Source: Brachyspira murdochii DSM 12563 | GTDB taxonomy: Bacteria; Spirochaetota; Brachyspiria; Brachyspirales; Brachyspiraceae | Direction of reading: 5' to 3' | Length of the DNA: 64,000 bases | Assembly: GCF_000092845.1 (NCBI RefSeq) | Contig: NC_014150.1 | Span: 496,001-560,000, forward strand | Part shown: one piece after another, positions 1 to 64,000 of the stretch | Layout: every line of letters starts with the position of its first letter | Position numbering within the stretch: position 1 is the first letter of the stretch | The notes under the pieces: model-generated | The model's input: only the letters and a program-made list of their open reading frames with translations | What the model was told of the DNA's origin: nothing | The model's database searches: none | Position numbers and translations under genes: made by a program

Positions 1-50
1 ACATATTTTTAATAAATTAAAAGGCTTAAATTAAAAAATTATATACAACC

Positions 51-2657
51 CTATTGTAATATAAAACTTCTAGTTTCTATATAAGGAGTTTCATCAGCAA
101 TATACGATTCTATCACAGCTATATAATTGCCATTAGGTAGAGATGATAATTCTTCTTTTGGTATAGTAAGTTTAAATACATCGTCCTGTAAAACCGCTTT
201 ATACTCTCTTTCGCCTCCATTTTGTAACTGAAGAAGAACTTTCACAGTAGTATTAGGGTCTGGAAGCTCCAAAGAATTATCTGGATAATTGTATGAAGAA
301 ACATAAATATCAATATTAATATCGTTATTTTTACTTGCTATAGCAGGCATTTCAATATCTTCTATTCGGCTCATTTTAGTTGATAATCTTTCAATCCAAT
401 ATTCAGCAGTATAACTATAATCTTTAAAAGCGGTTAACTCTATATAATTAGCCTTTGAATCTATTTTCGATATAAAGAAAGGTCCGTTTGATATATATGC
501 ATGTCCGTATTTATCTATAAAGTCAATAGCAGCCTGATATCTTTTCACAGCTTCTTCTTTTGTTATAAAATCTTCTATACCAGCAGGTATATATTCACTG
601 TCTCTCATCTCAATTAACTTTTCTTTTATATCCGATACACATGTAGGATTTTTTACATCTATAGAAGTTAAAGACTGATCCTGCGATATTGTATAAACAT
701 TTCCAGATTTAGAGCCTTCAAGTACAATTTTCATTATAGCTTCATTTATCTCAAAAGGAATAACAGTATTTCTGTTTGGGTTTCCTATTTTAGGACTAAC
801 TGCCGCAACAGCAATTTGTCTGTCCATATCCATAGGCCAATAATAATTTCCATAAAGAGTAAAACTTCCGTCTTCATTTATAATACTTCCAACAGCTCCG
901 TCCATAGCAGAAAGATATCTTCCAGCCATAGCAGAATCATAATATTTATCGTTTTCATTAGTTTTTGTTATAACATTAGCTATAAATACGCTTCCATACA
1001 TCAAATCAACTAAAGAAGATTCTATACCATGATGCCATTTAAAATTTCTAGGATAAAAATCGCATTTCACATACGCGGTAAGATTATCAGATTTTTGATA
1101 AACTAACTCACCATTTTCATTAATCTTTACAGTAAGCCCCTCTTCCCATTTCTGAGTATAAGGGTTGTACATCTTAGCATTTTGAGGCACCTTTATAGTG
1201 CCAATAGGTATACCGTTATTCCCAGCCCTCACTCCTATCTCTAAACTATTAGTGTCAGCCTCTCCAAGTATAAACTCTGTTTTAGCAGTAGAAGGCGATT
1301 CAAAAGTAGCCCCTGCATCCGAGCAAGGACCTATCATTATAGCAGAATAAGCATCAGAAAATCCTCCAACACCTACAGGATCCCAAGGACTTATAAATAA
1401 TGATCCCTGAGCTGAATGCTGAAGAACTCTTAATACTTTTTCTCCATTACGATTTGGCTTTATATCGGCACTTCTTATAGACCAATCATTAACACCGTCT
1501 CCTACTCCGTAAAGCATTCTTCTGTTGAATCTTTCTTTATTAGCTACAAAAAACTGAGTCTGAGAGTTTAAATATATTCTTACAGCATCTTCAAGTCCTA
1601 TTTCCTGCAAACGCATATTACCATTCCAATACTCATCAGCAGTTAAAAACCAGCCGTTTGAATTTTTATCGCTTATCCTTGAAGCCTCTTTATTATCATA
1701 ATTCCAAAACTCAGAAATATTTCCTCCCGGCATATAGTTGCCTTCTCTTACATACATCTGTCTCAATGTAACGTCCCACCAAGCTCTTGTTGCACCTGCT
1801 CCCCAAGCCTCAGTTATAATATTCCATTCATAATCTTTTGGGTCTGAACCGTATACAACCTGTGTAGATTTATTTCTATCATACAATAACTTTTCTACTT
1901 TTATGCCTGTTTTTTCTATCAAATCGGATATAGCATTGCCTGCAGGAAGCCTTCCTGTAGGATCATCAACTCTTATAACAAATTTAATAGTTACTGTTTC
2001 TCCATTATATTTCCACCAGCCATTTTCTTTTTTTAACTTTCCTCTATTTTCTGGTAAATTGGCTGCTTTTTCCATAGCTTTATTTATATCATTAATAGCT
2101 TTATCTTCATTACCATTTGCTGTCATACCCATTTTTGAAGGAATAAGATTATATCTGTAAGTACCAGGCTGTCCCGGTGTAGCCTGAGTAAATGAAGGCT
2201 CTCCCGCTCCTCTTAATATTTCATCAACCAGCTTTTTTCTGTCAATTAAAAAATTCATAGCAAATCTTACTTCTTTTATAGCCAAAGGATTAAAATAAGT
2301 TTTGCCGTCTCTTGTAGTAACAGTATATGGGGCTTTATTGGGTACAGGGTTAAAAAGCAAAGACCAAGAGCCTGAAGGAACTGCATAAGTATCTAATTTC
2401 TCTAAATCACTTTCACCTAATGACAAATAAGCAGCTCCGTCTATTCCGCTAGCCATTAGGTCTGCTCTGCCGTCTGCCACATCTTTAATTGCTATTGTCA
2501 TATCCGTTCTTACTTCATATATTATTTTATCTATTAATGCTCCGCCTCTGTCTATATCTTTTTGTTCAATCTCTTCTTTGGTATTTGAACAAGACAAAAT
2601 TATAATTGATAATATTAATATAGATAATTTATAAAAAATTTTATTATTTAATTTCAT
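51..2657 (-). CDS. Peptide-type ABC transporter substrate-binding lipoprotein
   Basis: Predicted extracytoplasmic solute receptor of the family 5 (oligopeptide/dipeptide) binding proteins, 868 aa. A basic start and hydrophobic stretch lead to a lipobox-like LSC with the lipidated cysteine at about residue 23. Family-like segments include the run around residues 128-170 with RFAMNFLIDRKKL. It is clearly longer than the usual 500-600 aa, with extra C-terminal sequence of unassigned fold. The ATG is preceded by GAGG at good spacing, and a TTGACA/TATTAT promoter lies just upstream. No permease or ATPase gene is adjacent inside the window, so the transporter partner is unknown; it could be an orphan receptor. 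Confidence 0.85.
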   Translation of the reverse strand: MKLNNKIFYKLSILILSIIILSCSNTKEEIEQKDIDRGGALIDKIIYEVRTDMTIAIKDVADGRADLMASGIDGAAYLSLGESDLEKLDTYAVPSGSWSLLFNPVPNKAPYTVTTRDGKTYFNPLAIKEVRFAMNFLIDRKKLVDEILRGAGEPSFTQATPGQPGTYRYNLIPSKMGMTANGNEDKAINDINKAMEKAANLPENRGKLKKENGWWKYNGETVTIKFVIRVDDPTGRLPAGNAISDLIEKTGIKVEKLLYDRNKSTQVVYGSDPKDYEWNIITEAWGAGATRAWWDVTLRQMYVREGNYMPGGNISEFWNYDNKEASRISDKNSNGWFLTADEYWNGNMRLQEIGLEDAVRIYLNSQTQFFVANKERFNRRMLYGVGDGVNDWSIRSADIKPNRNGEKVLRVLQHSAQGSLFISPWDPVGVGGFSDAYSAIMIGPCSDAGATFESPSTAKTEFILGEADTNSLEIGVRAGNNGIPIGTIKVPQNAKMYNPYTQKWEEGLTVKINENGELVYQKSDNLTAYVKCDFYPRNFKWHHGIESSLVDLMYGSVFIANVITKTNENDKYYDSAMAGRYLSAMDGAVGSIINEDGSFTLYGNYYWPMDMDRQIAVAAVSPKIGNPNRNTVIPFEINEAIMKIVLEGSKSGNVYTISQDQSLTSIDVKNPTCVSDIKEKLIEMRDSEYIPAGIEDFITKEEAVKRYQAAIDFIDKYGHAYISNGPFFISKIDSKANYIELTAFKDYSYTAEYWIERLSTKMSRIEDIEMPAIASKNNDINIDIYVSSYNYPDNSLELPDPNTTVKVLLQLQNGGEREYKAVLQDDVFKLTIPKEELSSLPNGNYIAVIESYIADETPYIETRSFILQ

Positions 2658-2690
2658 TAAAAAGCCTCATTATACAAATTAACATAATAT

Positions 2691-2719
2691 ATAATAATAG
2701 TATAAACAATAAATGTCAA
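2691..2719 (-). promoter_or_regulatory. Promoter of the peptide-binding lipoprotein gene
   Basis: On the minus strand TTGACA (2714-2719) is followed after 17 bases by TATTAT (2691-2696), about 35 bases before the start codon. A near-consensus sigma-70 promoter read directly from sequence. Confidence 0.6.
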
Positions 2720-2842
2720 TAAATAATTAAGTATTAAAATATGAATGCTTCAAAATTAGATATATATTTATTTAAAAACTATTTTAATATTAGATTAAAA
2801 TAATACATGCTGTAATAAATAAACCCAATATTATTTATTGTA

Positions 2843-3796
2843 TTATAAATTTTCTATTTCTTCTATACTCAATCCTGTATTATCACTTATAAACTTTATA
2901 TCTAAACCAGACTTTTTTAAATTTTTAGCTATTGTTATTTTATTTTTTTCAATACCTTTTTCAATACCTTCTTTAATACCTTTTTCAATACCTTTTTCAA
3001 TACCTTCTTTAATGCCTTCTTCTTTAGCTTTTTTCATATCTAATTCTATACTTTTATTAAAAAAATAAGTATCTACTTCTCGTTTTTTATATTTATCCAT
3101 TACTGGACTATCATCAACAAAAGTTCGGCATTTTTTTTCTACTTCTTCAAATATAGTATTTTCTTTCATCAAGACAGACATATCTTCCCCCTTAAAAAAT
3201 TTTATCCAAGAAATGAATTCTCTATGTATATTATCTAAACTTTCTATCGCAGAAATATTATTCAAATTGAATTTAGGAAGCTCTAGGAAATGTAATTGAC
3301 AATGATCTGTCAGAATTTTATTGTTATTTAACTCTTTTAATACATAACAGCTATGCACTTTGTCTTCATCAGTTAATATAAAATTTGTAATATTAATACT
3401 TACAGTAGGCTTTAATTCATCATAAAAAGAACCTCTATTTAAACTAGAACTATAATTATAAGCCCAATAGTATAAAGCCCTTTTTATAAAATCTTCATTT
3501 CCTCTCGATTGTATTTCTATTAAAACGGTTATACCTGTTTCTGTAGTTGCTTTTATATCAACTATAGACTCTTTCTCATCGTAATTTTCAGCAATATTGA
3601 ATGGATTAAGTATTTCTATTTTCTTGAAAGTTTCAAAATTTAAATCTTTAAATACAGCATTAATAAAATTTAAAGCTATATTTTCATTACCCGCATGCGA
3701 AAATAAATAGCGTATAAAATAATCATTAATTCTATTTAAATTATCAACTGTAACAGGTTCATTTAATATTTGTTTTAATTTATCTAAATATTTCAT
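2843..3796 (-). CDS. Rpn/PD-(D/E)XK nuclease family protein
   Basis: This 317-aa protein belongs to the recombination-promoting nuclease/putative transposase group with a PD-(D/E)XK core. The visible core is Asp80 followed by the strand with Glu94-Ile-Gln96, the D...ExQ signature of the family. Homologues cleave DNA in a Mg-dependent way and some increase RecA-independent recombination; many copies occur in Brachyspira-like and other host-associated genomes. The C-terminal part carries tandem Lys/Glu-Gly-Ile repeats (about residues 258-288) from a 12-base DNA repeat. It stands alone between a binding protein and a small lipoprotein. Function in this cell is not shown. Confidence 0.8.
   Translation of the reverse strand: MKYLDKLKQILNEPVTVDNLNRINDYFIRYLFSHAGNENIALNFINAVFKDLNFETFKKIEILNPFNIAENYDEKESIVDIKATTETGITVLIEIQSRGNEDFIKRALYYWAYNYSSSLNRGSFYDELKPTVSINITNFILTDEDKVHSCYVLKELNNNKILTDHCQLHFLELPKFNLNNISAIESLDNIHREFISWIKFFKGEDMSVLMKENTIFEEVEKKCRTFVDDSPVMDKYKKREVDTYFFNKSIELDMKKAKEEGIKEGIEKGIEKGIKEGIEKGIEKNKITIAKNLKKSGLDIKFISDNTGLSIEEIENL
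2945..3040 (-). repeat. Short tandem repeat inside the Rpn-family gene
   Basis: About seven imperfect 12-base units of the aatacctttttc type (plus-strand reading) encode alternating KEGI/EKGI tetrapeptides. The unit length is a multiple of three, so copy number changes keep the frame. Confidence 0.75.
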
Positions 3797-3966
3797 AATT
3801 TTATTATACTAACATTAATAATAAATGTAAAGTAGTATAATTTTATAAAATATTATAATAAATATCAGAATTGCTTTGTAATTAACTTTTTTATCTTGAT
3901 AGTATTAAAAAACACTAATTTATACAAAATATAATATACAAATTTTCAATAACATTTATAATTTAA

Positions 3967-4461
3967 TCATTTATTATTAATAAATTTTATATAAATCGAT
4001 GAAAGATTAGTCAAGTCAGTATCATCTACTGCTTTTGAAGAGAGAATATAATATATATCATTAACTCTCCATAAAGTAAACTTCTCACCGCTTGAAGAAA
4101 TATTATATTCAACATTGATATCATCTTCTATAAAATTTTTTCCGCTGTTTGTATAATCGCCGTAAAATGATAATAAACTATTAGAGTTTTTAGAAGCTCT
4201 GTATATATATGAATTATCCATATAATCAAAATCAATTTCGGCAATGTCTTTATTTATTATAAAATACTTAGCATTTAAACTATTTTCAGGAGCTAAAATT
4301 TTTATGCCTAAAGGAATAAATGAATTTGGAGAATCCATTTGCATATAATCTAAAACACTTTCCGATGTATTATTATTTTGTGTTTTTTTATTTTCATTGT
4401 TTGAACATGATATAGCAAATAAAAAAGCACAAGTAATTAAACTAATAAATATTCTTATCAT
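3967..4461 (-). CDS. Small hypothetical lipoprotein
   Basis: The protein has 164 aa with a hydrophobic leader ending in a lipobox-like AISC (Cys19), followed by an Asn/Lys/Ser-rich linker and a compact domain of alternating beta-type stretches. No known family is recognised. The gene lies directly downstream of the HD-GYP-like gene on the same strand, only 12 bases after its stop, so the two may be cotranscribed. Export and lipid anchoring are inferred from the leader; the substrate or role is unknown. Confidence 0.65.
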   Translation of the reverse strand: MIRIFISLITCAFLFAISCSNNENKKTQNNNTSESVLDYMQMDSPNSFIPLGIKILAPENSLNAKYFIINKDIAEIDFDYMDNSYIYRASKNSNSLLSFYGDYTNSGKNFIEDDINVEYNISSSGEKFTLWRVNDIYYILSSKAVDDTDLTNLSSIYIKFINNK

Positions 4462-4473
4462 TATTTATAACCT

Positions 4474-5874
4474 CTAATCAAAAGTTTTCATTTCTAGTAA
4501 ATATTTTTTAAATATAGTAAATAATATATAATCAATTTTCACTTCATCTTTCAAAAAATTATCATACATATAGTTTATAATATCATCATCTGTATCAATT
4601 TCATTGAAACAAATATCTCTTTTATATTTCAGAAAATCATATAAGTCTAATATCTCCAAAATTTTTACCGGATAGTATACAGAAGATGTAAAATTAAGTA
4701 TATCCTTAGAATCAAAAGTAATTAAATACTGATATTCAAAATTAGGTCTTTTTACTCTCATAGCCTCACATAAAGTAATAGCAAAACCATATCCATATCC
4801 ATAGTATTCATGATGAAGCCCTACAGCTAAATTGACGTCCTGATTATTAGATATAGAGTATTTAAGATAGTTATATGACTTAATAGCATGAGAGTAAAGT
4901 TCATTATTGCTATTTTCTATAGGTAAATAATTCATAGTTTCTGTTAATGTAATATCATGAAGAAGTGCTGCAATAGACATATTAACAATTTCAATATAGT
5001 CAAACTGTCTTATACCAAATTTAAAAATATTATCTAATTTACTTGTATCTTTAATAAATCTATTTTTTTTGGATACTTTATCATAATAAACCATATATTC
5101 ATTTTTCCATTTAGCCCTTATTTTTGAAAGTATTCCCATATTAATATTCTTATTATAAAATATCATATATTCTATTGTATTTATAAATATTCTATTACTA
5201 TGATCTATTATATTATATCCTGTAAATCCCATAGTATTTGTAAAAATGTCATTTTTTTCATATGGCTTATTGAGAAGTACAAAAACACTTTCTGCTACAC
5301 TTCTTAAAAGTTCTTCATAATTGATATTAAAATTATTAGAATCAAATAATTCATTATCAGATATATTTCCAATAACATTTATTCTCTGCATTAATCCTAA
5401 TTTTACTAATATCTCTCCTACTATCTCAGCAGCTTTACAGGTAAATTTATCTCTATTTTCTTCTATTTCTAATTTTAATATAAGCTCTTTAATATTTTCT
5501 ATTCTTCTAAAATAATTCATAGACAATATTGCTTCAAGCATTTTCTCCTGAAAAGTTCTTACATTCTCAATAGGATCTTTGCAGCTGGTAAAAATAGAAT
5601 AAAAGTAATCTTTATTATTCAAAGAATTAGGATTTACAAAAAACTCTATCATTTCCAAATATGATTTATAAATATAATACTCTGCTTTATCAAACAAAAT
5701 ATTATTGCGGCAATCTTCATTAAATAAAAAATCAATATTATTGTGCGGCACAGCATTTACAATACCATATTCATTTTTAGAAATAATTTCTATTTTATCC
5801 TTTTGTATTAAATCCTTATAGTTTCTGATTTTATCTAATGATATCAAGGCATAATTATCTAAATTTATTTTCAT
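4474..5874 (-). CDS. HD-GYP-like metal-dependent phosphohydrolase
   Basis: The protein has 466 aa from the ATG at 5874, chosen because AAGAAGG lies 7-8 bases upstream; an upstream in-frame start lacks a ribosome binding site. The C-terminal half carries LLHDIT, a following SHAIKSYNYL histidine, and HHEYYGYGYG, the layout of HD-GYP domains (HD, H, HHE..GYG, later D in LDLYDF). The metal ligands are present but the central IGK motif of classical HD-GYP enzymes is missing. HD-GYP proteins hydrolyse cyclic di-GMP, so that activity is possible but not certain. The N-terminal region resembles no domain I recognise. The gene is divergent from the YheO-type regulator. Confidence 0.65.
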   Translation of the reverse strand: MKINLDNYALISLDKIRNYKDLIQKDKIEIISKNEYGIVNAVPHNNIDFLFNEDCRNNILFDKAEYYIYKSYLEMIEFFVNPNSLNNKDYFYSIFTSCKDPIENVRTFQEKMLEAILSMNYFRRIENIKELILKLEIEENRDKFTCKAAEIVGEILVKLGLMQRINVIGNISDNELFDSNNFNINYEELLRSVAESVFVLLNKPYEKNDIFTNTMGFTGYNIIDHSNRIFINTIEYMIFYNKNINMGILSKIRAKWKNEYMVYYDKVSKKNRFIKDTSKLDNIFKFGIRQFDYIEIVNMSIAALLHDITLTETMNYLPIENSNNELYSHAIKSYNYLKYSISNNQDVNLAVGLHHEYYGYGYGFAITLCEAMRVKRPNFEYQYLITFDSKDILNFTSSVYYPVKILEILDLYDFLKYKRDICFNEIDTDDDIINYMYDNFLKDEVKIDYILFTIFKKYLLEMKTFD

Positions 5875-6025
5875 AATAATTACCTTCTTAATAATAACAT
5901 AATAATTAGTTATTATATATATATAATAACAATAAAACAAACATTTTATTAAAAAAATTTGTAAAAAGAAAAAAAATTATTATATTATTAGATAGTAGTA
6001 TATTATGAAGGAGCTAAAGATATAA

Positions 6026-6697
6026 ATGGACGAATACAGATATACTCAAGAGGATTTTGCTATACTAGATTCTTACAGGACTATATCTCAATCTCTTGGA
6101 AAGTACTTAGGTGAAAATGCAGAATTAATATTATACTCCTTTGAAAACAAACAGCATTCAATAATATATATTGTTAATGGTCATTTATCAAATAAGAAAA
6201 TAGGAGATTATTTATCAGAAAGAGATAAGAGTGTATTAAATGAACTCTTAGATAAAAATAATGATTATAAAAATAACTTCATAGAAAATGTAACCGGCGA
6301 ATGTTCTAAAATAAATTATACTCTAATAAAAAATTCTAATAAAATCCCAATAGGGCTTATGATGATAAATTGGAATTATGACATTTCTTTGATTAATACT
6401 CTAAAAATATTTATTCCAGAACATTCTGTCAACAATACTCAAATAAAAGAAAATAAAAACAGCAAATCTGAAGAAATAATTTTAGATGCTATTAAAAAAG
6501 TTATTACCGGTATAGATAAAGATGAAGTAGGTCCTTCTGTATACAATAAAACAATTATAAGAAAATTATTTAATCAAGGAATATTTGAGTTTAAAGAATC
6601 AGTTCAGATAGTTGCAAATTACCTAAATATATCTCACCATACAGTATATCTTCATCTTAGAAGTATTAAAAAAATAAAAAAGAGCAGCGGCAAATAA
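6026..6697 (+). CDS. YheO/DauR-type PAS-HTH transcriptional regulator
   Basis: A 223-aa regulator with an N-terminal YheO-like PAS domain (about residues 8-125), recognisable from the LGKYLGENAELILYSF start and the IGLMMINWNYD end, and a C-terminal helix-turn-helix near residues 180-220 (NYLNISHHTVYLHLRSIKK). In the family the PAS part senses a small ligand and the HTH binds DNA; DauR controls D-arginine use, but ligands vary. AAGGAG precedes the ATG. It is divergent from the HD-GYP-like gene with about 150 bases between starts, so it may control that gene or itself. Confidence 0.8.
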   Translation: MDEYRYTQEDFAILDSYRTISQSLGKYLGENAELILYSFENKQHSIIYIVNGHLSNKKIGDYLSERDKSVLNELLDKNNDYKNNFIENVTGECSKINYTLIKNSNKIPIGLMMINWNYDISLINTLKIFIPEHSVNNTQIKENKNSKSEEIILDAIKKVITGIDKDEVGPSVYNKTIIRKLFNQGIFEFKESVQIVANYLNISHHTVYLHLRSIKKIKKSSGK

Positions 6698-6842
6698 AAT
6701 ATAGTTGATTATAATTAAAATTATTTATTATTGCTGATAACAATTGTTTATTTTAGAATTAGCATCTTTAAAGTTATACGTAAAAATTCTGAAATTAAAA
6801 CTAAAATATATTTTATTGTCATAAAAATATTTTCTAAATAAT

Positions 6843-7775
6843 TTATTCATTATTAGAGTGAGGGTGAAATCTATTGTATACTTCAAACAATCTTGAATTA
6901 GTAACATGAGTATACCTTTGAGTAGTTGCTATAGTTTCATGCCCTAATAGTTCCTGAACACCTCTTATTTCAGCATCATTATTAAGAAGATGAGTTGCAA
7001 AAGTATGTCTTAATGTATGCGGAGAAAAATCCATAGATATATTTGCATTTCTGATTAAGCGTTTCATAGATGTTCTTATACTTCTGTCGCTTATTGGTTT
7101 TCCGAACCTGTTTATAAATAAATAGTCATTATTTTGAGAATATTCTTTTTGTATCATTCTTCTTTTTTCCATATATATATCCCAATTTTCATAAACTACA
7201 GGAAGAACAGGAATATCTCTTACTTTAGAGCCTTTTCCGCATATTCTTAATGTTTCATCGCCTTTTTTTATCATGCTAAGTCTTAGTGAAGCTAGCTCTG
7301 AAACCCTTAAACCAATAGCATACATAAATAATGCCATCATTTTATCCCTTAAAAGAGTAAAATCTCCATCATCATCTATAGCTAATATTCTGTCTATATC
7401 ATCTAATGATAAAAACTTTGCTATATGTTCTTCTCTTTTAGGACTTTTCATATCAACTATTCTAGTTTTGTCGGATAATCCGTTTCTTATTAAATACTTA
7501 TAGAATTTCTTTATAGAAGAAAGATGTCTCGACATAGTAGAATTAGTTAAAGATTTAGATTTTAAAAATGTTAAATAATCTCTTACACTATAATGATCAG
7601 CATTATCTAGTAAAATATTTTTACTTTCCAAAAAATTAAAATATTCTTTTAAATCTTTATTATAACTATTGATAGTATGAGCAGCAAAATTTAAAGTCTG
7701 TAAATAGTCGCTGAACTCATCAAGCAAAATATATACTTTTTCATCTTTAAAAACATAATCAGTATGCATATTCAT
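6843..7775 (-). CDS. XerC/XerD-type tyrosine recombinase
   Basis: A complete 310-aa tyrosine recombinase with N-terminal SAM-like core-binding domain (about 15-100) and C-terminal catalytic domain. The catalytic set is visible: Arg157 in GLRVSE, a Lys in GKGSK (181-184), His253 and Arg256 in HTLRHTFATHLL, His279 in LGHE and the nucleophile Tyr288. Length and motifs match the chromosome-dimer-resolving Xer proteins rather than phage integrases, but XerC, XerD or a single XerH-like role cannot be separated here. GAGG lies upstream of the ATG. No phage or transposon genes flank it, so a housekeeping role is the simplest reading. Confidence 0.88.
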   Translation of the reverse strand: MNMHTDYVFKDEKVYILLDEFSDYLQTLNFAAHTINSYNKDLKEYFNFLESKNILLDNADHYSVRDYLTFLKSKSLTNSTMSRHLSSIKKFYKYLIRNGLSDKTRIVDMKSPKREEHIAKFLSLDDIDRILAIDDDGDFTLLRDKMMALFMYAIGLRVSELASLRLSMIKKGDETLRICGKGSKVRDIPVLPVVYENWDIYMEKRRMIQKEYSQNNDYLFINRFGKPISDRSIRTSMKRLIRNANISMDFSPHTLRHTFATHLLNNDAEIRGVQELLGHETIATTQRYTHVTNSRLFEVYNRFHPHSNNE

Positions 7776-7949
7776 AATAAAGCCTCATTTTTTTAGTAAA
7801 AATATATTAGTTTGAAATGTTGTTAACTGTTATTCTATTATCGAATAGTTCAAATCATAAATTTATGAAGTATGTTAACTTGATAATATTTTTTTATTTT
7901 TATTATGTAAAAAAAGTATTTATTTTATATAAAAAATTGAGCAATATAA

Positions 7950-7978
7950 TTGATTTTGGTTAGTTAGTTTACTATACT
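7950..7978 (+). promoter_or_regulatory. Putative promoter of the Asp-box gene
   Basis: TTGATT (7950-7955) and TATACT (7973-7978) are separated by 17 bases and sit about 40 bases before the ATG at 8016, which has AAGG upstream. The repeated TTAGT/ACTAA motifs around 7961-7980 could be an operator. Confidence 0.45.
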
Positions 7979-8015
7979 AATTAATATAAATAAAAAATAA
8001 TAAGGTAATTTAATA

Positions 8016-9104
8016 ATGACAGACTTAGAAAAAAAGCTAATGGAGTTTTCTCTCAAGCTAATAGATGAGAAAAAAGCTAAAATCATAGTGCCGGTAACAC
8101 CTGAAACTGGATATTGGTTCGGCGGCGGTAATATGATAGAAGATAAAGACGGCAATTTATATATATCAGGAAGATACAGAAACTCTGGTGATTCCAGAAC
8201 AGGACTTGATTTGGGAGACAGAGGAGCCGAATTAGCCATATTCAAATCCTCAGATAAAGGAAATACTTGGACAAAAATTAAAAGCATATTAAAAAAAGAG
8301 CTTCCTAGAGGCGTTTTATCTATTGAGGGAACTGCTTTAAGATTTAACAAAGATAATGAGGTTGAGCTTTATATATCATCAGAAAAATCTGAAAACAAGT
8401 ATCCGGATCATCTTAAAGATTTTTTAAAACCTGGTACAGGTGTATGGGATATTGATGTAATAATATCTGATAAAATAGAAAATTTAAGTGCTTCTAATGT
8501 GAAAGAACTTATAAAAGGAGAAGATTCAAGATTTATACATTTGAAAGATCCTTTTATCTATGACAGCTATAATGGTGAAAAATATTTGTTATTCTGCACA
8601 CACCCTTATAATTGGACTAGCTCTAACACTGGATATATGATAAGAAGAGGAGAAAAACTTAATTTTGAAGCACCTGTATTTTATTTCTTTGAAAAAGGAC
8701 ACACTTGGGATATAGCTATGACAAGAGGAACATGCATTATCGATATGCCTCAAGTCGGAGTATTAAAGAACAAAAGAATAAGTCTATTTTTCTATGACGG
8801 AGGAGAATGCGTAAGAAATTTAGATGAACATGAAAAAGCTGTAAAAAGACCTAGAGGATATTCATGCGAAGAACTGGGAGGGGCAGCATATATAGAAAAT
8901 GGATCATTTGCCCATATAGAAAGAATAAGCAAAGAGCTTCCTTTATTTGTAAGTCCGTATGGTACAGGCTGCTCAAGATATGTTGATGTACTTAGAACTA
9001 AAGATGGAATGTATGCTACTTGGCAGCAATCACAGGATAATAAATCTCAGCCTTTGGTAATGAATTTCTTAAGCAATGATGAAATAGCAGATATTTTACA
9101 ATAA
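8016..9104 (+). CDS. Asp-box (sialidase/glycosidase-like) beta-propeller protein
   Basis: The 362-aa protein has no signal peptide and is probably cytoplasmic. It contains a clear Asp box, SSDKGNTWTK near residue 72, typical of BNR repeats in sialidases and other propeller glycosidases, and repeated blade-like segments such as FGGGNMIEDKDGNLYISGRYR and DPFIYDSYNGEKYLLF. The latter also resembles GH43/GH32-type five-bladed propellers. It could cleave or bind a glycan fragment after uptake. The following genes encode an ABC transporter and a ROK regulator, which fits a carbohydrate-linked locus. The precise glycosidase family and active-site residues cannot be assigned from sequence alone. Confidence 0.6.
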   Translation: MTDLEKKLMEFSLKLIDEKKAKIIVPVTPETGYWFGGGNMIEDKDGNLYISGRYRNSGDSRTGLDLGDRGAELAIFKSSDKGNTWTKIKSILKKELPRGVLSIEGTALRFNKDNEVELYISSEKSENKYPDHLKDFLKPGTGVWDIDVIISDKIENLSASNVKELIKGEDSRFIHLKDPFIYDSYNGEKYLLFCTHPYNWTSSNTGYMIRRGEKLNFEAPVFYFFEKGHTWDIAMTRGTCIIDMPQVGVLKNKRISLFFYDGGECVRNLDEHEKAVKRPRGYSCEELGGAAYIENGSFAHIERISKELPLFVSPYGTGCSRYVDVLRTKDGMYATWQQSQDNKSQPLVMNFLSNDEIADILQ

Positions 9105-9132
9105 TTTCTTGAAAAAAAGTTTTATCAACAAT

Positions 9133-9168
9133 ATTAGGTTGATGATTAGAATTAATTATCAGCCTAAT
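9133..9168 (+). terminator. Hairpin after the Asp-box gene
   Basis: ATTAGG (9133-9138) pairs with CCTAAT (9163-9168), and the inner bases extend the stem through TGAT/ATCA. A T-run appears only 12 bases later, so it may be a weak terminator, an attenuator or an operator for the transporter genes that follow. Confidence 0.4.
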
Positions 9169-9258
9169 AATATAATAATGCTTTTTTATTACTATAACAC
9201 TATAATCATAGAATTACAGCATTAATAGATTAATATAATTTAATCAAGAGGAAAGAAG

Positions 9259-10029
9259 ATGAACAGCAAACCTATGGGAAACAAAAAATACATATTTACT
9301 GCCCTTTCCATTATAATAGCATTATTAATATGGCAATTTGTTTCATCATCTGATGCAGGTGCTGTTATAGCAAGTCCTGCTGATGTTTTTAAATCATTTA
9401 TTAAAGAAATCACTAATGGAAAATTACTGCATCATATAGCGATAAGTTTATTCAGAGTATTATCTGGTTTCGCCTTGGCTTTTATAGTTTCTATACCCAT
9501 AGCATTTTTAATGGGTTGGTATCAGCCTATACAGCTTTTAATAGAACCTATAATTCAATTTTTAAGAAATATCCCAGCATTAGCATATATACCCCTAGTT
9601 GTTGTGGCACAGGGAGTAGGAGAAAGTGCTAAGATTACTGTTATATTTATATCTACTTTTTTGGTTATGATTATCACTGTTTATCAAGGTGTAAAAGAAG
9701 TAGATCCTACCTTGATAAAAGCAGCAAGAGTACTTGGTGCTAAGGATAAGGATATATTTTTAAAAGTAGTAATACCTGCCTCTGTGCCTTATATATTGGT
9801 TGGTATGCGTTTAGGACTTGGAGCTTCACTTACCACACTCATAGCTGCAGAACTTACTGGTTCAAATGCCGGTTTGGGTCAGATGATACAGGAGGCAAGT
9901 CTTTATTTTAGAATGGATATTGTTATGCTTGGTATAATACTTATTGGTATTACTGGATTAGTATTAAACTTGATAGTAAGTATTATAGAAAATAAACTAA
10001 CAATATGGCAGGAAAAAAAGAAAAGATAA
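9259..10029 (+). CDS. NitT/TauT-family ABC transporter permease
   Basis: A 256-aa membrane protein with about six transmembrane helices and the EAA-type cytoplasmic loop (AARVLGAKDKDIFLKVVIPASVPYIL, near residues 155-180) that contacts the ATPase. Family relatives import sulfonates, nitrate, taurine, thiamine precursors or similar small anions. AAGAGGAAAG precedes the ATG. It is followed after 26 bases by the ATPase gene and then two binding lipoproteins, making a full importer. The substrate is not evident; the ROK regulator and Asp-box neighbours hint at a sugar-derived compound. Confidence 0.88.
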   Translation: MNSKPMGNKKYIFTALSIIIALLIWQFVSSSDAGAVIASPADVFKSFIKEITNGKLLHHIAISLFRVLSGFALAFIVSIPIAFLMGWYQPIQLLIEPIIQFLRNIPALAYIPLVVVAQGVGESAKITVIFISTFLVMIITVYQGVKEVDPTLIKAARVLGAKDKDIFLKVVIPASVPYILVGMRLGLGASLTTLIAAELTGSNAGLGQMIQEASLYFRMDIVMLGIILIGITGLVLNLIVSIIENKLTIWQEKKKR

Positions 10030-10055
10030 ATAAAAGATAATTAAGAGATTATAAT

Positions 10056-10841
10056 ATGATAGATAAAGAAGTAAAAGTAAAAATTTCTAATGTGAGCAAA
10101 ATATATAAAGGTACAAACAAAGATGTTCATGCTTTGGATAATGTTAATTTAGATATTTATAAAAATGAATTTGTATGCGTTATAGGCTCTTCAGGCTGCG
10201 GAAAAAGTACATTACTTAATATACTTGCTGGACTTGATACTCCAAATTCAGGCACTATAGAAATAGACGGAAAAGCTATAGAAGGTACAGGTGTTGACAG
10301 AGGCGTTGTATTTCAGCAGTATGCTTTATTTCCTTGGCTTACTGTTGCAAAAAATGTGGCTTTCGGATTAGAGCTTCAGAAAAAATCAAAAGATGAAATA
10401 AATAAAACAGTAGATCATTATTTAAAAGCTGTAGGACTAATAGATTTTAAAAACTCATATCCTAAAGAATTATCAGGCGGTATGAAACAGCGTGTAGCTA
10501 TAGCAAGAGCATATGCGGTTAATCCTAATATACTTCTTATGGACGAACCATTCGGAGCTTTGGATGCCCAAACAAGAGCTCAGCTTCAAACAGAATTATT
10601 AAATACTTGGGATAATGAAAAAAAAACCTGCTTCTTTATTACTCATGATGTTGATGAGGCTGTATTTTTGGCTCAAAGAGTTGTTATAATGAGTCCGCGT
10701 CCGGGCAGAATAAAAGCAATAGTTGAAGTACCTATACCCTACCCTAGAGTTCCGGAAACAAAATTATCTAAAGAGTTTAATGATATAAAAAATGAGCTTT
10801 GGCAGCTGGTATATCAGGAATATTTAGAGACCAAAAAATAA
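10056..10841 (+). CDS. NitT/TauT-family ABC transporter ATPase
   Basis: The 261-aa nucleotide-binding subunit energises import. Walker A is GSSGCGKST (residues 44-52), the ABC signature is LSGGMKQR, Walker B is ILLMDEP followed by FGALDAQTR, and the switch histidine is in FFITHDVDEA. The C-terminal MSPRPGRIKAIVEVPIPYPR segment is characteristic of SsuB/TauB-like proteins. It lies immediately after the permease gene in the same transcription unit. Confidence 0.92.
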   Translation: MIDKEVKVKISNVSKIYKGTNKDVHALDNVNLDIYKNEFVCVIGSSGCGKSTLLNILAGLDTPNSGTIEIDGKAIEGTGVDRGVVFQQYALFPWLTVAKNVAFGLELQKKSKDEINKTVDHYLKAVGLIDFKNSYPKELSGGMKQRVAIARAYAVNPNILLMDEPFGALDAQTRAQLQTELLNTWDNEKKTCFFITHDVDEAVFLAQRVVIMSPRPGRIKAIVEVPIPYPRVPETKLSKEFNDIKNELWQLVYQEYLETKK

Positions 10842-10903
10842 TTTAAAATAAATGCTTTTAATATAATTATTAAAAATATATAATAAATAAAAAAGGAGAT
10901 AAT

Positions 10904-11899
10904 ATGAAAAAGATAATACTATTCATATTTATAATGGCTTTTGCTGTATCTTGCAGCGGAAATAAAACCTCTGGCGAAAATTCATCATCTGCTGACAAAA
11001 TAAGAGTTGCATATTTAGCAGATTTCGCTGGAACATCAGCTGCTGCTATAGCTCAGGAAAAAGGTTTTTTTAAAGAAGAAAATTTAGACGTAGAATTAGT
11101 AAAATTTTTAAATGGTCCTTCTGAAATTGCTGCTATGCTTTCTAAAGACATACAATTTGCATACATTGGACATGGTGCACACTCTCTTGCTATTCAAGGT
11201 AAAGTTAATGTGTTAATCCCTAATGCTTTAGGAAAATCAGAGCAAATTATAGTAGGGAAATGGGCTAATGTTAATGATGTAGCTGGATTAAAAGGAAAAA
11301 CTGTAGGTACTCAGCTTGGAACTTCCGGAGATATAGTACTTGATATAGCTTTGAGAAAATCTGGAATTACAAAATCTGATGTTAATGTTGTAAATATGGA
11401 TGTAAGCGGTATAGTATCTTCTATGGTTGGTAAAAAAGTTGATGCTGTATCTGTATGGGCTCCTTATACCTTTGAAATATCTAAACAGCTTGGTGATGAG
11501 GTATTTGTTATAGCATCTATTACAAACTATTTAGATGAAGCGGTATTTCCAAGCAGCTGGATAGTTACTCCAGAATATCAAAAAGATAATCCAGATATAG
11601 TTAATAGATTTACTAAAGCAATACTTAAAGCTATGGATTACAGATCTGCTAATATGGACGAATCTATCGAAATAGTTGCAAAATTAAATGGAACTCCTAT
11701 TGATTCTGTAGCATTAGAAGAAGAAACCGCTATATGGCTTACTTCTGATGATGTTAAAAAAGCATATTCTGACGGAGATGCAGCAAAATGGTATGAAGCT
11801 CAGCAGAAAATATTTATAAACTCCGGAGTTGTTACAGATGAAGTTGATGTTAATAATTATGTACAAATAAAATATATGAATGATAATGTTCTTAAATAA
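10904..11899 (+). CDS. NitT/TauT-type substrate-binding lipoprotein (copy 1)
   Basis: A 331-aa NMT1/SsuA-like periplasmic receptor with a lipobox-like AVSC (Cys17). The family start RVAYLADFAGTSAAAIAQEKGFFKEENLDVELVK and the lobe with KGKTVGTQLGTSGD are clear. AAGGAG precedes the ATG. It follows the ATPase gene by 62 bases. The gene just downstream encodes a close paralogue, so one importer appears to be served by two receptors. The fold binds small anionic or heteroaromatic ligands; the exact ligand cannot be read from sequence. Confidence 0.88.
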   Translation: MKKIILFIFIMAFAVSCSGNKTSGENSSSADKIRVAYLADFAGTSAAAIAQEKGFFKEENLDVELVKFLNGPSEIAAMLSKDIQFAYIGHGAHSLAIQGKVNVLIPNALGKSEQIIVGKWANVNDVAGLKGKTVGTQLGTSGDIVLDIALRKSGITKSDVNVVNMDVSGIVSSMVGKKVDAVSVWAPYTFEISKQLGDEVFVIASITNYLDEAVFPSSWIVTPEYQKDNPDIVNRFTKAILKAMDYRSANMDESIEIVAKLNGTPIDSVALEEETAIWLTSDDVKKAYSDGDAAKWYEAQQKIFINSGVVTDEVDVNNYVQIKYMNDNVLK

Positions 11900-11965
11900 A
11901 ATTAAAAAATTATCATTTGCAATCAAATTTATATTATTTTTTTAATTTTTTACATACATATTCCT

Positions 11966-11993
11966 TTGTAATTAATACTAAATATAGTATAAT
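11966..11993 (+). promoter_or_regulatory. Separate promoter for the second binding protein
   Basis: TTGTAA (11966-11971) and a perfect TATAAT (11988-11993) with 16-base spacing lie upstream of the second receptor gene, so it can be transcribed independently of the transporter genes. Confidence 0.55.
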
Positions 11994-12001
11994 ATCAAGT
12001 G

Positions 12002-12016
12002 CTGATATTATATCAG
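12002..12016 (+). promoter_or_regulatory. Palindromic operator-like site at the predicted transcription start
   Basis: CTGATATTATATCAG is a 7-1-7 inverted repeat placed just after the TATAAT box. Its position would allow a repressor to block initiation; the ROK regulator encoded downstream is a candidate binder, by inference only. Confidence 0.4.
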
Positions 12017-12053
12017 TAAAATAATTTTTATTAAAAATAAAGGATATGTAATT

Positions 12054-13058
12054 ATGTATAAGAAAAAAATTGTATTATTATTAACATTGCTAACAGTACT
12101 GTTAATATCATGTAGTAATGGAGGTAAAGAAACAGAGGTAAAAAAAACAGCTAAAATAAGAGTAGGATATATGCCGGATTTTTCAGGTACTTCTGCAGTA
12201 GCAATAGCTTTGGAAAAAGGATTTTTTGAAGAGGAAAATTTAGATGTCTCCCTAATAAGATTTTTAGATGGTCCTTCTGAGATTGATGCTATGCTTTTAA
12301 ATAATTTGGAGTTTGCATATATTGGTCATGGAGCACACACCTTAGCTATTTATGGAAAAGTTAATGTATTATTTCCAAATAGTTTAAGCAAATCTGAACA
12401 AATTATTGCAAGAGCTCAATCTCAAATCAATACTGTTTCTGATTTAAGAGGTAAAACAGTAGGTACTCAATTTGGAACTTCTTCAGAAATTCTTTTGGAT
12501 TTAGCACTTAGAACATTAGGAATAGACAGAGCCGAATTAAATATTGTTAATATGGACGGACCTACTATAGTATCTTCAATTTCAAATAAAGAAATTGATG
12601 CAGCAGCAGTACAGGCACCTTATACTTTTAACATATTAAAAAATCTTGGAAATGATGTAAAAACTATTGCTACTACAATTGATTATTCTGATGTTGGTGC
12701 TTTTCCAAGCAGCTGGATAGTTACTCCTGAATATCAGGCTAAAAATCCAGACATAGTTAATAGATTTTCAAGAGCAATACTTAAAGCTATGAATTACAGA
12801 TCTAACAACATGGATGAGGCTGTCGAAATAGTTGCCAAACAGAATAATACTGATACTGACTCTGTAAATTTAGAAAAAGAAACAGCTGTGTGGCTTTCCG
12901 GAATGGATATACAAAATGCATATCTTGACGGTACTGCTTCCAAATGGTACAAACTGCAGCAAAATATATTTATTTATACTAAAGCTATTACAAATTCTGC
13001 TGATATTAATAGCTATGTGCAAATAAAATATATGAATGATAATATATTTAATAAATAA
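12054..13058 (+). CDS. NitT/TauT-type substrate-binding lipoprotein (copy 2)
   Basis: A 334-aa receptor with lipobox-like LISC (Cys20), paralogous along its whole length to the upstream receptor: both share IRVxYxxDFxGTSAxAIAxEKGFF, the IGHGAH segment, FPSSWIVTPEYQ and the C-terminal YVQIKYMNDN. Ligand-pocket stretches differ (for example VWAPYTF versus VQAPYTF), so it may bind a related but different compound. It has its own promoter and operator-like palindrome and is followed by a strong terminator, so it is the last gene of the transporter unit. Confidence 0.88.
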   Translation: MYKKKIVLLLTLLTVLLISCSNGGKETEVKKTAKIRVGYMPDFSGTSAVAIALEKGFFEEENLDVSLIRFLDGPSEIDAMLLNNLEFAYIGHGAHTLAIYGKVNVLFPNSLSKSEQIIARAQSQINTVSDLRGKTVGTQFGTSSEILLDLALRTLGIDRAELNIVNMDGPTIVSSISNKEIDAAAVQAPYTFNILKNLGNDVKTIATTIDYSDVGAFPSSWIVTPEYQAKNPDIVNRFSRAILKAMNYRSNNMDEAVEIVAKQNNTDTDSVNLEKETAVWLSGMDIQNAYLDGTASKWYKLQQNIFIYTKAITNSADINSYVQIKYMNDNIFNK

Positions 13059-13084
13059 TAAAATTATTTAATATTAAAATATTA

Positions 13085-13116
13085 AGCGGTGTGTATTCTT
13101 TATGCATCGCTTTTTT
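13085..13116 (+). terminator. Rho-independent terminator after the receptor genes
   Basis: AGCGGTGTGT (13085-13094) pairs with ATGCATCGCT (13102-13111) over ten positions when G-U pairs are allowed, and six T residues follow. It separates the transporter genes from the ROK gene. Confidence 0.8.
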
Positions 13117-13150
13117 AATAATTATTAAATAGATAAAAAATAGATAACAG

Positions 13151-14344
13151 ATGAAAAGATTAAAAGCTAAAAATTTAAAAGAACAAAATTATATTGATAT
13201 AGTTAAACTCCTAAAAATTGGAAATTATTCCAGAGCTGATTTGGCTTATAACTTGGAATTAAGTAAAGCAAGTATATCCGTACTTGTAGAAGATTTAATT
13301 AATATGGGAATAGTATATGAAAAATGCGGAGGACAGTCATCTTCTCTTGGAGGTAAAAAACCTATATTGCTGGATATTAATAAAAATATAGGTTATTTTT
13401 TAGCTGTACATTTTAGAAGAGAGTTATGTCATATTGCAATAGTAAATTTAGAAAATGAAATAGTATATGAATATAAAATGGAAGCGGTAATAAACAAAGA
13501 TTATAAAATAACTTTTAATCCAATAATAAAAAAAATTAAAGATATTATGTCAAAGCATAAAGATAAAAAAATATTCTCTCTTGGAATATCAGTACCGGGA
13601 AAAACAGGAAAAAAGAATAATTTACTTATAGACTGTATGGGAATACCTGAATGGAAAAATATACCGCTTAAAGAATATATAGAAAAAAATATAAATATAG
13701 AGGTAATAATAGACAGATATGCATGTGCCATGCTTACATATAATATACTTGAAGAGATGAAAAAATATATGCCTATACAAACTTCATCGGTATATGTTTA
13801 TCTTAGTAATTGGCTTGGAGTATCAGTTTCTAACAATGGAAAAATTTTATATGGTACTCATGATACAGCGGCAAACTACTCTCATACAATAGTAACAGAT
13901 TCAAATTATATATGCTCCTGCGGTAAAAAAGGCTGCTGGGAATCTGTAGCTAGTATAAAAGCATTCATGAAAGAACTTCAAAATAAAAGTGATAAATATA
14001 AAGATTTAACATTTGATGATATTATAACAAATTATAAAAATGATGAGATGGTTATAGATACATATAAAAACTTCCTAGCTTATTGGGTTTCAATAGGAAT
14101 ATACAATATAGTTAATACTTTTGACCCGGAAATCATATTCATAGGAGGAGAAATGCTTTACCTTGGCAATGATTTTATCAATGAAATAAAAAATAATATA
14201 AAAAATAAATTCAATTCATACAACTTCCTTACAGAAATCAAAATAATTGAAAACTTCAAAAAAATAGAGATACATGCAGCTGCATCAATTGCTATATATG
14301 ATTTTTATAATAATAGTTTATATAAACACATTTCAGCTAAGTAA
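13151..14344 (+). CDS. ROK-family transcriptional regulator
   Basis: A 397-aa protein with an N-terminal winged HTH (about 10-70, RADLAYNLELSKASISVLVEDLINMGIVYE) and a C-terminal ROK sugar-kinase-like fold. The zinc-binding ROK cysteines are visible in CSCGKKGCWES and the FDPEIIFIGGE segment is typical. This layout matches NagC/XylR/Mlc-type repressors, which respond to sugars or sugar phosphates. No strong ribosome binding site is seen before the ATG. It overlaps the 3' end of the convergent murB-like gene by 12 bases. Probable targets are the preceding transporter and Asp-box genes. Confidence 0.85.
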   Translation: MKRLKAKNLKEQNYIDIVKLLKIGNYSRADLAYNLELSKASISVLVEDLINMGIVYEKCGGQSSSLGGKKPILLDINKNIGYFLAVHFRRELCHIAIVNLENEIVYEYKMEAVINKDYKITFNPIIKKIKDIMSKHKDKKIFSLGISVPGKTGKKNNLLIDCMGIPEWKNIPLKEYIEKNINIEVIIDRYACAMLTYNILEEMKKYMPIQTSSVYVYLSNWLGVSVSNNGKILYGTHDTAANYSHTIVTDSNYICSCGKKGCWESVASIKAFMKELQNKSDKYKDLTFDDIITNYKNDEMVIDTYKNFLAYWVSIGIYNIVNTFDPEIIFIGGEMLYLGNDFINEIKNNIKNKFNSYNFLTEIKIIENFKKIEIHAAASIAIYDFYNNSLYKHISAK

Positions 14345-15262
14345 AATAATATTAATTTGAGGATTAAAAGCATAATGCTGCTCTATTTTTTTTCTAGTAT
14401 CCTCTATTAAATTAATGACATCTTCTGCTTTGCTAGGCTCTTCATTTTCATTATACAAATGCTCATTAATAATATAATTAGGAAATCTCTTATGCCATCT
14501 CATAGCACCAAATTTCATATCAAGTCCTCCTACACGCTCAACCATTTCATAAGCCTTAATATCATTAGAATCTTCAAAAACAGGACCTATATTTGCCTCC
14601 ATTGGAGCAACCGATCCTCTTATATATCTAAACCAATCTATTCTGTTATCAATACTTTCAGGAAGATCGTTATCTAATTTAAATACCGCTGACAATATTA
14701 CTATAAATTTTCTATCTTCTTCAGTTAAATTCAAATATTCATCTTTACTTAGTTCTAATACGGAGCAGTCTTTTTTATTAAAAATTTTTACTGATTCTAA
14801 AAATTTCAATAATGATATCCCAAAAGATTCTAATTTATCATAAATAGCAGCCCCTATTCTAGTATTAACTAAAGCCACAAACTCTAACCCAGATAAATTT
14901 CTAATTCTAGCCTCATGAGAAAGCCTTTCTAAAATAGCAGAACTATTAGATTTTAAAACCCCATCTTCTAAAAACTCAAAAAACTCAAACTCCCCTTCTA
15001 ACGATACTATTATTCCATTATATCCTTTATCAGAAACAATTACTTTGCTAGTATCTCCAATAACAAAATAATCTATTTTTTTATTATATAGAAAATTTGC
15101 TATATCCAAAAAATCCTGTATCTTTTTTACAGCTATATACAAATCAATATTTCCGCCTACATTAAAACTACAGCATTTACTAAAAGGGTGATTTTTATAA
15201 TATTCTATATTTTTTTCTTCGAGAAAACTCTCAACTATCTTGTAATTGTCTTGCATAGTCAT
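14333..15262 (-). CDS. murB: MurB homologue lacking catalytic residues
   Basis: The 309-aa protein aligns along its length with UDP-N-acetylenolpyruvoylglucosamine reductase (FAD and NADPH dependent, cytoplasmic, second committed step of murein precursor synthesis). Recognisable parts are SFNVGGNIDLYI, LSGLEFVALVNTRIGAAIY and the C-terminal FGAMRWHKRFPNYIIN. Key sites differ: the GGGSN FAD loop reads GDTSK (69-73), the catalytic Ser of GSxFKNP is Pro227 (GPVFED), the final Glu of LEPEV is Gln302 (NPQI), and the YRDSIFK arginine motif is not recognisable. It overlaps murC by 32 bases with GAGGG before the ATG, so it is translated with the mur operon. A non-catalytic or altered role is inferred. 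Confidence 0.75.
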   Translation of the reverse strand: MTMQDNYKIVESFLEEKNIEYYKNHPFSKCCSFNVGGNIDLYIAVKKIQDFLDIANFLYNKKIDYFVIGDTSKVIVSDKGYNGIIVSLEGEFEFFEFLEDGVLKSNSSAILERLSHEARIRNLSGLEFVALVNTRIGAAIYDKLESFGISLLKFLESVKIFNKKDCSVLELSKDEYLNLTEEDRKFIVILSAVFKLDNDLPESIDNRIDWFRYIRGSVAPMEANIGPVFEDSNDIKAYEMVERVGGLDMKFGAMRWHKRFPNYIINEHLYNENEEPSKAEDVINLIEDTRKKIEQHYAFNPQINIILLS

Positions 15263-16619
15263 TGCTAACCCTCACTATATTACCAGCTCCTAACGTTATA
15301 ATTATATCCCCATCTTTTTTTATACTCTCTAACACCGGCAATACTTCATCTATATTTTTTATATATCTTACATTCTTATTTTGTTTTTTTACTATATCAC
15401 ATATAATCTCGCCATTAACCCCAGCAATAGGAGCTTCCCCTGCCGCATAAATATCAGTAATAATCACCTCATCGGCATCATTAAAAGCATACTCAAAATC
15501 ATTTAAAAGAAGCTCAGTTCTGCTGTATCTGTGCGGCTGAAATACCGCTATTATACGTCTGCTTTTATAAGCATTTCTCACAGATGACAATGTAGCTTTT
15601 ATCTCTGTTGGGTGATGGGCATAATCATCAAATAATGTTATCTCTTTATCATACAGTTTGTTTAATCTTCTTCCTACACCTTCAAAAGTTTTAAGTCCTT
15701 CTTTTATATTAGGAACATCTATACCTAAATGATAAGCAACACCTATAGAAGCTAAAGAGTTAAGTATATTATGCTCTCCTATTAATGGAACAGAAAACTC
15801 TCCCAAGCACTCTTTATTATGATACGCTATAAAATATGTAATAGGAGCTTCTACTCTAATAGAATCTTTATCAACATGAAAATCATATGATTTATCAAAA
15901 CCATATGAATAATATTTTTTATTGGCACTTTTAGATAAATCCCTTACAACATCATTTTCAAAGCATAAAAAGGAACAGCCGTAAAAAGGAACTTTATTAA
16001 TAAACTCTAAAAAAGCAACTCTTAAAGCCTCAACATTTCCATAGTAATCCAAATGATCATTATCTATATTAGTTACAACATTAATAACAGGAGAAAGCCT
16101 CAAAAAACTTCCATCACTTTCATCAGCCTCGCATACCATATACTCACTGCTAAGATCATTACAGACAGCATTGCTTTTCAAATTAAAATGATTTCCTCCT
16201 ATAATACAAACAGGATTAAGTCCAGCATGCATCATTATCTGACTTATAAGCGAAGTTGTAGTAGTTTTGCCATGAGAGCCTGATATTGCTATACCATACC
16301 TTAAACGCATAAGCTCTGCAAGCATCTCCCCTCTTGATATAACAGTTATCTTTTTTGCCTTTGCGGCAACTATCTCTTCATTTGCAGGGCTTATAGCTGA
16401 TGAAGTTACAACTGCTGTAATATCATCTTCAATATTGGAAGCATGATGACCATAATATACCTTTATCCCAGATTTTTCTAAAGATTCAGTTTTTGCTGTT
16501 TTTGCTAAATCACTTCCAGTTATAGTAAAACCAATAGCATTTAATACACTTGCTATTGCACTCATTCCTATTCCGCCTATTCCTATAAAATGTATCTTTT
16601 CTTTTCTTTTTGTAAACAT
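15231..16619 (-). CDS. murC: UDP-N-acetylmuramate-L-alanine ligase
   Basis: MurC adds L-alanine to UDP-MurNAc using ATP in the cytoplasm. The 462-aa protein starts with IHFIGIGGIGMSAIA (nucleotide-sugar Rossmann-like loop), has the ATP loop GSHGKTTTT near residue 120, the central EADESDGSFL and DNDHLDYYG motifs and the C-terminal DDYAHHPTEI. I chose the ATG at 16619; a TTG 12 bases further upstream abuts the purine-rich AAGGA and is less likely. It lies 56 bases after murG and overlaps the murB-like gene. Confidence 0.95.
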   Translation of the reverse strand: MFTKRKEKIHFIGIGGIGMSAIASVLNAIGFTITGSDLAKTAKTESLEKSGIKVYYGHHASNIEDDITAVVTSSAISPANEEIVAAKAKKITVISRGEMLAELMRLRYGIAISGSHGKTTTTSLISQIMMHAGLNPVCIIGGNHFNLKSNAVCNDLSSEYMVCEADESDGSFLRLSPVINVVTNIDNDHLDYYGNVEALRVAFLEFINKVPFYGCSFLCFENDVVRDLSKSANKKYYSYGFDKSYDFHVDKDSIRVEAPITYFIAYHNKECLGEFSVPLIGEHNILNSLASIGVAYHLGIDVPNIKEGLKTFEGVGRRLNKLYDKEITLFDDYAHHPTEIKATLSSVRNAYKSRRIIAVFQPHRYSRTELLLNDFEYAFNDADEVIITDIYAAGEAPIAGVNGEIICDIVKKQNKNVRYIKNIDEVLPVLESIKKDGDIIITLGAGNIVRVSNDYARQLQDS

Positions 16620-16675
16620 TATGTAACTCAATCCTTTAATAATAAATCAAACACTTCAATCATAAAATTAATCAA

Positions 16676-17749
16676 TTATTTATTTTTTAAATTACTCATT
16701 ATATCATCTACTATTGAAGACACAGCTCTGGAACTCCAGCTGCTTCTAATTTTTTCACGCATAGCTTTTAATCTCTCATCATTATTTAAATTATTTACAA
16801 CAACACTTTCTAACTTTTCTCTATTTAAATCTGATTCCTCTATTAAATAAGCCATATCCTTATCAAGCAGATCTAAAGCATTAAAATACTGATGATTATC
16901 TGTGGCATATGGAAAAGGAATAAGTAAAGAAGGCACATTAACCGCCAATATCTCGCTTATGGAGCTACTTCCAGCCCTAGATATAACAAAATCAGCTGCA
17001 TGAAGTAAAGTTGCCATATCTTTATAATAGCTATGCACAAAAACATTATCAAATTTGGCATTATTCACTTTTTCTATTATTCCAGAAGCCCATTTAGGTC
17101 CGGCAAGCCATTCTATACGTACATTTTTTACTTTGTCTTTAATATCTTTTATACATTCAAAAAATAATTCATTTAATTTTAATGCTCCCTGAGAACCACC
17201 CATAACAACTAACAGTTTATCATCATTAGATAGTTTCATAACTGTTCTAGCACCCTCTCTATTAACTACAAAAAAGTCATTTCTTACAGGGTTTCCAAAA
17301 ACTTTTCCTTTAGGCATAAACTCTAAAGTCTTTGAAAAAGTTAAATAAGTTTGTTTTGCATATTTATAAAATATTCTATTAACCTTACCGGGTATAGAGT
17401 TTTGCTCGCATAAAAATATTGGTATATTATTCCATTTGGCTGCATACAGCATAGGAAGAGATACAAAGCCTCCCATTCCTATTATACAGTCAGGTTTATG
17501 CCTCTTAATAATTTTTGAAGACTTCATCAAAGCAGGTATAAATCTTAATATAAAGAGTATTTTTTTCCAAAAATTTCCGGGAGGATTAATATTAATAGTA
17601 TTAAAATCATAATTATGAGGTATAAGATGATAATCTTTCTGAGCAACTACAAGTCTAGGTTTATGTCCCTGATGTTTTACATAATCATATATTGAAATAG
17701 CAGGCGTTATATGTCCTGCTGTACCTCCTCCGCATAAAATAATATTCAT
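16676..17749 (-). CDS. murG: Undecaprenyl-PP-MurNAc-pentapeptide GlcNAc transferase
   Basis: MurG makes lipid II from lipid I at the inner face of the membrane. The 357-aa GT28 protein begins with the glycine loop CGGGTAGHITPA, has the acceptor-domain motif IGMGGFVSLP, the second loop MGGSQGA, and the donor-site RAGSSSISE with PFPYATDNHQ. Length matches the family. Its ATG overlaps the ftsW stop in an ATGA arrangement, indicating translational coupling within the division/cell-wall operon. Confidence 0.95.
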   Translation of the reverse strand: MNIILCGGGTAGHITPAISIYDYVKHQGHKPRLVVAQKDYHLIPHNYDFNTININPPGNFWKKILFILRFIPALMKSSKIIKRHKPDCIIGMGGFVSLPMLYAAKWNNIPIFLCEQNSIPGKVNRIFYKYAKQTYLTFSKTLEFMPKGKVFGNPVRNDFFVVNREGARTVMKLSNDDKLLVVMGGSQGALKLNELFFECIKDIKDKVKNVRIEWLAGPKWASGIIEKVNNAKFDNVFVHSYYKDMATLLHAADFVISRAGSSSISEILAVNVPSLLIPFPYATDNHQYFNALDLLDKDMAYLIEESDLNREKLESVVVNNLNNDERLKAMREKIRSSWSSRAVSSIVDDIMSNLKNK

Positions 17750-18840
17750 TTTTCACTCCTTTGAGTTATTTTTAAAAGTATAGCAACCATTATCATGTTT
17801 ACGACTAAAGCATTTCTTCCGTAACTAATAATGGGAAGCGGCATTCCAGTAGTGGGTATCATAAGAGTTGCAACCATTATATTTAAATATGCCTGCACAC
17901 TAATAAACATAGTTATAGCAAATGAAAGATTTTTTAAAAATAGATCATTAGTCCGCGATGATATAATAAAACCTCTTATAGTAAATGATAAAAACAAAAG
18001 AAGTATTATTAAATTGCCTACCAAACCATATCTTTGAGATACTGAAGCATATATAAAATCGGTTAATGCTGCAGGCAAATGCGTACTTACATCTCTTATT
18101 TCTTCATCAGGTATGCCGGTAATTCCGCCATAATTGAATGCCAATTTTGCCCTTCTAATTTGATAAATATCCTCTTCCGACTGGGACTGCGGGTCAAGAT
18201 ATGAATTAACTCTGCTTCTCATATAAGGCACGTTAAATATAAATAATCCGAAAATTAAAGCAAGAAAAACTGCAGAAAAAAGAAGAGATCTGAAAGGTAT
18301 GCCGCCGTAAAAAAATATTGAAAAGCCAACCATCGCAAATAATAACGCCGTTCCAGAATCAGGCTCTATAAGTATAAGTCCGGATATCAAACATAAAATA
18401 AGAAGAGGCGGAAACAAACCTTTTTTTATATCAAATAATTTATCCCCTTTTTTGCTAAGTACGCTTGCAAAATATATACTGCTTGTTATTTTTGCTATTT
18501 CGGAAGGCTGTATAGTAATTCCGGAAGGAAGTAAAAGCCACCTTTTAGCATAACTTCCTGCAACTGTTATACCAAAGAAATATACCCATATAAGAAGAAG
18601 CAATGTAAAAAGCAAAAGAAAAGGCACCATCTTATCTAAAAATCCAAAGAAATCCGGAAGGATAAGAATTATTAAAGTAGCAAGCAGCATTAAAGATAAT
18701 AATTTTAAATGATTATCAAAATATCCGCCATTAGGTTCATGTATAGTCTGAGCACCATATATGGCAACTAATCCTGCTATAAGCAAGGCTATATATATAA
18801 TTAATAAATATCTGTCCGGCATTAATTTTCTTTTTATCAT
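17746..18840 (-). CDS. ftsW: SEDS-family lipid II polymerase/division protein FtsW
   Basis: A 364-aa polytopic membrane protein with about ten transmembrane helices. SEDS motifs are present: RWLLLPSGITIQPSEIAK, the loop with LIEPDSGTA, and PLPIISYGRNALVVNM near the C terminus. FtsW polymerises glycan strands with a partner class B PBP at the septum. I chose the ATG at 18840 rather than an upstream TTG. Gene order with murG and murC supports FtsW rather than RodA. Overlap with murG is 4 bases. Confidence 0.92.
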   Translation of the reverse strand: MIKRKLMPDRYLLIIYIALLIAGLVAIYGAQTIHEPNGGYFDNHLKLLSLMLLATLIILILPDFFGFLDKMVPFLLLFTLLLLIWVYFFGITVAGSYAKRWLLLPSGITIQPSEIAKITSSIYFASVLSKKGDKLFDIKKGLFPPLLILCLISGLILIEPDSGTALLFAMVGFSIFFYGGIPFRSLLFSAVFLALIFGLFIFNVPYMRSRVNSYLDPQSQSEEDIYQIRRAKLAFNYGGITGIPDEEIRDVSTHLPAALTDFIYASVSQRYGLVGNLIILLLFLSFTIRGFIISSRTNDLFLKNLSFAITMFISVQAYLNIMVATLMIPTTGMPLPIISYGRNALVVNMIMVAILLKITQRSEK

Positions 18841-18866
18841 ACTCAAATAAACACTCTTAAAATTAT

Positions 18867-19751
18867 TTATAATATTTTATAAGCTAATGACATTTTAAGC
18901 TCTATAAAAGTATCATTATTATAATAAGGAAGCCCTACATGCAGACCAGCTGAAGCTCCTATATTAAATAATAATCTTTCTTTCAAAAATTTAAAATTGA
19001 CCATAGCTGCTATGCCTAATTTATGCGATAAATGCTTAGAATTAATCAAATAAGTAAGTCCGTAATATCCCCCTATATAAAATAAACTAATTCTGCCCAA
19101 TAGAAAAAAATCATTAATCAATTCAAACTCACTTTTTTTATGAAGTACAGCAGTTCTCGGGTCATAATAATATTCTTTATCTCCAACATTAACATATGAA
19201 ATATTTAAATTATTTATCAGAACAAAATTATTAAACTTAAATATAAAATAAGGAGCAATATTTATTATATAACCAAAAGCATTTCCTTTCTTCATAGCAT
19301 AAAGTTCATCAAAAGAATAGCTGACATCTTTACTGTCAAAACCAGCATATCCAAAGTTCATAATATTAAACATAAAGTCAGCATATCCGCTTATTCTAAC
19401 ACCAAAAAATGATAATGGTCTGATATCAGCAAATACCCCAATCATATCTGAAGATAAAGAAAAATTATTTTCTACACCAAAATCTGCTTTAGTACCTTTG
19501 AATAAAAAATTAGTGGCATTTTTATACATATACAATCTATAGTATAATCTGGTTTCTAAATTAAATTTTATATGATTAAATCCTCCTAAAGCAGTTTGTT
19601 CTATAAAAAGCTCATTACTATAAATACCAGTATTTGTATTTACTGACAATTCTCTTTCATATATATCCATATTAAAAAGAGTAGTTATATCAGCAAAAAC
19701 AAGGCTTGGATATAAACAAATCATTACTATAATAATATTTATCTTTTTCAT
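18867..19751 (-). CDS. Secreted, probable outer-membrane beta-barrel protein
   Basis: The 294-aa protein has a typical signal peptide (residues 1-20, cleavage after VFA) and then many alternating amphipathic, aromatic-rich strands such as HIKFNLETRLYYRLYMY and FLLGRISLFYIGGYYGLTYL. The last residues, LKMSLAYKIL, form a final strand. This suggests a beta-barrel, but no family is recognised. It sits 26 bases upstream of ftsW on the same strand and may head the cell-wall operon. Confidence 0.6.
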   Translation of the reverse strand: MKKINIIIVMICLYPSLVFADITTLFNMDIYERELSVNTNTGIYSNELFIEQTALGGFNHIKFNLETRLYYRLYMYKNATNFLFKGTKADFGVENNFSLSSDMIGVFADIRPLSFFGVRISGYADFMFNIMNFGYAGFDSKDVSYSFDELYAMKKGNAFGYIINIAPYFIFKFNNFVLINNLNISYVNVGDKEYYYDPRTAVLHKKSEFELINDFFLLGRISLFYIGGYYGLTYLINSKHLSHKLGIAAMVNFKFLKERLLFNIGASAGLHVGLPYYNNDTFIELKMSLAYKIL

Positions 19752-19899
19752 TTAAATCTTTAATATCAAATACAAACTTTTTAATATGATACTTTATAAA
19801 ACAAAAAAATCAAGATTATATGTATTAAAAATATATTGAAAAAAAAAATATATATGTTAATATTGATTCAAGGCTGTATCTTATTTTAAGGTATTTTTA

Positions 19900-20928
19900 A
19901 TGTATAGAAGTATTATCAAATCCATAATGGAAAATCGTATTGGAGTGATAAAGAAAGACTCTAATCTATTAGAGTTGGTATCTATTGCATCTAAATCTTC
20001 TAATAAAATACTAGCTGTTGTAAACGATTCTGATAAAATTGTAGGCGTTATAAATTGCGATAATATTTTAGTAAATGTTCTCAAAGATATATCAAAAAAA
20101 AGTTCTAAAAATGCCGTAATCAATAAAGAAGTATCTGCATTTATGAATAAAAATCTTATAATCGCACACCCTGAAGATGATATACTTATGACTTTTGATA
20201 TTATGAAGGATAATAAGATAGATTATTTAGTCATCATAAACTCAGATAATTATCCTATAGGTGTTGTAAATATCTACGATTTATTTGAAAACGTAATAAA
20301 AATCAAAATACGTAATATTAGCTTCAGTGTAAATGAGATAGAAAAAAAATCTTCTATAGAAAAAGACAAAGTCATAAAAAAACTTATGAAAGAAATAGAT
20401 ACTCTTCATGCTCAGTCTACAATAGATCCGCTGACCGGACTATTTAATGTGCGTTATTTTAATAAAGTAATAGAAGAAGAAGTTGACAGAGCAAAAAGAT
20501 ACAAATACAGCATTTCTATAATATTTATGGATTTGGATCATTTTAAAGATATTAATGATATATACGGACATGACTGCGGAAATTTAGTTCTTCATGAAAT
20601 AGGCAAACTTTTAAGCAATGCTTCTGATAATAATATACATATGCTTAGAAAAAGCGATGTTGCTATACGTTACGGCGGTGAAGAGTTTATAGTAATATGC
20701 CCTAATACTAAAAAAGAGCAGGCATATATAGTGGCAGAAAGAATACGCAAAACTGTAGAAAAAAAGAGGTTCAACTATGAATCTACTATAATAAATGTTA
20801 CAGTGAGTGTAGGAATAGCAGAGCATAAGGGTACTTCAAAAAAGCCTATAGCAGAAACAATTAAAAATGCTGACTCGGCTATGTATGAAGCTAAACATCT
20901 TGGAAGAAATAAGGTTATAATGCATTAA
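19900..20928 (+). CDS. CBS-pair GGDEF diguanylate cyclase
   Basis: A 342-aa cytoplasmic protein. Residues 1-130 contain two CBS motifs (for example ILAVVNDSDKIVGVINCDNIL and IDYLVIINSDNYPIGVVNIYDL), which usually bind adenine nucleotides. Residues about 170-340 form a GGDEF domain starting DPLTGLFNVRYF, with the active-site loop GGEEF and an intact inhibitory RxxD site (RKSD, five residues before it). It should synthesise cyclic di-GMP with product inhibition, tuned by the CBS ligand. AAGG precedes the ATG. The HD-GYP-like protein at 4474-5874 is a possible opposing enzyme. Confidence 0.9.
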   Translation: MYRSIIKSIMENRIGVIKKDSNLLELVSIASKSSNKILAVVNDSDKIVGVINCDNILVNVLKDISKKSSKNAVINKEVSAFMNKNLIIAHPEDDILMTFDIMKDNKIDYLVIINSDNYPIGVVNIYDLFENVIKIKIRNISFSVNEIEKKSSIEKDKVIKKLMKEIDTLHAQSTIDPLTGLFNVRYFNKVIEEEVDRAKRYKYSISIIFMDLDHFKDINDIYGHDCGNLVLHEIGKLLSNASDNNIHMLRKSDVAIRYGGEEFIVICPNTKKEQAYIVAERIRKTVEKKRFNYESTIINVTVSVGIAEHKGTSKKPIAETIKNADSAMYEAKHLGRNKVIMH

Positions 20929-21099
20929 TTTTTCAGATATATAAAATTCACTAATTCAACTCTTAATCTTTTCACATTTTTTATATTAATATTAGTAAGA
21001 TAATAATTAATTTAAGTATTCAAAAAATATATACAATTATAAAAATACAGAAATAGATATTTATTTATATAACAAAAAAATAACTAAAATAATCCTACA

Positions 21100-21136
21100 A
21101 AAAAGCCCCAATATTATTAAAATATCAAGGCTTTTT
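21100..21136 (-). terminator. Terminator after pta
   Basis: AAAAAGCC and GGCTTTTT arms flank an inner ATATT/AATAT stem. On the minus strand the hairpin ends in a T-run, 25 bases beyond the pta stop. The arms are symmetric, so it could also act on plus-strand transcripts. Confidence 0.7.
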
Positions 21137-21160
21137 ATATAAATTAAAATAAAAAATTCA

Positions 21161-22168
21161 TTACATAGCTTGTAAAGAAGTTAATACTGCCAAATCAGCT
21201 ATATCCTGAGCAGAACAGCCTCTTGAAAGGTCATTAGCAGGTTTAGCAATACCTTGAAGCATAGGACCTATAGCAGTACATTTACCTACTCTTTGAGCTA
21301 TTTTGTATCCGATATTTCCAGCATTTAATTCTGGGAATACAAGCACATTAGCATTACCTTTAATAGGAGAATTAGGAGCTTTTTGAGCACCTACTTTTTC
21401 AACTATAGCAGCATCAAACTGCATTTCGCCGTCATAATCAAATTTCACATTACGTGAATCTAATATTTTTTTAGCTTCTATCACCTTATCAACACTTTCA
21501 TGTTTAGCAGAACCTTTTGTAGAGAAAGAAAGCAAAGCAACTTTTGGTTCTAAACCAGTCATAACTCTATAAGATTCAGCAGTAGATTCAGCAATATCAG
21601 CAAGCTGTTCAGAAGTAGGATCAGGTATAACAGCACAGTCAGCAAAACAAGCTATACCATTTGTAAATAAAGATTTGTCCGGGCTTTCAATAAAGAATGT
21701 AGAAGATAAAGTTTTAATGCCTTTTTTAAGACCAATTAAAAATAAAGCAGCTCTTAACATTTCACCAGTAGCATATACTGCTCCTCCCACCATACCGTCA
21801 GCATCGTTAGAAGCAAGCATAGCAGCACCAGTATAAACAGAATTGTTAATAATTAAATCTTTAGCCTGATCTTTAGTCATACCTTTTTTTTCTCTGGCTT
21901 TAAAAAGCATTTCAATATAACTTTCAGTTTTAGCATCTTTATTAGGGTCAAAAATTTTAGCAAAATTACCGTCTAATTCTAATGCATTTTCTTTTGCCAA
22001 AGCTTCTATTTTAGAAGTGTCTCCAACTAATATAACTCCTTTAACTAACTGTTCTTTCTTTAAAATAACTGCAGCTTTAACATGTCTTTCATCATATCCT
22101 TCAGCCAATATTATAGTTTTAGGATTAGATTTTACTTTTTCTCTCAAATTATCCATAAATGATGCCAT
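21161..22168 (-). CDS. pta: Phosphate acetyltransferase
   Basis: Pta interconverts acetyl-CoA and acetyl phosphate in acetate fermentation. The 335-aa protein corresponds to the short, catalytic-domain-only form: ILAEGYDERHVKAA at the start, the DGMVGGAVYATGEMLRAAL segment, and the C-terminal NVLVFPELNAGNIGYKIAQR and GPMLQGIAKPANDLSRGC. AAGAGG precedes the ATG. It forms its own transcription unit with a terminator. Acetate kinase is not in this window. Confidence 0.95.
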   Translation of the reverse strand: MASFMDNLREKVKSNPKTIILAEGYDERHVKAAVILKKEQLVKGVILVGDTSKIEALAKENALELDGNFAKIFDPNKDAKTESYIEMLFKAREKKGMTKDQAKDLIINNSVYTGAAMLASNDADGMVGGAVYATGEMLRAALFLIGLKKGIKTLSSTFFIESPDKSLFTNGIACFADCAVIPDPTSEQLADIAESTAESYRVMTGLEPKVALLSFSTKGSAKHESVDKVIEAKKILDSRNVKFDYDGEMQFDAAIVEKVGAQKAPNSPIKGNANVLVFPELNAGNIGYKIAQRVGKCTAIGPMLQGIAKPANDLSRGCSAQDIADLAVLTSLQAM

Positions 22169-22342
22169 AATAAAAAAACCTCTTTAAAAATAAAATTACT
22201 ATCTATATAGTTTAATACATAAATAATATTTTTGCAAACATATACCATGCATATGTATTATTTTTAACTTGAAAATTAATTTTTTTTATTAAAAAAATAA
22301 TTTACATTAAAGGCTAAATACAAAATCATTTTTCATAGTAAG

Positions 22343-23113
22343 TTATATATAAAATTCATAATCTTTTGCCTTAGAACATGTTTTTTTCAAAGCTAAATTC
22401 ACTAAAAATAACATAAATTTATTAACACTTTTAGCAGAACAATGACATATATGAACACATCTCATACAAGATATGCATTTAGTTTTATCTATTATTTTAG
22501 GATTATTAATATCTATAGCCTGAACAGGACATTTTTTAGCACATAACTTACAATTAGTACACTTACTGCTTGTTTTAGGCACTAAAGGAACATTGCTCAT
22601 CTTTTTATAAGGACGATTTCCATTTAATTTATTATCATCTAAAAATGAAGACGCTTTTATTGTATTATAAGCAAACTCCTTAAGCTTTTTTATATCATTT
22701 TCATCAGGACGATTAGAAGCATATTTAATAGCTATGGAATGCCTTGCAACGGCAGCAGCAGCAGAAACAATTTTGAAGTTTAAGCTGCTTACTATATCAT
22801 AAAGCTCTATCATAGTATCATCATATGCCCTGTTTCCGTAAGTGCATATAATAACTGCTTTGGCATTATTTCCTTGTATTTGAAGTATGCGTTTTGATGC
22901 CGTACTTGGTACTCTTCCCGCATATGCAGGTACAGCAATAACAGCAATATCATCTTTATCTATTTTTAAAGATGAAAAATCAAAGTTATAATCTGTCAAA
23001 TCGACTTTTTCTAAAATACTGCTGTCAATATTATTTACTATTTCTTCAGCAACAGCATCAGCAGCTTTTTTTGTTCCTCCTGTTGGACTAAAAAAAATTT
23101 CATATACTTTCAT
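22343..23113 (-). CDS. Flavodoxin-ferredoxin fusion (EFR1-type)
   Basis: A 256-aa redox protein. Residues 1-160 form a flavodoxin-like domain with the phosphate loop SPTGGTKK and PAYAGRVPS; residues 178-235 carry two 4Fe-4S motifs, CTNCKLCAKKCPVQAI and CISCMRCVHICH. The arrangement matches the EFR1 family of anaerobes, which likely moves electrons between FMN and iron-sulfur clusters; a physiological partner is unknown. Two ATGs are possible; GGAG seven bases before the one at 23113 decides for it. Confidence 0.85.
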   Translation of the reverse strand: MKVYEIFFSPTGGTKKAADAVAEEIVNNIDSSILEKVDLTDYNFDFSSLKIDKDDIAVIAVPAYAGRVPSTASKRILQIQGNNAKAVIICTYGNRAYDDTMIELYDIVSSLNFKIVSAAAAVARHSIAIKYASNRPDENDIKKLKEFAYNTIKASSFLDDNKLNGNRPYKKMSNVPLVPKTSSKCTNCKLCAKKCPVQAIDINNPKIIDKTKCISCMRCVHICHCSAKSVNKFMLFLVNLALKKTCSKAKDYEFYI

Positions 23114-23193
23114 AAACATGCTCCAATAAATTACAATAATTTTAATATATTATTAATTATAAATATATTAATTTATACCACATACATAAATAT

Positions 23194-23218
23194 AGAAAAG
23201 GGAGCATTCAATGCCCCC
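23194..23218 (-). terminator. Terminator after the amidinotransferase gene
   Basis: GGGAGCATT (23200-23208) pairs with AATGCCCCC (23210-23218) with one mismatch, and on the minus strand a TTTT tract follows. It ends the amidinotransferase transcript. Confidence 0.75.
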
Positions 23219-23250
23219 TAATAAAATTATTAAAAATTATAATTTATAAA

Positions 23251-24393
23251 TCAGCTCCATTTTTTGTATGTAACCAAAGTAGGATCTTCAACTTGTTTAG
23301 GGAAATAATCCTCACAAGAACCTTCTCTGTAAACATCAGCAGTAGCACAATGCAAACCGCCTCCAAATGGATAAGCATCTCTAAATGGTACTGGTATAAC
23401 ATTCATACCAAGTTTATCCATCTGTTCCAACTGATGTACTTCGCTTGCTTCTACCAATACTGTTTTATGGTCTAATACCAAACAGTTCATAGAAAGCCAA
23501 ACACTTGAATAACAAAGAGGAGGAGGAGTTTCATGTGCAGGCTGTGCAGCATCAACTATTTCCCAGCCATTAGCTTCAAATATTTTTCTTTGTTCTTCAG
23601 GAAGTTTTCTAGTAGGGTTATTAATTATCAAACCAGGTCTTAATGGTACAAATGTAGCATCAATGTGAATTGGATAAGGGTCTCCAGGGAAGTTTACAGC
23701 ATGTACTCTGAAATCTGGGTATTGTCTTCTTAACCATTCCATAGCTTTTCTGTTTGTTGTTAGTCCATGCTGACAGAATAAATCTTTACCTAATCTCATA
23801 ACATCAGCAGCATCAAAAAGTATTTCATGTTCAGTAGTTACCATATGAAGTTTAGCAGTTCTTTCAAGTAATACCTCTTCTGTTACATCGCCGTCAAAAT
23901 AATGCATATCATAACTAGCATCGCCAAGTTCCGGACGAGGTGCTGATATCCATCTGAAATCAGGATCTTCATCAAAATATTTTCTAAGTATTGGTGAATA
24001 AGCTAAATACTCAAAATATCTTGATCTGAATGACATAGGTGCTGCTATTATATCATTACCTATAGTAAGAAGTACATCTCTAGGAGGCATACAGCCGAAC
24101 ATACTTCCAGTCATAAAATGAGGTGTTACAACAGCCTGATTCCATTGAAGAGGAGTAGGTCTGTCAACTTTTACTCCATGCTGTTCTAATATTTTACAAA
24201 GATTATCTAACTGAGCATTTGCTTTTTCTACTGTATCTAAAGGTCTTGGACCTGTCATACCTCTCATAGGGCTGTTTAAAGGTACTTTAGCTTTAGATGC
24301 AGGTTCAGATGGAGCTATACAGCAGTTGTCAGCTCTTCCTACTATAACATGTTTTAACGGGTCAAAATCATTCCACGAATTAACGATTTTCAT
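23251..24393 (-). CDS. Glycine/inosamine-type amidinotransferase
   Basis: A 380-aa member of the amidinotransferase family that moves an amidino group from arginine to an amine acceptor (glycine in AGAT, inosamine phosphate in StrB). The catalytic triad is intact: Asp in LFDAADVMR (194-197), His243 in HIDATF and the nucleophile Cys349 in GGGLHCATADV. The full protein is unusually Pro/Met/Arg-rich for this window, which may reflect transfer or strong conservation. AAGGAG lies nine bases before the ATG. It is preceded by a 271-base leader with a small ORF and a terminator-like hairpin. The acceptor substrate is not determined by sequence; creatine-type, guanidinoacetate or another guanidino product are options. 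Confidence 0.85.
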   Translation of the reverse strand: MKIVNSWNDFDPLKHVIVGRADNCCIAPSEPASKAKVPLNSPMRGMTGPRPLDTVEKANAQLDNLCKILEQHGVKVDRPTPLQWNQAVVTPHFMTGSMFGCMPPRDVLLTIGNDIIAAPMSFRSRYFEYLAYSPILRKYFDEDPDFRWISAPRPELGDASYDMHYFDGDVTEEVLLERTAKLHMVTTEHEILFDAADVMRLGKDLFCQHGLTTNRKAMEWLRRQYPDFRVHAVNFPGDPYPIHIDATFVPLRPGLIINNPTRKLPEEQRKIFEANGWEIVDAAQPAHETPPPLCYSSVWLSMNCLVLDHKTVLVEASEVHQLEQMDKLGMNVIPVPFRDAYPFGGGLHCATADVYREGSCEDYFPKQVEDPTLVTYKKWS

Positions 24394-24504
24394 ATTGAGA
24401 AATCTCCTTAAATATTTATTACGATTTTTTTATTTATTAAACTAATAATATTTTAAAAAAATAATATTATTATGATATTTCTTTAGAAAACTAATTGAAC
24501 TTGT

Positions 24505-24535
24505 AAAAAAGATAAAATCACCTCAATAGAGATGA
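24505..24535 (-). terminator. Terminator-like hairpin overlapping the leader ORF stop
   Basis: On the minus strand TCATCTC pairs with GAGGTGA over seven positions (one G-U) around a TATT loop (24518-24535), then TTTTATCTTTTTT follows. The right arm contains the leader ORF stop codon, so a ribosome at the end of that ORF would open the hairpin. Confidence 0.6.
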
Positions 24536-24580
24536 AATAGGATAAGAAAACTTTTTTGCTTTTGGTTTGAGATTTTTCAT
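24518..24580 (-). CDS. 20-residue leader peptide ORF
   Basis: The ORF encodes MKNLKPKAKKFSYPISSLLR and stops with TGA. AGGAG lies eight bases before the ATG, better than most genes here. The peptide is strongly basic (seven Lys, one terminal Arg) and has no recognised family. The final codons are CTA TTG AGG TGA; AGG is uncommon among the Arg codons used in this window, where AGA dominates. It lies 124 bases before the amidinotransferase start. A regulatory role (ribosome position controls the overlapping hairpin) is inferred; an expressed micro-protein is an alternative. Confidence 0.6.
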   Translation of the reverse strand: MKNLKPKAKKFSYPISSLLR

Positions 24581-24670
24581 TATCAATACTCCTATTGATT
24601 ATCAAAAATAATGATATTAAAGAATAATCAATAATTAGAAACATATAAACAATAGTATTTATACTGAAAG

Positions 24671-24698
24671 ATTATATATTTTTTATTATTTTTGTCAA
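24671..24698 (-). promoter_or_regulatory. Consensus promoter of the amidinotransferase leader
   Basis: On the minus strand a perfect TTGACA (24693-24698) and a perfect TATAAT (24671-24676) are separated by 16 bases. Transcription should begin near 24664, giving a leader of about 270 bases. Confidence 0.75.
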
Positions 24699-24712
24699 TA
24701 AATAATATACTA

Positions 24713-25591
24713 TTAGTCAGTTTTTTTTATAGTGCTTCCAATCTCGCATATAAATATAGCGGATATCATACATATACCCCCTATCACAAAATTTACAGTA
24801 AGAGGATCTTTCATGAATATAATACCGCCCAAAGCTCCTAAAAATGATTCTAAACTCAAAATAAGTCCAGCCTTATTTGGATTAACATATTTCTGCGATA
24901 CTGTCTGAAGAAGATACGCTATGCCAGTAGCACCTATAGACAAATAAATGAGTGAATACATGCTTTCTTTTGATACAGCATTTATATCGAATGGTGTAGA
25001 AGTGATAATTCCTGCAGATAATGATATTATACCTGCTACGATAAGCTGTAATGAAGCCATTATTATACCGTCTACATATTCAAGCATTTTGTCTATAAGT
25101 ATTAAATGAACAGCAAACACGACCGCACAAAGCAAAGCAAATAAATCTCCTGCCTTAATACTGCCAAGCCCGTCAAATGATGTTAATAAATATAATCCTA
25201 TAACAGTAATCACAGCTGCTATAAATGCTGCAATATGAGGTCTTTTTTTATATAATGCCCAAGCAAGAAACGGTATAAATATTACATAAGAGCCAGTGAA
25301 AAATGCTACCTTTGAAGCTGTTATAAACTTAGAACTCATAGTTTGAAGAAAGAAACCCAAAAATAAAGCAGCACCTACAGGTATTGAAAGAAGTATATCT
25401 CTCTTTGTTATTTTTTTCATTCTTTTAAAGAAAATTAAAGAAAGAAAAATACCGCCTGCTAAATTCCTAAATCCCACAAGGTAAAAAGGTTCTATTTCCT
25501 GTACAACAACCTTTACCGCTACAAAACTATATCCCCAAATTAATGCTGTTAAAAATATACCTATAGTACCTAGTCTTTCTTTATTAGCCAT
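24713..25591 (-). CDS. EamA/DMT-family transporter
   Basis: A 292-aa membrane protein with about ten transmembrane helices in two EamA repeats. Typical stretches are FLTALIWGYSFVAVKVV near the start and SLESFLGALGGIIFMKDPLTVNFVIGG in the second repeat. Family members export amino acids, nucleotides or drugs, or import metabolites; the substrate is not predictable. The gene ends only 15 bases before the promoter of the amidinotransferase leader but is separately regulated. Confidence 0.85.
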   Translation of the reverse strand: MANKERLGTIGIFLTALIWGYSFVAVKVVVQEIEPFYLVGFRNLAGGIFLSLIFFKRMKKITKRDILLSIPVGAALFLGFFLQTMSSKFITASKVAFFTGSYVIFIPFLAWALYKKRPHIAAFIAAVITVIGLYLLTSFDGLGSIKAGDLFALLCAVVFAVHLILIDKMLEYVDGIIMASLQLIVAGIISLSAGIITSTPFDINAVSKESMYSLIYLSIGATGIAYLLQTVSQKYVNPNKAGLILSLESFLGALGGIIFMKDPLTVNFVIGGICMISAIFICEIGSTIKKTD

Positions 25592-25681
25592 AATAATGTC
25601 CAGAACATAAAAAATATGATGATAGATAATATAATATTTATATTAAAAAGTCAAAATATATTTTATAAAATAAATGGATAT

Positions 25682-27316
25682 TTATGATTTTAATTTGCTT
25701 TGAAATAAATCAGCTATAGTATTGTAGCCTTTTTCTTTAGCAATGAAATATTCTCTTTCAAATACATTATTAGGATAATTTATTGTATAATATTCAACCA
25801 ATTTTTCACATATTTCAAAATAGCCGTTTGAAGAAGCTATATATAATGCTGTATCTCCATTAGCATTTCTATCTTTCACAGAAGCATTATTTTTAAGCAA
25901 ATATTCTACAATATCAAGCTTTCCATTATCAGCTGCAATCATCAAAGGGGTTTCATCAAATTTGCTTTTTTTATTAATAATATCAGGTGATAACTGAAAA
26001 ATATATTTTACAATATCAATATATCCCTTAGCACATGCAAACATAAAAGAATTCCAGCCGTTAATATCATTTTCTTCTATGTCTTCGCCTTTCTCTACTA
26101 AATATTTTACAGATTTCAAATTATCATATATAACAGCCCACATCAAAGGAGTAATAGAACCTTCTGCACTATTCAAAGACATGCCATGCATAAGAAGAAG
26201 TTCTACTATATCTATATTTCCGGCTATAATAGCATGTACTACTGCATTTCTATCTATACTGTCATAAATATCTACATCAGCATTATTGTCAAGCAAAGTT
26301 TTTACTATCTCAATATTTCCAATATAGCATGCATACATTAAAGGAGTTACATCATCGTCATCGGCCTTATTAACATCAGCACCATATTTAATTAATAAAT
26401 CTATAATCTCCTTATTTTCTATTTCTATAGCAGATATTAAAGCAGATTTACCATTATCGGTAACTCCATCTAATGAAACTTTATTCATAAGAAAATAATT
26501 TACTATATCTTTATGACCTGCTGAAGCGGCTATAGCCAATGCTTTAGGGGCTTTTTTCCTAGAATTATCAAAAAAATATCTTACTACATCTAAATGCCCA
26601 TTATAAGCTGCTGATATAAATGCACTTGAAAATACATTATGTTTACTTCCGCCTAATTTTGAATGTATATAATGAACTAAAGATAAATTACCGCTTATAG
26701 CTGCTATTGTAAGAGAGTATTTAGGTATCTCTATATCATTAGTATTAAGTATATATTCCACTATATCAATATTACCGCTTGATATAGCATAAGATAATAC
26801 TGTCTCTTCATATATGTCAGAATCATCTACATTGGCATTATTATCTATAAGAAATTTTACTGCTTCAAAGTTAGATTGCTGACAGGCATACATAAGAGGG
26901 GTTACATTAGTATCTGTCTTGGAATTGACATCTGCACCATTTTCTACAAGTATTTTTATAATATCAAAATGATTCTCAGAACAAGCATAATGCAAAGGTG
27001 TTTCGCTGTTGCAGTTGCTTAAATTTACTGATGCTCCTCTCTTTATAAGCAAATTTACTATATCTCTATGACCATTAGCACAGGCATTCATAAGAGGGGT
27101 TATATATAATTGATCCGCCTTATTTACATCAGCACCTGCATCTAACAGAAGTTCTACTATTTCCTTATACCCTGCTCTGCATGCATGAGTTAATGGGGTT
27201 AGCCCCAATATATTGCTTAAATTTACATCTATATCTTTATTTTTTAATAAAATTTCTACTGCTAATATATTATTTCTTGCTGAAGCTTCATGCAATTCTA
27301 TTTCAATTTCTCTCAT
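25682..27316 (-). CDS. Large cytoplasmic ankyrin-repeat protein
   Basis: The 544-aa protein consists almost entirely of about fifteen ankyrin repeats of roughly 33 residues (TPLTHACRAGYKEIVELLLDAGADVNKAD style). There is no signal peptide or membrane segment, so it should act in the cytoplasm as a protein-binding scaffold. A few repeats in the middle (about 195-265) lack the TPL/TAL start and are degenerate. It stands alone between the EamA transporter and mgtE. The binding partner is unknown. Confidence 0.88.
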   Translation of the reverse strand: MREIEIELHEASARNNILAVEILLKNKDIDVNLSNILGLTPLTHACRAGYKEIVELLLDAGADVNKADQLYITPLMNACANGHRDIVNLLIKRGASVNLSNCNSETPLHYACSENHFDIIKILVENGADVNSKTDTNVTPLMYACQQSNFEAVKFLIDNNANVDDSDIYEETVLSYAISSGNIDIVEYILNTNDIEIPKYSLTIAAISGNLSLVHYIHSKLGGSKHNVFSSAFISAAYNGHLDVVRYFFDNSRKKAPKALAIAASAGHKDIVNYFLMNKVSLDGVTDNGKSALISAIEIENKEIIDLLIKYGADVNKADDDDVTPLMYACYIGNIEIVKTLLDNNADVDIYDSIDRNAVVHAIIAGNIDIVELLLMHGMSLNSAEGSITPLMWAVIYDNLKSVKYLVEKGEDIEENDINGWNSFMFACAKGYIDIVKYIFQLSPDIINKKSKFDETPLMIAADNGKLDIVEYLLKNNASVKDRNANGDTALYIASSNGYFEICEKLVEYYTINYPNNVFEREYFIAKEKGYNTIADLFQSKLKS

Positions 27317-27475
27317 AAATATTAAACCCCATTATATATTTATAATTTAATATAAAACCCCAAATAGTCAAATATATTTTTTTTATTAATAAAATTTATT
27401 TGCCATTATAAATTATAATATTAATTTAGCAATTTTTTTTAAAAAAAATTTATAAATTAATAAAAAAAATATTAC

Positions 27476-28843
27476 TTAATTAACATTATTCAGTATAATA
27501 AAAGCCAAAGTTGCTATAGAACAGTATATTGCTGTACCTATTATATCACATATAGAAGTAAGCATAGGAGCACCGCTTATAGCAGGATCTATATTTAATT
27601 TTGTCAATATAAAAGGCAGACAAAGACCTATAATGCTACCTATAAACACTATACTAAACATTGATATGCCTACAATAGCAGCTATCTCAAAACCTCCTCG
27701 TATAATACCCAATACATAAGCACCCAAAGCCATACTAAGTCCAAGCATAAAAGATACTATTAATTCTTTTGAAAACATATAAAACCAATCTTTAAGTACA
27801 ACATCTCCTATAGCAAGCGAACGTATAACAAGAGTAGCAGACTGACTCCCAGCATTTCCTCCGCTTCCTATAAGCAATGGCAAAAATACTACCAATACTA
27901 TATGTTTTTGCAGTGTATTTTGAAATATTCCTATAACTCCTCCTGAAAATATATTGATAAATACTAATATTAATAGCCATAATATTCTCTGTTTGTATAA
28001 AGTTGTTATAGGTGTTATTTTTAAATTATCATCAAACTGATCCTCGCTTGAGGTAATACCTGCCATTTTATGAAAATCATCAGTATATTCTTCTTCGGCT
28101 ATATCAAGTATATCATCAACTGTAACAATACCAAGCATAGCATGCCTGTCATCAATTACAGCAAGAGAATGAAGATTATACTTTTTTATCACTTCAATAG
28201 CATTTTCCTGCTCCTCATAAACCAATATATAAGGACAGCTGCTTGTTATTTCTGATATAAGAGTATTTTTATCAGTAAAAAATAATTTCCTTAATGTAAT
28301 AGAGCCCATTAATGTACGCCTTTCATCTATAACATATATAGTAGTATAGGTTTCAGCATCTTCTATATTGCTTCTTATATACTCAAATGCCTCACCTACT
28401 GTCCAATTAGGCTTAATGCTTATATATTCTGGCGTCATCAAACGTCCTATACTGCCCTCTGGATATGCCAAAAGCCAAGAAGCTATTTCACGCTCCTCAC
28501 TGCCTAGAAGTTTTAATATATTTTCAGACATTTCCTCTGGTATAGACTCCAAAAAATATGTCCTGTCATCCGGATTCATATTCTCCAAAAGCTCTTTAAT
28601 ATCAGCTTCAGGCATATTTTCTATTATTCTTTGCTGATCTATAGGAACTAACTCTGGAAATACACCCAAATAATAATCTTTAGGAAGTATACTAAAAACT
28701 TTATACTTATCTTCATTTTTTAAAGAGGTTATTAAATTGGCTGTTTCAACCTCCTGCCATAATGTAAGTATATCTCTTAATGCCTCCCAATCTTTTTCTT
28801 CTATCAAATCTTCAATTTCAGGCTGTAAAAGTTCTTTAAGCAT
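27476..28843 (-). CDS. mgtE: MgtE-family magnesium channel/transporter
   Basis: A 455-aa protein with the full MgtE layout: N-terminal superhelical domain (about 1-130, including MPEADIKELLENMNPDDRTYFLESIP), a CBS pair (130-265, with GRLMTPEYISI and DDILDIAEEE), and five C-terminal transmembrane helices. The transmembrane motif DPAISGAPMLTSICDIIGTAIY matches the pore/selectivity region. The cytoplasmic domains sense magnesium and close the pore. GGGAG precedes the ATG. The 54-base gap upstream leaves no room for an M-box riboswitch. Confidence 0.93.
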   Translation of the reverse strand: MLKELLQPEIEDLIEEKDWEALRDILTLWQEVETANLITSLKNEDKYKVFSILPKDYYLGVFPELVPIDQQRIIENMPEADIKELLENMNPDDRTYFLESIPEEMSENILKLLGSEEREIASWLLAYPEGSIGRLMTPEYISIKPNWTVGEAFEYIRSNIEDAETYTTIYVIDERRTLMGSITLRKLFFTDKNTLISEITSSCPYILVYEEQENAIEVIKKYNLHSLAVIDDRHAMLGIVTVDDILDIAEEEYTDDFHKMAGITSSEDQFDDNLKITPITTLYKQRILWLLILVFINIFSGGVIGIFQNTLQKHIVLVVFLPLLIGSGGNAGSQSATLVIRSLAIGDVVLKDWFYMFSKELIVSFMLGLSMALGAYVLGIIRGGFEIAAIVGISMFSIVFIGSIIGLCLPFILTKLNIDPAISGAPMLTSICDIIGTAIYCSIATLAFIILNNVN

Positions 28844-28897
28844 ACACCGCTCCCGCTAAAATATTATAAACCAATTAAATAAAAATATAATTAAAAA

Positions 28898-29566
28898 TTA
28901 ATATCTAGTTCCTACTAAATAAGTACCTACCTGTATACCAAAATCAAATGAATGTATATTATACTTTGAATAATTAGGATTTTTATAATTCATAGCAAAA
29001 TCATAATTAAAATAAAGTCCTGCGGCAACTGCGGCAAAACTGCTTAAATTATACTTAAAATCTATAGTAAATTTCAAATACGGTATCACTGCCGTTTCAA
29101 AGGAATTTTCTATTTCAGTCCTATTCAATTTAACCCCATAATCAGCATCTTGAATATTAGCAGCTAATGGTATTTTTACACCAGTTCCTATACCTAATGA
29201 TAATACCAAAGCTGTAACTCTAAACATAAAGCCTGTATTTAAACTGTCAAATGTATATGAAACAACATTGGCATCCTGTGTGTTTATATATTTATAAGAA
29301 CTTCTATAGTATCCAATATCTGCCAAAACATCAAAACCTAATAACCCTCCGAAATCATAAAAATATCCGGGCTGAACTAATACCCCAAAATCAAAAGCAC
29401 TGCTCGTTTTTAATATATTTAATTTACTGCCGTCAAGCCCTCTTACATCAGCAAAGGCAAAACTTCCAGTTAATGGTACAAATAATGCCACTCCTCCGCC
29501 ATGCTGAGCAAATAAGCTAAAACTAGAAACTGTTAAAAACAATAATGATAATACAATTTTTTTCAT
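28898..29566 (-). CDS. Secreted outer-membrane-like beta-barrel protein
   Basis: The 222-aa protein has a signal peptide (1-20, cleavage near SLFA/QHGG) followed by Gly/Phe/Tyr-rich alternating strands (GFDVLADIGYYRSSYKYI, VAAGLYFNYDFAMNY) and a strand at the C terminus (FDFGIQVGTYLVGTRY). This is the pattern of small OmpW/OmpA-type barrels, but no family can be named. It lies 54 bases upstream of mgtE on the same strand and could be cotranscribed. Confidence 0.6.
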   Translation of the reverse strand: MKKIVLSLLFLTVSSFSLFAQHGGGVALFVPLTGSFAFADVRGLDGSKLNILKTSSAFDFGVLVQPGYFYDFGGLLGFDVLADIGYYRSSYKYINTQDANVVSYTFDSLNTGFMFRVTALVLSLGIGTGVKIPLAANIQDADYGVKLNRTEIENSFETAVIPYLKFTIDFKYNLSSFAAVAAGLYFNYDFAMNYKNPNYSKYNIHSFDFGIQVGTYLVGTRY

Positions 29567-29671
29567 ATGATTCCTACTTTTTTATTATATATTTTATATA
29601 ATTTCTATAATATAAAAAAATGATAGAATGTCAATTATTTATTTTACTCTATATTTATAAAATTAATAAAT

Positions 29672-29699
29672 TTGAAATTTGTATTAAAAATGATAAAAT
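29672..29699 (+). promoter_or_regulatory. Putative promoter of the YhaN-like gene
   Basis: TTGAAA (29672-29677) and TAAAAT (29694-29699) are 16 bases apart, about 30 bases upstream of the ATG. Confidence 0.4.
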
Positions 29700-29729
29700 G
29701 CCTTATATTATAATTGGCTGGAAAATAAA

Positions 29730-31889
29730 ATGATACTAAATTTAAATAAATTCGGAAAGTTTAAAAATAAATCCTTTGAAATATCTGATAAACTAACCCT
29801 ATTTTACGGAGAAAATGAATCTGGTAAAACCACAATATTTGATTCTCTTATGCTTTTATTCTCAGAAAATAAAAAAACTTCAGCATTTGCAAAACAAATA
29901 AAATCAAGATACGGAGATGATATAGATATTAATATTATACCAGAAATAGACCCTTCAAAAAAAATGCATCCTCAGTCTTATAATAATTTATATTCAATAA
30001 GGCAAAGCGAGATAATATTTGAAATGTCAGACAGCAAAAAGGATTCCAAAGACTGGGAAAGCGAAATAAAAAAGAAATTATTTGCTTCCGATATAGATGT
30101 TGGCAAAATAATATCCGAGGTAAAAGCAGAATACTCTGGAAAATCTCAGTCGGCAATACCAGCTCAATTAAAAAATTTAAAATACAGAAATGAAGAGATA
30201 AGAGAAGAACTTGATAATTTATATAATAAAGCTAATACAGAAGTCAGTAAAAAAGATAAATTAAAAGAGTTACATGAACTTCTAAAAGAAAGCGACAATA
30301 TCATAAAAGAAAAAGTTAATGAATACAATAAATTAAACAGCTTAAGAGAAGAAAAAAATAAATCAAAAGAAAAAAATGCTGCATTAAATATACTTACTAT
30401 GATAAATGATTTTTATAAAAAAGATAAATTTATAAAAGAAAATCTCAATCTTAAAAATGACCATTCAAAAACGATAAATGATATGGAAAAAAAAATAGAT
30501 GAATGCAAAAATAATATAGCATATATTAAAGGAAAAATAGAACCGCTGCAAAAATCTACAGAAGAAAAGAAAAAAACTGATTATGAAAGCATAAGATTAA
30601 GAATAGATAAGGCTGTAAAAAAAATAGATGTATTAAGAGAGAAAAATAATAAAATACCAAAAATAGTTTTTTTATCTGCCGTAATTTTGGTATCATCACT
30701 TTTAAGTTTATATTTTAAAAATCCATATTGGTTTTTAATAATTCTTCCTTCTATACCTTTTATGTTTATAAAAGAAGGTAAAAACGAAAAATTTATAAAT
30801 GATATATTGGACTCCCTTCCTGAACTTGATATTAATACTGACAATTTAGAACTATCATCTCTTAAAGATATTCTAAATAAAGAATTGGCAAAAATAGAAA
30901 TTATACTTTCAAACGATGATGAAGAAGAGCTGAATAATTATAAAAAACAGCTTGAAGAAACTATTATTAATTTGGAAAATTATAATAATGAATTAAACAG
31001 TTTTTTTGATAAGCTGAACGTAAAAAACAAAGAAAACTACTATGAAATAAAAACTAATTTTGATAATGTTTATAAAAATACAGAAGAATTATTTGCTAAA
31101 CTCATCACAGAAGCAAAAAAATTCGGACTTAAAGATATACCTACATTAGAAGCAAACTGCAATAGAATATTAAAAGAACTTGATGATAAAGGTATTAATC
31201 CAGATAGTTTTAATGAAATGGAAATGAAAGCTATAGAAAACAAATTAAAAGAACTAGAAAAAGAAATAAACACTATAAAAGAAAATATGAATAAAGTGAT
31301 ATCAAATGCTTCGTATATAAAGGGAGAGCTTAACAGTACAGATAATATACATGACAGCATAATAAATTTTGAAAGTGAGCTTGCTGAAAATAATGAAGAG
31401 ATAAAAAACTTAAATAAAAGAAAAAAGGCTTTGGAATTATTAGAAAATATGCTGTCAGAAATAAATAAAAAAAATGATGATATATTTAATTCTCTCTCTA
31501 ATGAAGCTAAAGTATTATACAATCATATAACTGGAAAAAGTTTATCTGATAACGGAATAGAAATGTCTGGATTTGACAAATCAAAAATTATCGTAAAAGA
31601 TAAACAAAATGAAAGCAGAAACGTAGAATTATTATCTTCGGCTACAAAGGATGCAGTTTATATAGCTATGCGTCTTTCTATACTTACAAAAATACATGAA
31701 GCTGGAAGATTAATACTATTAGATGATCCTTTTATAACATTTGATAATAACAGAACAAAAGAAGCATTATCGTTTATAAGAGAATATACCAATAAATATA
31801 ATATACCTATAGCAATATTTACTAAAGATGTATTTATACGTGATATAATGAAAGACTATAAAGAAGCTGTAATACATGAATTATCATAA
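29730..31889 (+). CDS. YhaN/SbcC-like coiled-coil ATPase with membrane hairpin
   Basis: A 719-aa SMC-like ATPase. Walker A is GENESGKTT (27-35), the signature region is LLSSATKDAVYIAMRLS, and Walker B is RLILLDDPFITFD near the C terminus. Long coiled coils fill residues 150-320 and 390-600. At about residues 311-348 two hydrophobic stretches (IVFLSAVILVSSLLSLYF and WFLIILPSIPFMFI) form a membrane hairpin between the coils, as in Bacillus YhaN. Relatives pair with an SbcD/YhaO-type nuclease in DNA repair, but no such gene is adjacent. It begins a plus-strand cluster. Confidence 0.75.
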   Translation: MILNLNKFGKFKNKSFEISDKLTLFYGENESGKTTIFDSLMLLFSENKKTSAFAKQIKSRYGDDIDINIIPEIDPSKKMHPQSYNNLYSIRQSEIIFEMSDSKKDSKDWESEIKKKLFASDIDVGKIISEVKAEYSGKSQSAIPAQLKNLKYRNEEIREELDNLYNKANTEVSKKDKLKELHELLKESDNIIKEKVNEYNKLNSLREEKNKSKEKNAALNILTMINDFYKKDKFIKENLNLKNDHSKTINDMEKKIDECKNNIAYIKGKIEPLQKSTEEKKKTDYESIRLRIDKAVKKIDVLREKNNKIPKIVFLSAVILVSSLLSLYFKNPYWFLIILPSIPFMFIKEGKNEKFINDILDSLPELDINTDNLELSSLKDILNKELAKIEIILSNDDEEELNNYKKQLEETIINLENYNNELNSFFDKLNVKNKENYYEIKTNFDNVYKNTEELFAKLITEAKKFGLKDIPTLEANCNRILKELDDKGINPDSFNEMEMKAIENKLKELEKEINTIKENMNKVISNASYIKGELNSTDNIHDSIINFESELAENNEEIKNLNKRKKALELLENMLSEINKKNDDIFNSLSNEAKVLYNHITGKSLSDNGIEMSGFDKSKIIVKDKQNESRNVELLSSATKDAVYIAMRLSILTKIHEAGRLILLDDPFITFDNNRTKEALSFIREYTNKYNIPIAIFTKDVFIRDIMKDYKEAVIHELS

Positions 31890-31999
31890 AAATAATATAT
31901 TTTTTAATAACACAAATTATCTTTAATAGTATTGTATTTTTATTAATTTTTTATACAATATATCTATATAATAAATAATTAAATAATAGCGATGGTATT

Positions 32000-33367
32000 A
32001 TGAAAAAAATAGGTATATATATAGATTTGGAAAATATAAGATATTTAGATTTTCATGTAAATCTTAAATCAATGCTAAAAAATATTTTAGACTATTACAA
32101 AGAGCAATTAAAAGATGAAGATATTGTATTTTCTATAAAAAAAGCTTACGGAGATTCAAAATCCATAAAGAAATATGCAAAGCATTTAAGAGATTTGCAT
32201 ATTGATATAATTCATTCTGTGCCTTTTAAAAAAGCAAAAAATATGGCAGATATGAAATCATCATTAGATGCCTTTGAAGATTTTATAATATATAAAAAAA
32301 TAGATATTATTATATTTGTAACAAAAGATGTTGATTACAGCATTGTTATGGATAAATTAATGAGGCATGGATGCATAGTATCTATGGTTACAACATCCGA
32401 TAATTTTGAAAAAAATATATTTCAAAATGCCTGCTGTCATGATCCTTTTAAAATAGAAAAATACAGAGATAATGCTGTTAAAGAAAATAATTCAGAAATA
32501 AGAATAGATAATAAGAATAAGAAAAAAGCTAATGAAAATAAAAGCAGTGAAATAACTAAAGAAACTATCACTATCATTGAAAATAATAAAAAAAATAAAG
32601 AATCTAAAAAACGCAGAAAAAATAATGAAAATAAAAACGAAAAAAATAAATATAAACAAAATGAAGAAATTATAAAAAATGAACTTCAAAATAAAGAAAT
32701 TGAAAATAATATCAATAATTTAGAAAATAGAGATGAAAATATTGAACAAAATAATTATAATAAAGAAAATAAAGTAATAGAAGAAAAAGATTTTTGGCAA
32801 TGTTTCTCCGATGAGATAAAAGATTTTTATGATAAAAATAAAAACTTAGAAATATCCAAATCTTATATATGCAATAAAATAAATGATAAACTCTGTCAAA
32901 AGGGAGAAAGTGCCCTAAAATTGGCAGGATATCAAAATATAAATGAAGTAATTGATTTTTTAAATAAAAATGAAATAAAAACAACATCAAATAATTCTTC
33001 ATTCACTATAGAAGAAACTATAAAATCATTTGAAAATAAAATGAATGATAATATTTTAAATAAGAATGAAATTAATTATACTGATGAAATAAATGATAAG
33101 AACTTTATATATGTATTAAAAAAAGTGCTTTCAGAAGATAAAGAAAATAAGGCTATAACATTATCATCTGTAATGAAGAAAATTAATAAAGAGTTTAATA
33201 TGGCAAGCGGACAAAGTGCTGTAAAACATACAAAGTTTAAAAACATAAAAGAAATAATATTAAAGATAGGAAAATCAGCTGAGCTTACTGAACAGGGAAG
33301 AAAATTTATTATAAAAGATAAAGACAAAATATTAGAAACATTAGAAGATATTGCAAAAGAGTTATAA
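32000..33367 (+). CDS. NYN-domain protein with two OST-HTH/LOTUS-like domains
   Basis: A 455-aa protein. Residues 1-145 are an NYN (PIN-like) nuclease domain: DLEN at 9-12, the DMKSSLDAFEDFI helix, and FVTKDVDYSIVMDKLMRHGCIV, supplying the acidic site. Residues about 160-270 are a low-complexity Lys/Asn/Glu linker. Two C-terminal segments (about 265-335 and 370-450), each with the pattern FL..ik..l....gxAlklagyxxinevI, look like OST-HTH/LOTUS domains, which bind RNA (G-quadruplex RNA in some cases) or partner proteins. An RNA-directed nuclease is inferred. The following genes are tyrA and rnr. Confidence 0.75.
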   Translation: MKKIGIYIDLENIRYLDFHVNLKSMLKNILDYYKEQLKDEDIVFSIKKAYGDSKSIKKYAKHLRDLHIDIIHSVPFKKAKNMADMKSSLDAFEDFIIYKKIDIIIFVTKDVDYSIVMDKLMRHGCIVSMVTTSDNFEKNIFQNACCHDPFKIEKYRDNAVKENNSEIRIDNKNKKKANENKSSEITKETITIIENNKKNKESKKRRKNNENKNEKNKYKQNEEIIKNELQNKEIENNINNLENRDENIEQNNYNKENKVIEEKDFWQCFSDEIKDFYDKNKNLEISKSYICNKINDKLCQKGESALKLAGYQNINEVIDFLNKNEIKTTSNNSSFTIEETIKSFENKMNDNILNKNEINYTDEINDKNFIYVLKKVLSEDKENKAITLSSVMKKINKEFNMASGQSAVKHTKFKNIKEIILKIGKSAELTEQGRKFIIKDKDKILETLEDIAKEL

Positions 33368-33397
33368 AAACACTAAATATTATTTTAAGGAAATTTT

Positions 33398-34261
33398 ATG
33401 TCTAATATTACAGTAATTGGAATGGGATTAATGGGAGGCTCTTTAATTAAGGCATTAAAGGCAAGCGGTGAAAACTATAATATATATGCTATAGATACAA
33501 ATAAAGAAAATATAGAATCTGCTTTAAAAGACGGATATATTGATAAAGGCTCCTGTAATTATGATAATATAAAAGAATATATTGAATGGGCAGATATTAT
33601 CATGATATGTACTTTGCCTTCTATAGCTATAGATATTATTTGCAAATACAAACACTTAATTGATAATAAAAAAATACTCTCTGATTTTTGCGGTGTAAAA
33701 ACCGATATTTTTAATAATACTAAAGATAAAAAATACATAGGTCTTCATACTATGGCTGGAAAGGAAAAAGGAGGATATCAAAACTCATCTGAAACACTAT
33801 TTAAAAACTCTAATGCTATTATAGTAAAGAATGATAATGCTAATGAAAATGATATAAAAATAATAGAAAAACTAGCTTATGATATAGGCTCAGGAAAAGT
33901 GATAACATCAACAGCTAAAAAACATGATGAAATGATAGCTTTCACAAGTCAGCTAATGCATATAATAGCATGCGGTATTGTTAATCACGATAATTTTTTA
34001 GCTTCGCTTGGTTTTGAAGGCAACAGTTTAGCAGACCATACTAGAGTGGGAACAATAGATGCTAATATGTGGAGCGAATTATTTTTATATAACAGCGAAT
34101 ATCTCTATGAGGAATTAGATAAATATATAAAATGCTTGGAAGATTTTCAAAATGCTTTGAATAATAAAGACAGAGAAAAGTTAAAAAACTTAATGAATAA
34201 TTCTAATAATATAAAAAACGAATGGATTATAAGAAAAAATACAAAAAATAATATTAATTAG
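33398..34261 (+). CDS. tyrA: Prephenate/arogenate dehydrogenase
   Basis: The 287-aa enzyme makes 4-hydroxyphenylpyruvate (or tyrosine from arogenate) using NAD(P). The Rossmann loop VIGMGLMGGSLIKAL is at residues 5-20. Other family motifs are ADIIMICTLPS, SDFCGVKTDIF, the active-site HTMAGKEKGGY and AFTSQLMHIIA. AAGGAA precedes the ATG. It is isolated from other aromatic pathway genes here, following the NYN-LOTUS gene by 30 bases. Confidence 0.9.
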   Translation: MSNITVIGMGLMGGSLIKALKASGENYNIYAIDTNKENIESALKDGYIDKGSCNYDNIKEYIEWADIIMICTLPSIAIDIICKYKHLIDNKKILSDFCGVKTDIFNNTKDKKYIGLHTMAGKEKGGYQNSSETLFKNSNAIIVKNDNANENDIKIIEKLAYDIGSGKVITSTAKKHDEMIAFTSQLMHIIACGIVNHDNFLASLGFEGNSLADHTRVGTIDANMWSELFLYNSEYLYEELDKYIKCLEDFQNALNNKDREKLKNLMNNSNNIKNEWIIRKNTKNNIN

Positions 34262-34264
34262 GTA

Positions 34265-34292
34265 TTGACAAAAAAACATAATATGTTAGAAT
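34265..34292 (+). promoter_or_regulatory. Promoter-like site upstream of rnr leader region
   Basis: TTGACA (34265-34270) and TAGAAT (34287-34292) are 16 bases apart and overlap the inverted repeat GTTAG/CTAAC (34285-34300). It starts immediately after the tyrA stop and precedes about 200 bases without an ORF, so a small RNA or long leader is possible. Confidence 0.35.
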
Positions 34293-34336
34293 ATACTAAC
34301 AAATCTTAATAAGAGCTAATAACTTTGTATCTTTTG

Positions 34337-34402
34337 ATACTATTTTTATAACCTTCATTTAATTAAACTATTACCCCCATGCAGCTATGTGGGTATAAAA
34401 AA
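34337..34402 (+). other. Non-coding stretch with a GC-rich hairpin before rnr
   Basis: No ORF is supported between tyrA and rnr. TACCC.CAT and ATG.GGGTA (34372-34395) form a stem with loop GCAGCT, followed by A-rich sequence. The core ACTATTACCC plus CATGCAG recurs on the opposite strand downstream of rnr (about 36649-36677). Confidence 0.35.
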
Positions 34403-34460
34403 ATAAATGCTTTCTATAATAAAAAACCGCATTAATATTAATATGTAAAAAATCTTATGT

Positions 34461-34488
34461 TTGACATTATAAATAATATTGCTATAAT
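34461..34488 (+). promoter_or_regulatory. Consensus promoter of rnr
   Basis: Perfect TTGACA (34461-34466) and TATAAT (34483-34488) boxes with 16-base spacing lie 40 bases before the rnr ATG. Confidence 0.75.
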
Positions 34489-34528
34489 GAATAGAATACA
34501 GCAATAAATACAGGTAAATTAAAAAACT

Positions 34529-36526
34529 ATGAAAGTAATAAAATTATTAAAAAGAATAAATAAAGAAAAAGAATTAGATATTTCTGTTTATAAAAATAAA
34601 TACGTAGAAACCAAAAAAGATAAATTACGCTTTGAAAAAATGCTTCAAAAGTCTGTATCAATGGGACTAGTAATGAAAAAATCTAATATACTAAAACTTA
34701 CCAATGAGGGAAAAGTATATTTAGAAAAAGAATTAAGAAGATCATCTGAAAAAGCAAATAACATATCAGAAAATAAAAGAGACAGAAGAAATTCCAAAAA
34801 TAAAAAATCAGATACAGGAAATAAAAAAACAAGCATACCAAAACCAGAAATAAAAGTAGATATTAACAATGCAAAAAAAGACGCTGAGATAATAGCAAAG
34901 GCATATAATGTACCAACGGATTTCCCAAAAAAATGTTTGGAAGAGGCAAAACTTTTACCAGACAGCATGGAGAATGTAGAATTAGAGTTTGACAGAATAG
35001 ATTTGAGAAATATAAGAACTGTAACGATAGACGGAGCAGACTCAAAAGATTTTGACGATGCCATAAGTATAGAAAAATTAAATGACGGATATAAATTAGG
35101 CATTCATATTGCTGATGTAAGTCATTTTGTGGTTATGGGAAGTGCATTAGACAGGGAAGCTAGAAAAAGAGGAAATAGTGTTTATTTGATAGATACAGTT
35201 TATCCAATGTTTCCGCATGAACTTTCAAATGGTATATGTTCTTTAAATGAAGGTGTAAGCAGATTTACTATGACTGTATTCGTAACAATAGATAATAACG
35301 GAAATGTTAAAGAAAGTACTTTTCATAAAAGCGTTATAAAGTCAGATAGAAGATTAACCTATGACTATGCCCAAGATGTTTTGGACGGTATAGAGCAAGA
35401 TGAAGATTGGCTTATAGAATTATTAAAAAACGCTGATGATGTAAAAAAAATACTTCTTCAAAAAAGAATAGAAAACGGCAGTATAGAGTTTAATCTCAAT
35501 GAAACACAGATAATATTAGATAAAGGCGGTAATCCTAAGGACTTTTTTATAGGTGAGAGAAAAGAAACTCATAAAATAATAGAAGAATTAATGCTTATTG
35601 CCAACTGCGAAGTAGCCAAAAGATTAAAAAATATAAAAGGCTCTATTTACAGAGTGCATGACAGTCCAGACATAGAAAAACTTGATACTTTTACAAGAAT
35701 AGCATTTAACAGAGGCTACAGACTTACAAAAGATGCAGACGGTAATTTGGATTTTCATTCATTTATAGAATCAATAATGGGAAAGCCGGACGAAAAATTA
35801 CTTCTTACCCTACTCCTTCGTTCTATGAAACAGGCTATATACGATGTTAACAATATAGGGCATTTCGGACTTGGTTTTGAATACTACACTCATTTTACGT
35901 CGCCTATAAGGAGATATACTGATTTACTTACTCATAGACTTTTAAAACTATCACTAGAAGGTATAAATAACTTAAAACCTACTATGCAGCAGTTTTATAC
36001 CAATTCTGCTGAGTGGTGTTCAAAAACAGAAAGAGTTGCAGTTGAATGCGAGAGAAGTTTAGCAAAGGTAAAAGCTGCAAGATTTATGAAAGACAAAGTA
36101 GGAAATGAATATAATGGGATTATAAGCGGTATTACCAACTTCGGAATATTTGTTGAAATAGAAGACAGAGGAATAGAAGGCTTAATAAGATATGCTGTAT
36201 TAAAATCACGTTACAGATACGATGAAAATGAACAGGCAGCATACAGTGAAGAAGATGCAAAATGGTACACATTAGGGGATAGAATAAGAATAGTAGTTTA
36301 TAAAGTTGATATCAGAGAATTATTCATTGACTTCATACCAGCAAGCGAATTTGATAATAGTTTTGATGACAGAGATATAATAGACAGCAGAGATTTTATA
36401 AAAAATAAGAAAAACAAAAAAGAAATATATTCAAGAAAATATAATAAATCATCTAAAGATAGAAAAAGGGGAGCAAAAGACAGAAGAGATAGAAAAGAAA
36501 GGAAAAAATCTAAAAAGAGAAGATAA
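34529..36526 (+). CDS. rnr: RNase R-type 3'-5' exoribonuclease lacking cold-shock domains
   Basis: A 665-aa RNB-family exoribonuclease that degrades structured RNA in the cytoplasm. It has an N-terminal winged-helix (1-70), a basic Arg/Lys/Asn linker (75-110), the RNB catalytic domain (about 155-500) starting RTVTIDGADSKDFDDAI with the metal-binding aspartates, an S1 domain (about 530-605, GIISGITNFGIFVEIEDRGIEGL) and a Lys/Arg-rich tail. The two cold-shock OB folds normally between the helix domain and RNB are absent: the linker runs straight into the DAEIIAKAYNVPTDFP segment. E. coli RNase R is about 813 aa. No clear ribosome binding site is seen. Confidence 0.9.
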   Translation: MKVIKLLKRINKEKELDISVYKNKYVETKKDKLRFEKMLQKSVSMGLVMKKSNILKLTNEGKVYLEKELRRSSEKANNISENKRDRRNSKNKKSDTGNKKTSIPKPEIKVDINNAKKDAEIIAKAYNVPTDFPKKCLEEAKLLPDSMENVELEFDRIDLRNIRTVTIDGADSKDFDDAISIEKLNDGYKLGIHIADVSHFVVMGSALDREARKRGNSVYLIDTVYPMFPHELSNGICSLNEGVSRFTMTVFVTIDNNGNVKESTFHKSVIKSDRRLTYDYAQDVLDGIEQDEDWLIELLKNADDVKKILLQKRIENGSIEFNLNETQIILDKGGNPKDFFIGERKETHKIIEELMLIANCEVAKRLKNIKGSIYRVHDSPDIEKLDTFTRIAFNRGYRLTKDADGNLDFHSFIESIMGKPDEKLLLTLLLRSMKQAIYDVNNIGHFGLGFEYYTHFTSPIRRYTDLLTHRLLKLSLEGINNLKPTMQQFYTNSAEWCSKTERVAVECERSLAKVKAARFMKDKVGNEYNGIISGITNFGIFVEIEDRGIEGLIRYAVLKSRYRYDENEQAAYSEEDAKWYTLGDRIRIVVYKVDIRELFIDFIPASEFDNSFDDRDIIDSRDFIKNKKNKKEIYSRKYNKSSKDRKRGAKDRRDRKERKKSKKRR

Positions 36527-36944
36527 TGCTGTTTTATGTTTTTATATAGTTAAGAAATACATATCATAATTTTATCAGTTTTATTTTTAATATAGGATAA
36601 TATTACCTAAACTATACGTAAATATACATTCATTTTGCTTTTTATATGACAACTGCATGTAAATTGGGTAATAGTTAGTATGCTAATCCTATAAGTACAT
36701 CCGCCTTTTTTTAAAACATGACTGACTAATTTCCACAATAAATAAAATTTAACAACTATATTTTTGACAAATTATAGCTGTTTATTTCATATAACTTGAA
36801 AAATAATAAAAAATATAATTTACTATTTGAAAACTAATTTTGTTTACGATTATGTCACGATTCTTTTAAACACCTCTATGCAGCGTTATAAAAATAACAA
36901 TAAAAAATTGACAAACTTAAAAATTTTCAGTATATAGAGATAAA
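36527..36944 (+). other. 418-base intergenic region with repeats and promoter-like sites
   Basis: No gene is supported between the convergent rnr and lepB. Contents: an ACTATTACCC/CATGCAG element on the minus strand (about 36649-36677); an AACAACTATA/TATAGCTGTT hairpin (36751-36760 with 36773-36782); a TTTTTGACAAATTATA motif (36761-36776) shared with 60691-60706; and a promoter-bearing repeat at 36896-36936. Confidence 0.5.
36896..36936 (+). repeat. Promoter-bearing dispersed repeat (copy 1)
   Basis: TTGACA (36908-36913), 17 bases, then TATATA (36931-36936). The stretch is almost identical to the reverse complement of 60397-60437. Here it points into the 3' end of lepB, antisense to that gene. 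Confidence 0.6.
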
Positions 36945-37676
36945 CTATTTAGAAATAACCTTTCCGTCTATATTAGAAAAATGCACATTACCAAAATCTC
37001 TACTGTCATATCCGTAATCTCTATTATCTGACATCACAAAATATTCATTATACCCTATAATATGAGGTCCGAAATTATCTCTGGTTGAAACTTCTTTATC
37101 TAATATCCTGCTGTCAGAATCAATATTAGCCCAAGGTTCATTAAGCATTTCTCCATTAATATAAACTGTCTTATTTTTTATCTCTATAGTTTCATTAGGA
37201 AGTCCTATAATTCTTTTTATTAAATATCTGGTCTTTGATATATTTACATTTCCAAAAGTTGCAAAATATACAAAATATGAAGCAAATCTCTTAAGAAAAA
37301 ATTCCCTCTTTGTTCTAGGGTCTATCATAAATACAATATCCCCTCTTTTAGGTCTTGAAAAAATTACTGTTTTACCTGTAAGCGAAGAAACAAAAGGGCT
37401 TAAAGAAACTGCATATCTCAATTTAGAAGTTATAACTATTTCATTAGGCTCTATTGTATTCATCATAGTTGAACTTTTCATTCTGTCAAATCTGATGAAT
37501 AAAGTAAGAATACCAAACAAAACAAAAGCTATAATAAACCCCAATACAAGCCTAGCAGCAGCTCTATAAAGAAGACTATTACTTCTATAGTAGATAAATA
37601 TAAAAGGTTTTAATATAGCCTTAAGAGCATTACGCTTTTCTTTTTTTAATTCTTCTCTGTCGTAAGAATAATTCAT
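36945..37676 (-). CDS. lepB: Signal peptidase I homologue with threonine at the nucleophile position
   Basis: A 243-aa membrane protein with one transmembrane helix (about 43-62) and a periplasmic S26-type domain. Box B normally reads SGSMxPT; here residues 68-75 read SSTMMNTI, so the catalytic serine position is Thr70, with Ser69 before it. The general-base lysine box (YLIKRIIGLPNETIEI) and box E (SDNRDYGYDSRDFG) are intact. Signal peptidase I cleaves export signals. It follows gatC by 27 bases. It may use Thr70 or Ser69, or be a specialised paralogue of another lepB elsewhere. Confidence 0.85.
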   Translation of the reverse strand: MNYSYDREELKKEKRNALKAILKPFIFIYYRSNSLLYRAAARLVLGFIIAFVLFGILTLFIRFDRMKSSTMMNTIEPNEIVITSKLRYAVSLSPFVSSLTGKTVIFSRPKRGDIVFMIDPRTKREFFLKRFASYFVYFATFGNVNISKTRYLIKRIIGLPNETIEIKNKTVYINGEMLNEPWANIDSDSRILDKEVSTRDNFGPHIIGYNEYFVMSDNRDYGYDSRDFGNVHFSNIDGKVISK

Positions 37677-37703
37677 CTATAATTGATGACCTCTAATTTT
37701 TTA

Positions 37704-38024
37704 TTATTTTTTAGCCTGATGCTCGCTGTTTTCCAAAGCGGCTGGTACAGCTGGAACTACAATATAACCATATTCTCCGCTGCGGCATAGATTCATTATA
37801 ACCTCATTATCTAAAGTTTTACCTGCTACATCTTCTCTCAAATATTCAGGCAAATCTATAACATGATATAAAGGATCTATACCATCAACATTGACTTCAA
37901 ATAATTCTTCTATAAATTTTAAATCTTTATTTAATCTATCTAATACTTCATCTTTTTGATTTTCTTCTATTCTTAATCTAGTTTGATATAAAAGTGCTTC
38001 TAATTCTTCTCTATCTGTAGTCAT
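37704..38024 (-). CDS. gatC: Asp/Glu-tRNA amidotransferase subunit C
   Basis: GatC stabilises the GatA-GatB complex that converts Glu-tRNA(Gln) or Asp-tRNA(Asn) to the amidated forms. The 106-aa protein shows the family pattern: an N-terminal helix, LNKDLKFIEELFEVNVDGIDPLYHV, then DVAGKTLDNEVIMN. I chose the ATG at 38024, which has AAGGAT eight bases upstream, over a more distant in-frame start. gatA and gatB are not adjacent, so the subunit genes are dispersed. Confidence 0.85.
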   Translation of the reverse strand: MTTDREELEALLYQTRLRIEENQKDEVLDRLNKDLKFIEELFEVNVDGIDPLYHVIDLPEYLREDVAGKTLDNEVIMNLCRSGEYGYIVVPAVPAALENSEHQAKK

Positions 38025-38141
38025 TATTATATCCTTAAAAATTATAATCAATTATTTTAAATATAATATATTATAATCAATAATTTTTCAATAGCTTAGC
38101 TTTTTATATTTAGTAATAATTTTTTTTAATTAAAAAACTAA

Positions 38142-38768
38142 TTATCTATTCTCTTTGAAAAAATGCTCTTCAACTCTTATACAAATCTCATGGTATATTG
38201 CCTCATGATATTCCTGCGATATATGAGTTTCTTTGGCAGGAGCCTTAATTGCAATATCAGCCATTAAAGCCAATTTTCCGCCATTTTCATTGGTAAAGGA
38301 TACAACCTTTATCCCCATAGCCTTAGCAAGTTTAGCAGCATAAATAATATTTTTAGCATTTCCAGAAGTGCTTATAGCAAAGAAAATATCCCCTTTATCA
38401 CCAAAACCTAATAACTGCTGAGCAAATACCAAATAAGGCTCTTTATCATTAAGATAAGCACTTGAAAGTCCCAAATGAGATGTCAAAGCTACTGCTCTTA
38501 ATGGAGATTCTAAATTATCAGCAATATATTCTCCGTCTTCAATTTTTAGAAGTTCTTTTCTTATATCTTCATTTATAGGACGCTTTTTTAAAAAACTTTT
38601 TAAAAGCTCACCTGCTATATGCTCACTATCGCAGGCACTTCCGCCGTTTCCAGCTATTAATACCTTATTGCCTCTTTCATAAGCATTTATAGTTTCATTT
38701 ATGGCATTCTCTATATCTTTTTTTATACCTTCTAGTTTAGGAAGTCTTTTTATTAAATCTTCTATCAT
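38142..38768 (-). CDS. gmhA: SIS-domain phosphoheptose isomerase (GmhA/DiaA-like)
   Basis: The 208-aa protein has a SIS fold with IAGNGGSACDSEHIAGEL (about 38-55), ISTSGNAKNII and the C-terminal HEAIYHEICIRVEE. GmhA converts sedoheptulose 7-phosphate to D-glycero-manno-heptose 7-phosphate for LPS core synthesis; the closely related DiaA binds DnaA. The active-site His/Glu in SEHIAGELL and the catalytic HE in YHEICI favour an isomerase. GAGGT precedes the ATG. It lies upstream of gatC on the same strand. Confidence 0.8.
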   Translation of the reverse strand: MIEDLIKRLPKLEGIKKDIENAINETINAYERGNKVLIAGNGGSACDSEHIAGELLKSFLKKRPINEDIRKELLKIEDGEYIADNLESPLRAVALTSHLGLSSAYLNDKEPYLVFAQQLLGFGDKGDIFFAISTSGNAKNIIYAAKLAKAMGIKVVSFTNENGGKLALMADIAIKAPAKETHISQEYHEAIYHEICIRVEEHFFKENR

Positions 38769-38801
38769 TTATAATTCTACCTCTCAAAAATTTAAAATAT
38801 A

Positions 38802-39470
38802 TTATTCCAAAGCCCCATATTCATTTAAAAAAGCTATTAATGTATCAGCCTTTTTATAATTTTCTTTAACATAAGTAAGAGCTGTTCTTCCTTTCTTATC
38901 TCTAAAATTAACATCAATACCATTATCACATAAAAGTCTTGCTACAGGAATCATATTCTCACTTTTATCTGCTGACATAAAAACCATTATTAAGGCATTA
39001 TCTCCGTCATTATTTACAGCATTTATATTCACTTTATAATCTATCAAAGTTTGAACTATATCTGCATAAAGTTTATGAGAGGATATATGCAAAGCTGTTT
39101 CTCCGTATGTATTTGCCGCATTAACATCAGCACCAGCTTTCAAAAGTATTTTTACTATATCGGTATATCCTCCAGTGGATGCCATTATTAGAGCAGTGTA
39201 TCCTACCTTGTCAGCAATATTAACATCAGCATTTGAATTAACTAAAAGTCTCGCAATGGCACTATGACCATGATGAGCTGCAAGCATTAAACCTGTAACC
39301 CCGTCTTCTGAAACAGTATTTACATTAACTTTTTTATTGATAAGGGAAACTACTCTCTCATATTTACCTTCTTCACATGATTTAAGAAAACTAGTTTCAT
39401 TATCAGTTAATGTATAAGCTGCATTAAAAATTAGAATAAATATCAAAAATATAAAAAATAATTTTTTCAT
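38802..39470 (-). CDS. Exported ankyrin-repeat protein (222 aa)
   Basis: A signal peptide (1-18, ending near NAAYT) precedes about six ankyrin repeats (GVTGLMLAAHHGHSAIARLLVNSNADVNIAD style). The ATG at 39470 is used rather than an upstream TTG. The protein should act in the periplasm or at the surface. It is upstream of the SIS isomerase on the same strand. Partners are unknown. Confidence 0.85.
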   Translation of the reverse strand: MKKLFFIFLIFILIFNAAYTLTDNETSFLKSCEEGKYERVVSLINKKVNVNTVSEDGVTGLMLAAHHGHSAIARLLVNSNADVNIADKVGYTALIMASTGGYTDIVKILLKAGADVNAANTYGETALHISSHKLYADIVQTLIDYKVNINAVNNDGDNALIMVFMSADKSENMIPVARLLCDNGIDVNFRDKKGRTALTYVKENYKKADTLIAFLNEYGALE

Positions 39471-39592
39471 AAACAATCCATTATATATAAATCATATAAT
39501 ATAAAATAAGATTAAAACTCTATTTGTAAAATATTTTTTATAAATATACAAATTATAGAGAAAAAAACAATCAATTTAAATATAAAAATTAA

Positions 39593-40321
39593 CTAAAACA
39601 TTCCGCCGTCAACACTAATAACCTGTTTAGTTATGTAATTAGCTTCTTCAGAGAGTAAAAAGTTTACAGCATTTGCCACATCCTCAGGTTTTCCTATTCT
39701 TTTTAAGGCTATCATATTTTTGGCATGCTCTATTATATCATCATTTATCATATCGCTTTCTATTATACCGGGAGCAATACAGTTTACAGTAATATTTCTT
39801 TTACCCAACTCTATAGCCAAAGACTTTACAGCCCCTATAAGCCCAGCCTTAGAAGCAGCATAATTAACCTGCCCCCTATTGCCTATTATACCAGAAACAG
39901 AGCTTATCGCTATAATACGCCCTCCTTTTTTTAACCTTATCATAGGCATAATTATGGGACTGACTATATTATAAAAACTTTTCAAATTAACATCTATAAC
40001 TTTATCCCATTCCTCTGGAGTCATAGCTGGAAAAGCATTGTCCATAGTTATACCAGATGAAAGCACTGCTCCATAATATGCCCCATTCTCTTCTATATCT
40101 TTTAGCAAAATATTTTTAGTCTCTTCTATGTTTGAAACATCTATTTTTAAAAATCTTATATTAACATCATAATCTTTTGAATAAGTTTTTATATCATCTA
40201 TAAAAGAATCATTTTTATTATAGCACATAATAGTGTCATAACCGCTTGATATAATCTTTTTTGATATTGCAAGCCCTATACTTCCAGATGCCCCTGTTAC
40301 TAAAATAGATTTATTTTTCAT
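39593..40321 (-). CDS. fabG: 3-oxoacyl-ACP reductase of the APE-like operon
   Basis: A 242-aa short-chain dehydrogenase (FabG/ApeQ-like) that reduces beta-ketoacyl-ACP with NADPH. The cofactor loop is TGASGSIG (9-16), the catalytic set is Ser in ISSVSG, Tyr and Lys in VNYAASKAG, and it ends ITKQVISVDGGMF. I prefer the ATG at 40321 to a GTG four codons earlier. It is the last gene of the operon, 32 bases after the dehydratase gene. Confidence 0.88.
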   Translation of the reverse strand: MKNKSILVTGASGSIGLAISKKIISSGYDTIMCYNKNDSFIDDIKTYSKDYDVNIRFLKIDVSNIEETKNILLKDIEENGAYYGAVLSSGITMDNAFPAMTPEEWDKVIDVNLKSFYNIVSPIIMPMIRLKKGGRIIAISSVSGIIGNRGQVNYAASKAGLIGAVKSLAIELGKRNITVNCIAPGIIESDMINDDIIEHAKNMIALKRIGKPEDVANAVNFLLSEEANYITKQVISVDGGMF

Positions 40322-40353
40322 AATTGTATACACTCTTTATTAAAATAAAAAAA

Positions 40354-40851
40354 CTAAAATACAAAATTTTCACTAGAACTCTCCATTACCATTATAGAAC
40401 AGTCCATAACTTTTTTTACATTATAACTATTAATTATATTTTTATATTCTTCTATACTTTTTATATCATCATTGCAAATAATTACATCACCATTATAATA
40501 CGCAATACTTCCATCTTTTAAAGTCTCTTTTACAAATATATAAACTTTATTTTCTGATTTAACTTTATCAATATAGCAATCAGCTTTTTTAATATTTAAA
40601 AGAAAACCTATTCTATTATTATCAGCACTATTTTCTAAAGCACCATTATAAGCTGCAGCAGTCTGTGCCGCATATTCAGTAAAAATATAAGAATCAATAC
40701 CTTCATTTTCTGAATTATCATAAAAAATATTGTCTTTTTTTATTTGAGAAAAAGTAAGTATTTCATTATCATCAAAATTAATATCAATAATACCGTCTAT
40801 CAAAAGCATTCTGCCTTTATGAGGTATATTTAATTTATATTTATTTTCCAT
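40354..40851 (-). CDS. Hotdog 3-hydroxyacyl-ACP dehydratase-like protein (ApeP-like)
   Basis: The 165-aa protein starts YKLNIPHKGRMLLIDGI, the pattern of APE-type dehydratases with catalytic His11 in PHKGRMLLID, and has a helix with EYAAQTAAAYNG supplying the acidic residue. It would dehydrate 3-hydroxyacyl-ACP to the enoyl form, giving conjugated double bonds when no enoyl reductase acts. The ATG at 40851 has no clear ribosome binding site; a TTG at 40893 overlapping the ketosynthase gene is the alternative. Translational coupling with the ketosynthase is likely. Confidence 0.75.
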   Translation of the reverse strand: MENKYKLNIPHKGRMLLIDGIIDINFDDNEILTFSQIKKDNIFYDNSENEGIDSYIFTEYAAQTAAAYNGALENSADNNRIGFLLNIKKADCYIDKVKSENKVYIFVKETLKDGSIAYYNGDVIICNDDIKSIEEYKNIINSYNVKKVMDCSIMVMESSSENFVF

Positions 40852-40882
40852 AACAATAAAACAATAACAAATTAATAATAAA

Positions 40883-42055
40883 TTATTTTCCAACTATCAA
40901 ACAAGTATTGCTTCCGCCAAAACCGAATGACACACTCATACAATTTTCAAGTCTGTCAGACACAACTTTTCCATTAACTAATTTTATTCTTTCTAATGTA
41001 TCATCATATACTCCGTCATATAAATGAGGCGGAAGTATTTTTTCTTTATTCATAGATGAAAGAGTAATAAAACAAACTCCAAGCTCCATAGCACCAGCAG
41101 CTCCAACAGTATGACCGAATGATGTTTTGCTAGAACTGCACCATATATCTGAAGCATTTACTCTGTTTAATGTGGTACTCTCCATTTTATCATTTATCAA
41201 AGTACCTGTGCCATGAAGATTAATATAATCTATGTTATTAATATTCATAGATGCATGTTTTAAAGAATCATTAATACATTTACTTGTAGTGCTTCCGTCT
41301 ATATCAGGGCTTGTCATGTGATGAGAGTCTGAATTACTATTGTATCCTTTAAGGTATATAGCATCTTTAGAATCAATAAAATTCTCTCTTGCCAAAACTG
41401 TAAAAGCTGCACCCTCTCCTAAATTTATTCCGCTTCTGTTTTTTGAAAAAGAATTGGTTTTATTATAGGAAACAACTTCAAGAGAATCAAAACCATAAAC
41501 AACAGTATCAGTTACAACATCAGCACCGCCCACTATAGCTACGTCTATTATATTGCTTCTTATAAGCTCGTCAGCAGCTATTACAGCATTCGCACTCGAT
41601 GTACATGCCGTAGATATAGTAAAAGAAGGTCCTGAAACATCAAAGTATTTCTGCAAAAAATCACAGCATATATTAAGGCTCTGCATAACTAATATTCTTC
41701 TCTCATCAGAAACAGAACCTTTCAGTATATAATCTTTAGTTTCATCGCTTCCATTTTCACATGTACCCACTATAACAGATATTCTATTTTTTTTATATCT
41801 TTTTTTTGCTTCATCTATAATAGGCTTTAATTGATTTACAGCATGCAAGGCCATTTTGTTTATTTTGTTATTATAAGGATCTTCAAGCTTAAAATTAAAA
41901 AAGTCATTATCTATTTTACCAAGAAAAAATTTTTTATTATAATCATTATTTTCTTTTAAGCCGTATTCTCCTTTTATGAAATACTTATTATATAGCTCTT
42001 CTTTATCTCTAGCCAAACAATTAATAATGCCGAAATCAAGTAGTATATTACTCAT
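40883..42055 (-). CDS. Beta-ketoacyl-ACP synthase of the APE-like operon
   Basis: A 390-aa FabF/ApeO-ApeR-like condensing enzyme. The active-site set is complete: Cys151 in TACTSSANA, His281 in LHGTGT, Lys310 and His315 in KTSFGHTVGAAG. It extends the acyl chain from malonyl-ACP. Sequence at the start is divergent from housekeeping FabF, which suits a specialised pathway. GAGGTGA precedes the ATG. The partner is likely the CLF-like protein encoded at 48503-49210. Confidence 0.88.
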   Translation of the reverse strand: MSNILLDFGIINCLARDKEELYNKYFIKGEYGLKENNDYNKKFFLGKIDNDFFNFKLEDPYNNKINKMALHAVNQLKPIIDEAKKRYKKNRISVIVGTCENGSDETKDYILKGSVSDERRILVMQSLNICCDFLQKYFDVSGPSFTISTACTSSANAVIAADELIRSNIIDVAIVGGADVVTDTVVYGFDSLEVVSYNKTNSFSKNRSGINLGEGAAFTVLARENFIDSKDAIYLKGYNSNSDSHHMTSPDIDGSTTSKCINDSLKHASMNINNIDYINLHGTGTLINDKMESTTLNRVNASDIWCSSSKTSFGHTVGAAGAMELGVCFITLSSMNKEKILPPHLYDGVYDDTLERIKLVNGKVVSDRLENCMSVSFGFGGSNTCLIVGK

Positions 42056-42137
42056 GTTATCACCTCAAATGTCAAGTATATAATTCTATAAAAAAAATGT
42101 CAAATAGTTCATATATACATAAAATATACTATTTATA

Positions 42138-44417
42138 TTAAACTTTTTCTATTAATCTATTAAATTTAAATAATACAGGAGAAATTAAGAATGATGATAA
42201 AACTCCTATAAACAAAAATAAACCAAAAGATTTAACAGGTATAAAACTGCTGAATGCTAAAGTACCAAATGATAATACAGTTGTCATCATAGATAAAAAT
42301 ACTGCCAAAAATGTAATCTCCTTATCAGCAGCACTGTTTGAGAAAAATATTGCATAGTCTATAGATATTCCTATAGAAAGTATCAAAGCAAATATAGAAA
42401 ATATATTTATATTAATACCAAATATAGAGTGTATAGATAAATTTATCAAAACAGACATTAATTGAACTAATATTATAGCCGCTGCCTGTTTATTATTAAA
42501 AAATATAGACATAGCTATGAATATTAAAATATATGCTATCAAAGCCATTTTTACTGCTGTTTTTGCTGTGCTGTCTAATGCATCATTAATCTCTTCATTA
42601 AGATTAAAAACTTTTACATTATTATTTGTAATTTTTATCGTATTATTGGTATCATAATCGCTTGTAGCTATAATAAAATATTTATTATTATTTGTGGTTA
42701 TAATTTTTTTAAGCTCAGAAAAACTGTCTGATTCTATTATACTATTTATATCAAGCACATCATTTTTTATACTTTCAAACTCTGCTTTTATTTTATTAAA
42801 TGAACTTTCATCTAAATTAAGCTCTTTTATCTGTTCTCTTAAAAGAGGCATTAATTTCTCTTCTGTAAGTTTTATATTTTCTCTCTGCTTTTTTTCAGAA
42901 TATAATATTCTTGATATAGCATTATAATTATTAGTAAAATAACTTTCTATACTCTCTTCAGCCTCAAGTGCCTCTGAAAGAGTTTCTCCGCTTGATATTA
43001 TAATATTTTTTGCAAGCGAAGTATTTAATCTTTTATAAACTTCACTCTCACTTTCAAGAAGAAAATCTGGAGTATCATAAAGCTGATTTGCAGAAAAATT
43101 AACTTTTATTCTAGGTATAAATATTATAGAAAGTATAATAACTATTACAAAAATAATAGAAACAGTTTTTATATTTATTATTTTTATGTATTCATTTAAT
43201 ATATTTCTGCTTCCTAATAATACAGACTGTTTGATATTTCTTTTATCATTTTTAAATATAATAGGATATATTATATTTACAGTAAGAAAAGAACTTATAA
43301 GCCCAAATATAGAAAATAATGCTATCTGCTTTAATAATGTAAGCGAAGTTAAGAAAAGCGATAAATAACTTATTATGGTTGTCAGAAAACCTAAAAGCAT
43401 GCTAGGAAATATTTTTTTTAAAACTTCTTTTTTATCTTTTTCATTGTACCATTCTGTGATAAAATGTATTGAATGATCTATTGATATGCCTATCAAACTA
43501 GTTCCAAATACAAAAGTAAATATATGAATAGAATTAAAAAATACCGATGAATACAAAAATGCTGCAGCACCTGCTATAAATATAGTACACATTGAAATAA
43601 TATAAGGCTTTACAGATTTGAATATAAATATAAACATCATACATATAACTATAAGAGAGACTATAGATATAATTGTAATTTCTTTTTTAGCACTTTTCTG
43701 GCTATAATATGTATGAATAGGAACACCTGATATATATGTTTTTACATCATCACTTACTGACAAATCATTTAAAAAGACAGTAAGATTATTAAAAAAACTT
43801 TCACTGTCTATTTTTTTTGGCATATCTATATTGATAAGTATATTATATTTATTATTATAATTTACAAACTGAATGCCGTCTCTTGACTGAATATTATTTT
43901 CAGAAACTAAAATTTCATTTATTTTTGAATTAAGCACAAAAAAAGGATCATCTTCAATATTATCCGCTATAGGAATAAAAAAAGGAGAATAAAAGTTAAT
44001 AATAGAATTCTCTGCAACAATATAGGCTTCATCATTTAAAAGATAATCTCTTATCTCTTTTGAAAGAAGCTGATACTTATATTTAATCATTATATTTAAA
44101 ATATCATCATAATCTCTTGAATATAGATTAACTAAAACATTGCTGTCTAAGTTATTTATATATTCTTCTAATTTTAATGCACTATTTTTGGCATTATCAA
44201 AATTATCGCTTTCTATAAATATTTTAATACTGCTTGAGTTTTTTAAAAAGAAATCTTCCAAAGGCTTTTGAAAATCTTTGTCTTCCAAAAATTTAGGCGT
44301 TATGGACAAAAAATTAGTATCTATCTTTGCCGTTTTATCATATCTTGCTATAAATAAAATTAAAGCAGATAAATGAAAAAATATCCATAAAACTATTAGA
44401 AGTTTACTCCTCTTCAA
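42138..44417 (-). CDS. MMPL/RND-type lipid exporter
   Basis: A 759-aa membrane protein with two RND halves. Each has one helix, a large periplasmic domain (about 30-245 and 440-610) and a block of five helices. GTSLIGISIDHSIHFITEWY and ILSIGISIDYAIFF are the paired helix-4 motifs with the acidic proton-relay residues. The size and layout match MMPL-type exporters of APE clusters (ApeM), moving the lipid product across the inner membrane. The gene starts with TTG overlapping the LolA-like gene by 14 bases, with GAGGAG at ten bases' distance. Confidence 0.85.
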   Translation of the reverse strand: MKRSKLLIVLWIFFHLSALILFIARYDKTAKIDTNFLSITPKFLEDKDFQKPLEDFFLKNSSSIKIFIESDNFDNAKNSALKLEEYINNLDSNVLVNLYSRDYDDILNIMIKYKYQLLSKEIRDYLLNDEAYIVAENSIINFYSPFFIPIADNIEDDPFFVLNSKINEILVSENNIQSRDGIQFVNYNNKYNILINIDMPKKIDSESFFNNLTVFLNDLSVSDDVKTYISGVPIHTYYSQKSAKKEITIISIVSLIVICMMFIFIFKSVKPYIISMCTIFIAGAAAFLYSSVFFNSIHIFTFVFGTSLIGISIDHSIHFITEWYNEKDKKEVLKKIFPSMLLGFLTTIISYLSLFLTSLTLLKQIALFSIFGLISSFLTVNIIYPIIFKNDKRNIKQSVLLGSRNILNEYIKIINIKTVSIIFVIVIILSIIFIPRIKVNFSANQLYDTPDFLLESESEVYKRLNTSLAKNIIISSGETLSEALEAEESIESYFTNNYNAISRILYSEKKQRENIKLTEEKLMPLLREQIKELNLDESSFNKIKAEFESIKNDVLDINSIIESDSFSELKKIITTNNNKYFIIATSDYDTNNTIKITNNNVKVFNLNEEINDALDSTAKTAVKMALIAYILIFIAMSIFFNNKQAAAIILVQLMSVLINLSIHSIFGININIFSIFALILSIGISIDYAIFFSNSAADKEITFLAVFLSMMTTVLSFGTLAFSSFIPVKSFGLFLFIGVLSSFLISPVLFKFNRLIEKV

Positions 44418-44982
44418 AATATTTTATCTCCTCAGAAGTTAAAGTATTTGATTTGGATACAACTTTCATTATATACTCTGTGGTGCTGTTATTTGAAGAA
44501 TACATTTTTATCTTTTCTATATATCCATCTTTTGCAAAACTCACTTCTATTTTCTCTATTATCTTTTTTAACTCTTCAGTTTTAGGAGTATAAACTGTAG
44601 CATTATTTTCTTTACTTTGATTAAATGATTCTAATATAGTTTTTTCATCATATGTAAAAATTGATTTTATAATATTGGCTATTTGAGAAAACATAGCATT
44701 GCCTGAATCAGCCATAACTTTCTTTTTTCCATTAGGAAGTATCTGCACAACATTTTTTTCTCCCATAACAGTTATTGATTCTTTAGGCAATTTCGTAATC
44801 CAACATATACCGTATCCGCTAGCAACTATAAAATCTCCAGACGATTCAAAACTTCTTCCTTTCTGGCTTACTATTTGAGTATAAGTACCTTTTAATAGTT
44901 TTGCATTTTTATATTCATCTTTTACCTGTCCAAATAAGAGAGAAGAAAGAGATAATATCATTAATAAACAAAATTGTTTCAT
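44404..44982 (-). CDS. LolA-like outer-membrane lipoprotein carrier
   Basis: The 192-aa protein has a signal peptide (1-19, ending LLFG) and a LolA-type fold region: LLKGTYTQIVSQKGRSFESSGDFIVASGYGICWIT, where the Q/KG...SSG pattern is typical. It would carry a lipid or lipoprotein through the periplasm. LolA-like proteins next to an MMPL exporter are standard in APE clusters (ApeL). It is translationally coupled to the exporter gene. Confidence 0.75.
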   Translation of the reverse strand: MKQFCLLMILSLSSLLFGQVKDEYKNAKLLKGTYTQIVSQKGRSFESSGDFIVASGYGICWITKLPKESITVMGEKNVVQILPNGKKKVMADSGNAMFSQIANIIKSIFTYDEKTILESFNQSKENNATVYTPKTEELKKIIEKIEVSFAKDGYIEKIKMYSSNNSTTEYIMKVVSKSNTLTSEEIKYFEEE

Positions 44983-45063
44983 TTATTATTCCTAAATTAT
45001 TATTAGTATATATTATAATACAAAAAACAAACAATTTGTAAAAAAAATTTTATATGAGTAGTA

Positions 45064-45504
45064 TCAAAGTTTATTAAGTTTTTCTATTCTTTCAATAAAA
45101 TCTTTAGGGCTATTTAAAAAGCCTTTTCTAGTTTCTGAATCTATAGGCATCTGCAATGTGCTTGATTTTGATATAATTTTATCATTTTCATCATAAAAAG
45201 TATATTCTGTTTTCATACCATTTAAATATTCTGTAATTTCAGTATGTATTCTCACCCTTTGATTTAATTTTATAGAGTTGATATATTTTATTTCAAGTTT
45301 AACTATAGGCCACATAACACCTTTAGCTGTCATAATATCATAATCATAATCTATAATAGAAAGCATAGCCTCCCTAGCCTGCTCCATAAACTTTATATAA
45401 TTTCCATGCCAAACTACCCCCATAGGATCTAAATCATAAAAAGAAGGCTTTATATAATAATCATTTTCTAAATAAACTTTTTTATTATCAGTGCGTTTTT
45501 TCAT
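45064..45504 (-). CDS. Hotdog acyl-ACP/CoA thioesterase (YbgC/ApeK-like)
   Basis: The 146-aa protein has the 4-hydroxybenzoyl-CoA-thioesterase-type motif YDLDPMGVVWHGNYIKFMEQARE (23-45), with Asp26 as the catalytic acid. It releases an acyl chain from ACP or edits stalled chains. It begins three bases after the acyltransferase stop and is followed by the LolA-like gene. The homologous place in APE clusters is ApeK. Confidence 0.85.
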   Translation of the reverse strand: MKKRTDNKKVYLENDYYIKPSFYDLDPMGVVWHGNYIKFMEQAREAMLSIIDYDYDIMTAKGVMWPIVKLEIKYINSIKLNQRVRIHTEITEYLNGMKTEYTFYDENDKIISKSSTLQMPIDSETRKGFLNSPKDFIERIEKLNKL

Positions 45505-45507
45505 AAA

Positions 45508-46470
45508 TCAATTCCCCTTATACCAAAAATCATGAAAATTATACCATTGATAAGGATATTCTATAGCTTTTTTTTCAATAATAGAAGCAAATTCTTTTGT
45601 TAAATCTAAAATAGTTTCATTTTTTTTCTTTCTGTTTTTTAATTCTGTATTATCAAGTTTTATTTTAGAAGAATGTATATAAAAATTATATTTTTTTGAA
45701 AGTATTTTATCATTTTCTCTCAAAGCAAAGAAATAGTAAACAGGATATTTAAGCAAAATAGGTATAAGAAAAGCACCGCATGGAAAAGGAGCTTCTTCTC
45801 CTAAAAACTCTATATAATTTACTCTGTCAGTTTTATTAGATGTTCTGTCTCCTGCTATAGCAACTATCTCTCCATTATCAAGTTTATTTTCTATACTTAA
45901 AATAGTTTCAGGTCCTATATTTGAAGCATCAATAAAATCTATAAAAGAATTATTCTTACCCTCTCCAATCAATATATTAACATTTTTATTAACACGTGAA
46001 TCTATTATTATATTTATCTTATAATTTTTTATAGGGTTTCCCTCATTAATAACTGCAAGTGCCTTTAAAAGCTCAATGTTTCCAATATGCGAAAATAATA
46101 TTATCATTCCCTTTTTACTATTAAGCAAATCAATAACTTTTTTATACTCATCTTCGGTCTTTACTATAAGATCTTTTATAGGTATATCCCCATTCCAAGC
46201 TGCTATTTTTTCAGATACAGAAACAACAAATGAAAGTAAATGCCTATAAGAACAAATTAAGTTAGATTTTACTTTTTTATTATATTTAGACATTCTTTTA
46301 AGATATTCTCTTGAAGCCTTCATTCTGCTTTTAGAATAAAAGAAATAAAATATACTTACCGGAATAAGATATATTATAACAAAAGTTCTTCCAAGAAGTT
46401 TATAAACAAAAGCTGAAAATATAACTTTCCATCTTGTGCCTATTTCTTTTTCTTCGCTCCAATGACTCAT
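45508..46470 (-). CDS. LPLAT/HtrB-type acyltransferase
   Basis: A 320-aa membrane-associated acyltransferase. The start HWSEEKEIGTRW and the catalytic H-x4-E motif (His128-IGNI-Glu133 in LFSHIGNIELLK), plus GDRTSNKTDRVNYIEFLGEEAPFPCGAF, are typical of lipid A late acyltransferase-like enzymes in APE operons. It likely transfers the finished polyene or acyl chain to a lipid or glycan acceptor in the inner membrane. A hydrophobic helix lies near residues 27-45. Confidence 0.85.
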   Translation of the reverse strand: MSHWSEEKEIGTRWKVIFSAFVYKLLGRTFVIIYLIPVSIFYFFYSKSRMKASREYLKRMSKYNKKVKSNLICSYRHLLSFVVSVSEKIAAWNGDIPIKDLIVKTEDEYKKVIDLLNSKKGMIILFSHIGNIELLKALAVINEGNPIKNYKINIIIDSRVNKNVNILIGEGKNNSFIDFIDASNIGPETILSIENKLDNGEIVAIAGDRTSNKTDRVNYIEFLGEEAPFPCGAFLIPILLKYPVYYFFALRENDKILSKKYNFYIHSSKIKLDNTELKNRKKKNETILDLTKEFASIIEKKAIEYPYQWYNFHDFWYKGN

Positions 46471-46481
46471 AAGATGAACCT

Positions 46482-46826
46482 TTATTTTAAATAAATCTTA
46501 CCGTCAGAATATTTTTTATCTTCATCATACATCTTAAAAGAAAGCGTATTATTTAAATAATAACATTCTAATGTAATAATAGTATTTGGAAAAATCATAT
46601 TAACAAATTTCAATTTTAAAAGTTTATTTACAGAAAAATTTCTGCTGAAAATACTTTTATATATATCAAGAGCAATTTTAACCTGAGCTATAGCAGGCAA
46701 AAGTTTCAAGTTTTCAAAATGCCCGTCAAAATAAGGCATTCTCTCATCTATAAAAACTTTTACTCTAAACATATCAGAAGTTTTTTCTTCTATATTATAG
46801 TCTTTAAAACCTATATAATTATCCAA
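46482..46826 (-). CDS. Small hotdog dehydratase (ApeI/FabZ-like)
   Basis: The 114-aa protein carries the FabZ-type active-site segment PYFDGHFENLKLLPAIAQVKIALD with catalytic His36. It is shorter than FabZ (about 150 aa), as in ApeI. The start is TTG at 46826, supported by AAGGA seven bases upstream inside the ligase gene's end. With the ApeP-like protein it provides two dehydratases, as in known APE systems, where the two act together. Confidence 0.75.
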   Translation of the reverse strand: MDNYIGFKDYNIEEKTSDMFRVKVFIDERMPYFDGHFENLKLLPAIAQVKIALDIYKSIFSRNFSVNKLLKLKFVNMIFPNTIITLECYYLNNTLSFKMYDEDKKYSDGKIYLK

Positions 46827-46827
46827 A

Positions 46828-48174
46828 TTAATTTCCTTGCATTATAGAATCAAGTGCTTTTCTGTCTATTTTTCCAATCTCAGTTCTTGGAATACTATCT
46901 ACAAAATATATCTTTTTTGGAAGTACAACGGTTTCAAAATATCCTTTTAAATACTCTATAACATACTTTTTCATATGTTCAGCATTTCTGTCTCTATTAC
47001 TAAGAACTATAAAAGAAGCTATGTATTCCCTTTTATCAGACTTACAATATATAGTATAACTGTCTTTAAAATGCTTATCCATAAGTATTTGCCTGTCTAT
47101 CTGCTGAACACTGATTCTTTTTCCTTCAATTTTTACTATAGAATCCTCTCTTCCTATAAGCTCAAACTCATTTTCATTTTTCATATTAACTACATCGCCG
47201 ACATATATCCAAACATTTTCTCCAGTGTATCCGGAACAGCATTCTATACTTCCATGCTCATCAGTTTTTAAACTTACTACACTGAGTCTTGTCCATAAGT
47301 CATTTTCGCTTCTTCGTCTGTAAGCCATAGCCCCAGCCTCAGTGCTGCCGTAAATTTCTGTAACATCAACTCCAAATACATATTTAGCAAGATCATTAAC
47401 TTTTTTATCTAATAATCCTGTAGATGAAAATAAATGCCACTCTGCTCTTATTTTCAATGAAGATCTGTCTATTCTCTTTAAAAATGCCGGAGTTGTAACT
47501 ATAGTAATTTTTTCATATTCATAAAAATTATTAACTGTTTCTAAATAATTTATCCTATTATCCAAAAATCTAAGTTCAAGCATATAAGGAACTAGCACCG
47601 CAAAAACAAAACCATAACTATGATAATGAGGTACTGTATATATAAATATAGAATCTTTCATATCATCAGTAAATTGATTAACTATTTTTGAAGCCTCTGC
47701 CTCAAATTGCTTAAGAGTTTTTTCTATAAGTTTAGGGTATCCAGTAGATCCTGAGGTATAAAAATTGATGTTTATATTTTCATCTATAATAGTTTCTTTA
47801 AGTATATCAAACCATTTATCATTACATGCACTTTCAAATACTTCATCTAAATTTAGAGCTGATTTATAATTATCAGATATATAAACCATAGAACTGCCTA
47901 TTATACTTTCTACATATTTAGGACTATTATTATTTAATACATTTACTCTTTTTTTTAGAATAAATCCAGATACAGTTATTACAATAAATCTGTATGCATC
48001 TTCAATAAATATTGTGATAGTATCTTCTTTGTATTTAGAGATATACTCCAAAGCTCTTACTATATCGCAAATAAAGTCCTTATATTTTATAGAACCTGTA
48101 TTTTCCTTATGCAAAAGAAAAATATCTTCTGAATCTTTTAGTGAATAAAAATTTGTATTGCTTAATTTTCTCAT
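46828..48174 (-). CDS. ANL-superfamily acyl-activating enzyme (ApeH-like)
   Basis: A 448-aa AMP-forming ligase. The P-loop-like motif is FYTSGSTGYPKLIEK, followed by IYGSTEAGAMAYRR and the C-terminal lysine region TEIGKIDRKAL. It would activate a carboxylic acid with ATP and load it onto an ACP as the starter unit. In classical APE clusters this loads an aryl acid; no ammonia-lyase is present here to make it. It follows the ACP gene by 16 bases. Confidence 0.88.
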   Translation of the reverse strand: MRKLSNTNFYSLKDSEDIFLLHKENTGSIKYKDFICDIVRALEYISKYKEDTITIFIEDAYRFIVITVSGFILKKRVNVLNNNSPKYVESIIGSSMVYISDNYKSALNLDEVFESACNDKWFDILKETIIDENININFYTSGSTGYPKLIEKTLKQFEAEASKIVNQFTDDMKDSIFIYTVPHYHSYGFVFAVLVPYMLELRFLDNRINYLETVNNFYEYEKITIVTTPAFLKRIDRSSLKIRAEWHLFSSTGLLDKKVNDLAKYVFGVDVTEIYGSTEAGAMAYRRRSENDLWTRLSVVSLKTDEHGSIECCSGYTGENVWIYVGDVVNMKNENEFELIGREDSIVKIEGKRISVQQIDRQILMDKHFKDSYTIYCKSDKREYIASFIVLSNRDRNAEHMKKYVIEYLKGYFETVVLPKKIYFVDSIPRTEIGKIDRKALDSIMQGN

Positions 48175-48190
48175 AATATTTTTTTTAATT

Positions 48191-48451
48191 TTATTTATTA
48201 TCTGAATTTTCTCTTATATATTGTGCCAATGTTGCAACAGAATAGAAATGTTTTTTATTGTTTTCTTCTATATCAGAAAAACTTATATTAAATTTCTTTC
48301 TTATAGCAACGCCTATTTCCAAAGCATCTATAGAATCAAGTCCCAATTCATCACCGAATAAAGGAGCATCTGTATCTATATCATATATTGTCATATCTTC
48401 CAAATTAGCCGCCTCTATTACTATCTGTTTTATTTGTTCTTCAATAGTCAT
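48191..48451 (-). CDS. Acyl carrier protein
   Basis: An 86-aa ACP with the phosphopantetheine serine Ser40 in LGLDSIDALEIG. It is acidic at the N-terminal half and helical. It would carry the growing chain for the ketosynthase, reductase and dehydratases of the operon. Only one ACP gene is present, whereas many APE clusters have two. Confidence 0.9.
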   Translation of the reverse strand: MTIEEQIKQIVIEAANLEDMTIYDIDTDAPLFGDELGLDSIDALEIGVAIRKKFNISFSDIEENNKKHFYSVATLAQYIRENSDNK

Positions 48452-48502
48452 GTTATAATTCTCCTTAATAATAATTTTACATAAATCTATAGAATAATTA
48501 AG

Positions 48503-49210
48503 TTATTTTTTTGTTAATTCGATTTTTCCCAATTTTAAACTGGCATTGTTATCTGCTGATATAAATTTAATAAAATCAATAATAGAGTTTTCATCTTTTT
48601 TTATATCACTTTCAATGATATTCATATTTATATCAGCATCTTCCTTTGAGATAATGCATGAAAAGGCAAAAGAATAATTAACACATCTTGATATAGCTTC
48701 ATAGCTTTCAGGCAGTTTTTCATCCGCTATTATTATAAGTGCTTTACTATGTTCAGAATTATTTAAAAAAGAAACAGCCTGTATAAGTGCCGTATCTACA
48801 AAATTATCATAGCATGTAACAGCAACTGCTCTCTCATGATTTTTATAAAATATTGTAAGCTGTGCTGCTGCTGTATTAAAAACAGAAAAACTAAAAAGTG
48901 CAGGTGATACTTCATGTTCTGTTACTATTTTTTTAGATATATTATACTGCTGTTTTATCTCGCCATATTTAGATACAAAAAATATAGGCATTTGTTCATT
49001 TTCTTTAAGTATATTTTTTACGGATTCAAATGATAATTTAGTTATCTGACTAAGTCTTCTTTTCTGTGCTCTTGGTATAAAATCTAAATCCGGACTGGCT
49101 TCGCCATAAGTAATTTTTATATCGCTGTTTATATTATCCAATATAAATTTTTTATCTATATTAGGGGCAAAAAAATCCCAATCCAAAACCTTAAAACATA
49201 AATCCGACAT
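48503..49210 (-). CDS. Ketosynthase-N-like chain-length-factor protein (ApeC-like)
   Basis: The 235-aa protein resembles the N-terminal half of ketosynthases (Ketoacyl-synt_2 type): SPALFSFSVFNTAAAQLTIFYKN corresponds to the helix of chain length factors, and the active-site cysteine is absent. It probably pairs with the ketosynthase at 40883-42055 to set chain length. It is the first gene of the operon, with a promoter 40-66 bases upstream of the start. The fold assignment is by pattern only. Confidence 0.7.
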   Translation of the reverse strand: MSDLCFKVLDWDFFAPNIDKKFILDNINSDIKITYGEASPDLDFIPRAQKRRLSQITKLSFESVKNILKENEQMPIFFVSKYGEIKQQYNISKKIVTEHEVSPALFSFSVFNTAAAQLTIFYKNHERAVAVTCYDNFVDTALIQAVSFLNNSEHSKALIIIADEKLPESYEAISRCVNYSFAFSCIISKEDADINMNIIESDIKKDENSIIDFIKFISADNNASLKLGKIELTKK

Positions 49211-49248
49211 AAATTTCCTAAATAAAAATTATAATATTACTTTTACAA

Positions 49249-49276
49249 ATTATACTAAATTATGCTATAAAGTCAA
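49249..49276 (-). promoter_or_regulatory. Promoter of the APE-like operon
   Basis: On the minus strand TTGACT (49271-49276) and a perfect TATAAT (49249-49254) are 16 bases apart, about 40 bases before the first gene. Confidence 0.65.
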
Positions 49277-49286
49277 CTATTAAATA

Positions 49287-49320
49287 ATTGTTTCATAATA
49301 AATTAAACAATTTGAAACAT
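49287..49320 (-). promoter_or_regulatory. Nested inverted repeat upstream of the APE-like promoter
   Basis: GTTTCA (49290-49295) and TGAAAC (49313-49318) form one inverted repeat, and ATTGTTT (49287-49293) and AAACAAT (49305-49311) another. The site is about 11 bases upstream of the -35 box, a place suited to an activator or repressor. Confidence 0.4.
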
Positions 49321-49538
49321 TATTCAATAACTTAGAGCATATTAACAAATATACTTACAAAGTGCATATCTTATAAATAAAATATACAGCATTATAATAA
49401 CTTATGATAAAACAGATACATAAATATTAAGCTTAATTACTCAATACTTTTTTATTATAGATAATTATAATACATAAGTATTTGATATATTTTGTTAATA
49501 ATTTAAACTAAATATCATAATTTTTTAATAAATAAATA

Positions 49539-49569
49539 TTGACATTGGAGTGCACTCTAATGATAAAAT
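49539..49569 (+). promoter_or_regulatory. MerR-type promoter-operator of the first MerR gene
   Basis: TTGACA (49539-49544) and TAAAAT (49564-49569) are 19 bases apart, and the spacer begins with the palindrome TTGGAGTGCACTCTAA (49545-49560). A 19-base spacer over a palindrome is the hallmark of MerR-controlled promoters. Confidence 0.8.
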
Positions 49570-49597
49570 ATACAAAAATGAAGGAGGTAATTAATAC

Positions 49598-49987
49598 ATG
49601 ACAATAGCAGAAGTTAGTAAAAAAACAGAATTATCCGCTGACACTTTAAGGTATTATGAAAGAATAGGAATAATACCAGAAATAGAAAGAAGCGAAAGCG
49701 GAATAAGAAATTATACTGATTATGATTTGGGCTGGATAGAGTTTTCAAAATGTATGCGAAACTCTGGAATGTCTATAGAATCGATAATAGAATATATAAA
49801 GCTATACAATAAAGGTGATGCAACACTAGAAGCTAGAAAACAGCTTTTAGTAAGTCAGAGAGATGCTATGCAGGAAAAATTAAATGAACTTCAGGCTACT
49901 TTAGATAAACTAAATAAAAAAATAGAAAATTACGGACATCAAATGTCAGTACATGAAAAAGATATGCTCAAAAGTAAAAATAATTAA
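49598..49987 (+). CDS. MerR/AdhR-type electrophile-responsive regulator
   Basis: A 129-aa MerR-family activator. The winged HTH (1-70) begins TIAEVSKKTELSADTLRYYERIGIIPE, and residues 75-125 form the dimerising coiled coil. Cys52 in FSKCMRNSGMS matches the single conserved cysteine of the AdhR/NmlR subgroup, which senses aldehydes and other electrophiles. AAGGAGG precedes the ATG. The gene's own promoter and the promoter of the first aldo/keto reductase share an operator, so both are likely targets. Confidence 0.88.
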   Translation: MTIAEVSKKTELSADTLRYYERIGIIPEIERSESGIRNYTDYDLGWIEFSKCMRNSGMSIESIIEYIKLYNKGDATLEARKQLLVSQRDAMQEKLNELQATLDKLNKKIENYGHQMSVHEKDMLKSKNN

Positions 49988-49999
49988 GGACAAATATTT

Positions 50000-50470
50000 A
50001 TGAAAATAAAAAAATATTTTTTAAGTTTATTAATTTTTTATATTATGGCATCTATTGCCTGCAATTCAGTTTACGGAGATAATACAACTATGGAAAATTT
50101 AAATGTTTTAAATACTTCAGTTAATGTAAAAATAAAAGACAAAGAATATAAATTAAAACTATATGATAATCAAACAGCAAAAGATTTTTTAGCTCTTCTT
50201 CCTTTAACTGTTAATATGAATGATTTAAACAGCAATGAAAAATATTATAATTTAAGCAAAATCCTTACAACTAAAACTGAAAATATAGGAAGCATAAAAA
50301 CAGGTGATTTTTTACTATATGGTAATAACTGCATAGTATTATTTTATGAAAGTTTTAGAACTTCATACAGTTATACGAGACTTGGATATATAGAAAATAC
50401 AGAAAGTTTAAAAGAAACACTTGGAAGGGGAAGCGTTGAAATAACTTTTAGTGCCGCTAGTGAAAATTAA
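50000..50470 (+). CDS. Exported cyclophilin-like-fold protein
   Basis: The 156-aa protein has a hydrophobic leader with a possible lipobox (SIAC, Cys21) and a cyclophilin-like domain: VNVKIKDKEYKLKLYDNQTAKDFLALLPLTVNMNDL, then GDFLLYGNNCIVLFYESF and GRGSVEITF. This fold is common in MerR-controlled redox islands of anaerobes; its biochemical role is not established. AAGGA precedes the ATG, 12 bases after the MerR stop. Confidence 0.75.
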   Translation: MKIKKYFLSLLIFYIMASIACNSVYGDNTTMENLNVLNTSVNVKIKDKEYKLKLYDNQTAKDFLALLPLTVNMNDLNSNEKYYNLSKILTTKTENIGSIKTGDFLLYGNNCIVLFYESFRTSYSYTRLGYIENTESLKETLGRGSVEITFSAASEN

Positions 50471-50491
50471 AAAAAATTATAAAAACAACTA

Positions 50492-50522
50492 TTGACATTG
50501 GAGTAAACTCTAATGCTATAAT
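50492..50522 (+). promoter_or_regulatory. Second MerR-type promoter-operator
   Basis: TTGACA (50492-50497), 19-base spacer starting with TTGGAGTAAACTCTAA (50498-50513), then a perfect TATAAT (50517-50522). It matches the operator at 49545-49560 in 14 of 16 positions and drives the hairpin-leader transcript of the first aldo/keto reductase. Confidence 0.82.
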
Positions 50523-50566
50523 TTGAAAATAATTAATAAGGCTGAATGTAAATTTTATTATAATAT

Positions 50567-50653
50567 AGTTTATTGATAGCAGCAAATATAAAAATTTCGG
50601 GAGTCTTTTAAGAGCCTTTAAGCTCGAAATTTTTATTAGCAATAATAGGAGCA
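50567..50653 (+). repeat. Hairpin leader repeat, copy A (simple form)
   Basis: The copy starts with AGTTTATTGATAGCAG, has arms AAAAATTTCG (50590-50599) and CGAAATTTTT (50625-50634), and ends ATTAGCAATAATAGGAGCA, so it supplies the AGGAG site of the gene at 50657. It contains the head hairpin only, with no additional units. Confidence 0.8.
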
Positions 50654-50656
50654 TAT

Positions 50657-51502
50657 ATGAAAACTGTAAAATTAAATAACGGACTTGAAATGCCTATATT
50701 AGGATTCGGAGTTTTTCAAATACCAGATTATGAAGAATGTAAAAAATCAGTATTAAATGCCATTGAAGCAGGATACAGATTGATAGATACTGCCGCAGCA
50801 TATTTTAATGAAAAAGCTGTGGGTGATGCTATAAAAGAAAGCGGTATTAATAGAAAAGAATTATTTATAACAACTAAATTATGGATAACAGATGCTGGAT
50901 ATGATAATGCTAAAAAGGCTTTTGAATTATCTATGGAAAAACTAGGTTTAGATTATTTGGATTTATATCTTATACATCAGCCTTTTGGTGATTATTATGG
51001 TTCTTGGAGAGCTATGGAAAATTTATATAGTGAAGGAAAAATTAAGTCTATAGGAGTGTGTAACTTTTATCCGGATAGATTATTAGATTTAGTTATGCAT
51101 AACAAAATAGCTCCTATGATTAATCAAATAGAAACTCACCCATTTTTTCAAAGAGAAGAAGATAATAAACTTATGAAAGAATACGGCATTCAAATAGAAT
51201 CTTGGGGACCTTTTGCTGAAGGAAGAAACAATATGTTTACTAATGAAACTATTACAAAAATAGCAAAAAAACATAATAAAACCACTGCTCAAGTTATATT
51301 AAATTGGCTCATAAAAAGAAATGTTGTTGTCATACCAAAAAGCGTTCATAAAGAAAGAATTATAGAAAACTTTAATGTGTTTGATTTTGAATTAGATGAT
51401 AGTGATATGAATGAAATATCAAAGCTAGATACAAAAAAGAGTTTATTTTTATCACATACTGATATTGAAACTGTAAAATATTTATGCAATTATAAAATTT
51501 AA
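50657..51502 (+). CDS. Aldo/keto reductase (AKR5/YtbE-like)
   Basis: A 281-aa NADPH-dependent oxidoreductase for aldehydes or ketones. The catalytic tetrad is visible: Asp in RLIDTAAAY, Tyr in AYFNEKAVG, Lys in TTKLW, His in LIHQPFG. The C-terminal coenzyme segment is [15 protein letters not shown]. It is cytoplasmic. Its promoter is the second MerR operator-promoter and its ribosome binding site comes from the hairpin repeat. Detoxification of reactive carbonyls is the likely role. Confidence 0.9.
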
Positions 51503-51558
51503 TAGTTTGTAATTTAATTATCAATTTCTTCTATAGAAATAAATAAGTATTATAATGC

Positions 51559-51574
51559 ACTATAGGTGTATAGT
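51559..51574 (+). promoter_or_regulatory. Inverted repeat before the second aldo/keto reductase
   Basis: ACTATAGGTGTATAGT has six-base arms around GGTG, about 30 bases before the start codon. It may be an operator; no -35/-10 pair can be assigned with confidence. Confidence 0.3.
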
Positions 51575-51604
51575 TTATAAATTAATTAATAAAAAGGATA
51601 AGTG

Positions 51605-52525
51605 ATGAAAAAAATATTTTTTAGCTTGTTATTTACTTTCATTTTAATTATCACAATATTTTCATTAAATAAAAAAGCAGAGGCAAATACTAATATGGAA
51701 AACAATAAAGTAGTTTTTAACTTCAATACAAAAACAGCAAAATTAAACAGCGGATACGAAATACCATTAAACGGCATAGGTACATATAGTCTATTAAATG
51801 ATGAATGCTACAATTCTGTACTTTTTGCTTTACAAAATGGTGTAAGATTAATTGATACAGCATATATATACAGAAATGAAGAAGAGGTTGGAAAAGCTGT
51901 AAAAGATTCAAAGATTGATAGAAAAGATATTTTTATTATTACAAAATTGTATCCTAATCAATACAGCGATGCAGAAAATGCTATAAATGAAGCATTAAAA
52001 AAATTAGATGTTGAATATATTGATATGATGCTTCTTCATCACCCAAGCGGAAACGATGTTGAAGCATACAAGGCTATGGAGAAAGCGGTAAAAGAAGGAA
52101 AGATTCGCTCTATTGGACTTTCTAATTGGTACATAAAAGAATTAAAAGAGTTTCTTCCTAAAATAAATATAATGCCTGCTTTAGTTCAAAATGAAATACA
52201 CCCATATTATCAGGATACTGATGTTATAGAGTATATTCAAAGTTTGGGTATAGCTGTTCAAGGCTGGTATCCTTTGGGCGGAAGAGGACATCAAAGAGAA
52301 CTTTTAAATGACAAAGTATTAAAAGATATTGCTCAAAAATATAAAAAGTCTGTCGCACAAATTATATTAAGATGGAATTTGCAAAGAGAAGTAATTGTAA
52401 TACCGGGCTCTAGCAATAGAGAGCATATAATAGAAAATACAGAGATATACGATTTTGAATTAAGTGATGATGACATGAAAAAAATAGCAGAATTAAACCG
52501 TGATGAAAAACATGATTGGTATTAA
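51605..52525 (+). CDS. Exported aldo/keto reductase
   Basis: A 306-aa AKR5-like enzyme with a hydrophobic N-terminal segment (about 4-22, IFFSLLFTFILIITIFSL), so it is anchored or exported, unusual for this NADPH-dependent family. The tetrad is intact (LIDTAYIYRNEEEVG, IITKLYP, LLHHPSG). The ATG at 51605, with AAGGAT upstream, is preferred to a GTG one codon earlier. It lies 102 bases after its cytoplasmic paralogue and lacks the hairpin leader repeat. How cofactor would be supplied outside the cytoplasm is unclear. Confidence 0.85.
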   Translation: MKKIFFSLLFTFILIITIFSLNKKAEANTNMENNKVVFNFNTKTAKLNSGYEIPLNGIGTYSLLNDECYNSVLFALQNGVRLIDTAYIYRNEEEVGKAVKDSKIDRKDIFIITKLYPNQYSDAENAINEALKKLDVEYIDMMLLHHPSGNDVEAYKAMEKAVKEGKIRSIGLSNWYIKELKEFLPKINIMPALVQNEIHPYYQDTDVIEYIQSLGIAVQGWYPLGGRGHQRELLNDKVLKDIAQKYKKSVAQIILRWNLQREVIVIPGSSNREHIIENTEIYDFELSDDDMKKIAELNRDEKHDWY

Positions 52526-52628
52526 AAATTAATTGAGACATGGTTTATATATAGAGTTTTTAAAGTACATATTTTTTAAGTGAATAAAAAATTATATAGT
52601 AAATTTGGTTAATATCTCATTTTAAATG

Positions 52629-53930
<1,302 letters not shown>

Positions 53931-53948
53931 AGAATTAATTTAAGAATA

Positions 53949-54246
53949 AGTTTATTGATAGCAATAAATATAAAAATTTCGGGCGTCTGTTAAATTTATT
54001 TAGCAGATACTATGCCAAAGACACGCAAAGCGGCAAACAATTTTTATTAGCAATAACCATGAAAATTGTGAACATCTGCTAAATTTATTTAGCAGATACT
54101 ATCCCAAAGACACGCAAAGCAGCGAACAATTTTTATTAGCAATAACCATAAAAATTGTGAGCATCTGATAAATTTATTTATCAGATACTTTGCCAAAGGC
54201 ACGCAAAGCGGGCGAACAATTTTTATTAGCAACAATAGGAGCAATT
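53949..54246 (+). repeat. Hairpin leader repeat, copy C (head plus units)
   Basis: The head at 53949 is fused to a first unit with an ATCTGCTAAA-type inner stem ending at 54045; further units are bounded by AAAATTGT/ACAATTTTT at 54062-54134 and 54150-54224. The period is about 89 bases. It ends CAACAATAGGAGCAATT, giving the AGGAG site of the flavodoxin gene at 54247. Confidence 0.85.
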
Positions 54247-54756
54247 ATGAAAATATTAATAGCATATTATTCACATTCAGCAAATACTAAAAAACTTGCT
54301 GAAATTATAGCAAAAGTTCTAAAATCAGAATTTCAAAATGTAAAAATAGATTTTTTCTATACTGAACCAGAAAAACCATACTCATCAAACTATAATAAAG
54401 TATTAGAAGAATCTAAAAGAGATATAAAAAATAATCATAAACCAAAATTAAAAAACAATATTGCAAGTATAGATGATTATGATGTTATATTTATAGGAAG
54501 CCCTAATTGGTGGAATACAATGGCAAGTCCTGTAGGCTCTTTTATAAGCAGTTTTGACTTTTCTAATAAAATTATTATGCCTTTCTGTACACATGGAGGA
54601 GGCGGAGCTGGTATAATAAGAACAGATATAGAAAAATTAACTAAATCAAAACAGGTTGGAAAAATATTAAGCGTATATGGAAATACAAGCAGTATAAATA
54701 ATTCAGAAAGCGAAATAGAAAAATGGATTAAAAATATAAAAATAAATGTAAAATAA
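54247..54756 (+). CDS. Flavodoxin-family protein
   Basis: A 169-aa protein with the FMN phosphate loop YYSHSANTKK (6-15), the FIGSPNWWNTMASP ring-binding loop and CTHGGGGAG, typical of Flavodoxin_4-type proteins. It should bind FMN and act in reduction of quinones, nitro compounds or partner enzymes. The ATG at 54247 with AGGAG upstream is the start; a TTG 57 bases upstream falls in the repeat and is rejected. Confidence 0.88.
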   Translation: MKILIAYYSHSANTKKLAEIIAKVLKSEFQNVKIDFFYTEPEKPYSSNYNKVLEESKRDIKNNHKPKLKNNIASIDDYDVIFIGSPNWWNTMASPVGSFISSFDFSNKIIMPFCTHGGGGAGIIRTDIEKLTKSKQVGKILSVYGNTSSINNSESEIEKWIKNIKINVK

Positions 54757-54790
54757 AAAATTTAATAATTAAAAAATAAGGAGAAATAAA

Positions 54791-55240
54791 ATGTCAGATT
54801 ATGAATACCAAAAAGCACCAGAAAAAACAGTATTTATAAAAAAAGGAGAAGGAAGAAAATTTAAAGGTTCAAAGGAATGTTTCACAGGCGATGTTGAAGT
54901 AGAATTATTAACAGATGCTAATGAAGATTCTCACTTTTCTGTAGCCTATGTAACATTTGAAGCAGGTGCAAGAAGTGCATGGCATACTCACCCATGCGGT
55001 CAGCATTTGATAGTAGTTGAAGGCATAGGACTTACTCAGGAAGAAGGAGGAGAGATTTTAGAGTTTCATGAGGGAGAAGCACTTTACTGCCCTAAAGATA
55101 AAAAACATTGGCATGGAGCCTCTCCAGACTGCAGAATGAAGCATATTGCAATAACAGGCGATAAAGACGGTAATAATGTTACTTGGTTAGAACATGTTAC
55201 TGATGAAGAATATAATGCTTATAAAAATAATAAAAAATAA
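54791..55240 (+). CDS. Cupin-domain protein
   Basis: A 149-aa single-domain cupin. Metal ligands are visible in AWHTHPCGQHLIVVEG (first motif, two His and a Glu in the following stretch) and HWHGASP (second motif). Such proteins are frequent next to flavodoxin and aldo/keto reductase genes and are often annotated as mandelonitrile-lyase-like; the reaction here is unknown. AAGGAG precedes the ATG, 34 bases after the flavodoxin stop, so cotranscription is likely. Confidence 0.85.
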   Translation: MSDYEYQKAPEKTVFIKKGEGRKFKGSKECFTGDVEVELLTDANEDSHFSVAYVTFEAGARSAWHTHPCGQHLIVVEGIGLTQEEGGEILEFHEGEALYCPKDKKHWHGASPDCRMKHIAITGDKDGNNVTWLEHVTDEEYNAYKNNKK

Positions 55241-55343
55241 TATTTGATTTTTATTCTATAACTTTTTCTACATACTTTTTCATCTTAAATAAATATTAGT
55301 AAAATATATTATAAATTTCATTTTTAATTAAAAGGAGGAAATT

Positions 55344-56813
55344 ATGAAAAATAAAAAAATAGTATCAATATCTGTTCTGATTATAGCTGTAATAGTTTTT
55401 TATGCATTAAACAAATCAGAGAATAATATAATTCAAAATCAGCAGGTTTTTGCTCAGGAAGTAAACACACAGGCAAATAATTCAGGGGATGAAAAAATGA
55501 TAAATGATAATTTGATATTATTAGAAGGCGGAAGTTTCATGATGGGAAGCCCAGATACTGAAAGACAGCGTGATAAAGATGAAGTTTTACATGAAGTTGT
55601 GATAAACCCTTTTTATATAGATCCGTATGAAGTTACTCAAAAGGATTATCAAAATATTATGGGTAAAAATCCAAGCCATTTTAAAGGTGAAAATCTTCCC
55701 GTAGAAAATGTTACTTGGTATGATGCTATAGAGTACTGTAATGCTTTAAGCAAAGCCAAAGGACTTACTCCAGCATATACCATAGAAGGAAATACAGTAA
55801 AATGGAATAGAAATGCTAATGGATACAGACTTTTAACTGAAGCAGAATGGGAATATGCCGCAAGAGCTGCTACAAGAACAGTATTTAATTCTCTTAATCA
55901 TATTACAAGCGATAATGCCAACTTTGAAGGAAGCTATCCGTATCTTATAGAAGAAAATTATGTTAACCCTCATAACCCTGATGTAAAAACAAGCCGTTAT
56001 AGAGGAAGAACATTAGAAGTAAATAGTTTAAGTCCTAATCAATTCGGGCTTTATAATATGCATGGCAATGTATCAGAATGGTGCTTTGATTATTACGGAG
56101 AATATGATACAGAAAATAATAACAATCCTTATGGTAATCAAAACGGTTCTTTAAGAGTAAGCAGAGGCGGAAGCTATATTGACTTTGCCAAACATTTAAG
56201 AGCTGCATATCGTTCTGCATGCAATCCTTTAAGCACAGACAGAAATACAGGATTTAGAATAGCAAGAAATGCAAAACCTATTAATGACATTATAGAAACA
56301 GCTTATTCTCTAAATATAAAAATACCTCAAAACCCTAAAATATTAATAGCTTATTTTTCTTATTCTGGAAATACCAGAAACGCTGCTGAGATTATAAAAG
56401 AAAAAACTGGGGCTGATATAATAGAAATAAAAATGAAGACCCCATACAGAGGAAGAGGAAACATATATGAAACATCTCAGATAGATTTAAATAATAATGT
56501 ATATCCAGAATTAACAGATCATGTTCAAAATATGGAAGAGTACGATATAATACTTTTGGGCTACCCTACTTGGTGGGCTACTATGCCGATGCCTGTATTT
56601 TCATTTATAAAAGAATATGATTTTTCGGGAAAAAGTGTTATTACATTCAGCAGTCATGGGGGTACTATGTTTGGAGAAAGTGTTTCCGATTTGGCTAAAC
56701 TTATACCAGATGCTTATGTAGGATTAGCTTTAGAGTTTAATTATTCTGGAGGAAGAGAATTAGAAAATAGAATTTCTGAGTGGTTAAAATTAAACTCTAT
56801 AAATGAAATATAA
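55344..56813 (+). CDS. FGE/SUMF1-like domain fused to flavodoxin, exported
   Basis: A 489-aa protein: a hydrophobic leader (about 7-23), an FGE-sulfatase-type domain (about 50-310: GGSFMMGSPDTERQRDKDE, NPFYIDPYEVTQKDYQ, PVENVTWYDAIEYCNAL, RLLTEAEWEYAARA, GNVSEWC, RGGSYID) and a flavodoxin domain (about 330-489: ILIAYFSYSGNTRNAAE, GYPTWWATMPMP, FSSHGGTMFGES). Formylglycine-generating enzymes need two cysteines after RGGSY; here the stretch reads DFAKHLRAAYRSAC, so both expected cysteines are missing. A role in ligand binding rather than formylglycine formation is likely. AGGAGG precedes the ATG. Confidence 0.85.
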   Translation: MKNKKIVSISVLIIAVIVFYALNKSENNIIQNQQVFAQEVNTQANNSGDEKMINDNLILLEGGSFMMGSPDTERQRDKDEVLHEVVINPFYIDPYEVTQKDYQNIMGKNPSHFKGENLPVENVTWYDAIEYCNALSKAKGLTPAYTIEGNTVKWNRNANGYRLLTEAEWEYAARAATRTVFNSLNHITSDNANFEGSYPYLIEENYVNPHNPDVKTSRYRGRTLEVNSLSPNQFGLYNMHGNVSEWCFDYYGEYDTENNNNPYGNQNGSLRVSRGGSYIDFAKHLRAAYRSACNPLSTDRNTGFRIARNAKPINDIIETAYSLNIKIPQNPKILIAYFSYSGNTRNAAEIIKEKTGADIIEIKMKTPYRGRGNIYETSQIDLNNNVYPELTDHVQNMEEYDIILLGYPTWWATMPMPVFSFIKEYDFSGKSVITFSSHGGTMFGESVSDLAKLIPDAYVGLALEFNYSGGRELENRISEWLKLNSINEI

Positions 56814-56874
56814 TTGAAATTATACATAAAAATTCTTTTTTATTTTATTTTCCTTTTATTTATATAGTTTATAT

Positions 56875-56905
56875 GCTCCCAATATTTATAAAAAGTATTG
56901 GGAGC
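56875..56905 (+). terminator. Perfect ten-base hairpin before the DUF4405-type gene
   Basis: GCTCCCAATA (56875-56884) pairs perfectly with TATTGGGAGC (56896-56905). No T-run follows directly, so it is either a terminator without the usual tract or a leader hairpin of the gene at 56937. Confidence 0.5.
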
Positions 56906-56936
56906 TAAATAAAAAATTTAATAAGGCAGACTGTTA

Positions 56937-57605
56937 ATGAAATTAAAAAAAATAATAAAAATTATAATAGATATTCTAATGTATATTATATTTATTTATC
57001 TTATGAGCTACAGACCTGGAAGAGGTTTATTTCTTCATGGTATATTCGGTTTTACTCTATTTATTTTATTTATACTTCATCATCTATTAAATATAAAATG
57101 GTATGGCAGCATTACAAAAGGAAAATACGGCTTTATAAAAAAACTATTTATAACTATTAATTTTTTATTATTTTTTGATATGATTGTAATGGCAGTAAGT
57201 TCTATCATGATGTCTGGAGATATATTCGCATTCTCTCCTTTCATAGCTAATCAGTTTGCAAGAAATTTGCATGTAGTATCAACATCGTCTGGATTTGTAC
57301 TTATGATATTTCATATAGGGCTTCATACTAATAATATCTTCAGAAGCATATATACAAAAGTAAAAGATACATATTTAAAATATATTTATATTGTTTTATT
57401 TTTAGTAATTTTATTTTTAGGACTATACTCTTTTATAATAAGCGGAATTATTAACTCTATGTTCCTTATACCTAAAGAAAATCATTCATTTTATGATTTA
57501 TATTTTTATTTTCAGTATATAATGATGACCGTAGGAGCCTCTCAAATAGTACATTTAATTTTTATAGTTTCATACAAAATAAATAAAAAAATGAATAAAC
57601 ATTAA
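56937..57605 (+). CDS. DUF4405-type polytopic membrane protein
   Basis: A 222-aa protein with about five transmembrane helices. The first half has GRGLFLHGIFGFTLFILFILHHLLNIKWY and the middle has ARNLHVVSTSSGFVLMIFHIGLHTN; the paired histidines suggest cytochrome-b-like haem binding, as proposed for DUF4405 proteins. This suits electron transfer with the flavodoxin domains encoded upstream. It overlaps the convergent LysR gene by four bases. AAGG precedes the ATG. Confidence 0.75.
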   Translation: MKLKKIIKIIIDILMYIIFIYLMSYRPGRGLFLHGIFGFTLFILFILHHLLNIKWYGSITKGKYGFIKKLFITINFLLFFDMIVMAVSSIMMSGDIFAFSPFIANQFARNLHVVSTSSGFVLMIFHIGLHTNNIFRSIYTKVKDTYLKYIYIVLFLVILFLGLYSFIISGIINSMFLIPKENHSFYDLYFYFQYIMMTVGASQIVHLIFIVSYKINKKMNKH

Positions 57606-58495
57606 CTGCCTAATTTTTCTTTAATTTTATCTAAAAATATCTTCGAGGCTTTTGAAAATACTTGATTTTTCTTCCATATAATACTTGAAGTTACATATAA
57701 TTTGGGTTTTAAAGGTATAAAGCATAAATCGCTTTCGCTCACCGTATTTATAAGTTTATCCATAGTGATTACATACCCTATACCCTCTTCGACCATAATA
57801 GCCGCATTATAAATAAGGTTATAAGTTAAAACTATATTTAATTTATCAATATCTTCACCAATCCATTCATAAAATTTATTACTTTTTGATTTATTATTAA
57901 AAAATCTTTTGGGACATATTATTGGAATATTTAGTAAATCATCTTTGGTTATAAACTTTTTTTTAGATAGATGAGAATCTTTTCTCATTAATAAACCATA
58001 CAATTCTTTATAAGGCATTTCTATATAATCGTATTTAGCATCATCAAAACTTCCTATTAATAGTCCGAAATCAGCAAGCCCTCTGTCTAACTTTTCTGTA
58101 ATATCTGAATATACTCCGCTATGAATATGATATATTATATTCGGATACAATTCTCTTAACTCTTTTATAATATCCGCTATAATTTTTATATAATATGTCT
58201 CTCCGCTTCCTATATAAATATCTCCTGCTATTACATCTTCAGAAGACTTAAACTCCATTTTAGTTTTTTCCATTAAATCAATTATCTCTTCAGCTCTCTT
58301 TTTTAAAAGTACTCCGTCAGATGTGAGTTTTATACTGTAATTGCTCCTTATAAAAAGTTTCTTTCCTATTTCTTTTTCCAAATTATTTATTTGTCTTGAT
58401 AAATTAGGCTGAGTAAGATTAAGAGTGTTTGCCGCTTTAGTAATGCTTCCCTCTCTAGCTGAAGTCAGAAAATACTTTAATGATTTTATATCCAT
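57602..58495 (-). CDS. LysR-family transcriptional regulator
   Basis: A 297-aa regulator with the LysR HTH (1-60: IKSLKYFLTSAREGSITKAANTLNLTQPNLSRQI) and an effector-binding domain after residue 90. The ATG at 58495 is used, since an upstream TTG lacks a ribosome binding site. It is divergent from the second MerR gene, an arrangement in which LysR proteins usually control the neighbour. The effector is unknown; the location suggests a redox or electrophile signal. Confidence 0.88.
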   Translation of the reverse strand: MDIKSLKYFLTSAREGSITKAANTLNLTQPNLSRQINNLEKEIGKKLFIRSNYSIKLTSDGVLLKKRAEEIIDLMEKTKMEFKSSEDVIAGDIYIGSGETYYIKIIADIIKELRELYPNIIYHIHSGVYSDITEKLDRGLADFGLLIGSFDDAKYDYIEMPYKELYGLLMRKDSHLSKKKFITKDDLLNIPIICPKRFFNNKSKSNKFYEWIGEDIDKLNIVLTYNLIYNAAIMVEEGIGYVITMDKLINTVSESDLCFIPLKPKLYVTSSIIWKKNQVFSKASKIFLDKIKEKLGS

Positions 58496-58554
58496 AAATA
58501 AATATTCCAATTATTATTTTTTTGATTATCATATCATAGATAACAATATTTAGT

Positions 58555-58603
58555 AATACTTTTTTATTATAACTAATTATAAGATATAAGTATTTGATAT
58601 ATT
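58555..58603 (+). repeat. 49-base upstream block shared by the two MerR genes
   Basis: It matches 49443-49491 at about 45 of 49 positions (AATACTTTTTTATTAT...TATTTGATATATT). Both copies lie upstream of a MerR gene on the same strand, indicating duplication of the gene with its upstream region, or a shared regulatory site. Confidence 0.7.
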
Positions 58604-58652
58604 AAGATTAATACATTAAAATAGGCTCATAATTAAGAATAAGGAGTACATC

Positions 58653-59003
58653 ATGACTATATCAGAAGTAAGCCAATTAACAGGATTAACTAAAGACACT
58701 TTAAGATACTATGAAAAAATAGGAGTAATACCAGAAATAGGAAGAAGCAAAAGCGGTATTAGAAACTATAATGAATATAATTTAAAATGTATAGAGTTCT
58801 CAAAATCAATGCGTGATTTAGGCATATCAATAGACTCCATTATAAAATATATTAAACTTTACAAAAAAGGAAAAAATACAATAAATGAAAGAAAATCAAT
58901 ATTAATTAATGAAAGAGATGAAATGCAAAGACATTTTAATGAATTGAAAATAAAATTGGAAAAGCTCAATAAAAAACTAGAAGAGAAAGATTTTTTTAAT
59001 TAA
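58653..59003 (+). CDS. Second MerR-family regulator without the sensor cysteine
   Basis: A 116-aa paralogue of the regulator at 49598-49987, very similar in the HTH (TLRYYEKIGVIPEIGRSKSGIRNYNEYN). The AdhR/NmlR-type cysteine at position 52 is Ser52 (FSKSMRDLG); a different cysteine occurs at position 46. AAGGAG precedes the ATG. The region upstream shows no TTGGAGT palindrome. It may respond to a different signal or compete with its paralogue. Confidence 0.85.
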   Translation: MTISEVSQLTGLTKDTLRYYEKIGVIPEIGRSKSGIRNYNEYNLKCIEFSKSMRDLGISIDSIIKYIKLYKKGKNTINERKSILINERDEMQRHFNELKIKLEKLNKKLEEKDFFN

Positions 59004-59017
59004 AAATTATTAGAGTT

Positions 59018-59053
59018 TGAATTATGAAGATAATAATTTTATTCTTCATAATT
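59018..59053. terminator. Bidirectional terminator hairpin
   Basis: GAATTATGAAGA (59018-59029) pairs perfectly with TCTTCATAATTC (59042-59053) between the convergent MerR and methyltransferase genes. Confidence 0.75.
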
Positions 59054-59067
59054 CAGTTTTATTTAAA

Positions 59068-60261
59068 TTAACACTTCTCTAAATATGATACAGTTTCTAT
59101 ATGATAAGTATCAGCAAACATATCTATAATACTTAAATCTGATAATTTATAATAGTCTTTTAATAAATTGATATCACGTGAAAAAGTCATGGGATCACAT
59201 GAAACATATATAATTTTTTTAGGTTTAATTCTGATTATTTCATTTATAGTTTTTTTATCAATACCTTCTCTTGGAGGATCTAATACTAATGCATCAATAT
59301 CATAATTAATATTTTTTAATGTTATAAAAGACTCTTCATTTTTTATATTAAAATTATATTTATTTGCTATATATACAGAATCTTTGCTTATTTCAGAAGA
59401 AATAAATTTATACTCTTTATTAAAACTTTTTAATTTACTTTCTATAGCTGCTGTAAAAAATCCGCTTCCTGCATAAAGCTCTATTATAGTATTATCATCT
59501 TGAGTTATATATTTTACAGCCTCATCTTGAAATATATCAAGTAAATATAAATTGCTCTGAAAAAATGTTTTATGCCCTATACCTATATTACCATATTTAG
59601 TTTTATAGGTCATACTTATGTCGCCAAAACTTCTAACTGTTTTATTATGCTTTATAGTTATACCATTAAAATATTTTTCAAATGATTTTATATTTATTTT
59701 TTTATCAGAATCTAAAAAAGCAAGAGCCTCTCTGCTATTGTTTTCTATAGCATAAATACTTCCTGTGATATTATTTTCTTTTGAGAAATCTTTTATCCTT
59801 TTAAATAAGCTATCCTTCAAAATAACACATTCATCAATTGCTGCAAAATCATTAGTTTTAAATCTATAAAAACCAATACTTCCATTTGAAGCTATCATAT
59901 TTACTCTAAGTCTGTAATTATAATTTTTATCATAAATAATTTTTATATCTTTTTTATATTCAAGATTTCTGACAGCATTTAAAACTATATTCTTTTTTAT
60001 AGAAAGCTGTTTATTATAATCTATATGATTAAATACGCACCCTCCGCAGATACCAGCATATTTACATCTTGGTTTTATTCTGTATTTGGAAGGCTCTATT
60101 ATTTTTTCTATAGATGCATAAGAAAATTTTTTACTTTCTTTTGTTATATTTATATCTAATACATCTCCCTCTACACTATTAGGAATAAATATAATTTTTC
60201 CATCATTATTTTTAGCAATTCCGTATCCGCCGTAAGCCGTGTCTATAATTTCAACTTTCAT
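59068..60261 (-). CDS. rlmD: RlmD/TrmA-family RNA m5U methyltransferase
   Basis: The 397-aa SAM-dependent enzyme methylates uridine C5, probably in 23S rRNA. It has an N-terminal TRAM domain (1-55, GYGIAKNNDGKIIFIPNSVEGD), an iron-sulfur cysteine set (CKYAGICGGC near 65-76 and a fourth Cys in DECVIL), the SAM loop ELYAGSGFFT, and the catalytic SCDPMTFSRD cysteine with DPPREG. The combination indicates the RumA/RlmD group; RlmC or RlmCD cannot be excluded. A consensus promoter lies at 60397-60425. Confidence 0.85.
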   Translation of the reverse strand: MKVEIIDTAYGGYGIAKNNDGKIIFIPNSVEGDVLDINITKESKKFSYASIEKIIEPSKYRIKPRCKYAGICGGCVFNHIDYNKQLSIKKNIVLNAVRNLEYKKDIKIIYDKNYNYRLRVNMIASNGSIGFYRFKTNDFAAIDECVILKDSLFKRIKDFSKENNITGSIYAIENNSREALAFLDSDKKINIKSFEKYFNGITIKHNKTVRSFGDISMTYKTKYGNIGIGHKTFFQSNLYLLDIFQDEAVKYITQDDNTIIELYAGSGFFTAAIESKLKSFNKEYKFISSEISKDSVYIANKYNFNIKNEESFITLKNINYDIDALVLDPPREGIDKKTINEIIRIKPKKIIYVSCDPMTFSRDINLLKDYYKLSDLSIIDMFADTYHIETVSYLEKC

Positions 60262-60396
60262 AAAATAATTTTATCCGTATTAAAAATGATTTTTAAATTT
60301 GAATAATATTTATGCTCTCTTCTTATACCAGTTTCACTTCCTAATTAGATATAGTACAAATAAATCATTAAGTCTGTTAATATCTTTAATAGTTTT

Positions 60397-60437
60397 ATTA
60401 TACTGAAAATTTTTAAGTTTGTCAATTTTTTTAATTG
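60397..60437 (-). repeat. Promoter-bearing dispersed repeat (copy 2), promoter of the methyltransferase gene
   Basis: On the minus strand TTGACA (60420-60425) and TATAAT (60397-60402) are 17 bases apart, both perfect. The block is nearly identical to 36896-36936 on the plus strand. Confidence 0.7.
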
Positions 60438-60666
60438 TTCTTTTTCCCGCCGCAAAAAGAACCATACGAAGTACGCCTGTGGCGAAAGTGCAAGTATAAA
60501 ATTAATCCTAAATCATACTAAAATTGTTTTACATGTAAAATAGATTATTAATTTAAGCCAAAATATAGCCCTTCGCTGCCGAAGGCACGCAGCCTGCTTC
60601 TTTGGGGGCACCACCGAGTAGATGCCTAGACGGCAAAAGAAGTGGGGTGTGGGGCAAAGCCACTCA
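60437..60666. repeat. G+C-richer block with inverted repeats
   Basis: GTTCTTTTT (60437-60445) and AAAAAGAAC (60454-60462) flank CCCGCCGC. Further on, CTTCTTT and AAAGAAG arms surround a G-rich segment, and GGCACGCA recurs as in the hairpin leader repeats. Composition is unlike the surrounding sequence; it looks like a dispersed non-coding element, but no second copy is present to prove it. Confidence 0.45.
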
Positions 60667-60691
60667 AATATTTTAAATTTAAAAAATTAAT

Positions 60692-60747
60692 TTTTGACAA
60701 ATTATATTTGTTTAGGTATATACTAAAATAAATATAAATTGTCAAAA
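60692..60747. repeat. 56-base near-palindrome with facing promoter boxes
   Basis: Arms of 18 bases (60692-60709 and 60730-60747) pair with one mismatch, and the centre GTATATAC is itself palindromic. Each arm contains TTGACA, so promoter-like boxes face inward from both sides. It may also terminate the Eis-like gene. Confidence 0.6.
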
Positions 60748-60764
60748 TCTAACAATATTTAAAA

Positions 60765-62045
60765 TTAAAAATAATCAGAAAAGTAAACTTGCTCTTTTGG
60801 GATAATAGATTCAAGTAAATTAATACCTTTTATACTAGATTCTATTCTTTCTATTTTGTACAAATAAGACGGACTTTTATAGCTCATAAGCATAGCTGTA
60901 AGTGTCTGAATATTCATCTTTATAATATATCTGTCTTTAGAGTTTCTTTTATATTCTTTACTTAATCTTTTGCATATGGTGTTTCTCTCTTCGTCCCAGT
61001 GTATTAGAAAGCTGCCATTATTCCATTTTGCCATATTATCTTTTATTATAAGATTTATCTTTTTATTTTTAGGTTTTCTTAAAAAAGGATAATTTATAAT
61101 AAACGCTTTAACATCAGTAATTCTAGCCATTATATAAGGTCTTATAGTTTCTTTTATCTCGCTGTCTTCAAGTAAAAATGCCATAGGTTCATTAGTATAA
61201 TTATAACCATTAACTTTATCCACCATAGAAAAATGTGCTGATATATAATTCCAAAGCCCAAGTCTTGCCTCAAAATTAAGATAAACCATCTCTTTAACAT
61301 GAAAAATATCATTTTCTATAACATAAACCAAAAAACCATTAGCCTCGTCTTTTTCATCATAATATATAGCAACTATAGTGTCATCAACGTCCCATCTCCA
61401 ATACTCTTCCCACTCTAAATCACCTCTAATCAATGCCCCATGCCTCATATGAGAAAACTTATCATAAAGTTCTTTTAAATCATTACTGTCTGACGAAACA
61501 CGCTCTACCCTTCCGCTGTTTGTAATAGTTTTAGGAAGCTGAGTATCTTTTATTTCAAAACTCATCTTATCTGATATAATTTCCCAACCCTTTCTCCTAT
61601 AAAAAGGTATAGAGTAAGGATATAATACTGATATAGTCTGACCTTCTTTTTTCATAATCTCTATACTCTTTATCATCAAGTCATTCATAAGACCAAGATT
61701 AGAATATTCAGGATATGTAGCAACACCAGTAACACCAGCCATTTTATATATAACACCATGTATATTCATCTTCATAGGATATACTGCTATTTGAGAAGCT
61801 AATTTTTCTCCGTCAAACCAGCCAAGTACTTTAGCCTTACTTAATACAGCTGATTTTGCCTGTTTTATTTCATCTATTTCATAACCTAGAGTAATAAGTT
61901 CATTATTGCTTACCTGAAACGCATATCTCAAAAGATTATTAAACATTTCTAAATCTTCTAATGTTAAATATCTTATTATGAATTTATTTTTCTTTTTTCT
62001 TATTATATTTTCTTTTGAATATTCTTTTTTATTATGAATGCTCAT
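60765..62045 (-). CDS. Eis-like GNAT acetyltransferase
   Basis: A 426-aa protein of the Eis family: an N-terminal GNAT domain with MAGVTGVATYPEYSNLGLMNDLM (acetyl-CoA loop) and VLYPYSIPFYRRKGWE, a second degenerate GNAT domain and a C-terminal sterol-carrier-like domain. Eis enzymes acetylate amines on proteins, antibiotics or small molecules. The native substrate is unknown. It is followed by the intergenic palindrome and preceded by the nuclease gene at 46 bases. Confidence 0.8.
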   Translation of the reverse strand: MSIHNKKEYSKENIIRKKKNKFIIRYLTLEDLEMFNNLLRYAFQVSNNELITLGYEIDEIKQAKSAVLSKAKVLGWFDGEKLASQIAVYPMKMNIHGVIYKMAGVTGVATYPEYSNLGLMNDLMIKSIEIMKKEGQTISVLYPYSIPFYRRKGWEIISDKMSFEIKDTQLPKTITNSGRVERVSSDSNDLKELYDKFSHMRHGALIRGDLEWEEYWRWDVDDTIVAIYYDEKDEANGFLVYVIENDIFHVKEMVYLNFEARLGLWNYISAHFSMVDKVNGYNYTNEPMAFLLEDSEIKETIRPYIMARITDVKAFIINYPFLRKPKNKKINLIIKDNMAKWNNGSFLIHWDEERNTICKRLSKEYKRNSKDRYIIKMNIQTLTAMLMSYKSPSYLYKIERIESSIKGINLLESIIPKEQVYFSDYF

Positions 62046-62090
62046 AAAGTTACCTATTTTTCATAATTAATGACATGTAGAATTAAAAAA

Positions 62091-62921
62091 TTAATTATTA
62101 TTAGAATTTTCTATATTAGCCATAAAAAGCTCATCTGAAGGAAGTACCAAATCCTGAACATTATCTTCTTTTCCCTGACATAACTTAAAGAAATCACAAA
62201 ACTCACAATGCCTTCCCACTTTTTTATCAAATGCTCTGTCATATCTTATATCATCTACTATTTCATCAAACCATTCTCTTAAATAATTAATAGATTCAGG
62301 AGTAAACTCAACAGTATCAAATTTATCATCTTCAAAATGATAATAAGAGCCGCTTGTAACTTTGAATTTAAGACCGTCCAATATACAGGCATATAATTTT
62401 AACTGTATAGTTTTTCTGTCTCTTTCATCATTATCTTCGCCTACGTCATAATATTTGGTTGTTTTATAGTCAACTATTTGTAATGTACCGTCAGCAGATA
62501 AATCTATTCTGTCTATTCTGCCAAATAAAATGTAATCTCTAACCCTATTTTCCATATAGCTTTCCATTTTATAAGGCACTTTATTAGAGAAAGAATTAAA
62601 GAAATTAGATAGCATATAAAGTCCTCTCTCTCCCAATTCCTTTTCTTCTTCTCTGCTGTTAAAGAATGCTCTTATACCGCTTCTTTTCCATACATTTCTA
62701 AATATAGTGTATAAATTCTCTAAAGTTCTCTCCTCAGCCCTCTGCTCATAAAACTCCTTACAAGTCAAATGAATAGCATTACCAAAGATAAAGTAAACAT
62801 TAACACTTCTTTTTTGTTTTTTAAAAGGCTTTTCAATATATGTATACCTATACTTTCTAGGACAAAGCAAATATGTAGACATACTGTATTCACTAAATCT
62901 TTGTAATTTTTTTGCTTCCAT
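62091..62921 (-). CDS. PD-(D/E)XK nuclease with Cas4/AddB-type iron-sulfur cysteines
   Basis: The 276-aa protein resembles RecB-family nucleases: STYLLCPRKYRYTYIEKPF at the start (first cysteine), a conserved GNAIHLTCKEF histidine motif, the active site DRIDLSADGTLQIVDYKTTKY (about 135-158) and Q/Y motif LKLYACIL, then a C-terminal cysteine triplet in RHCEFCDFFKLC. The four cysteines fit an iron-sulfur-stapled nuclease as in Cas4 and AddB. No CRISPR array or cas genes are nearby, so a repair or exonuclease role is more likely. Confidence 0.8.
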   Translation of the reverse strand: MEAKKLQRFSEYSMSTYLLCPRKYRYTYIEKPFKKQKRSVNVYFIFGNAIHLTCKEFYEQRAEERTLENLYTIFRNVWKRSGIRAFFNSREEEKELGERGLYMLSNFFNSFSNKVPYKMESYMENRVRDYILFGRIDRIDLSADGTLQIVDYKTTKYYDVGEDNDERDRKTIQLKLYACILDGLKFKVTSGSYYHFEDDKFDTVEFTPESINYLREWFDEIVDDIRYDRAFDKKVGRHCEFCDFFKLCQGKEDNVQDLVLPSDELFMANIENSNNN

Positions 62922-62955
62922 AACTAATCATAACAAATCTAAAGAAAATAAAAAA

Positions 62956-63825
62956 TTATTTATCTTCAGTTTGAGTATTATCAACAGTCATATATTTATT
63001 TAATAATGCTTCTATATCAGTATCATTAGTTACATCATCAGCCTTTTTACCTTCTATATCAGGCATATCAGCATCAGCACCATTATTTAAAAGAATCTCA
63101 ACAGCTCTGTAGCTGTCTGAAGCAGCTGCAAAATGCAGCGGAGTCCATCCGTCATCATCCTGCATATTAACATTAGCCTTGTATTTAATTAAAATAGATA
63201 TAACTGTTACCTGATTATTCATAGCAGCCCACATTAAAGGAGTAGTACCAGTATTATCTCCAACATTAACAATATCTACTTTTGAGTTTCTAGCTGCAGC
63301 AGAATCTAATATAGCTTCAACTACTTTATAATATCCTTTTGCTGAGGCAATATGTATAGCCATAGCATCATCTACGCTGTCTTTAGCTAGAATATCAGCT
63401 CCATAACTTAAAAGCATAGTTACTATATCACTATATCCGTAATACGCTGCAAGCAAAAGAGGAGTTTGACCATCAGCATACCATTTATCATTACCTTCTA
63501 TAAATACACTGTCAGCAGGAAGCATAGGATTCATATCAATTTTTTTATGAGATAATAATTCTTTTACTATAACAGGCTTATTGGCTTTCACAGCTAAATG
63601 CAAAGCTGACCAGCCTTCAGCATTTGTACTATTAACATCTATACCCTCTTTAAGCATTTCTCTAACTTTAGCAATATCTCCGTTTTCTATAGAATAAAAA
63701 AATATATTGTTAGAATTAGTAGATTCTTGATTATAGTTGGTAACAATTTCAGCATTTGTTATTTCCTGCGAATATAAAGCAAAACTTAATAAAAATAAAC
63801 TAACAGCAATATATACTTTTCTCAT
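62956..63825 (-). CDS. Exported ankyrin-repeat protein (289 aa)
   Basis: A signal peptide (1-19, cleavage near LYSQ) precedes six to seven ankyrin repeats (GWSALHLAVKANKPVIVKELL, GTTPLMWAAMNNQVTVISILI, GWTPLHFAAASDSYRAVEILL). One repeat near residues 92-118 carries an insertion before DGQTPLLLAAYYGYSD. Function is unknown; it is the third ankyrin gene of the window. It lies 34 bases upstream of the nuclease gene. Confidence 0.87.
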   Translation of the reverse strand: MRKVYIAVSLFLLSFALYSQEITNAEIVTNYNQESTNSNNIFFYSIENGDIAKVREMLKEGIDVNSTNAEGWSALHLAVKANKPVIVKELLSHKKIDMNPMLPADSVFIEGNDKWYADGQTPLLLAAYYGYSDIVTMLLSYGADILAKDSVDDAMAIHIASAKGYYKVVEAILDSAAARNSKVDIVNVGDNTGTTPLMWAAMNNQVTVISILIKYKANVNMQDDDGWTPLHFAAASDSYRAVEILLNNGADADMPDIEGKKADDVTNDTDIEALLNKYMTVDNTQTEDK

Positions 63826-63977
63826 AGGTAATATATCCTTCCATAATTAATATTATAACATTGCAAATTATAGTATAAAAGTTTAAAATACACAATAAGA
63901 AATATAAGAATTTTAATATAATATTACTTAATATATTGACTTATATATAGTATTATTATATTATAAGGAGATGATTA

Positions 63978-64000
63978 ATGAAAAAACCACACAGCACACA
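63978..64000 (+). CDS. Start of a gene cut by the window end
   Basis: ATG AAA AAA CCA follows AAGGAG at good spacing, and the frame continues to the window end. Only seven codons are visible, so no function can be given. Confidence 0.5.

Follow-up and report, generated by a model that had tools for sequence, protein, structure and literature searches.

The window is a stretch of 64 kb out of the 3.24-Mb single-contig genome of Brachyspira murdochii DSM 12563. The leader and the gene considered here both lie on its minus strand, and every part named in a preliminary description of the leader (promoter, AGGAG, 20-codon ORF, 7-bp hairpin, U-tract) is present. The presumed regulated gene (23251..24393) encodes an amidinotransferase of 380 aa, similar to human arginine:glycine amidinotransferase (AGAT; E 3e-86 and 4.1e-86 against chains of the human enzyme). 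The alignment retains FDAAD, HIDATF and GGG.HC, which we take to carry the Asp, His and Cys of the active site; the protein has no match in Pfam or NCBIfam at E 0.001 or better. In vertebrates, AGAT is known for starting creatine synthesis from arginine. Relatives of the protein, 67-88% identical in the best segment, are found across spirochaetes, Bacillota, Actinomycetes and proteobacteria, which suggests transfer.

Some other AGAT loci carry features of their own. Selenocysteine insertion elements (RF01990) lie near AGAT at L028:4687-4724 and L033:5869-5906; the one of L028 is inside the gene just upstream of AGAT, by eye a glycine-reductase-type selenoprotein, hinting at a use of guanidinoacetate for glycine. 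The two AGAT copies of Tissierella creatinophila (L077, L080) have a common leader stretch, GCAGGT..ACGAT, with no Rfam match at the gathering score. The sequence TGGCAC-N5-TTGCA upstream of AGAT at L029 resembles a sigma-54 promoter.

The promoter of the leader is of the sigma-70 type, TTGACA-16-TATAAT (24671..24698); it had been called perfect and agrees with the consensus at 12/12 positions, and it is present in all six leader-bearing loci. It is followed by an 11-bp hairpin (24593..24633; minimum-energy fold) directly 5′ of the ribosome-binding site AGGAG (24589..24593), and by a leader ORF of 20 codons (24518..24580, ATG at 24580), which reads MKNLKPKAKKFSYPISSLLR and has counterparts at L010-L014. 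The ORF ends with AGG (Arg, 24523-24521) and TGA (24520-24518). Its 3′ half includes a C-rich, G-poor tract (24525..24550), which the composition at six loci marks as a possible Rho-loading site. The hairpin TCATCTC-TATT-GAGGTGA (24518..24535; -8.1 kcal/mol in the window) spans the last codons and the stop. Next comes the U-tract TTTTATCTTTTTT (24505..24517), the predicted 3′ end of a short transcript, kept in L010 and L011 and not in L012-L014. The genome has a tRNA-Arg with anticodon CCU, and AGG accounts for 52 of the 550 Arg codons of the window. Mutually exclusive stems around the AGGAG had also been proposed: the 11-bp hairpin ending at this site is predicted, its arms being invariant and its loop variable in three close relatives (the other group of leaders has a different hairpin there), but the competing pairing is not kept among relatives.

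The hairpin alone is modest evidence, since a terminator scan gives one site against 0.2 (sd 0.5) in shuffles. A 167-nt stretch of the leader folds no better than shuffles (z -1.06; 26/200 shuffles as good). The whole layout was searched for by a rule composed after the case had been seen: an SD-preceded ORF of 10-40 codons, its stop inside a terminator-like hairpin, the hairpin 30-300 nt upstream of a gene of at least 150 aa. This rule has one match in the 64-kb window and two in eight related Brachyspira loci (111,008 bases), both at the orthologous site. A pattern modelled on known leaders matches in 6/26 Brachyspira genomes, always at AGAT. An additional, AT-rich match of the leader pattern occurs in G018 (L023).

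The AGAT gene is found in nine of 41 genomes (25 of them Brachyspira, that of the window included), and all nine are Brachyspira. Six of the nine loci carry the leader; these six form two divergent groups, between which the AGAT genes are identical at only 64-68% of four-fold sites. In group A (the window, L010, L011), AGAT lies between an EamA transporter gene and pta, and the leader reads MKNLK[P/L]KAKKFSYPISSLLR. In group B, AGAT lies downstream of dapA-dapB, and the leaders read MKNKLINLFSYSSIFSILFLR (L012), MKNKLINLFSYSSILFLR (L013) and MKNKLINLFSYSSISSSLFLR (L014). Common to both groups are TTGACA-16-TATAAT, ATGAAAAA, TTTTCTTAT and TTGAGGTGA, plus AAGGAGATT of the AGAT gene. The shared word TTGAGGTGA is matched by 0 or 1 of 1000 shuffles per pair. 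Whole-leader local alignment between the groups (four pairs) gives scores reached by 3, 274, 242 and 536 of 1000 shuffles, clearly above shuffles in one pair of the four; this weak discrimination is due to the ease with which AT-rich sequence aligns. L012 and L013 differ in length by 9 nt, and the reading frame is preserved. Each of the six leaders has one arginine codon, and all end with Leu-Arg(AGG)-TGA. Phe-Ser-Tyr, encoded by TTTTCTTAT, is explained by neither codon nor hairpin; its conservation may stem from the C-rich tract, from pairing with the start region (in some folds) or from an arrest motif.

Group A has a 7-bp stem and the U-tract (-8.1, -4.7 and -8.1 kcal/mol, the second via a G-U pair). 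Group B keeps CCTC...GAGG in a stem of 4-5 bp (-4.9, -4.9 and -6.7 kcal/mol), without a close U-tract. A terminator scan of L012 and L014 found nothing and the layout rule had no match at the three group B loci (L086-L088), so the intrinsic terminator is assigned to the window's group only. Of the parts in the preliminary description, the ORF recurs at 6/9 AGAT loci, but the strong hairpin with U-tract, i.e. the intrinsic terminator, stands at 3/6 leader loci and is absent from the other three. At the level of sequence, the core common to the six loci is the promoter, the ORF, its AGG-TGA end, a short stem and a C-rich, G-poor tract. Other pairings were rejected. The C-rich arm can pair with the ribosome-binding site of AGAT at all six loci (-5.5 to -6.9 kcal/mol), which was judged unspecific (a pyrimidine stretch facing an SD). 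In L012 and L013 the leader SD can pair with the region of the stop, a pairing that L014 does not preserve (by eye). No ATG, GTG or TTG stands at a distance that would let GAGGTGA act as a second ribosome-binding site (by eye).

The three leaderless AGAT genes (L089, L090, L091) belong to an operon, OTC - carbamate kinase - AGAT - SSF transporter - arginine deiminase. Of 26 genomes, exactly these three encode arginine deiminase, and no leader precedes their OTC gene. The deiminase operon occurs only where the leader is missing; stand-alone, leader-bearing AGAT therefore goes with absence of this operon. Argininosuccinate synthase (argG) is encoded by 17/26 genomes, including that of the window, and is absent from two of the three group B genomes (G007, G015); no similar leader was seen by eye before argG at six argG loci from among these 17 genomes. 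Within the operon, AGAT working in reverse would ferment a guanidino compound, with ornithine recycled. At L091 (G021), an intergenic run of 17 G about 160 bases before the OTC start is a possible slippage (phase-variation) tract.

Thirteen AGAT loci were scanned with Rfam, and upstream regions were read for 21 of the 61 loci of AGAT relatives. Two Bacillota loci have a T-box riboswitch above the gathering score (L031:784-1038; L032:4680-4930), directly before AGAT and a further gene that, by eye, looks like the SSF transporter gene of that operon in Brachyspira. The specifier loop of both reads GAA-G-AGG-G, an apparent AGG specifier, i.e. arginine. The reading rule was tried on six other T-box loci, whose downstream gene products were named by eye. 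It is right in five: valine GUA (valS, twice), isoleucine AUC (ileS), serine UCC (serA-like; two tandem T-boxes with identical reading) and proline CCU (proS). The sixth (L134) has a two-base insertion, and its specifier is not readable. The loop is one base shorter in the Ser and Pro T-boxes; such spacing would give GAG (Glu) in L031 and L032, whose eight-base loop fits AGG. Seven of the 249 genomes of the order of L031 and L032 have AGAT, and T-boxes stand at two of their eight loci, these same sites. No Rfam family, RF00230 (T-box) included, reaches the gathering score in the window, nor in L012, L014 or L026. A T-box of the terminating type switches its gene on when the tRNA is uncharged (PMC11477304). 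The AGG T-boxes make arginine starvation the simplest signal for the Brachyspira leader too. AGAT should thus rise on uncharged Arg-tRNA in the two Bacillota, and probably also in Brachyspira, so the enzyme may supply arginine and not spend it. As regards arginine as the signal, which the preliminary description had proposed, the orthologues speak for it, but the leader itself offers a single Arg codon and no run.

Since the end of the leader, with its AGG, is embedded in a weak stop signal for transcription, the enzyme is probably turned on or off by the way in which ribosomes complete the leader. The leading interpretation, about as likely as not, is a ribosome-controlled transcription attenuator of AGAT with charging of the AGG-reading Arg tRNA as its most likely signal. 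The parts, their conservation pattern and the AGG T-boxes of the orthologues are observed; from them we infer that the leader is translated, that termination and stalling take place, what the signal is and in which direction the enzyme works. RNA polymerase would start at the perfect promoter and transcribe the leader, and a ribosome would read the 20-codon ORF. With plentiful arginine, the ribosome would complete the ORF and leave, the 7-bp hairpin would form and transcription would end near 24505. With Arg-tRNA in short supply, it would wait at AGG and cover both arms of the hairpin, and polymerase would continue into AGAT, whose product would then use ornithine and a guanidino compound to form arginine. 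A ribosome covers about 12 bases on its downstream side and over 15 on its upstream side. With the A site at AGG or UGA, this footprint would include both arms, so that a stall there would let polymerase pass. The hairpin would be free in an untranslated leader or after release of the ribosome, and also if the ribosome stalled earlier, at the lysine codons closer to the start.

The same geometry would serve an arrest peptide, a rather unlikely explanation, in which free ornithine, arginine or another guanidino or basic amino acid stops the ribosome at UGA. The stalled ribosome would mask the hairpin, and plentiful substrate would induce the enzyme, in the manner of SpeFL or TnaC. The forward AGAT reaction yields ornithine. 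Both Phe-Ser-Tyr and Leu-Arg-stop are conserved in the two groups, and the stop is UGA in six of six leaders although only 7/53 stops of the window are TGA. However, L013 departs by three residues from its close relatives L012 and L014 in the spacing between Phe-Ser-Tyr and the stop, which speaks against strict arrest. The leader has no Pfam match, the SpeFL family PF10940 included, albeit peptides this short score poorly. Starvation at AGG would give induction at low arginine and arrest by ornithine or arginine the opposite logic; the T-boxes of the orthologues point to tRNA charging and favour AGG starvation.

Control by Rho is also unlikely. Leader translation would cover the C-rich tract, and poor or early-ending translation would expose it to Rho; the intrinsic terminator of the window's group would be an added layer. 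This would account for group B, which has no terminator, and the genome has a rho gene. At all six loci, the 26 nt that end just before the G of TTGAGG contain 6-7 C and 22-24 pyrimidines. In the window, 26-mers with G=0, at least 6 C and at least 21 pyrimidines number 54 and 52 of 63974 per strand, by a criterion picked after the sequence was seen and with two of the six tracts containing a G. At about 23% C, the tract is poor in C by the standard of E. coli rut sites. For Salmonella speF, the Rho site proposed is a CU-rich stretch preceding the orf34 stop codon (PMC6386406). That the ORF regulates nothing, the small ORF and weak hairpin merely setting basal expression or encoding a small protein conserved by descent, is improbable: the weak leader fold, the chance-level alignment of three of four pairs and the only mildly unusual terminator-like hairpin agree with it, but the rule finds the layout a single time in the window and elsewhere at orthologues only, and both groups, despite their different chromosomal positions, retain the ORF ending and the hairpin partner.

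In its proposed working the leader is an attenuator, but it belongs to no named family. With the trp/his type it shares a short translatable leader with a ribosome-binding site, a presumably decisive ribosome position and, at three of the six loci, a terminator before the gene; it differs in having a single regulatory codon, placed last, where that type has a run, and in a ribosome that would mask the terminator itself. Membership of the trp/his type fails because there is no codon run and no antiterminator conserved among relatives. With tnaC it shares a UGA stop as a possible arrest point; no shared peptide motif was recognised, and termination in tnaC is Rho-dependent. The Arg T-box of L031 and L032 shares the gene family, the AGG code word and the proposed signal, but is a tRNA-binding riboswitch, an unrelated RNA without leader peptide. 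The speF leader of enterobacteria (orf34/SpeFL) shares an Arg codon before UGA, a CU-rich tract, a place in arginine/ornithine metabolism and a proposed coupling of termination to translation of the leader. Salmonella orf34 is described with Arg codons, a UGA stop, a CU-rich stretch and Rho control, and both arginine and ornithine affect it (PMC6386406); its last Arg codon, just before the stop, was shown not to mediate the control by arginine, which calls for caution in the present case. The window's leader differs by its 20 instead of 34 codons, the lack of paired Arg codons and of sequence similarity, its intrinsic hairpin and its target enzyme. The peptide has no DUF2618 (PF10940) match and lacks the HIRR core given in that paper (PMC6386406).

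An arginine attenuator is supported by a leader kept in two groups, always with the same Leu-Arg(AGG)-TGA end and alongside a CCU tRNA, by a terminator-like site in the window and both close relatives, and by absence of the leader from the three loci with AGAT inside an arginine deiminase operon. It is weakened by a hairpin and U-tract limited to three close relatives, by a single Arg codon in a leader that is not unusually structured, by the conserved Phe-Ser-Tyr, which codon sensing leaves unexplained, and by the last Arg codon of the Salmonella speF leader, which is not the sensor there (PMC6386406). The layout is real, specific and partly conserved; the case for control by arginine is good but circumstantial. 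The putative mechanism is not uniform across the genus, and the locus probably adds a further member to a known class of switches. Searches of the open-licence literature showed no paper describing a leader attenuator in Brachyspira or a T-box ahead of AGAT.

More tentatively, bacterial AGAT-type enzymes may be an arginine supply line, the amidino group of an imported guanidino compound being transferred to ornithine. Control by Arg-tRNA would then have been gained twice through unrelated RNAs using the same AGG: in Bacillota through a T-box, and in spirochaetes whose linked deiminase operon is lost or missing through a one-codon leader attenuator. If true, spirochaetes would gain a leader-peptide attenuator for arginine, the minimal need of such a device would be one codon beside the stop and inside the terminator, and the regulation would argue that AGAT can serve arginine acquisition in gut bacteria.

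Follow-up and report, generated by a model that had tools for sequence, protein, structure and literature searches.

The aryl-polyene (APE) lipids of Escherichia coli are yellow and antioxidant. Brachyspira is a genus of intestinal spirochaetes that includes pig pathogens. In Gram-negative bacteria, aryl polyenes confer protection from oxidative stress and promote biofilm formation (PMC8253772). The cluster of E. coli CFT073 (APE_Ec) comprises apeA–R, c1204–c1186, and its starter is 4-hydroxybenzoate (PMC8253772). A ketosynthase–chain length factor (KS–CLF) polyene system without an aryl group also exists, that of ishigamide (PMC8041823). APE clusters have already been reported for Treponema; no paper naming such clusters in Brachyspira was found in the open literature.

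Gene content and order of the Brachyspira operon

The window analysed is a stretch of 64,000 nt from Brachyspira murdochii DSM 12563 (NC_014150.1, positions 496,001 to 560,000); coordinates are positions within it, and all features described lie on its minus strand. The original prediction placed here eleven same-strand genes with overlaps and short gaps, and these ORFs are confirmed. Eleven co-directional ORFs run from 49210 to 39593, all where they had been placed, with intergenic gaps, in the order C to Q, of 51, 16, 1, 11, 3, 81, -14, 82, 31 and 32 bp, the -14 being an overlap of the apeL-like and apeM-like genes. Start codons were revised for two genes, most likely to ATG 40851 for P, and to ATG 40321 for Q. 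Ahead of the first gene, a consensus scan gives a promoter-like site (TTGACT-16-TATAAT, 49249..49276, 11/12), the outer edge of which is the feature end, 49276, of the original prediction, and a second before the ketosynthase gene (TTGACA-17-TATACT, 42075..42103, 11/12); the scan returns many such sites in DNA as AT-rich as this, and a match alone does not imply function.

Comparison with the 18 ape proteins of CFT073 reveals a different best match for each of the eleven proteins. The gene order is identical to that of E. coli, C-E-H-I-J (acyltransferase half)-K-L-M-O-P-Q, again on one strand. Given eleven matches, the chance of the same order is one in 11! (about 4e7), so order and one-to-one identity are far beyond chance. 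The label 'aryl-polyene-like' was therefore correct, and its basis is now one-to-one collinear orthology with E. coli ape. The families originally named (CLF, acyl carrier protein (ACP), ANL ligase, dehydratases, acyltransferase, thioesterase, LolA, MMPL, KS and ketoreductase (KR)) hold by Pfam or NCBIfam profile, the second dehydratase by fold. In scoring against family models, suggested as a check, only the ACP passes a curated ape-type cut-off; the KS and first dehydratase fall below, and the second dehydratase has no match.

The operon has no counterpart of A, B (methyltransferase), D (LPLAT), F (second ACP), G, N (LolB-like), R (second KS) or the GT2 half of J of the E. coli cluster. The predicted absence of an ammonia-lyase, a methyltransferase and a second ACP from the operon is borne out, although that listing left out the loss of A, D, G, N and R, along with that of the GT2 half of J. 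Orthology, gene order, catalytic residues, selection and conservation in the genus indicate that the operon is very probably a reduced APE type II polyketide cluster making a conjugated polyene lipid, each biochemical step being proposed by analogy with named relatives.

Ketosynthase, chain length factor and dehydratase

The apeC-like gene (48503..49210) encodes a CLF of 235 aa with a single thiolase fold (PF13723, 1.1e-36; ApeC, 9e-16). Its sole PDB matches, 7F28_A and 6QSP_B, are both ApeC, and the ACP-docking Arg-Arg and cavity Phe/Val are conserved in all Brachyspira copies. The apeO-like KS (40883..42055) matches ApeO at 5e-66 and ApeR at 1e-29, and its best PDB match is ApeO 6QSP_A (1.6e-60), then 7F28_B; it scores 324.6 of 407 bits, under the curated cut-off of the ape-type model. 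Its catalytic triad (Cys151, His281, His315) is intact and conserved. The two genes have the make-up of the ApeO:ApeC KS–CLF heterodimer, including the half-size CLF. Neither a second KS (ApeR) nor a second ACP (ApeF) was found in the genome, which contains only two strong ketosynthase matches and two ACPs, one of each being housekeeping. A. baumannii raises its output with ApeR, which is absent here; in vitro, the ApeO–ApeC pair produced full-length polyene unaided by ApeR (PMC8358021), so polyene formation is compatible with a lone KS–CLF.

The apeI-like gene (46482..46826) encodes a hot-dog dehydratase subunit whose catalytic His36 is present in 100/100 sequences. It matches ApeI (3e-12), the structures 3ESI and 6QSR_A, and PF22818 at 26.9 bits, just under the cut-off of 28.5. 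The apeP-like subunit (40354..40851; ApeP, 4e-7) would supply a Glu (E59 from ATG 40851, E73 from the longer ORF) that is invariant in 60/60 sequences, the His also being invariant. It has no Pfam or NCBIfam match, though Pfam has an ApeP family; the gene is the weakest-matching of the operon. The first Foldseek match of its model (pLDDT 91) is 6QSR chain B, ApeP of the ApeI:P complex. The invariant His of I and Glu of P fit the published ApeI/ApeP heterodimer with a single active site (PMC8041823), so that a heterodimeric dehydratase with one composite active site is recognizable, though below Pfam cut-offs. At the position of the second catalytic acid of ApeI, E. coli has Asp but Brachyspira has Lys, a change that would do no harm only in a composite active site. 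APE enzymes of X. doucetiae and A. baumannii (6QSP, 6QSR, 7F28, 7CAW) are the best or only structural-sequence relatives of the KS, CLF, dehydratase and KR; they share the composite dehydratase residues with Brachyspira, at an identity of about 30% or less outside the KR.

Ketoreductase, acyl carrier protein and ligase

The apeQ-like gene (39593..40321) encodes a FabG-type KR that is 48% identical to ApeQ (6e-85). Its best PDB matches, 6NRP and 7CAW, are FabG-named reductases, and it passes a general FabG model (NCBIfam). Polyene KRs have Leu at a position where FabG has Phe (PMC8041823). This Leu185 position is Ile or Val in 21/21 Brachyspira copies, duplicates included, and Phe in the FabG of B. 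murdochii itself; the operon thus contains an ApeQ-type KR with a non-Phe residue at this position.

A dedicated starter ligase and starter ACP are both present. The apeE-like ACP (48191..48451), with an LDSID serine, is 54% identical to ApeE and scores 74.7 bits with NF006617 (cut-off 70). The apeH-like AMP-dependent (acyl-ACP) ligase of the ANL type (46828..48174; ApeH, 8e-35) has as its best NCBIfam model TIGR02372, 4-coumarate ligase (90 bits), which is also the model matched by E. coli ApeH (75 bits). The P-loop, YGSTE, GR.D and C-terminal Lys435 are conserved.

Housekeeping fabG-acp-fabF are situated elsewhere, at genome position 3.02 Mb, and the operon has no enoyl reductase, as had been noted in the original prediction; housekeeping type II fatty-acid synthesis is thereby ruled out as its function. 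Identity of the operon ACP with HlyA, the reputed Brachyspira hemolysin ACP, is not supported. The second ACP of the genome, outside the operon, adjoins fabG and fabF, and HlyA of B. hyodysenteriae (BHWA1_02643) is numbered next to fabF BHWA1_02642 (PMC2650404).

Acyl transfer and export

The LpxL-type acyltransferase (45508..46470; PF03279) corresponds by orthology to the C-terminal half of ApeJ, without the GT2 half. It is 31% identical to ApeJ residues 248–549 (1e-52), and His128 of the HxxNxE/D motif is invariant. An acyltransferase had been predicted and is present, but it is of this type and not an ApeD-type LPLAT. Its place in the lipid A acyltransferase family, and the match of the KR to the general FabG model, would suit a lineage-specific fatty-acid or lipid-A modification operon, in which lipooligosaccharide receives an unusual acyl chain, saturated or hydroxylated. 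This is improbable, as the acyltransferase and the ApeJ half align over their full length, the CLF, ApeO-type KS and ApeI/ApeP dehydratases are members of polyene systems, and the operon lacks an enoyl reductase. Assignment to ordinary fatty-acid or lipid A families, named originally as the outcome that would speak against an APE-like operon, was not obtained: for the KS, CLF and both dehydratases, ape structures rank ahead of those from fatty-acid synthesis.

The ApeK-L-M export module is present by orthology, and the LolB-like ApeN is missing. It consists of an apeK-like 4HBT thioesterase (45064..45504; ApeK, 5e-31; PF13279), an apeL-like LolA periplasmic lipid or lipoprotein carrier with a signal-like N-terminus (44404..44982; PF03548, 2.5e-12; ApeL, 2e-8) and an apeM-like MMPL/RND exporter (42138..44417; ApeM, 2e-32 over 794 alignment columns; PF03176, TIGR03480, TIGR00921).

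A flexirubin cluster, as in Bacteroidota, was considered and rejected. Models of the FlxB-type reductase (222 of 340 bits) and the LolA2 carrier (42 of 125 bits) match Brachyspira proteins, the latter matching the LolA protein at 5e-11, but both are under curated cut-offs, and no resorcinol-forming genes are among the eleven.

Starter supply

Genome-wide absences rest on family searches. An aromatic ammonia-lyase (PF00221), which the original prediction proposed to look for elsewhere in the genome, was found neither in B. murdochii nor in any sampled Brachyspira. That prediction took the enzyme to be part of classical clusters; the E. coli cluster has none and starts from 4-hydroxybenzoate (PMC8253772), so little follows from the absence by itself. 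UbiC (chorismate lyase, PF04345), the source of 4-hydroxybenzoate in E. coli, is missing from the B. murdochii genome and from 393/393 sampled spirochaetes, many with fuller ape clusters. The absence of known supply genes is therefore not specific to Brachyspira. An ApeB query, without a positive control, found no ApeB-type methyltransferase in the genome, and this gene is missing from all Brachyspira loci; neither a ring methyltransferase nor a known aryl-acid source was found for an aryl head. Chorismate synthase is present, so aromatic precursors exist.

The likeliest starter is an aromatic acid, either scavenged in the gut or produced by an unrecognized route. The same machinery might, more tentatively, use a non-aromatic starter (a short, medium or branched acyl group, or another acid), giving an ishigamide-like, non-aryl polyene lipid. 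The precedent of ishigamide and the missing ammonia-lyase, UbiC and ApeB are consistent with this, as are the ligase pocket-side motifs, which differ from those of E. coli and Treponema, and the KS loop bearing the cavity-end His138 in A. baumannii ApeO, which is altered in Brachyspira. However, the same ligase positions vary within Treponema, where the KS His position is also unconserved, and 4-coumarate ligase remains the best model for the ligase, just as it is for E. coli ApeH. The lack of UbiC across the sampled spirochaetes and the presence of chorismate synthase likewise count against a non-aromatic starter. The Brachyspira operon is a reduced variant of the known ape pathway with a putatively aromatic starter, hence only provisionally 'aryl'.

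Distribution, selection and origin

The reduced ape set recurs across Brachyspira, with the same chromosomal neighbours in most species. The CLF is missing in 9/26 sampled genomes, and in the B. catarrhinii lineage K and Q are absent from the locus. Breaks are seen in single draft genomes: an ACP frameshift in G098, and a run of N with frameshifts in the MMPL gene of G083. Together with the seven missing ape genes, such losses could indicate a decaying remnant whose product is no longer made. There is little probability of this, since all eleven genes are under purifying selection (dN/dS 0.08–0.36, dS up to about 0.8) and catalytic residues are intact across the genus.

In a tree of H, J and M, the sister of the Brachyspira cluster is formed by two treponeme-family genomes (G353 and G368, loci L045 and L046; 100 SH-aLRT), in which the ligase, acyltransferase and exporter of Brachyspira have their nearest relatives. 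Unlike Brachyspira, they keep the methyltransferase (B), LPLAT (D), second ACP (F) and GT2. Their clusters carry an aromatic ammonia-lyase (PF00221, 501.8 bits), with a phosphopantetheinyl transferase gene nearby, and their ligase and ApeI dehydratase form one fused protein, whereas the Brachyspira genes are separate. As the sister cluster keeps B, D, F, the glycosyltransferase and the ammonia-lyase, the Brachyspira operon probably arose by gene loss from a more complete cluster.

Proposed pathway and significance

In the proposed pathway, the ApeH-type ligase would activate a carboxylic acid and load the dedicated ACP, and the ApeO:ApeC pair would extend the chain with malonyl units. As there is no ApeF, the malonyl extender is probably carried on the housekeeping ACP or on the same operon ACP; loss of ApeF in E. 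coli leaves the pigment partly retained (PMC8253772). The ApeQ-type KR and the composite ApeI:ApeP dehydratase, with His from I and Glu from P, would process each unit, and since the operon has no enoyl reductase the chain would be kept as a conjugated polyene acid. The ApeK thioesterase may aid release or proofreading. The LpxL-type acyltransferase would link the chain to a lipid; transport of the product to the outer membrane would fall to the RND/MMPL pump and LolA carrier.

It is conceivable, if doubtful, that the ape machinery now serves to make polyene lipids from a new starter, either non-aryl or scavenged, with envelope attachment by the lone LpxL-type acyltransferase without glycosyl transfer. 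If so, the repurposed pathway would yield spirochaete envelope lipids of a new chemical class. The starter acid is the first committed question for the Brachyspira pathway, and the reduced operon provides a natural test of ape gene dispensability. Its conservation predicts an uncharacterized polyene lipid in the Brachyspira outer membrane.

Relationship of the operon to the E. coli ape cluster

The ape-like operon of B. murdochii comprises eleven genes on the minus strand (49210 to 39593), uninterrupted and with intergenic gaps of -14 to 82 bp. Its proteins were compared with the full 18-protein set encoded by the aryl-polyene (ape) cluster of Escherichia coli CFT073 (gene names as in PMC8253772); each had a different ape gene as top match, in an order identical to that in E. 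coli. The E-values were 9e-16 for the chain length factor (CLF, C), 3e-27 for the acyl carrier protein (ACP, E), 8e-35 for the ligase (H), 3e-12 for dehydratase DH1 (I), 1e-52 for the acyltransferase (J), 5e-31 for the thioesterase (K), 2e-8 for LolA (L), 2e-32 for the MMPL exporter (M), 5e-66 for the ketosynthase (KS, O), 4e-7 for dehydratase DH2 (P) and 6e-85 for the ketoreductase (KR, Q). Counterparts of A, B, D, F, G, N and R are absent, and the acyltransferase matches ApeJ over residues 248-549 alone, lacking the glycosyltransferase half.

Among solved structures, Xenorhabdus doucetiae ApeO (6QSP, 1.6e-60) ranks above any FabF as a match to the ketosynthase, two ApeC chains are the sole matches of the CLF, and DH1 matches 3ESI and the ApeI of 6QSR. 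The sequence match of DH2 to 6QSR_B is very weak (E 0.18). Foldseek comparison of its AlphaFold model (pLDDT 91, pTM 0.88) places ApeP of the ApeI:P complex first; FabZ chains rank close behind, so fold alone cannot tell ApeP from FabZ. The Pfam ApeP family detects E. coli ApeP but not Brachyspira DH2.

Only the ACP exceeds the cut-off of an ape-type curated model (NF006617, 74.7 vs 70 bits). The top model of the ketosynthase, NF006618, is shared with E. coli ApeO, although the score is below cut-off (324.6 vs 407 bits), and DH1 falls slightly below that of the ApeI-like model. The ligase scores 90 bits against the 4-coumarate ligase model; such low scores are no argument against membership, given that E. 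coli ApeH reaches just 75 bits.

Catalytic residues

KS Cys151 and His315 are kept in every Brachyspira copy; 20 of 22 rows also have His281. His36 of dehydratase I is present in 100/100 sequences and the Glu of dehydratase P in 60/60, counts that include some genomes in duplicate. The acidic helix Asp of E. coli ApeI is replaced by Lys in Brachyspira, which makes sense only if I and P form one composite active site, as the ApeI/ApeP pair does (PMC8041823). The ketoreductase has Ile or Val at a position occupied by Leu in polyene reductases and by Phe in FabG, including the FabG of B. murdochii itself. Purifying selection acts on all eleven genes, with median dN/dS values between 0.08 and 0.36.

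A housekeeping role for the operon was rejected, as the closed genome (3,241,804 bases) carries a separate KS, ACP and FabG set, fabG-acp-fabF, at 3.02 Mb (chromosome positions 3024406-3025475). Outside the operon there is only one strong ketosynthase match and one ACP, adjoining each other and this FabG; the genome thus has two ACPs, and one phosphopantetheinyl transferase. The B. hyodysenteriae gene named hemolysin HlyA is the ACP gene whose number adjoins that of fabF (PMC2650404).

Expression and flanking DNA

A near-consensus promoter is predicted 39 bp upstream of the first gene and a second before the ketosynthase gene, allowing one or two transcripts. The most likely start codons of P and Q, judged from sequence, are ATG 40851 and ATG 40321. 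Upstream lie a divergent MerR-family regulator and a cyclophilin-like protein gene (49598-50470), a position kept in most Brachyspira; the regulator is a possible candidate for control of the operon. Downstream of the MerR gene are three consecutive genes assigned by eye as aldo/keto-reductase-like (50657-53930). A tandem repeat (52776-52941; 72-base unit, 2.3 copies, 97% identical) has an inverted repeat inside (CTGCTAAATTTATTTAGCAG).

Distribution and history

Of 26 sampled Brachyspira genomes, 17 carry the CLF, B. murdochii among them. It also occurs in many treponemes, but in none of the five genomes sampled from elsewhere in the family or order. The same eleven genes occur in about 15 distinct Brachyspira loci, including those of B. 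innocens (with Brachyspira sp. G79, a close relative of the source genome), B. alvinipulli and B. hampsonii, between mostly constant neighbours (ankyrin and SIS genes, MerR and cyclophilin-like genes). The operon is rearranged in the B. catarrhinii lineage (loci L035 and L082): in L035, KS and P are transcribed divergently from the rest, and K and Q are absent from the locus. The P reading frame continues into membrane-protein sequence, chromate transporter-like by eye. Elsewhere, in locus L042 (5600-5950, genome G098), a frameshift splits the ACP gene into two readable halves, compatible with either error or loss.

When the acyltransferase profile was searched against 84,980 genomes, the best 80 loci were spirochaete-named except for a few 'bacterium' MAGs. 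Built by a quick method and containing long branches, the tree of ligase, acyltransferase and exporter sequences places Brachyspira in a single clade. Its sister is the gene cluster found in two treponeme-family genomes, and the pair stands apart from other treponemes (100 SH-aLRT). Unlike the Brachyspira operon, the sister cluster retains a methyltransferase, LPLAT, second ACP, GT2 and an aromatic ammonia-lyase, with a phosphopantetheinyl transferase gene nearby; other treponeme clusters retain B, F, T and usually R. These gene contents are most simply read as gene loss in the Brachyspira lineage; separate gains are also compatible with the tree.

Several treponeme loci (L047, L055, L066 and others) fuse the ligase to an ApeI dehydratase, many of these fusions also carrying an ApeG-like N-terminal domain. 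A distinct cluster in a spirochaete of another family (L067, genome G097, 5990-16900) encodes a fused KS-CLF-like protein, KR, DH, two ACPs and a LolA-like gene, and is possibly another polyene-type system.

Starter unit and proposed pathway

No aromatic ammonia-lyase was found in B. murdochii or any sampled Brachyspira, and no UbiC in 393 sampled spirochaetes. An ammonia-lyase is likewise missing from the E. coli cluster, whose starter is 4-hydroxybenzoate (PMC8253772). The Brachyspira starter may therefore be non-aryl, or an aryl acid that is either scavenged or made by an unrecognised enzyme. Chorismate synthase is present, so aromatic precursors can be made. KS cavity-end and ligase residues are unlike those of E. 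coli, yet vary among treponemes too, and so favour none of these starters.

Ape clusters have been called in Treponema in surveys (PMC8863827, PMC8549736). Within an open library containing few subscription papers, no paper joining Brachyspira with aryl polyene or arylpolyene was found, and polyketides go unmentioned in the genome paper on B. hyodysenteriae (PMC2650404). The distinctive point is the reduced ape gene set without known starter supply.

In the proposed pathway, the ligase would load the starter onto the ACP, KS-CLF would extend the chain, and KR with the composite DH would create double bonds, predicted to be conjugated as the operon encodes no enoyl reductase. Release may be assisted by the thioesterase, the acyltransferase would join the chain to a lipid, and MMPL and LolA would export the product. 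ApeO-ApeC alone gives full polyene, ApeR merely raising output (PMC8358021), and E. coli deletions of apeF, apeD, apeJ or apeK leave partial pigmentation (PMC8253772). On paper, therefore, the Brachyspira gene set would be biochemically sufficient for a polyene chain.
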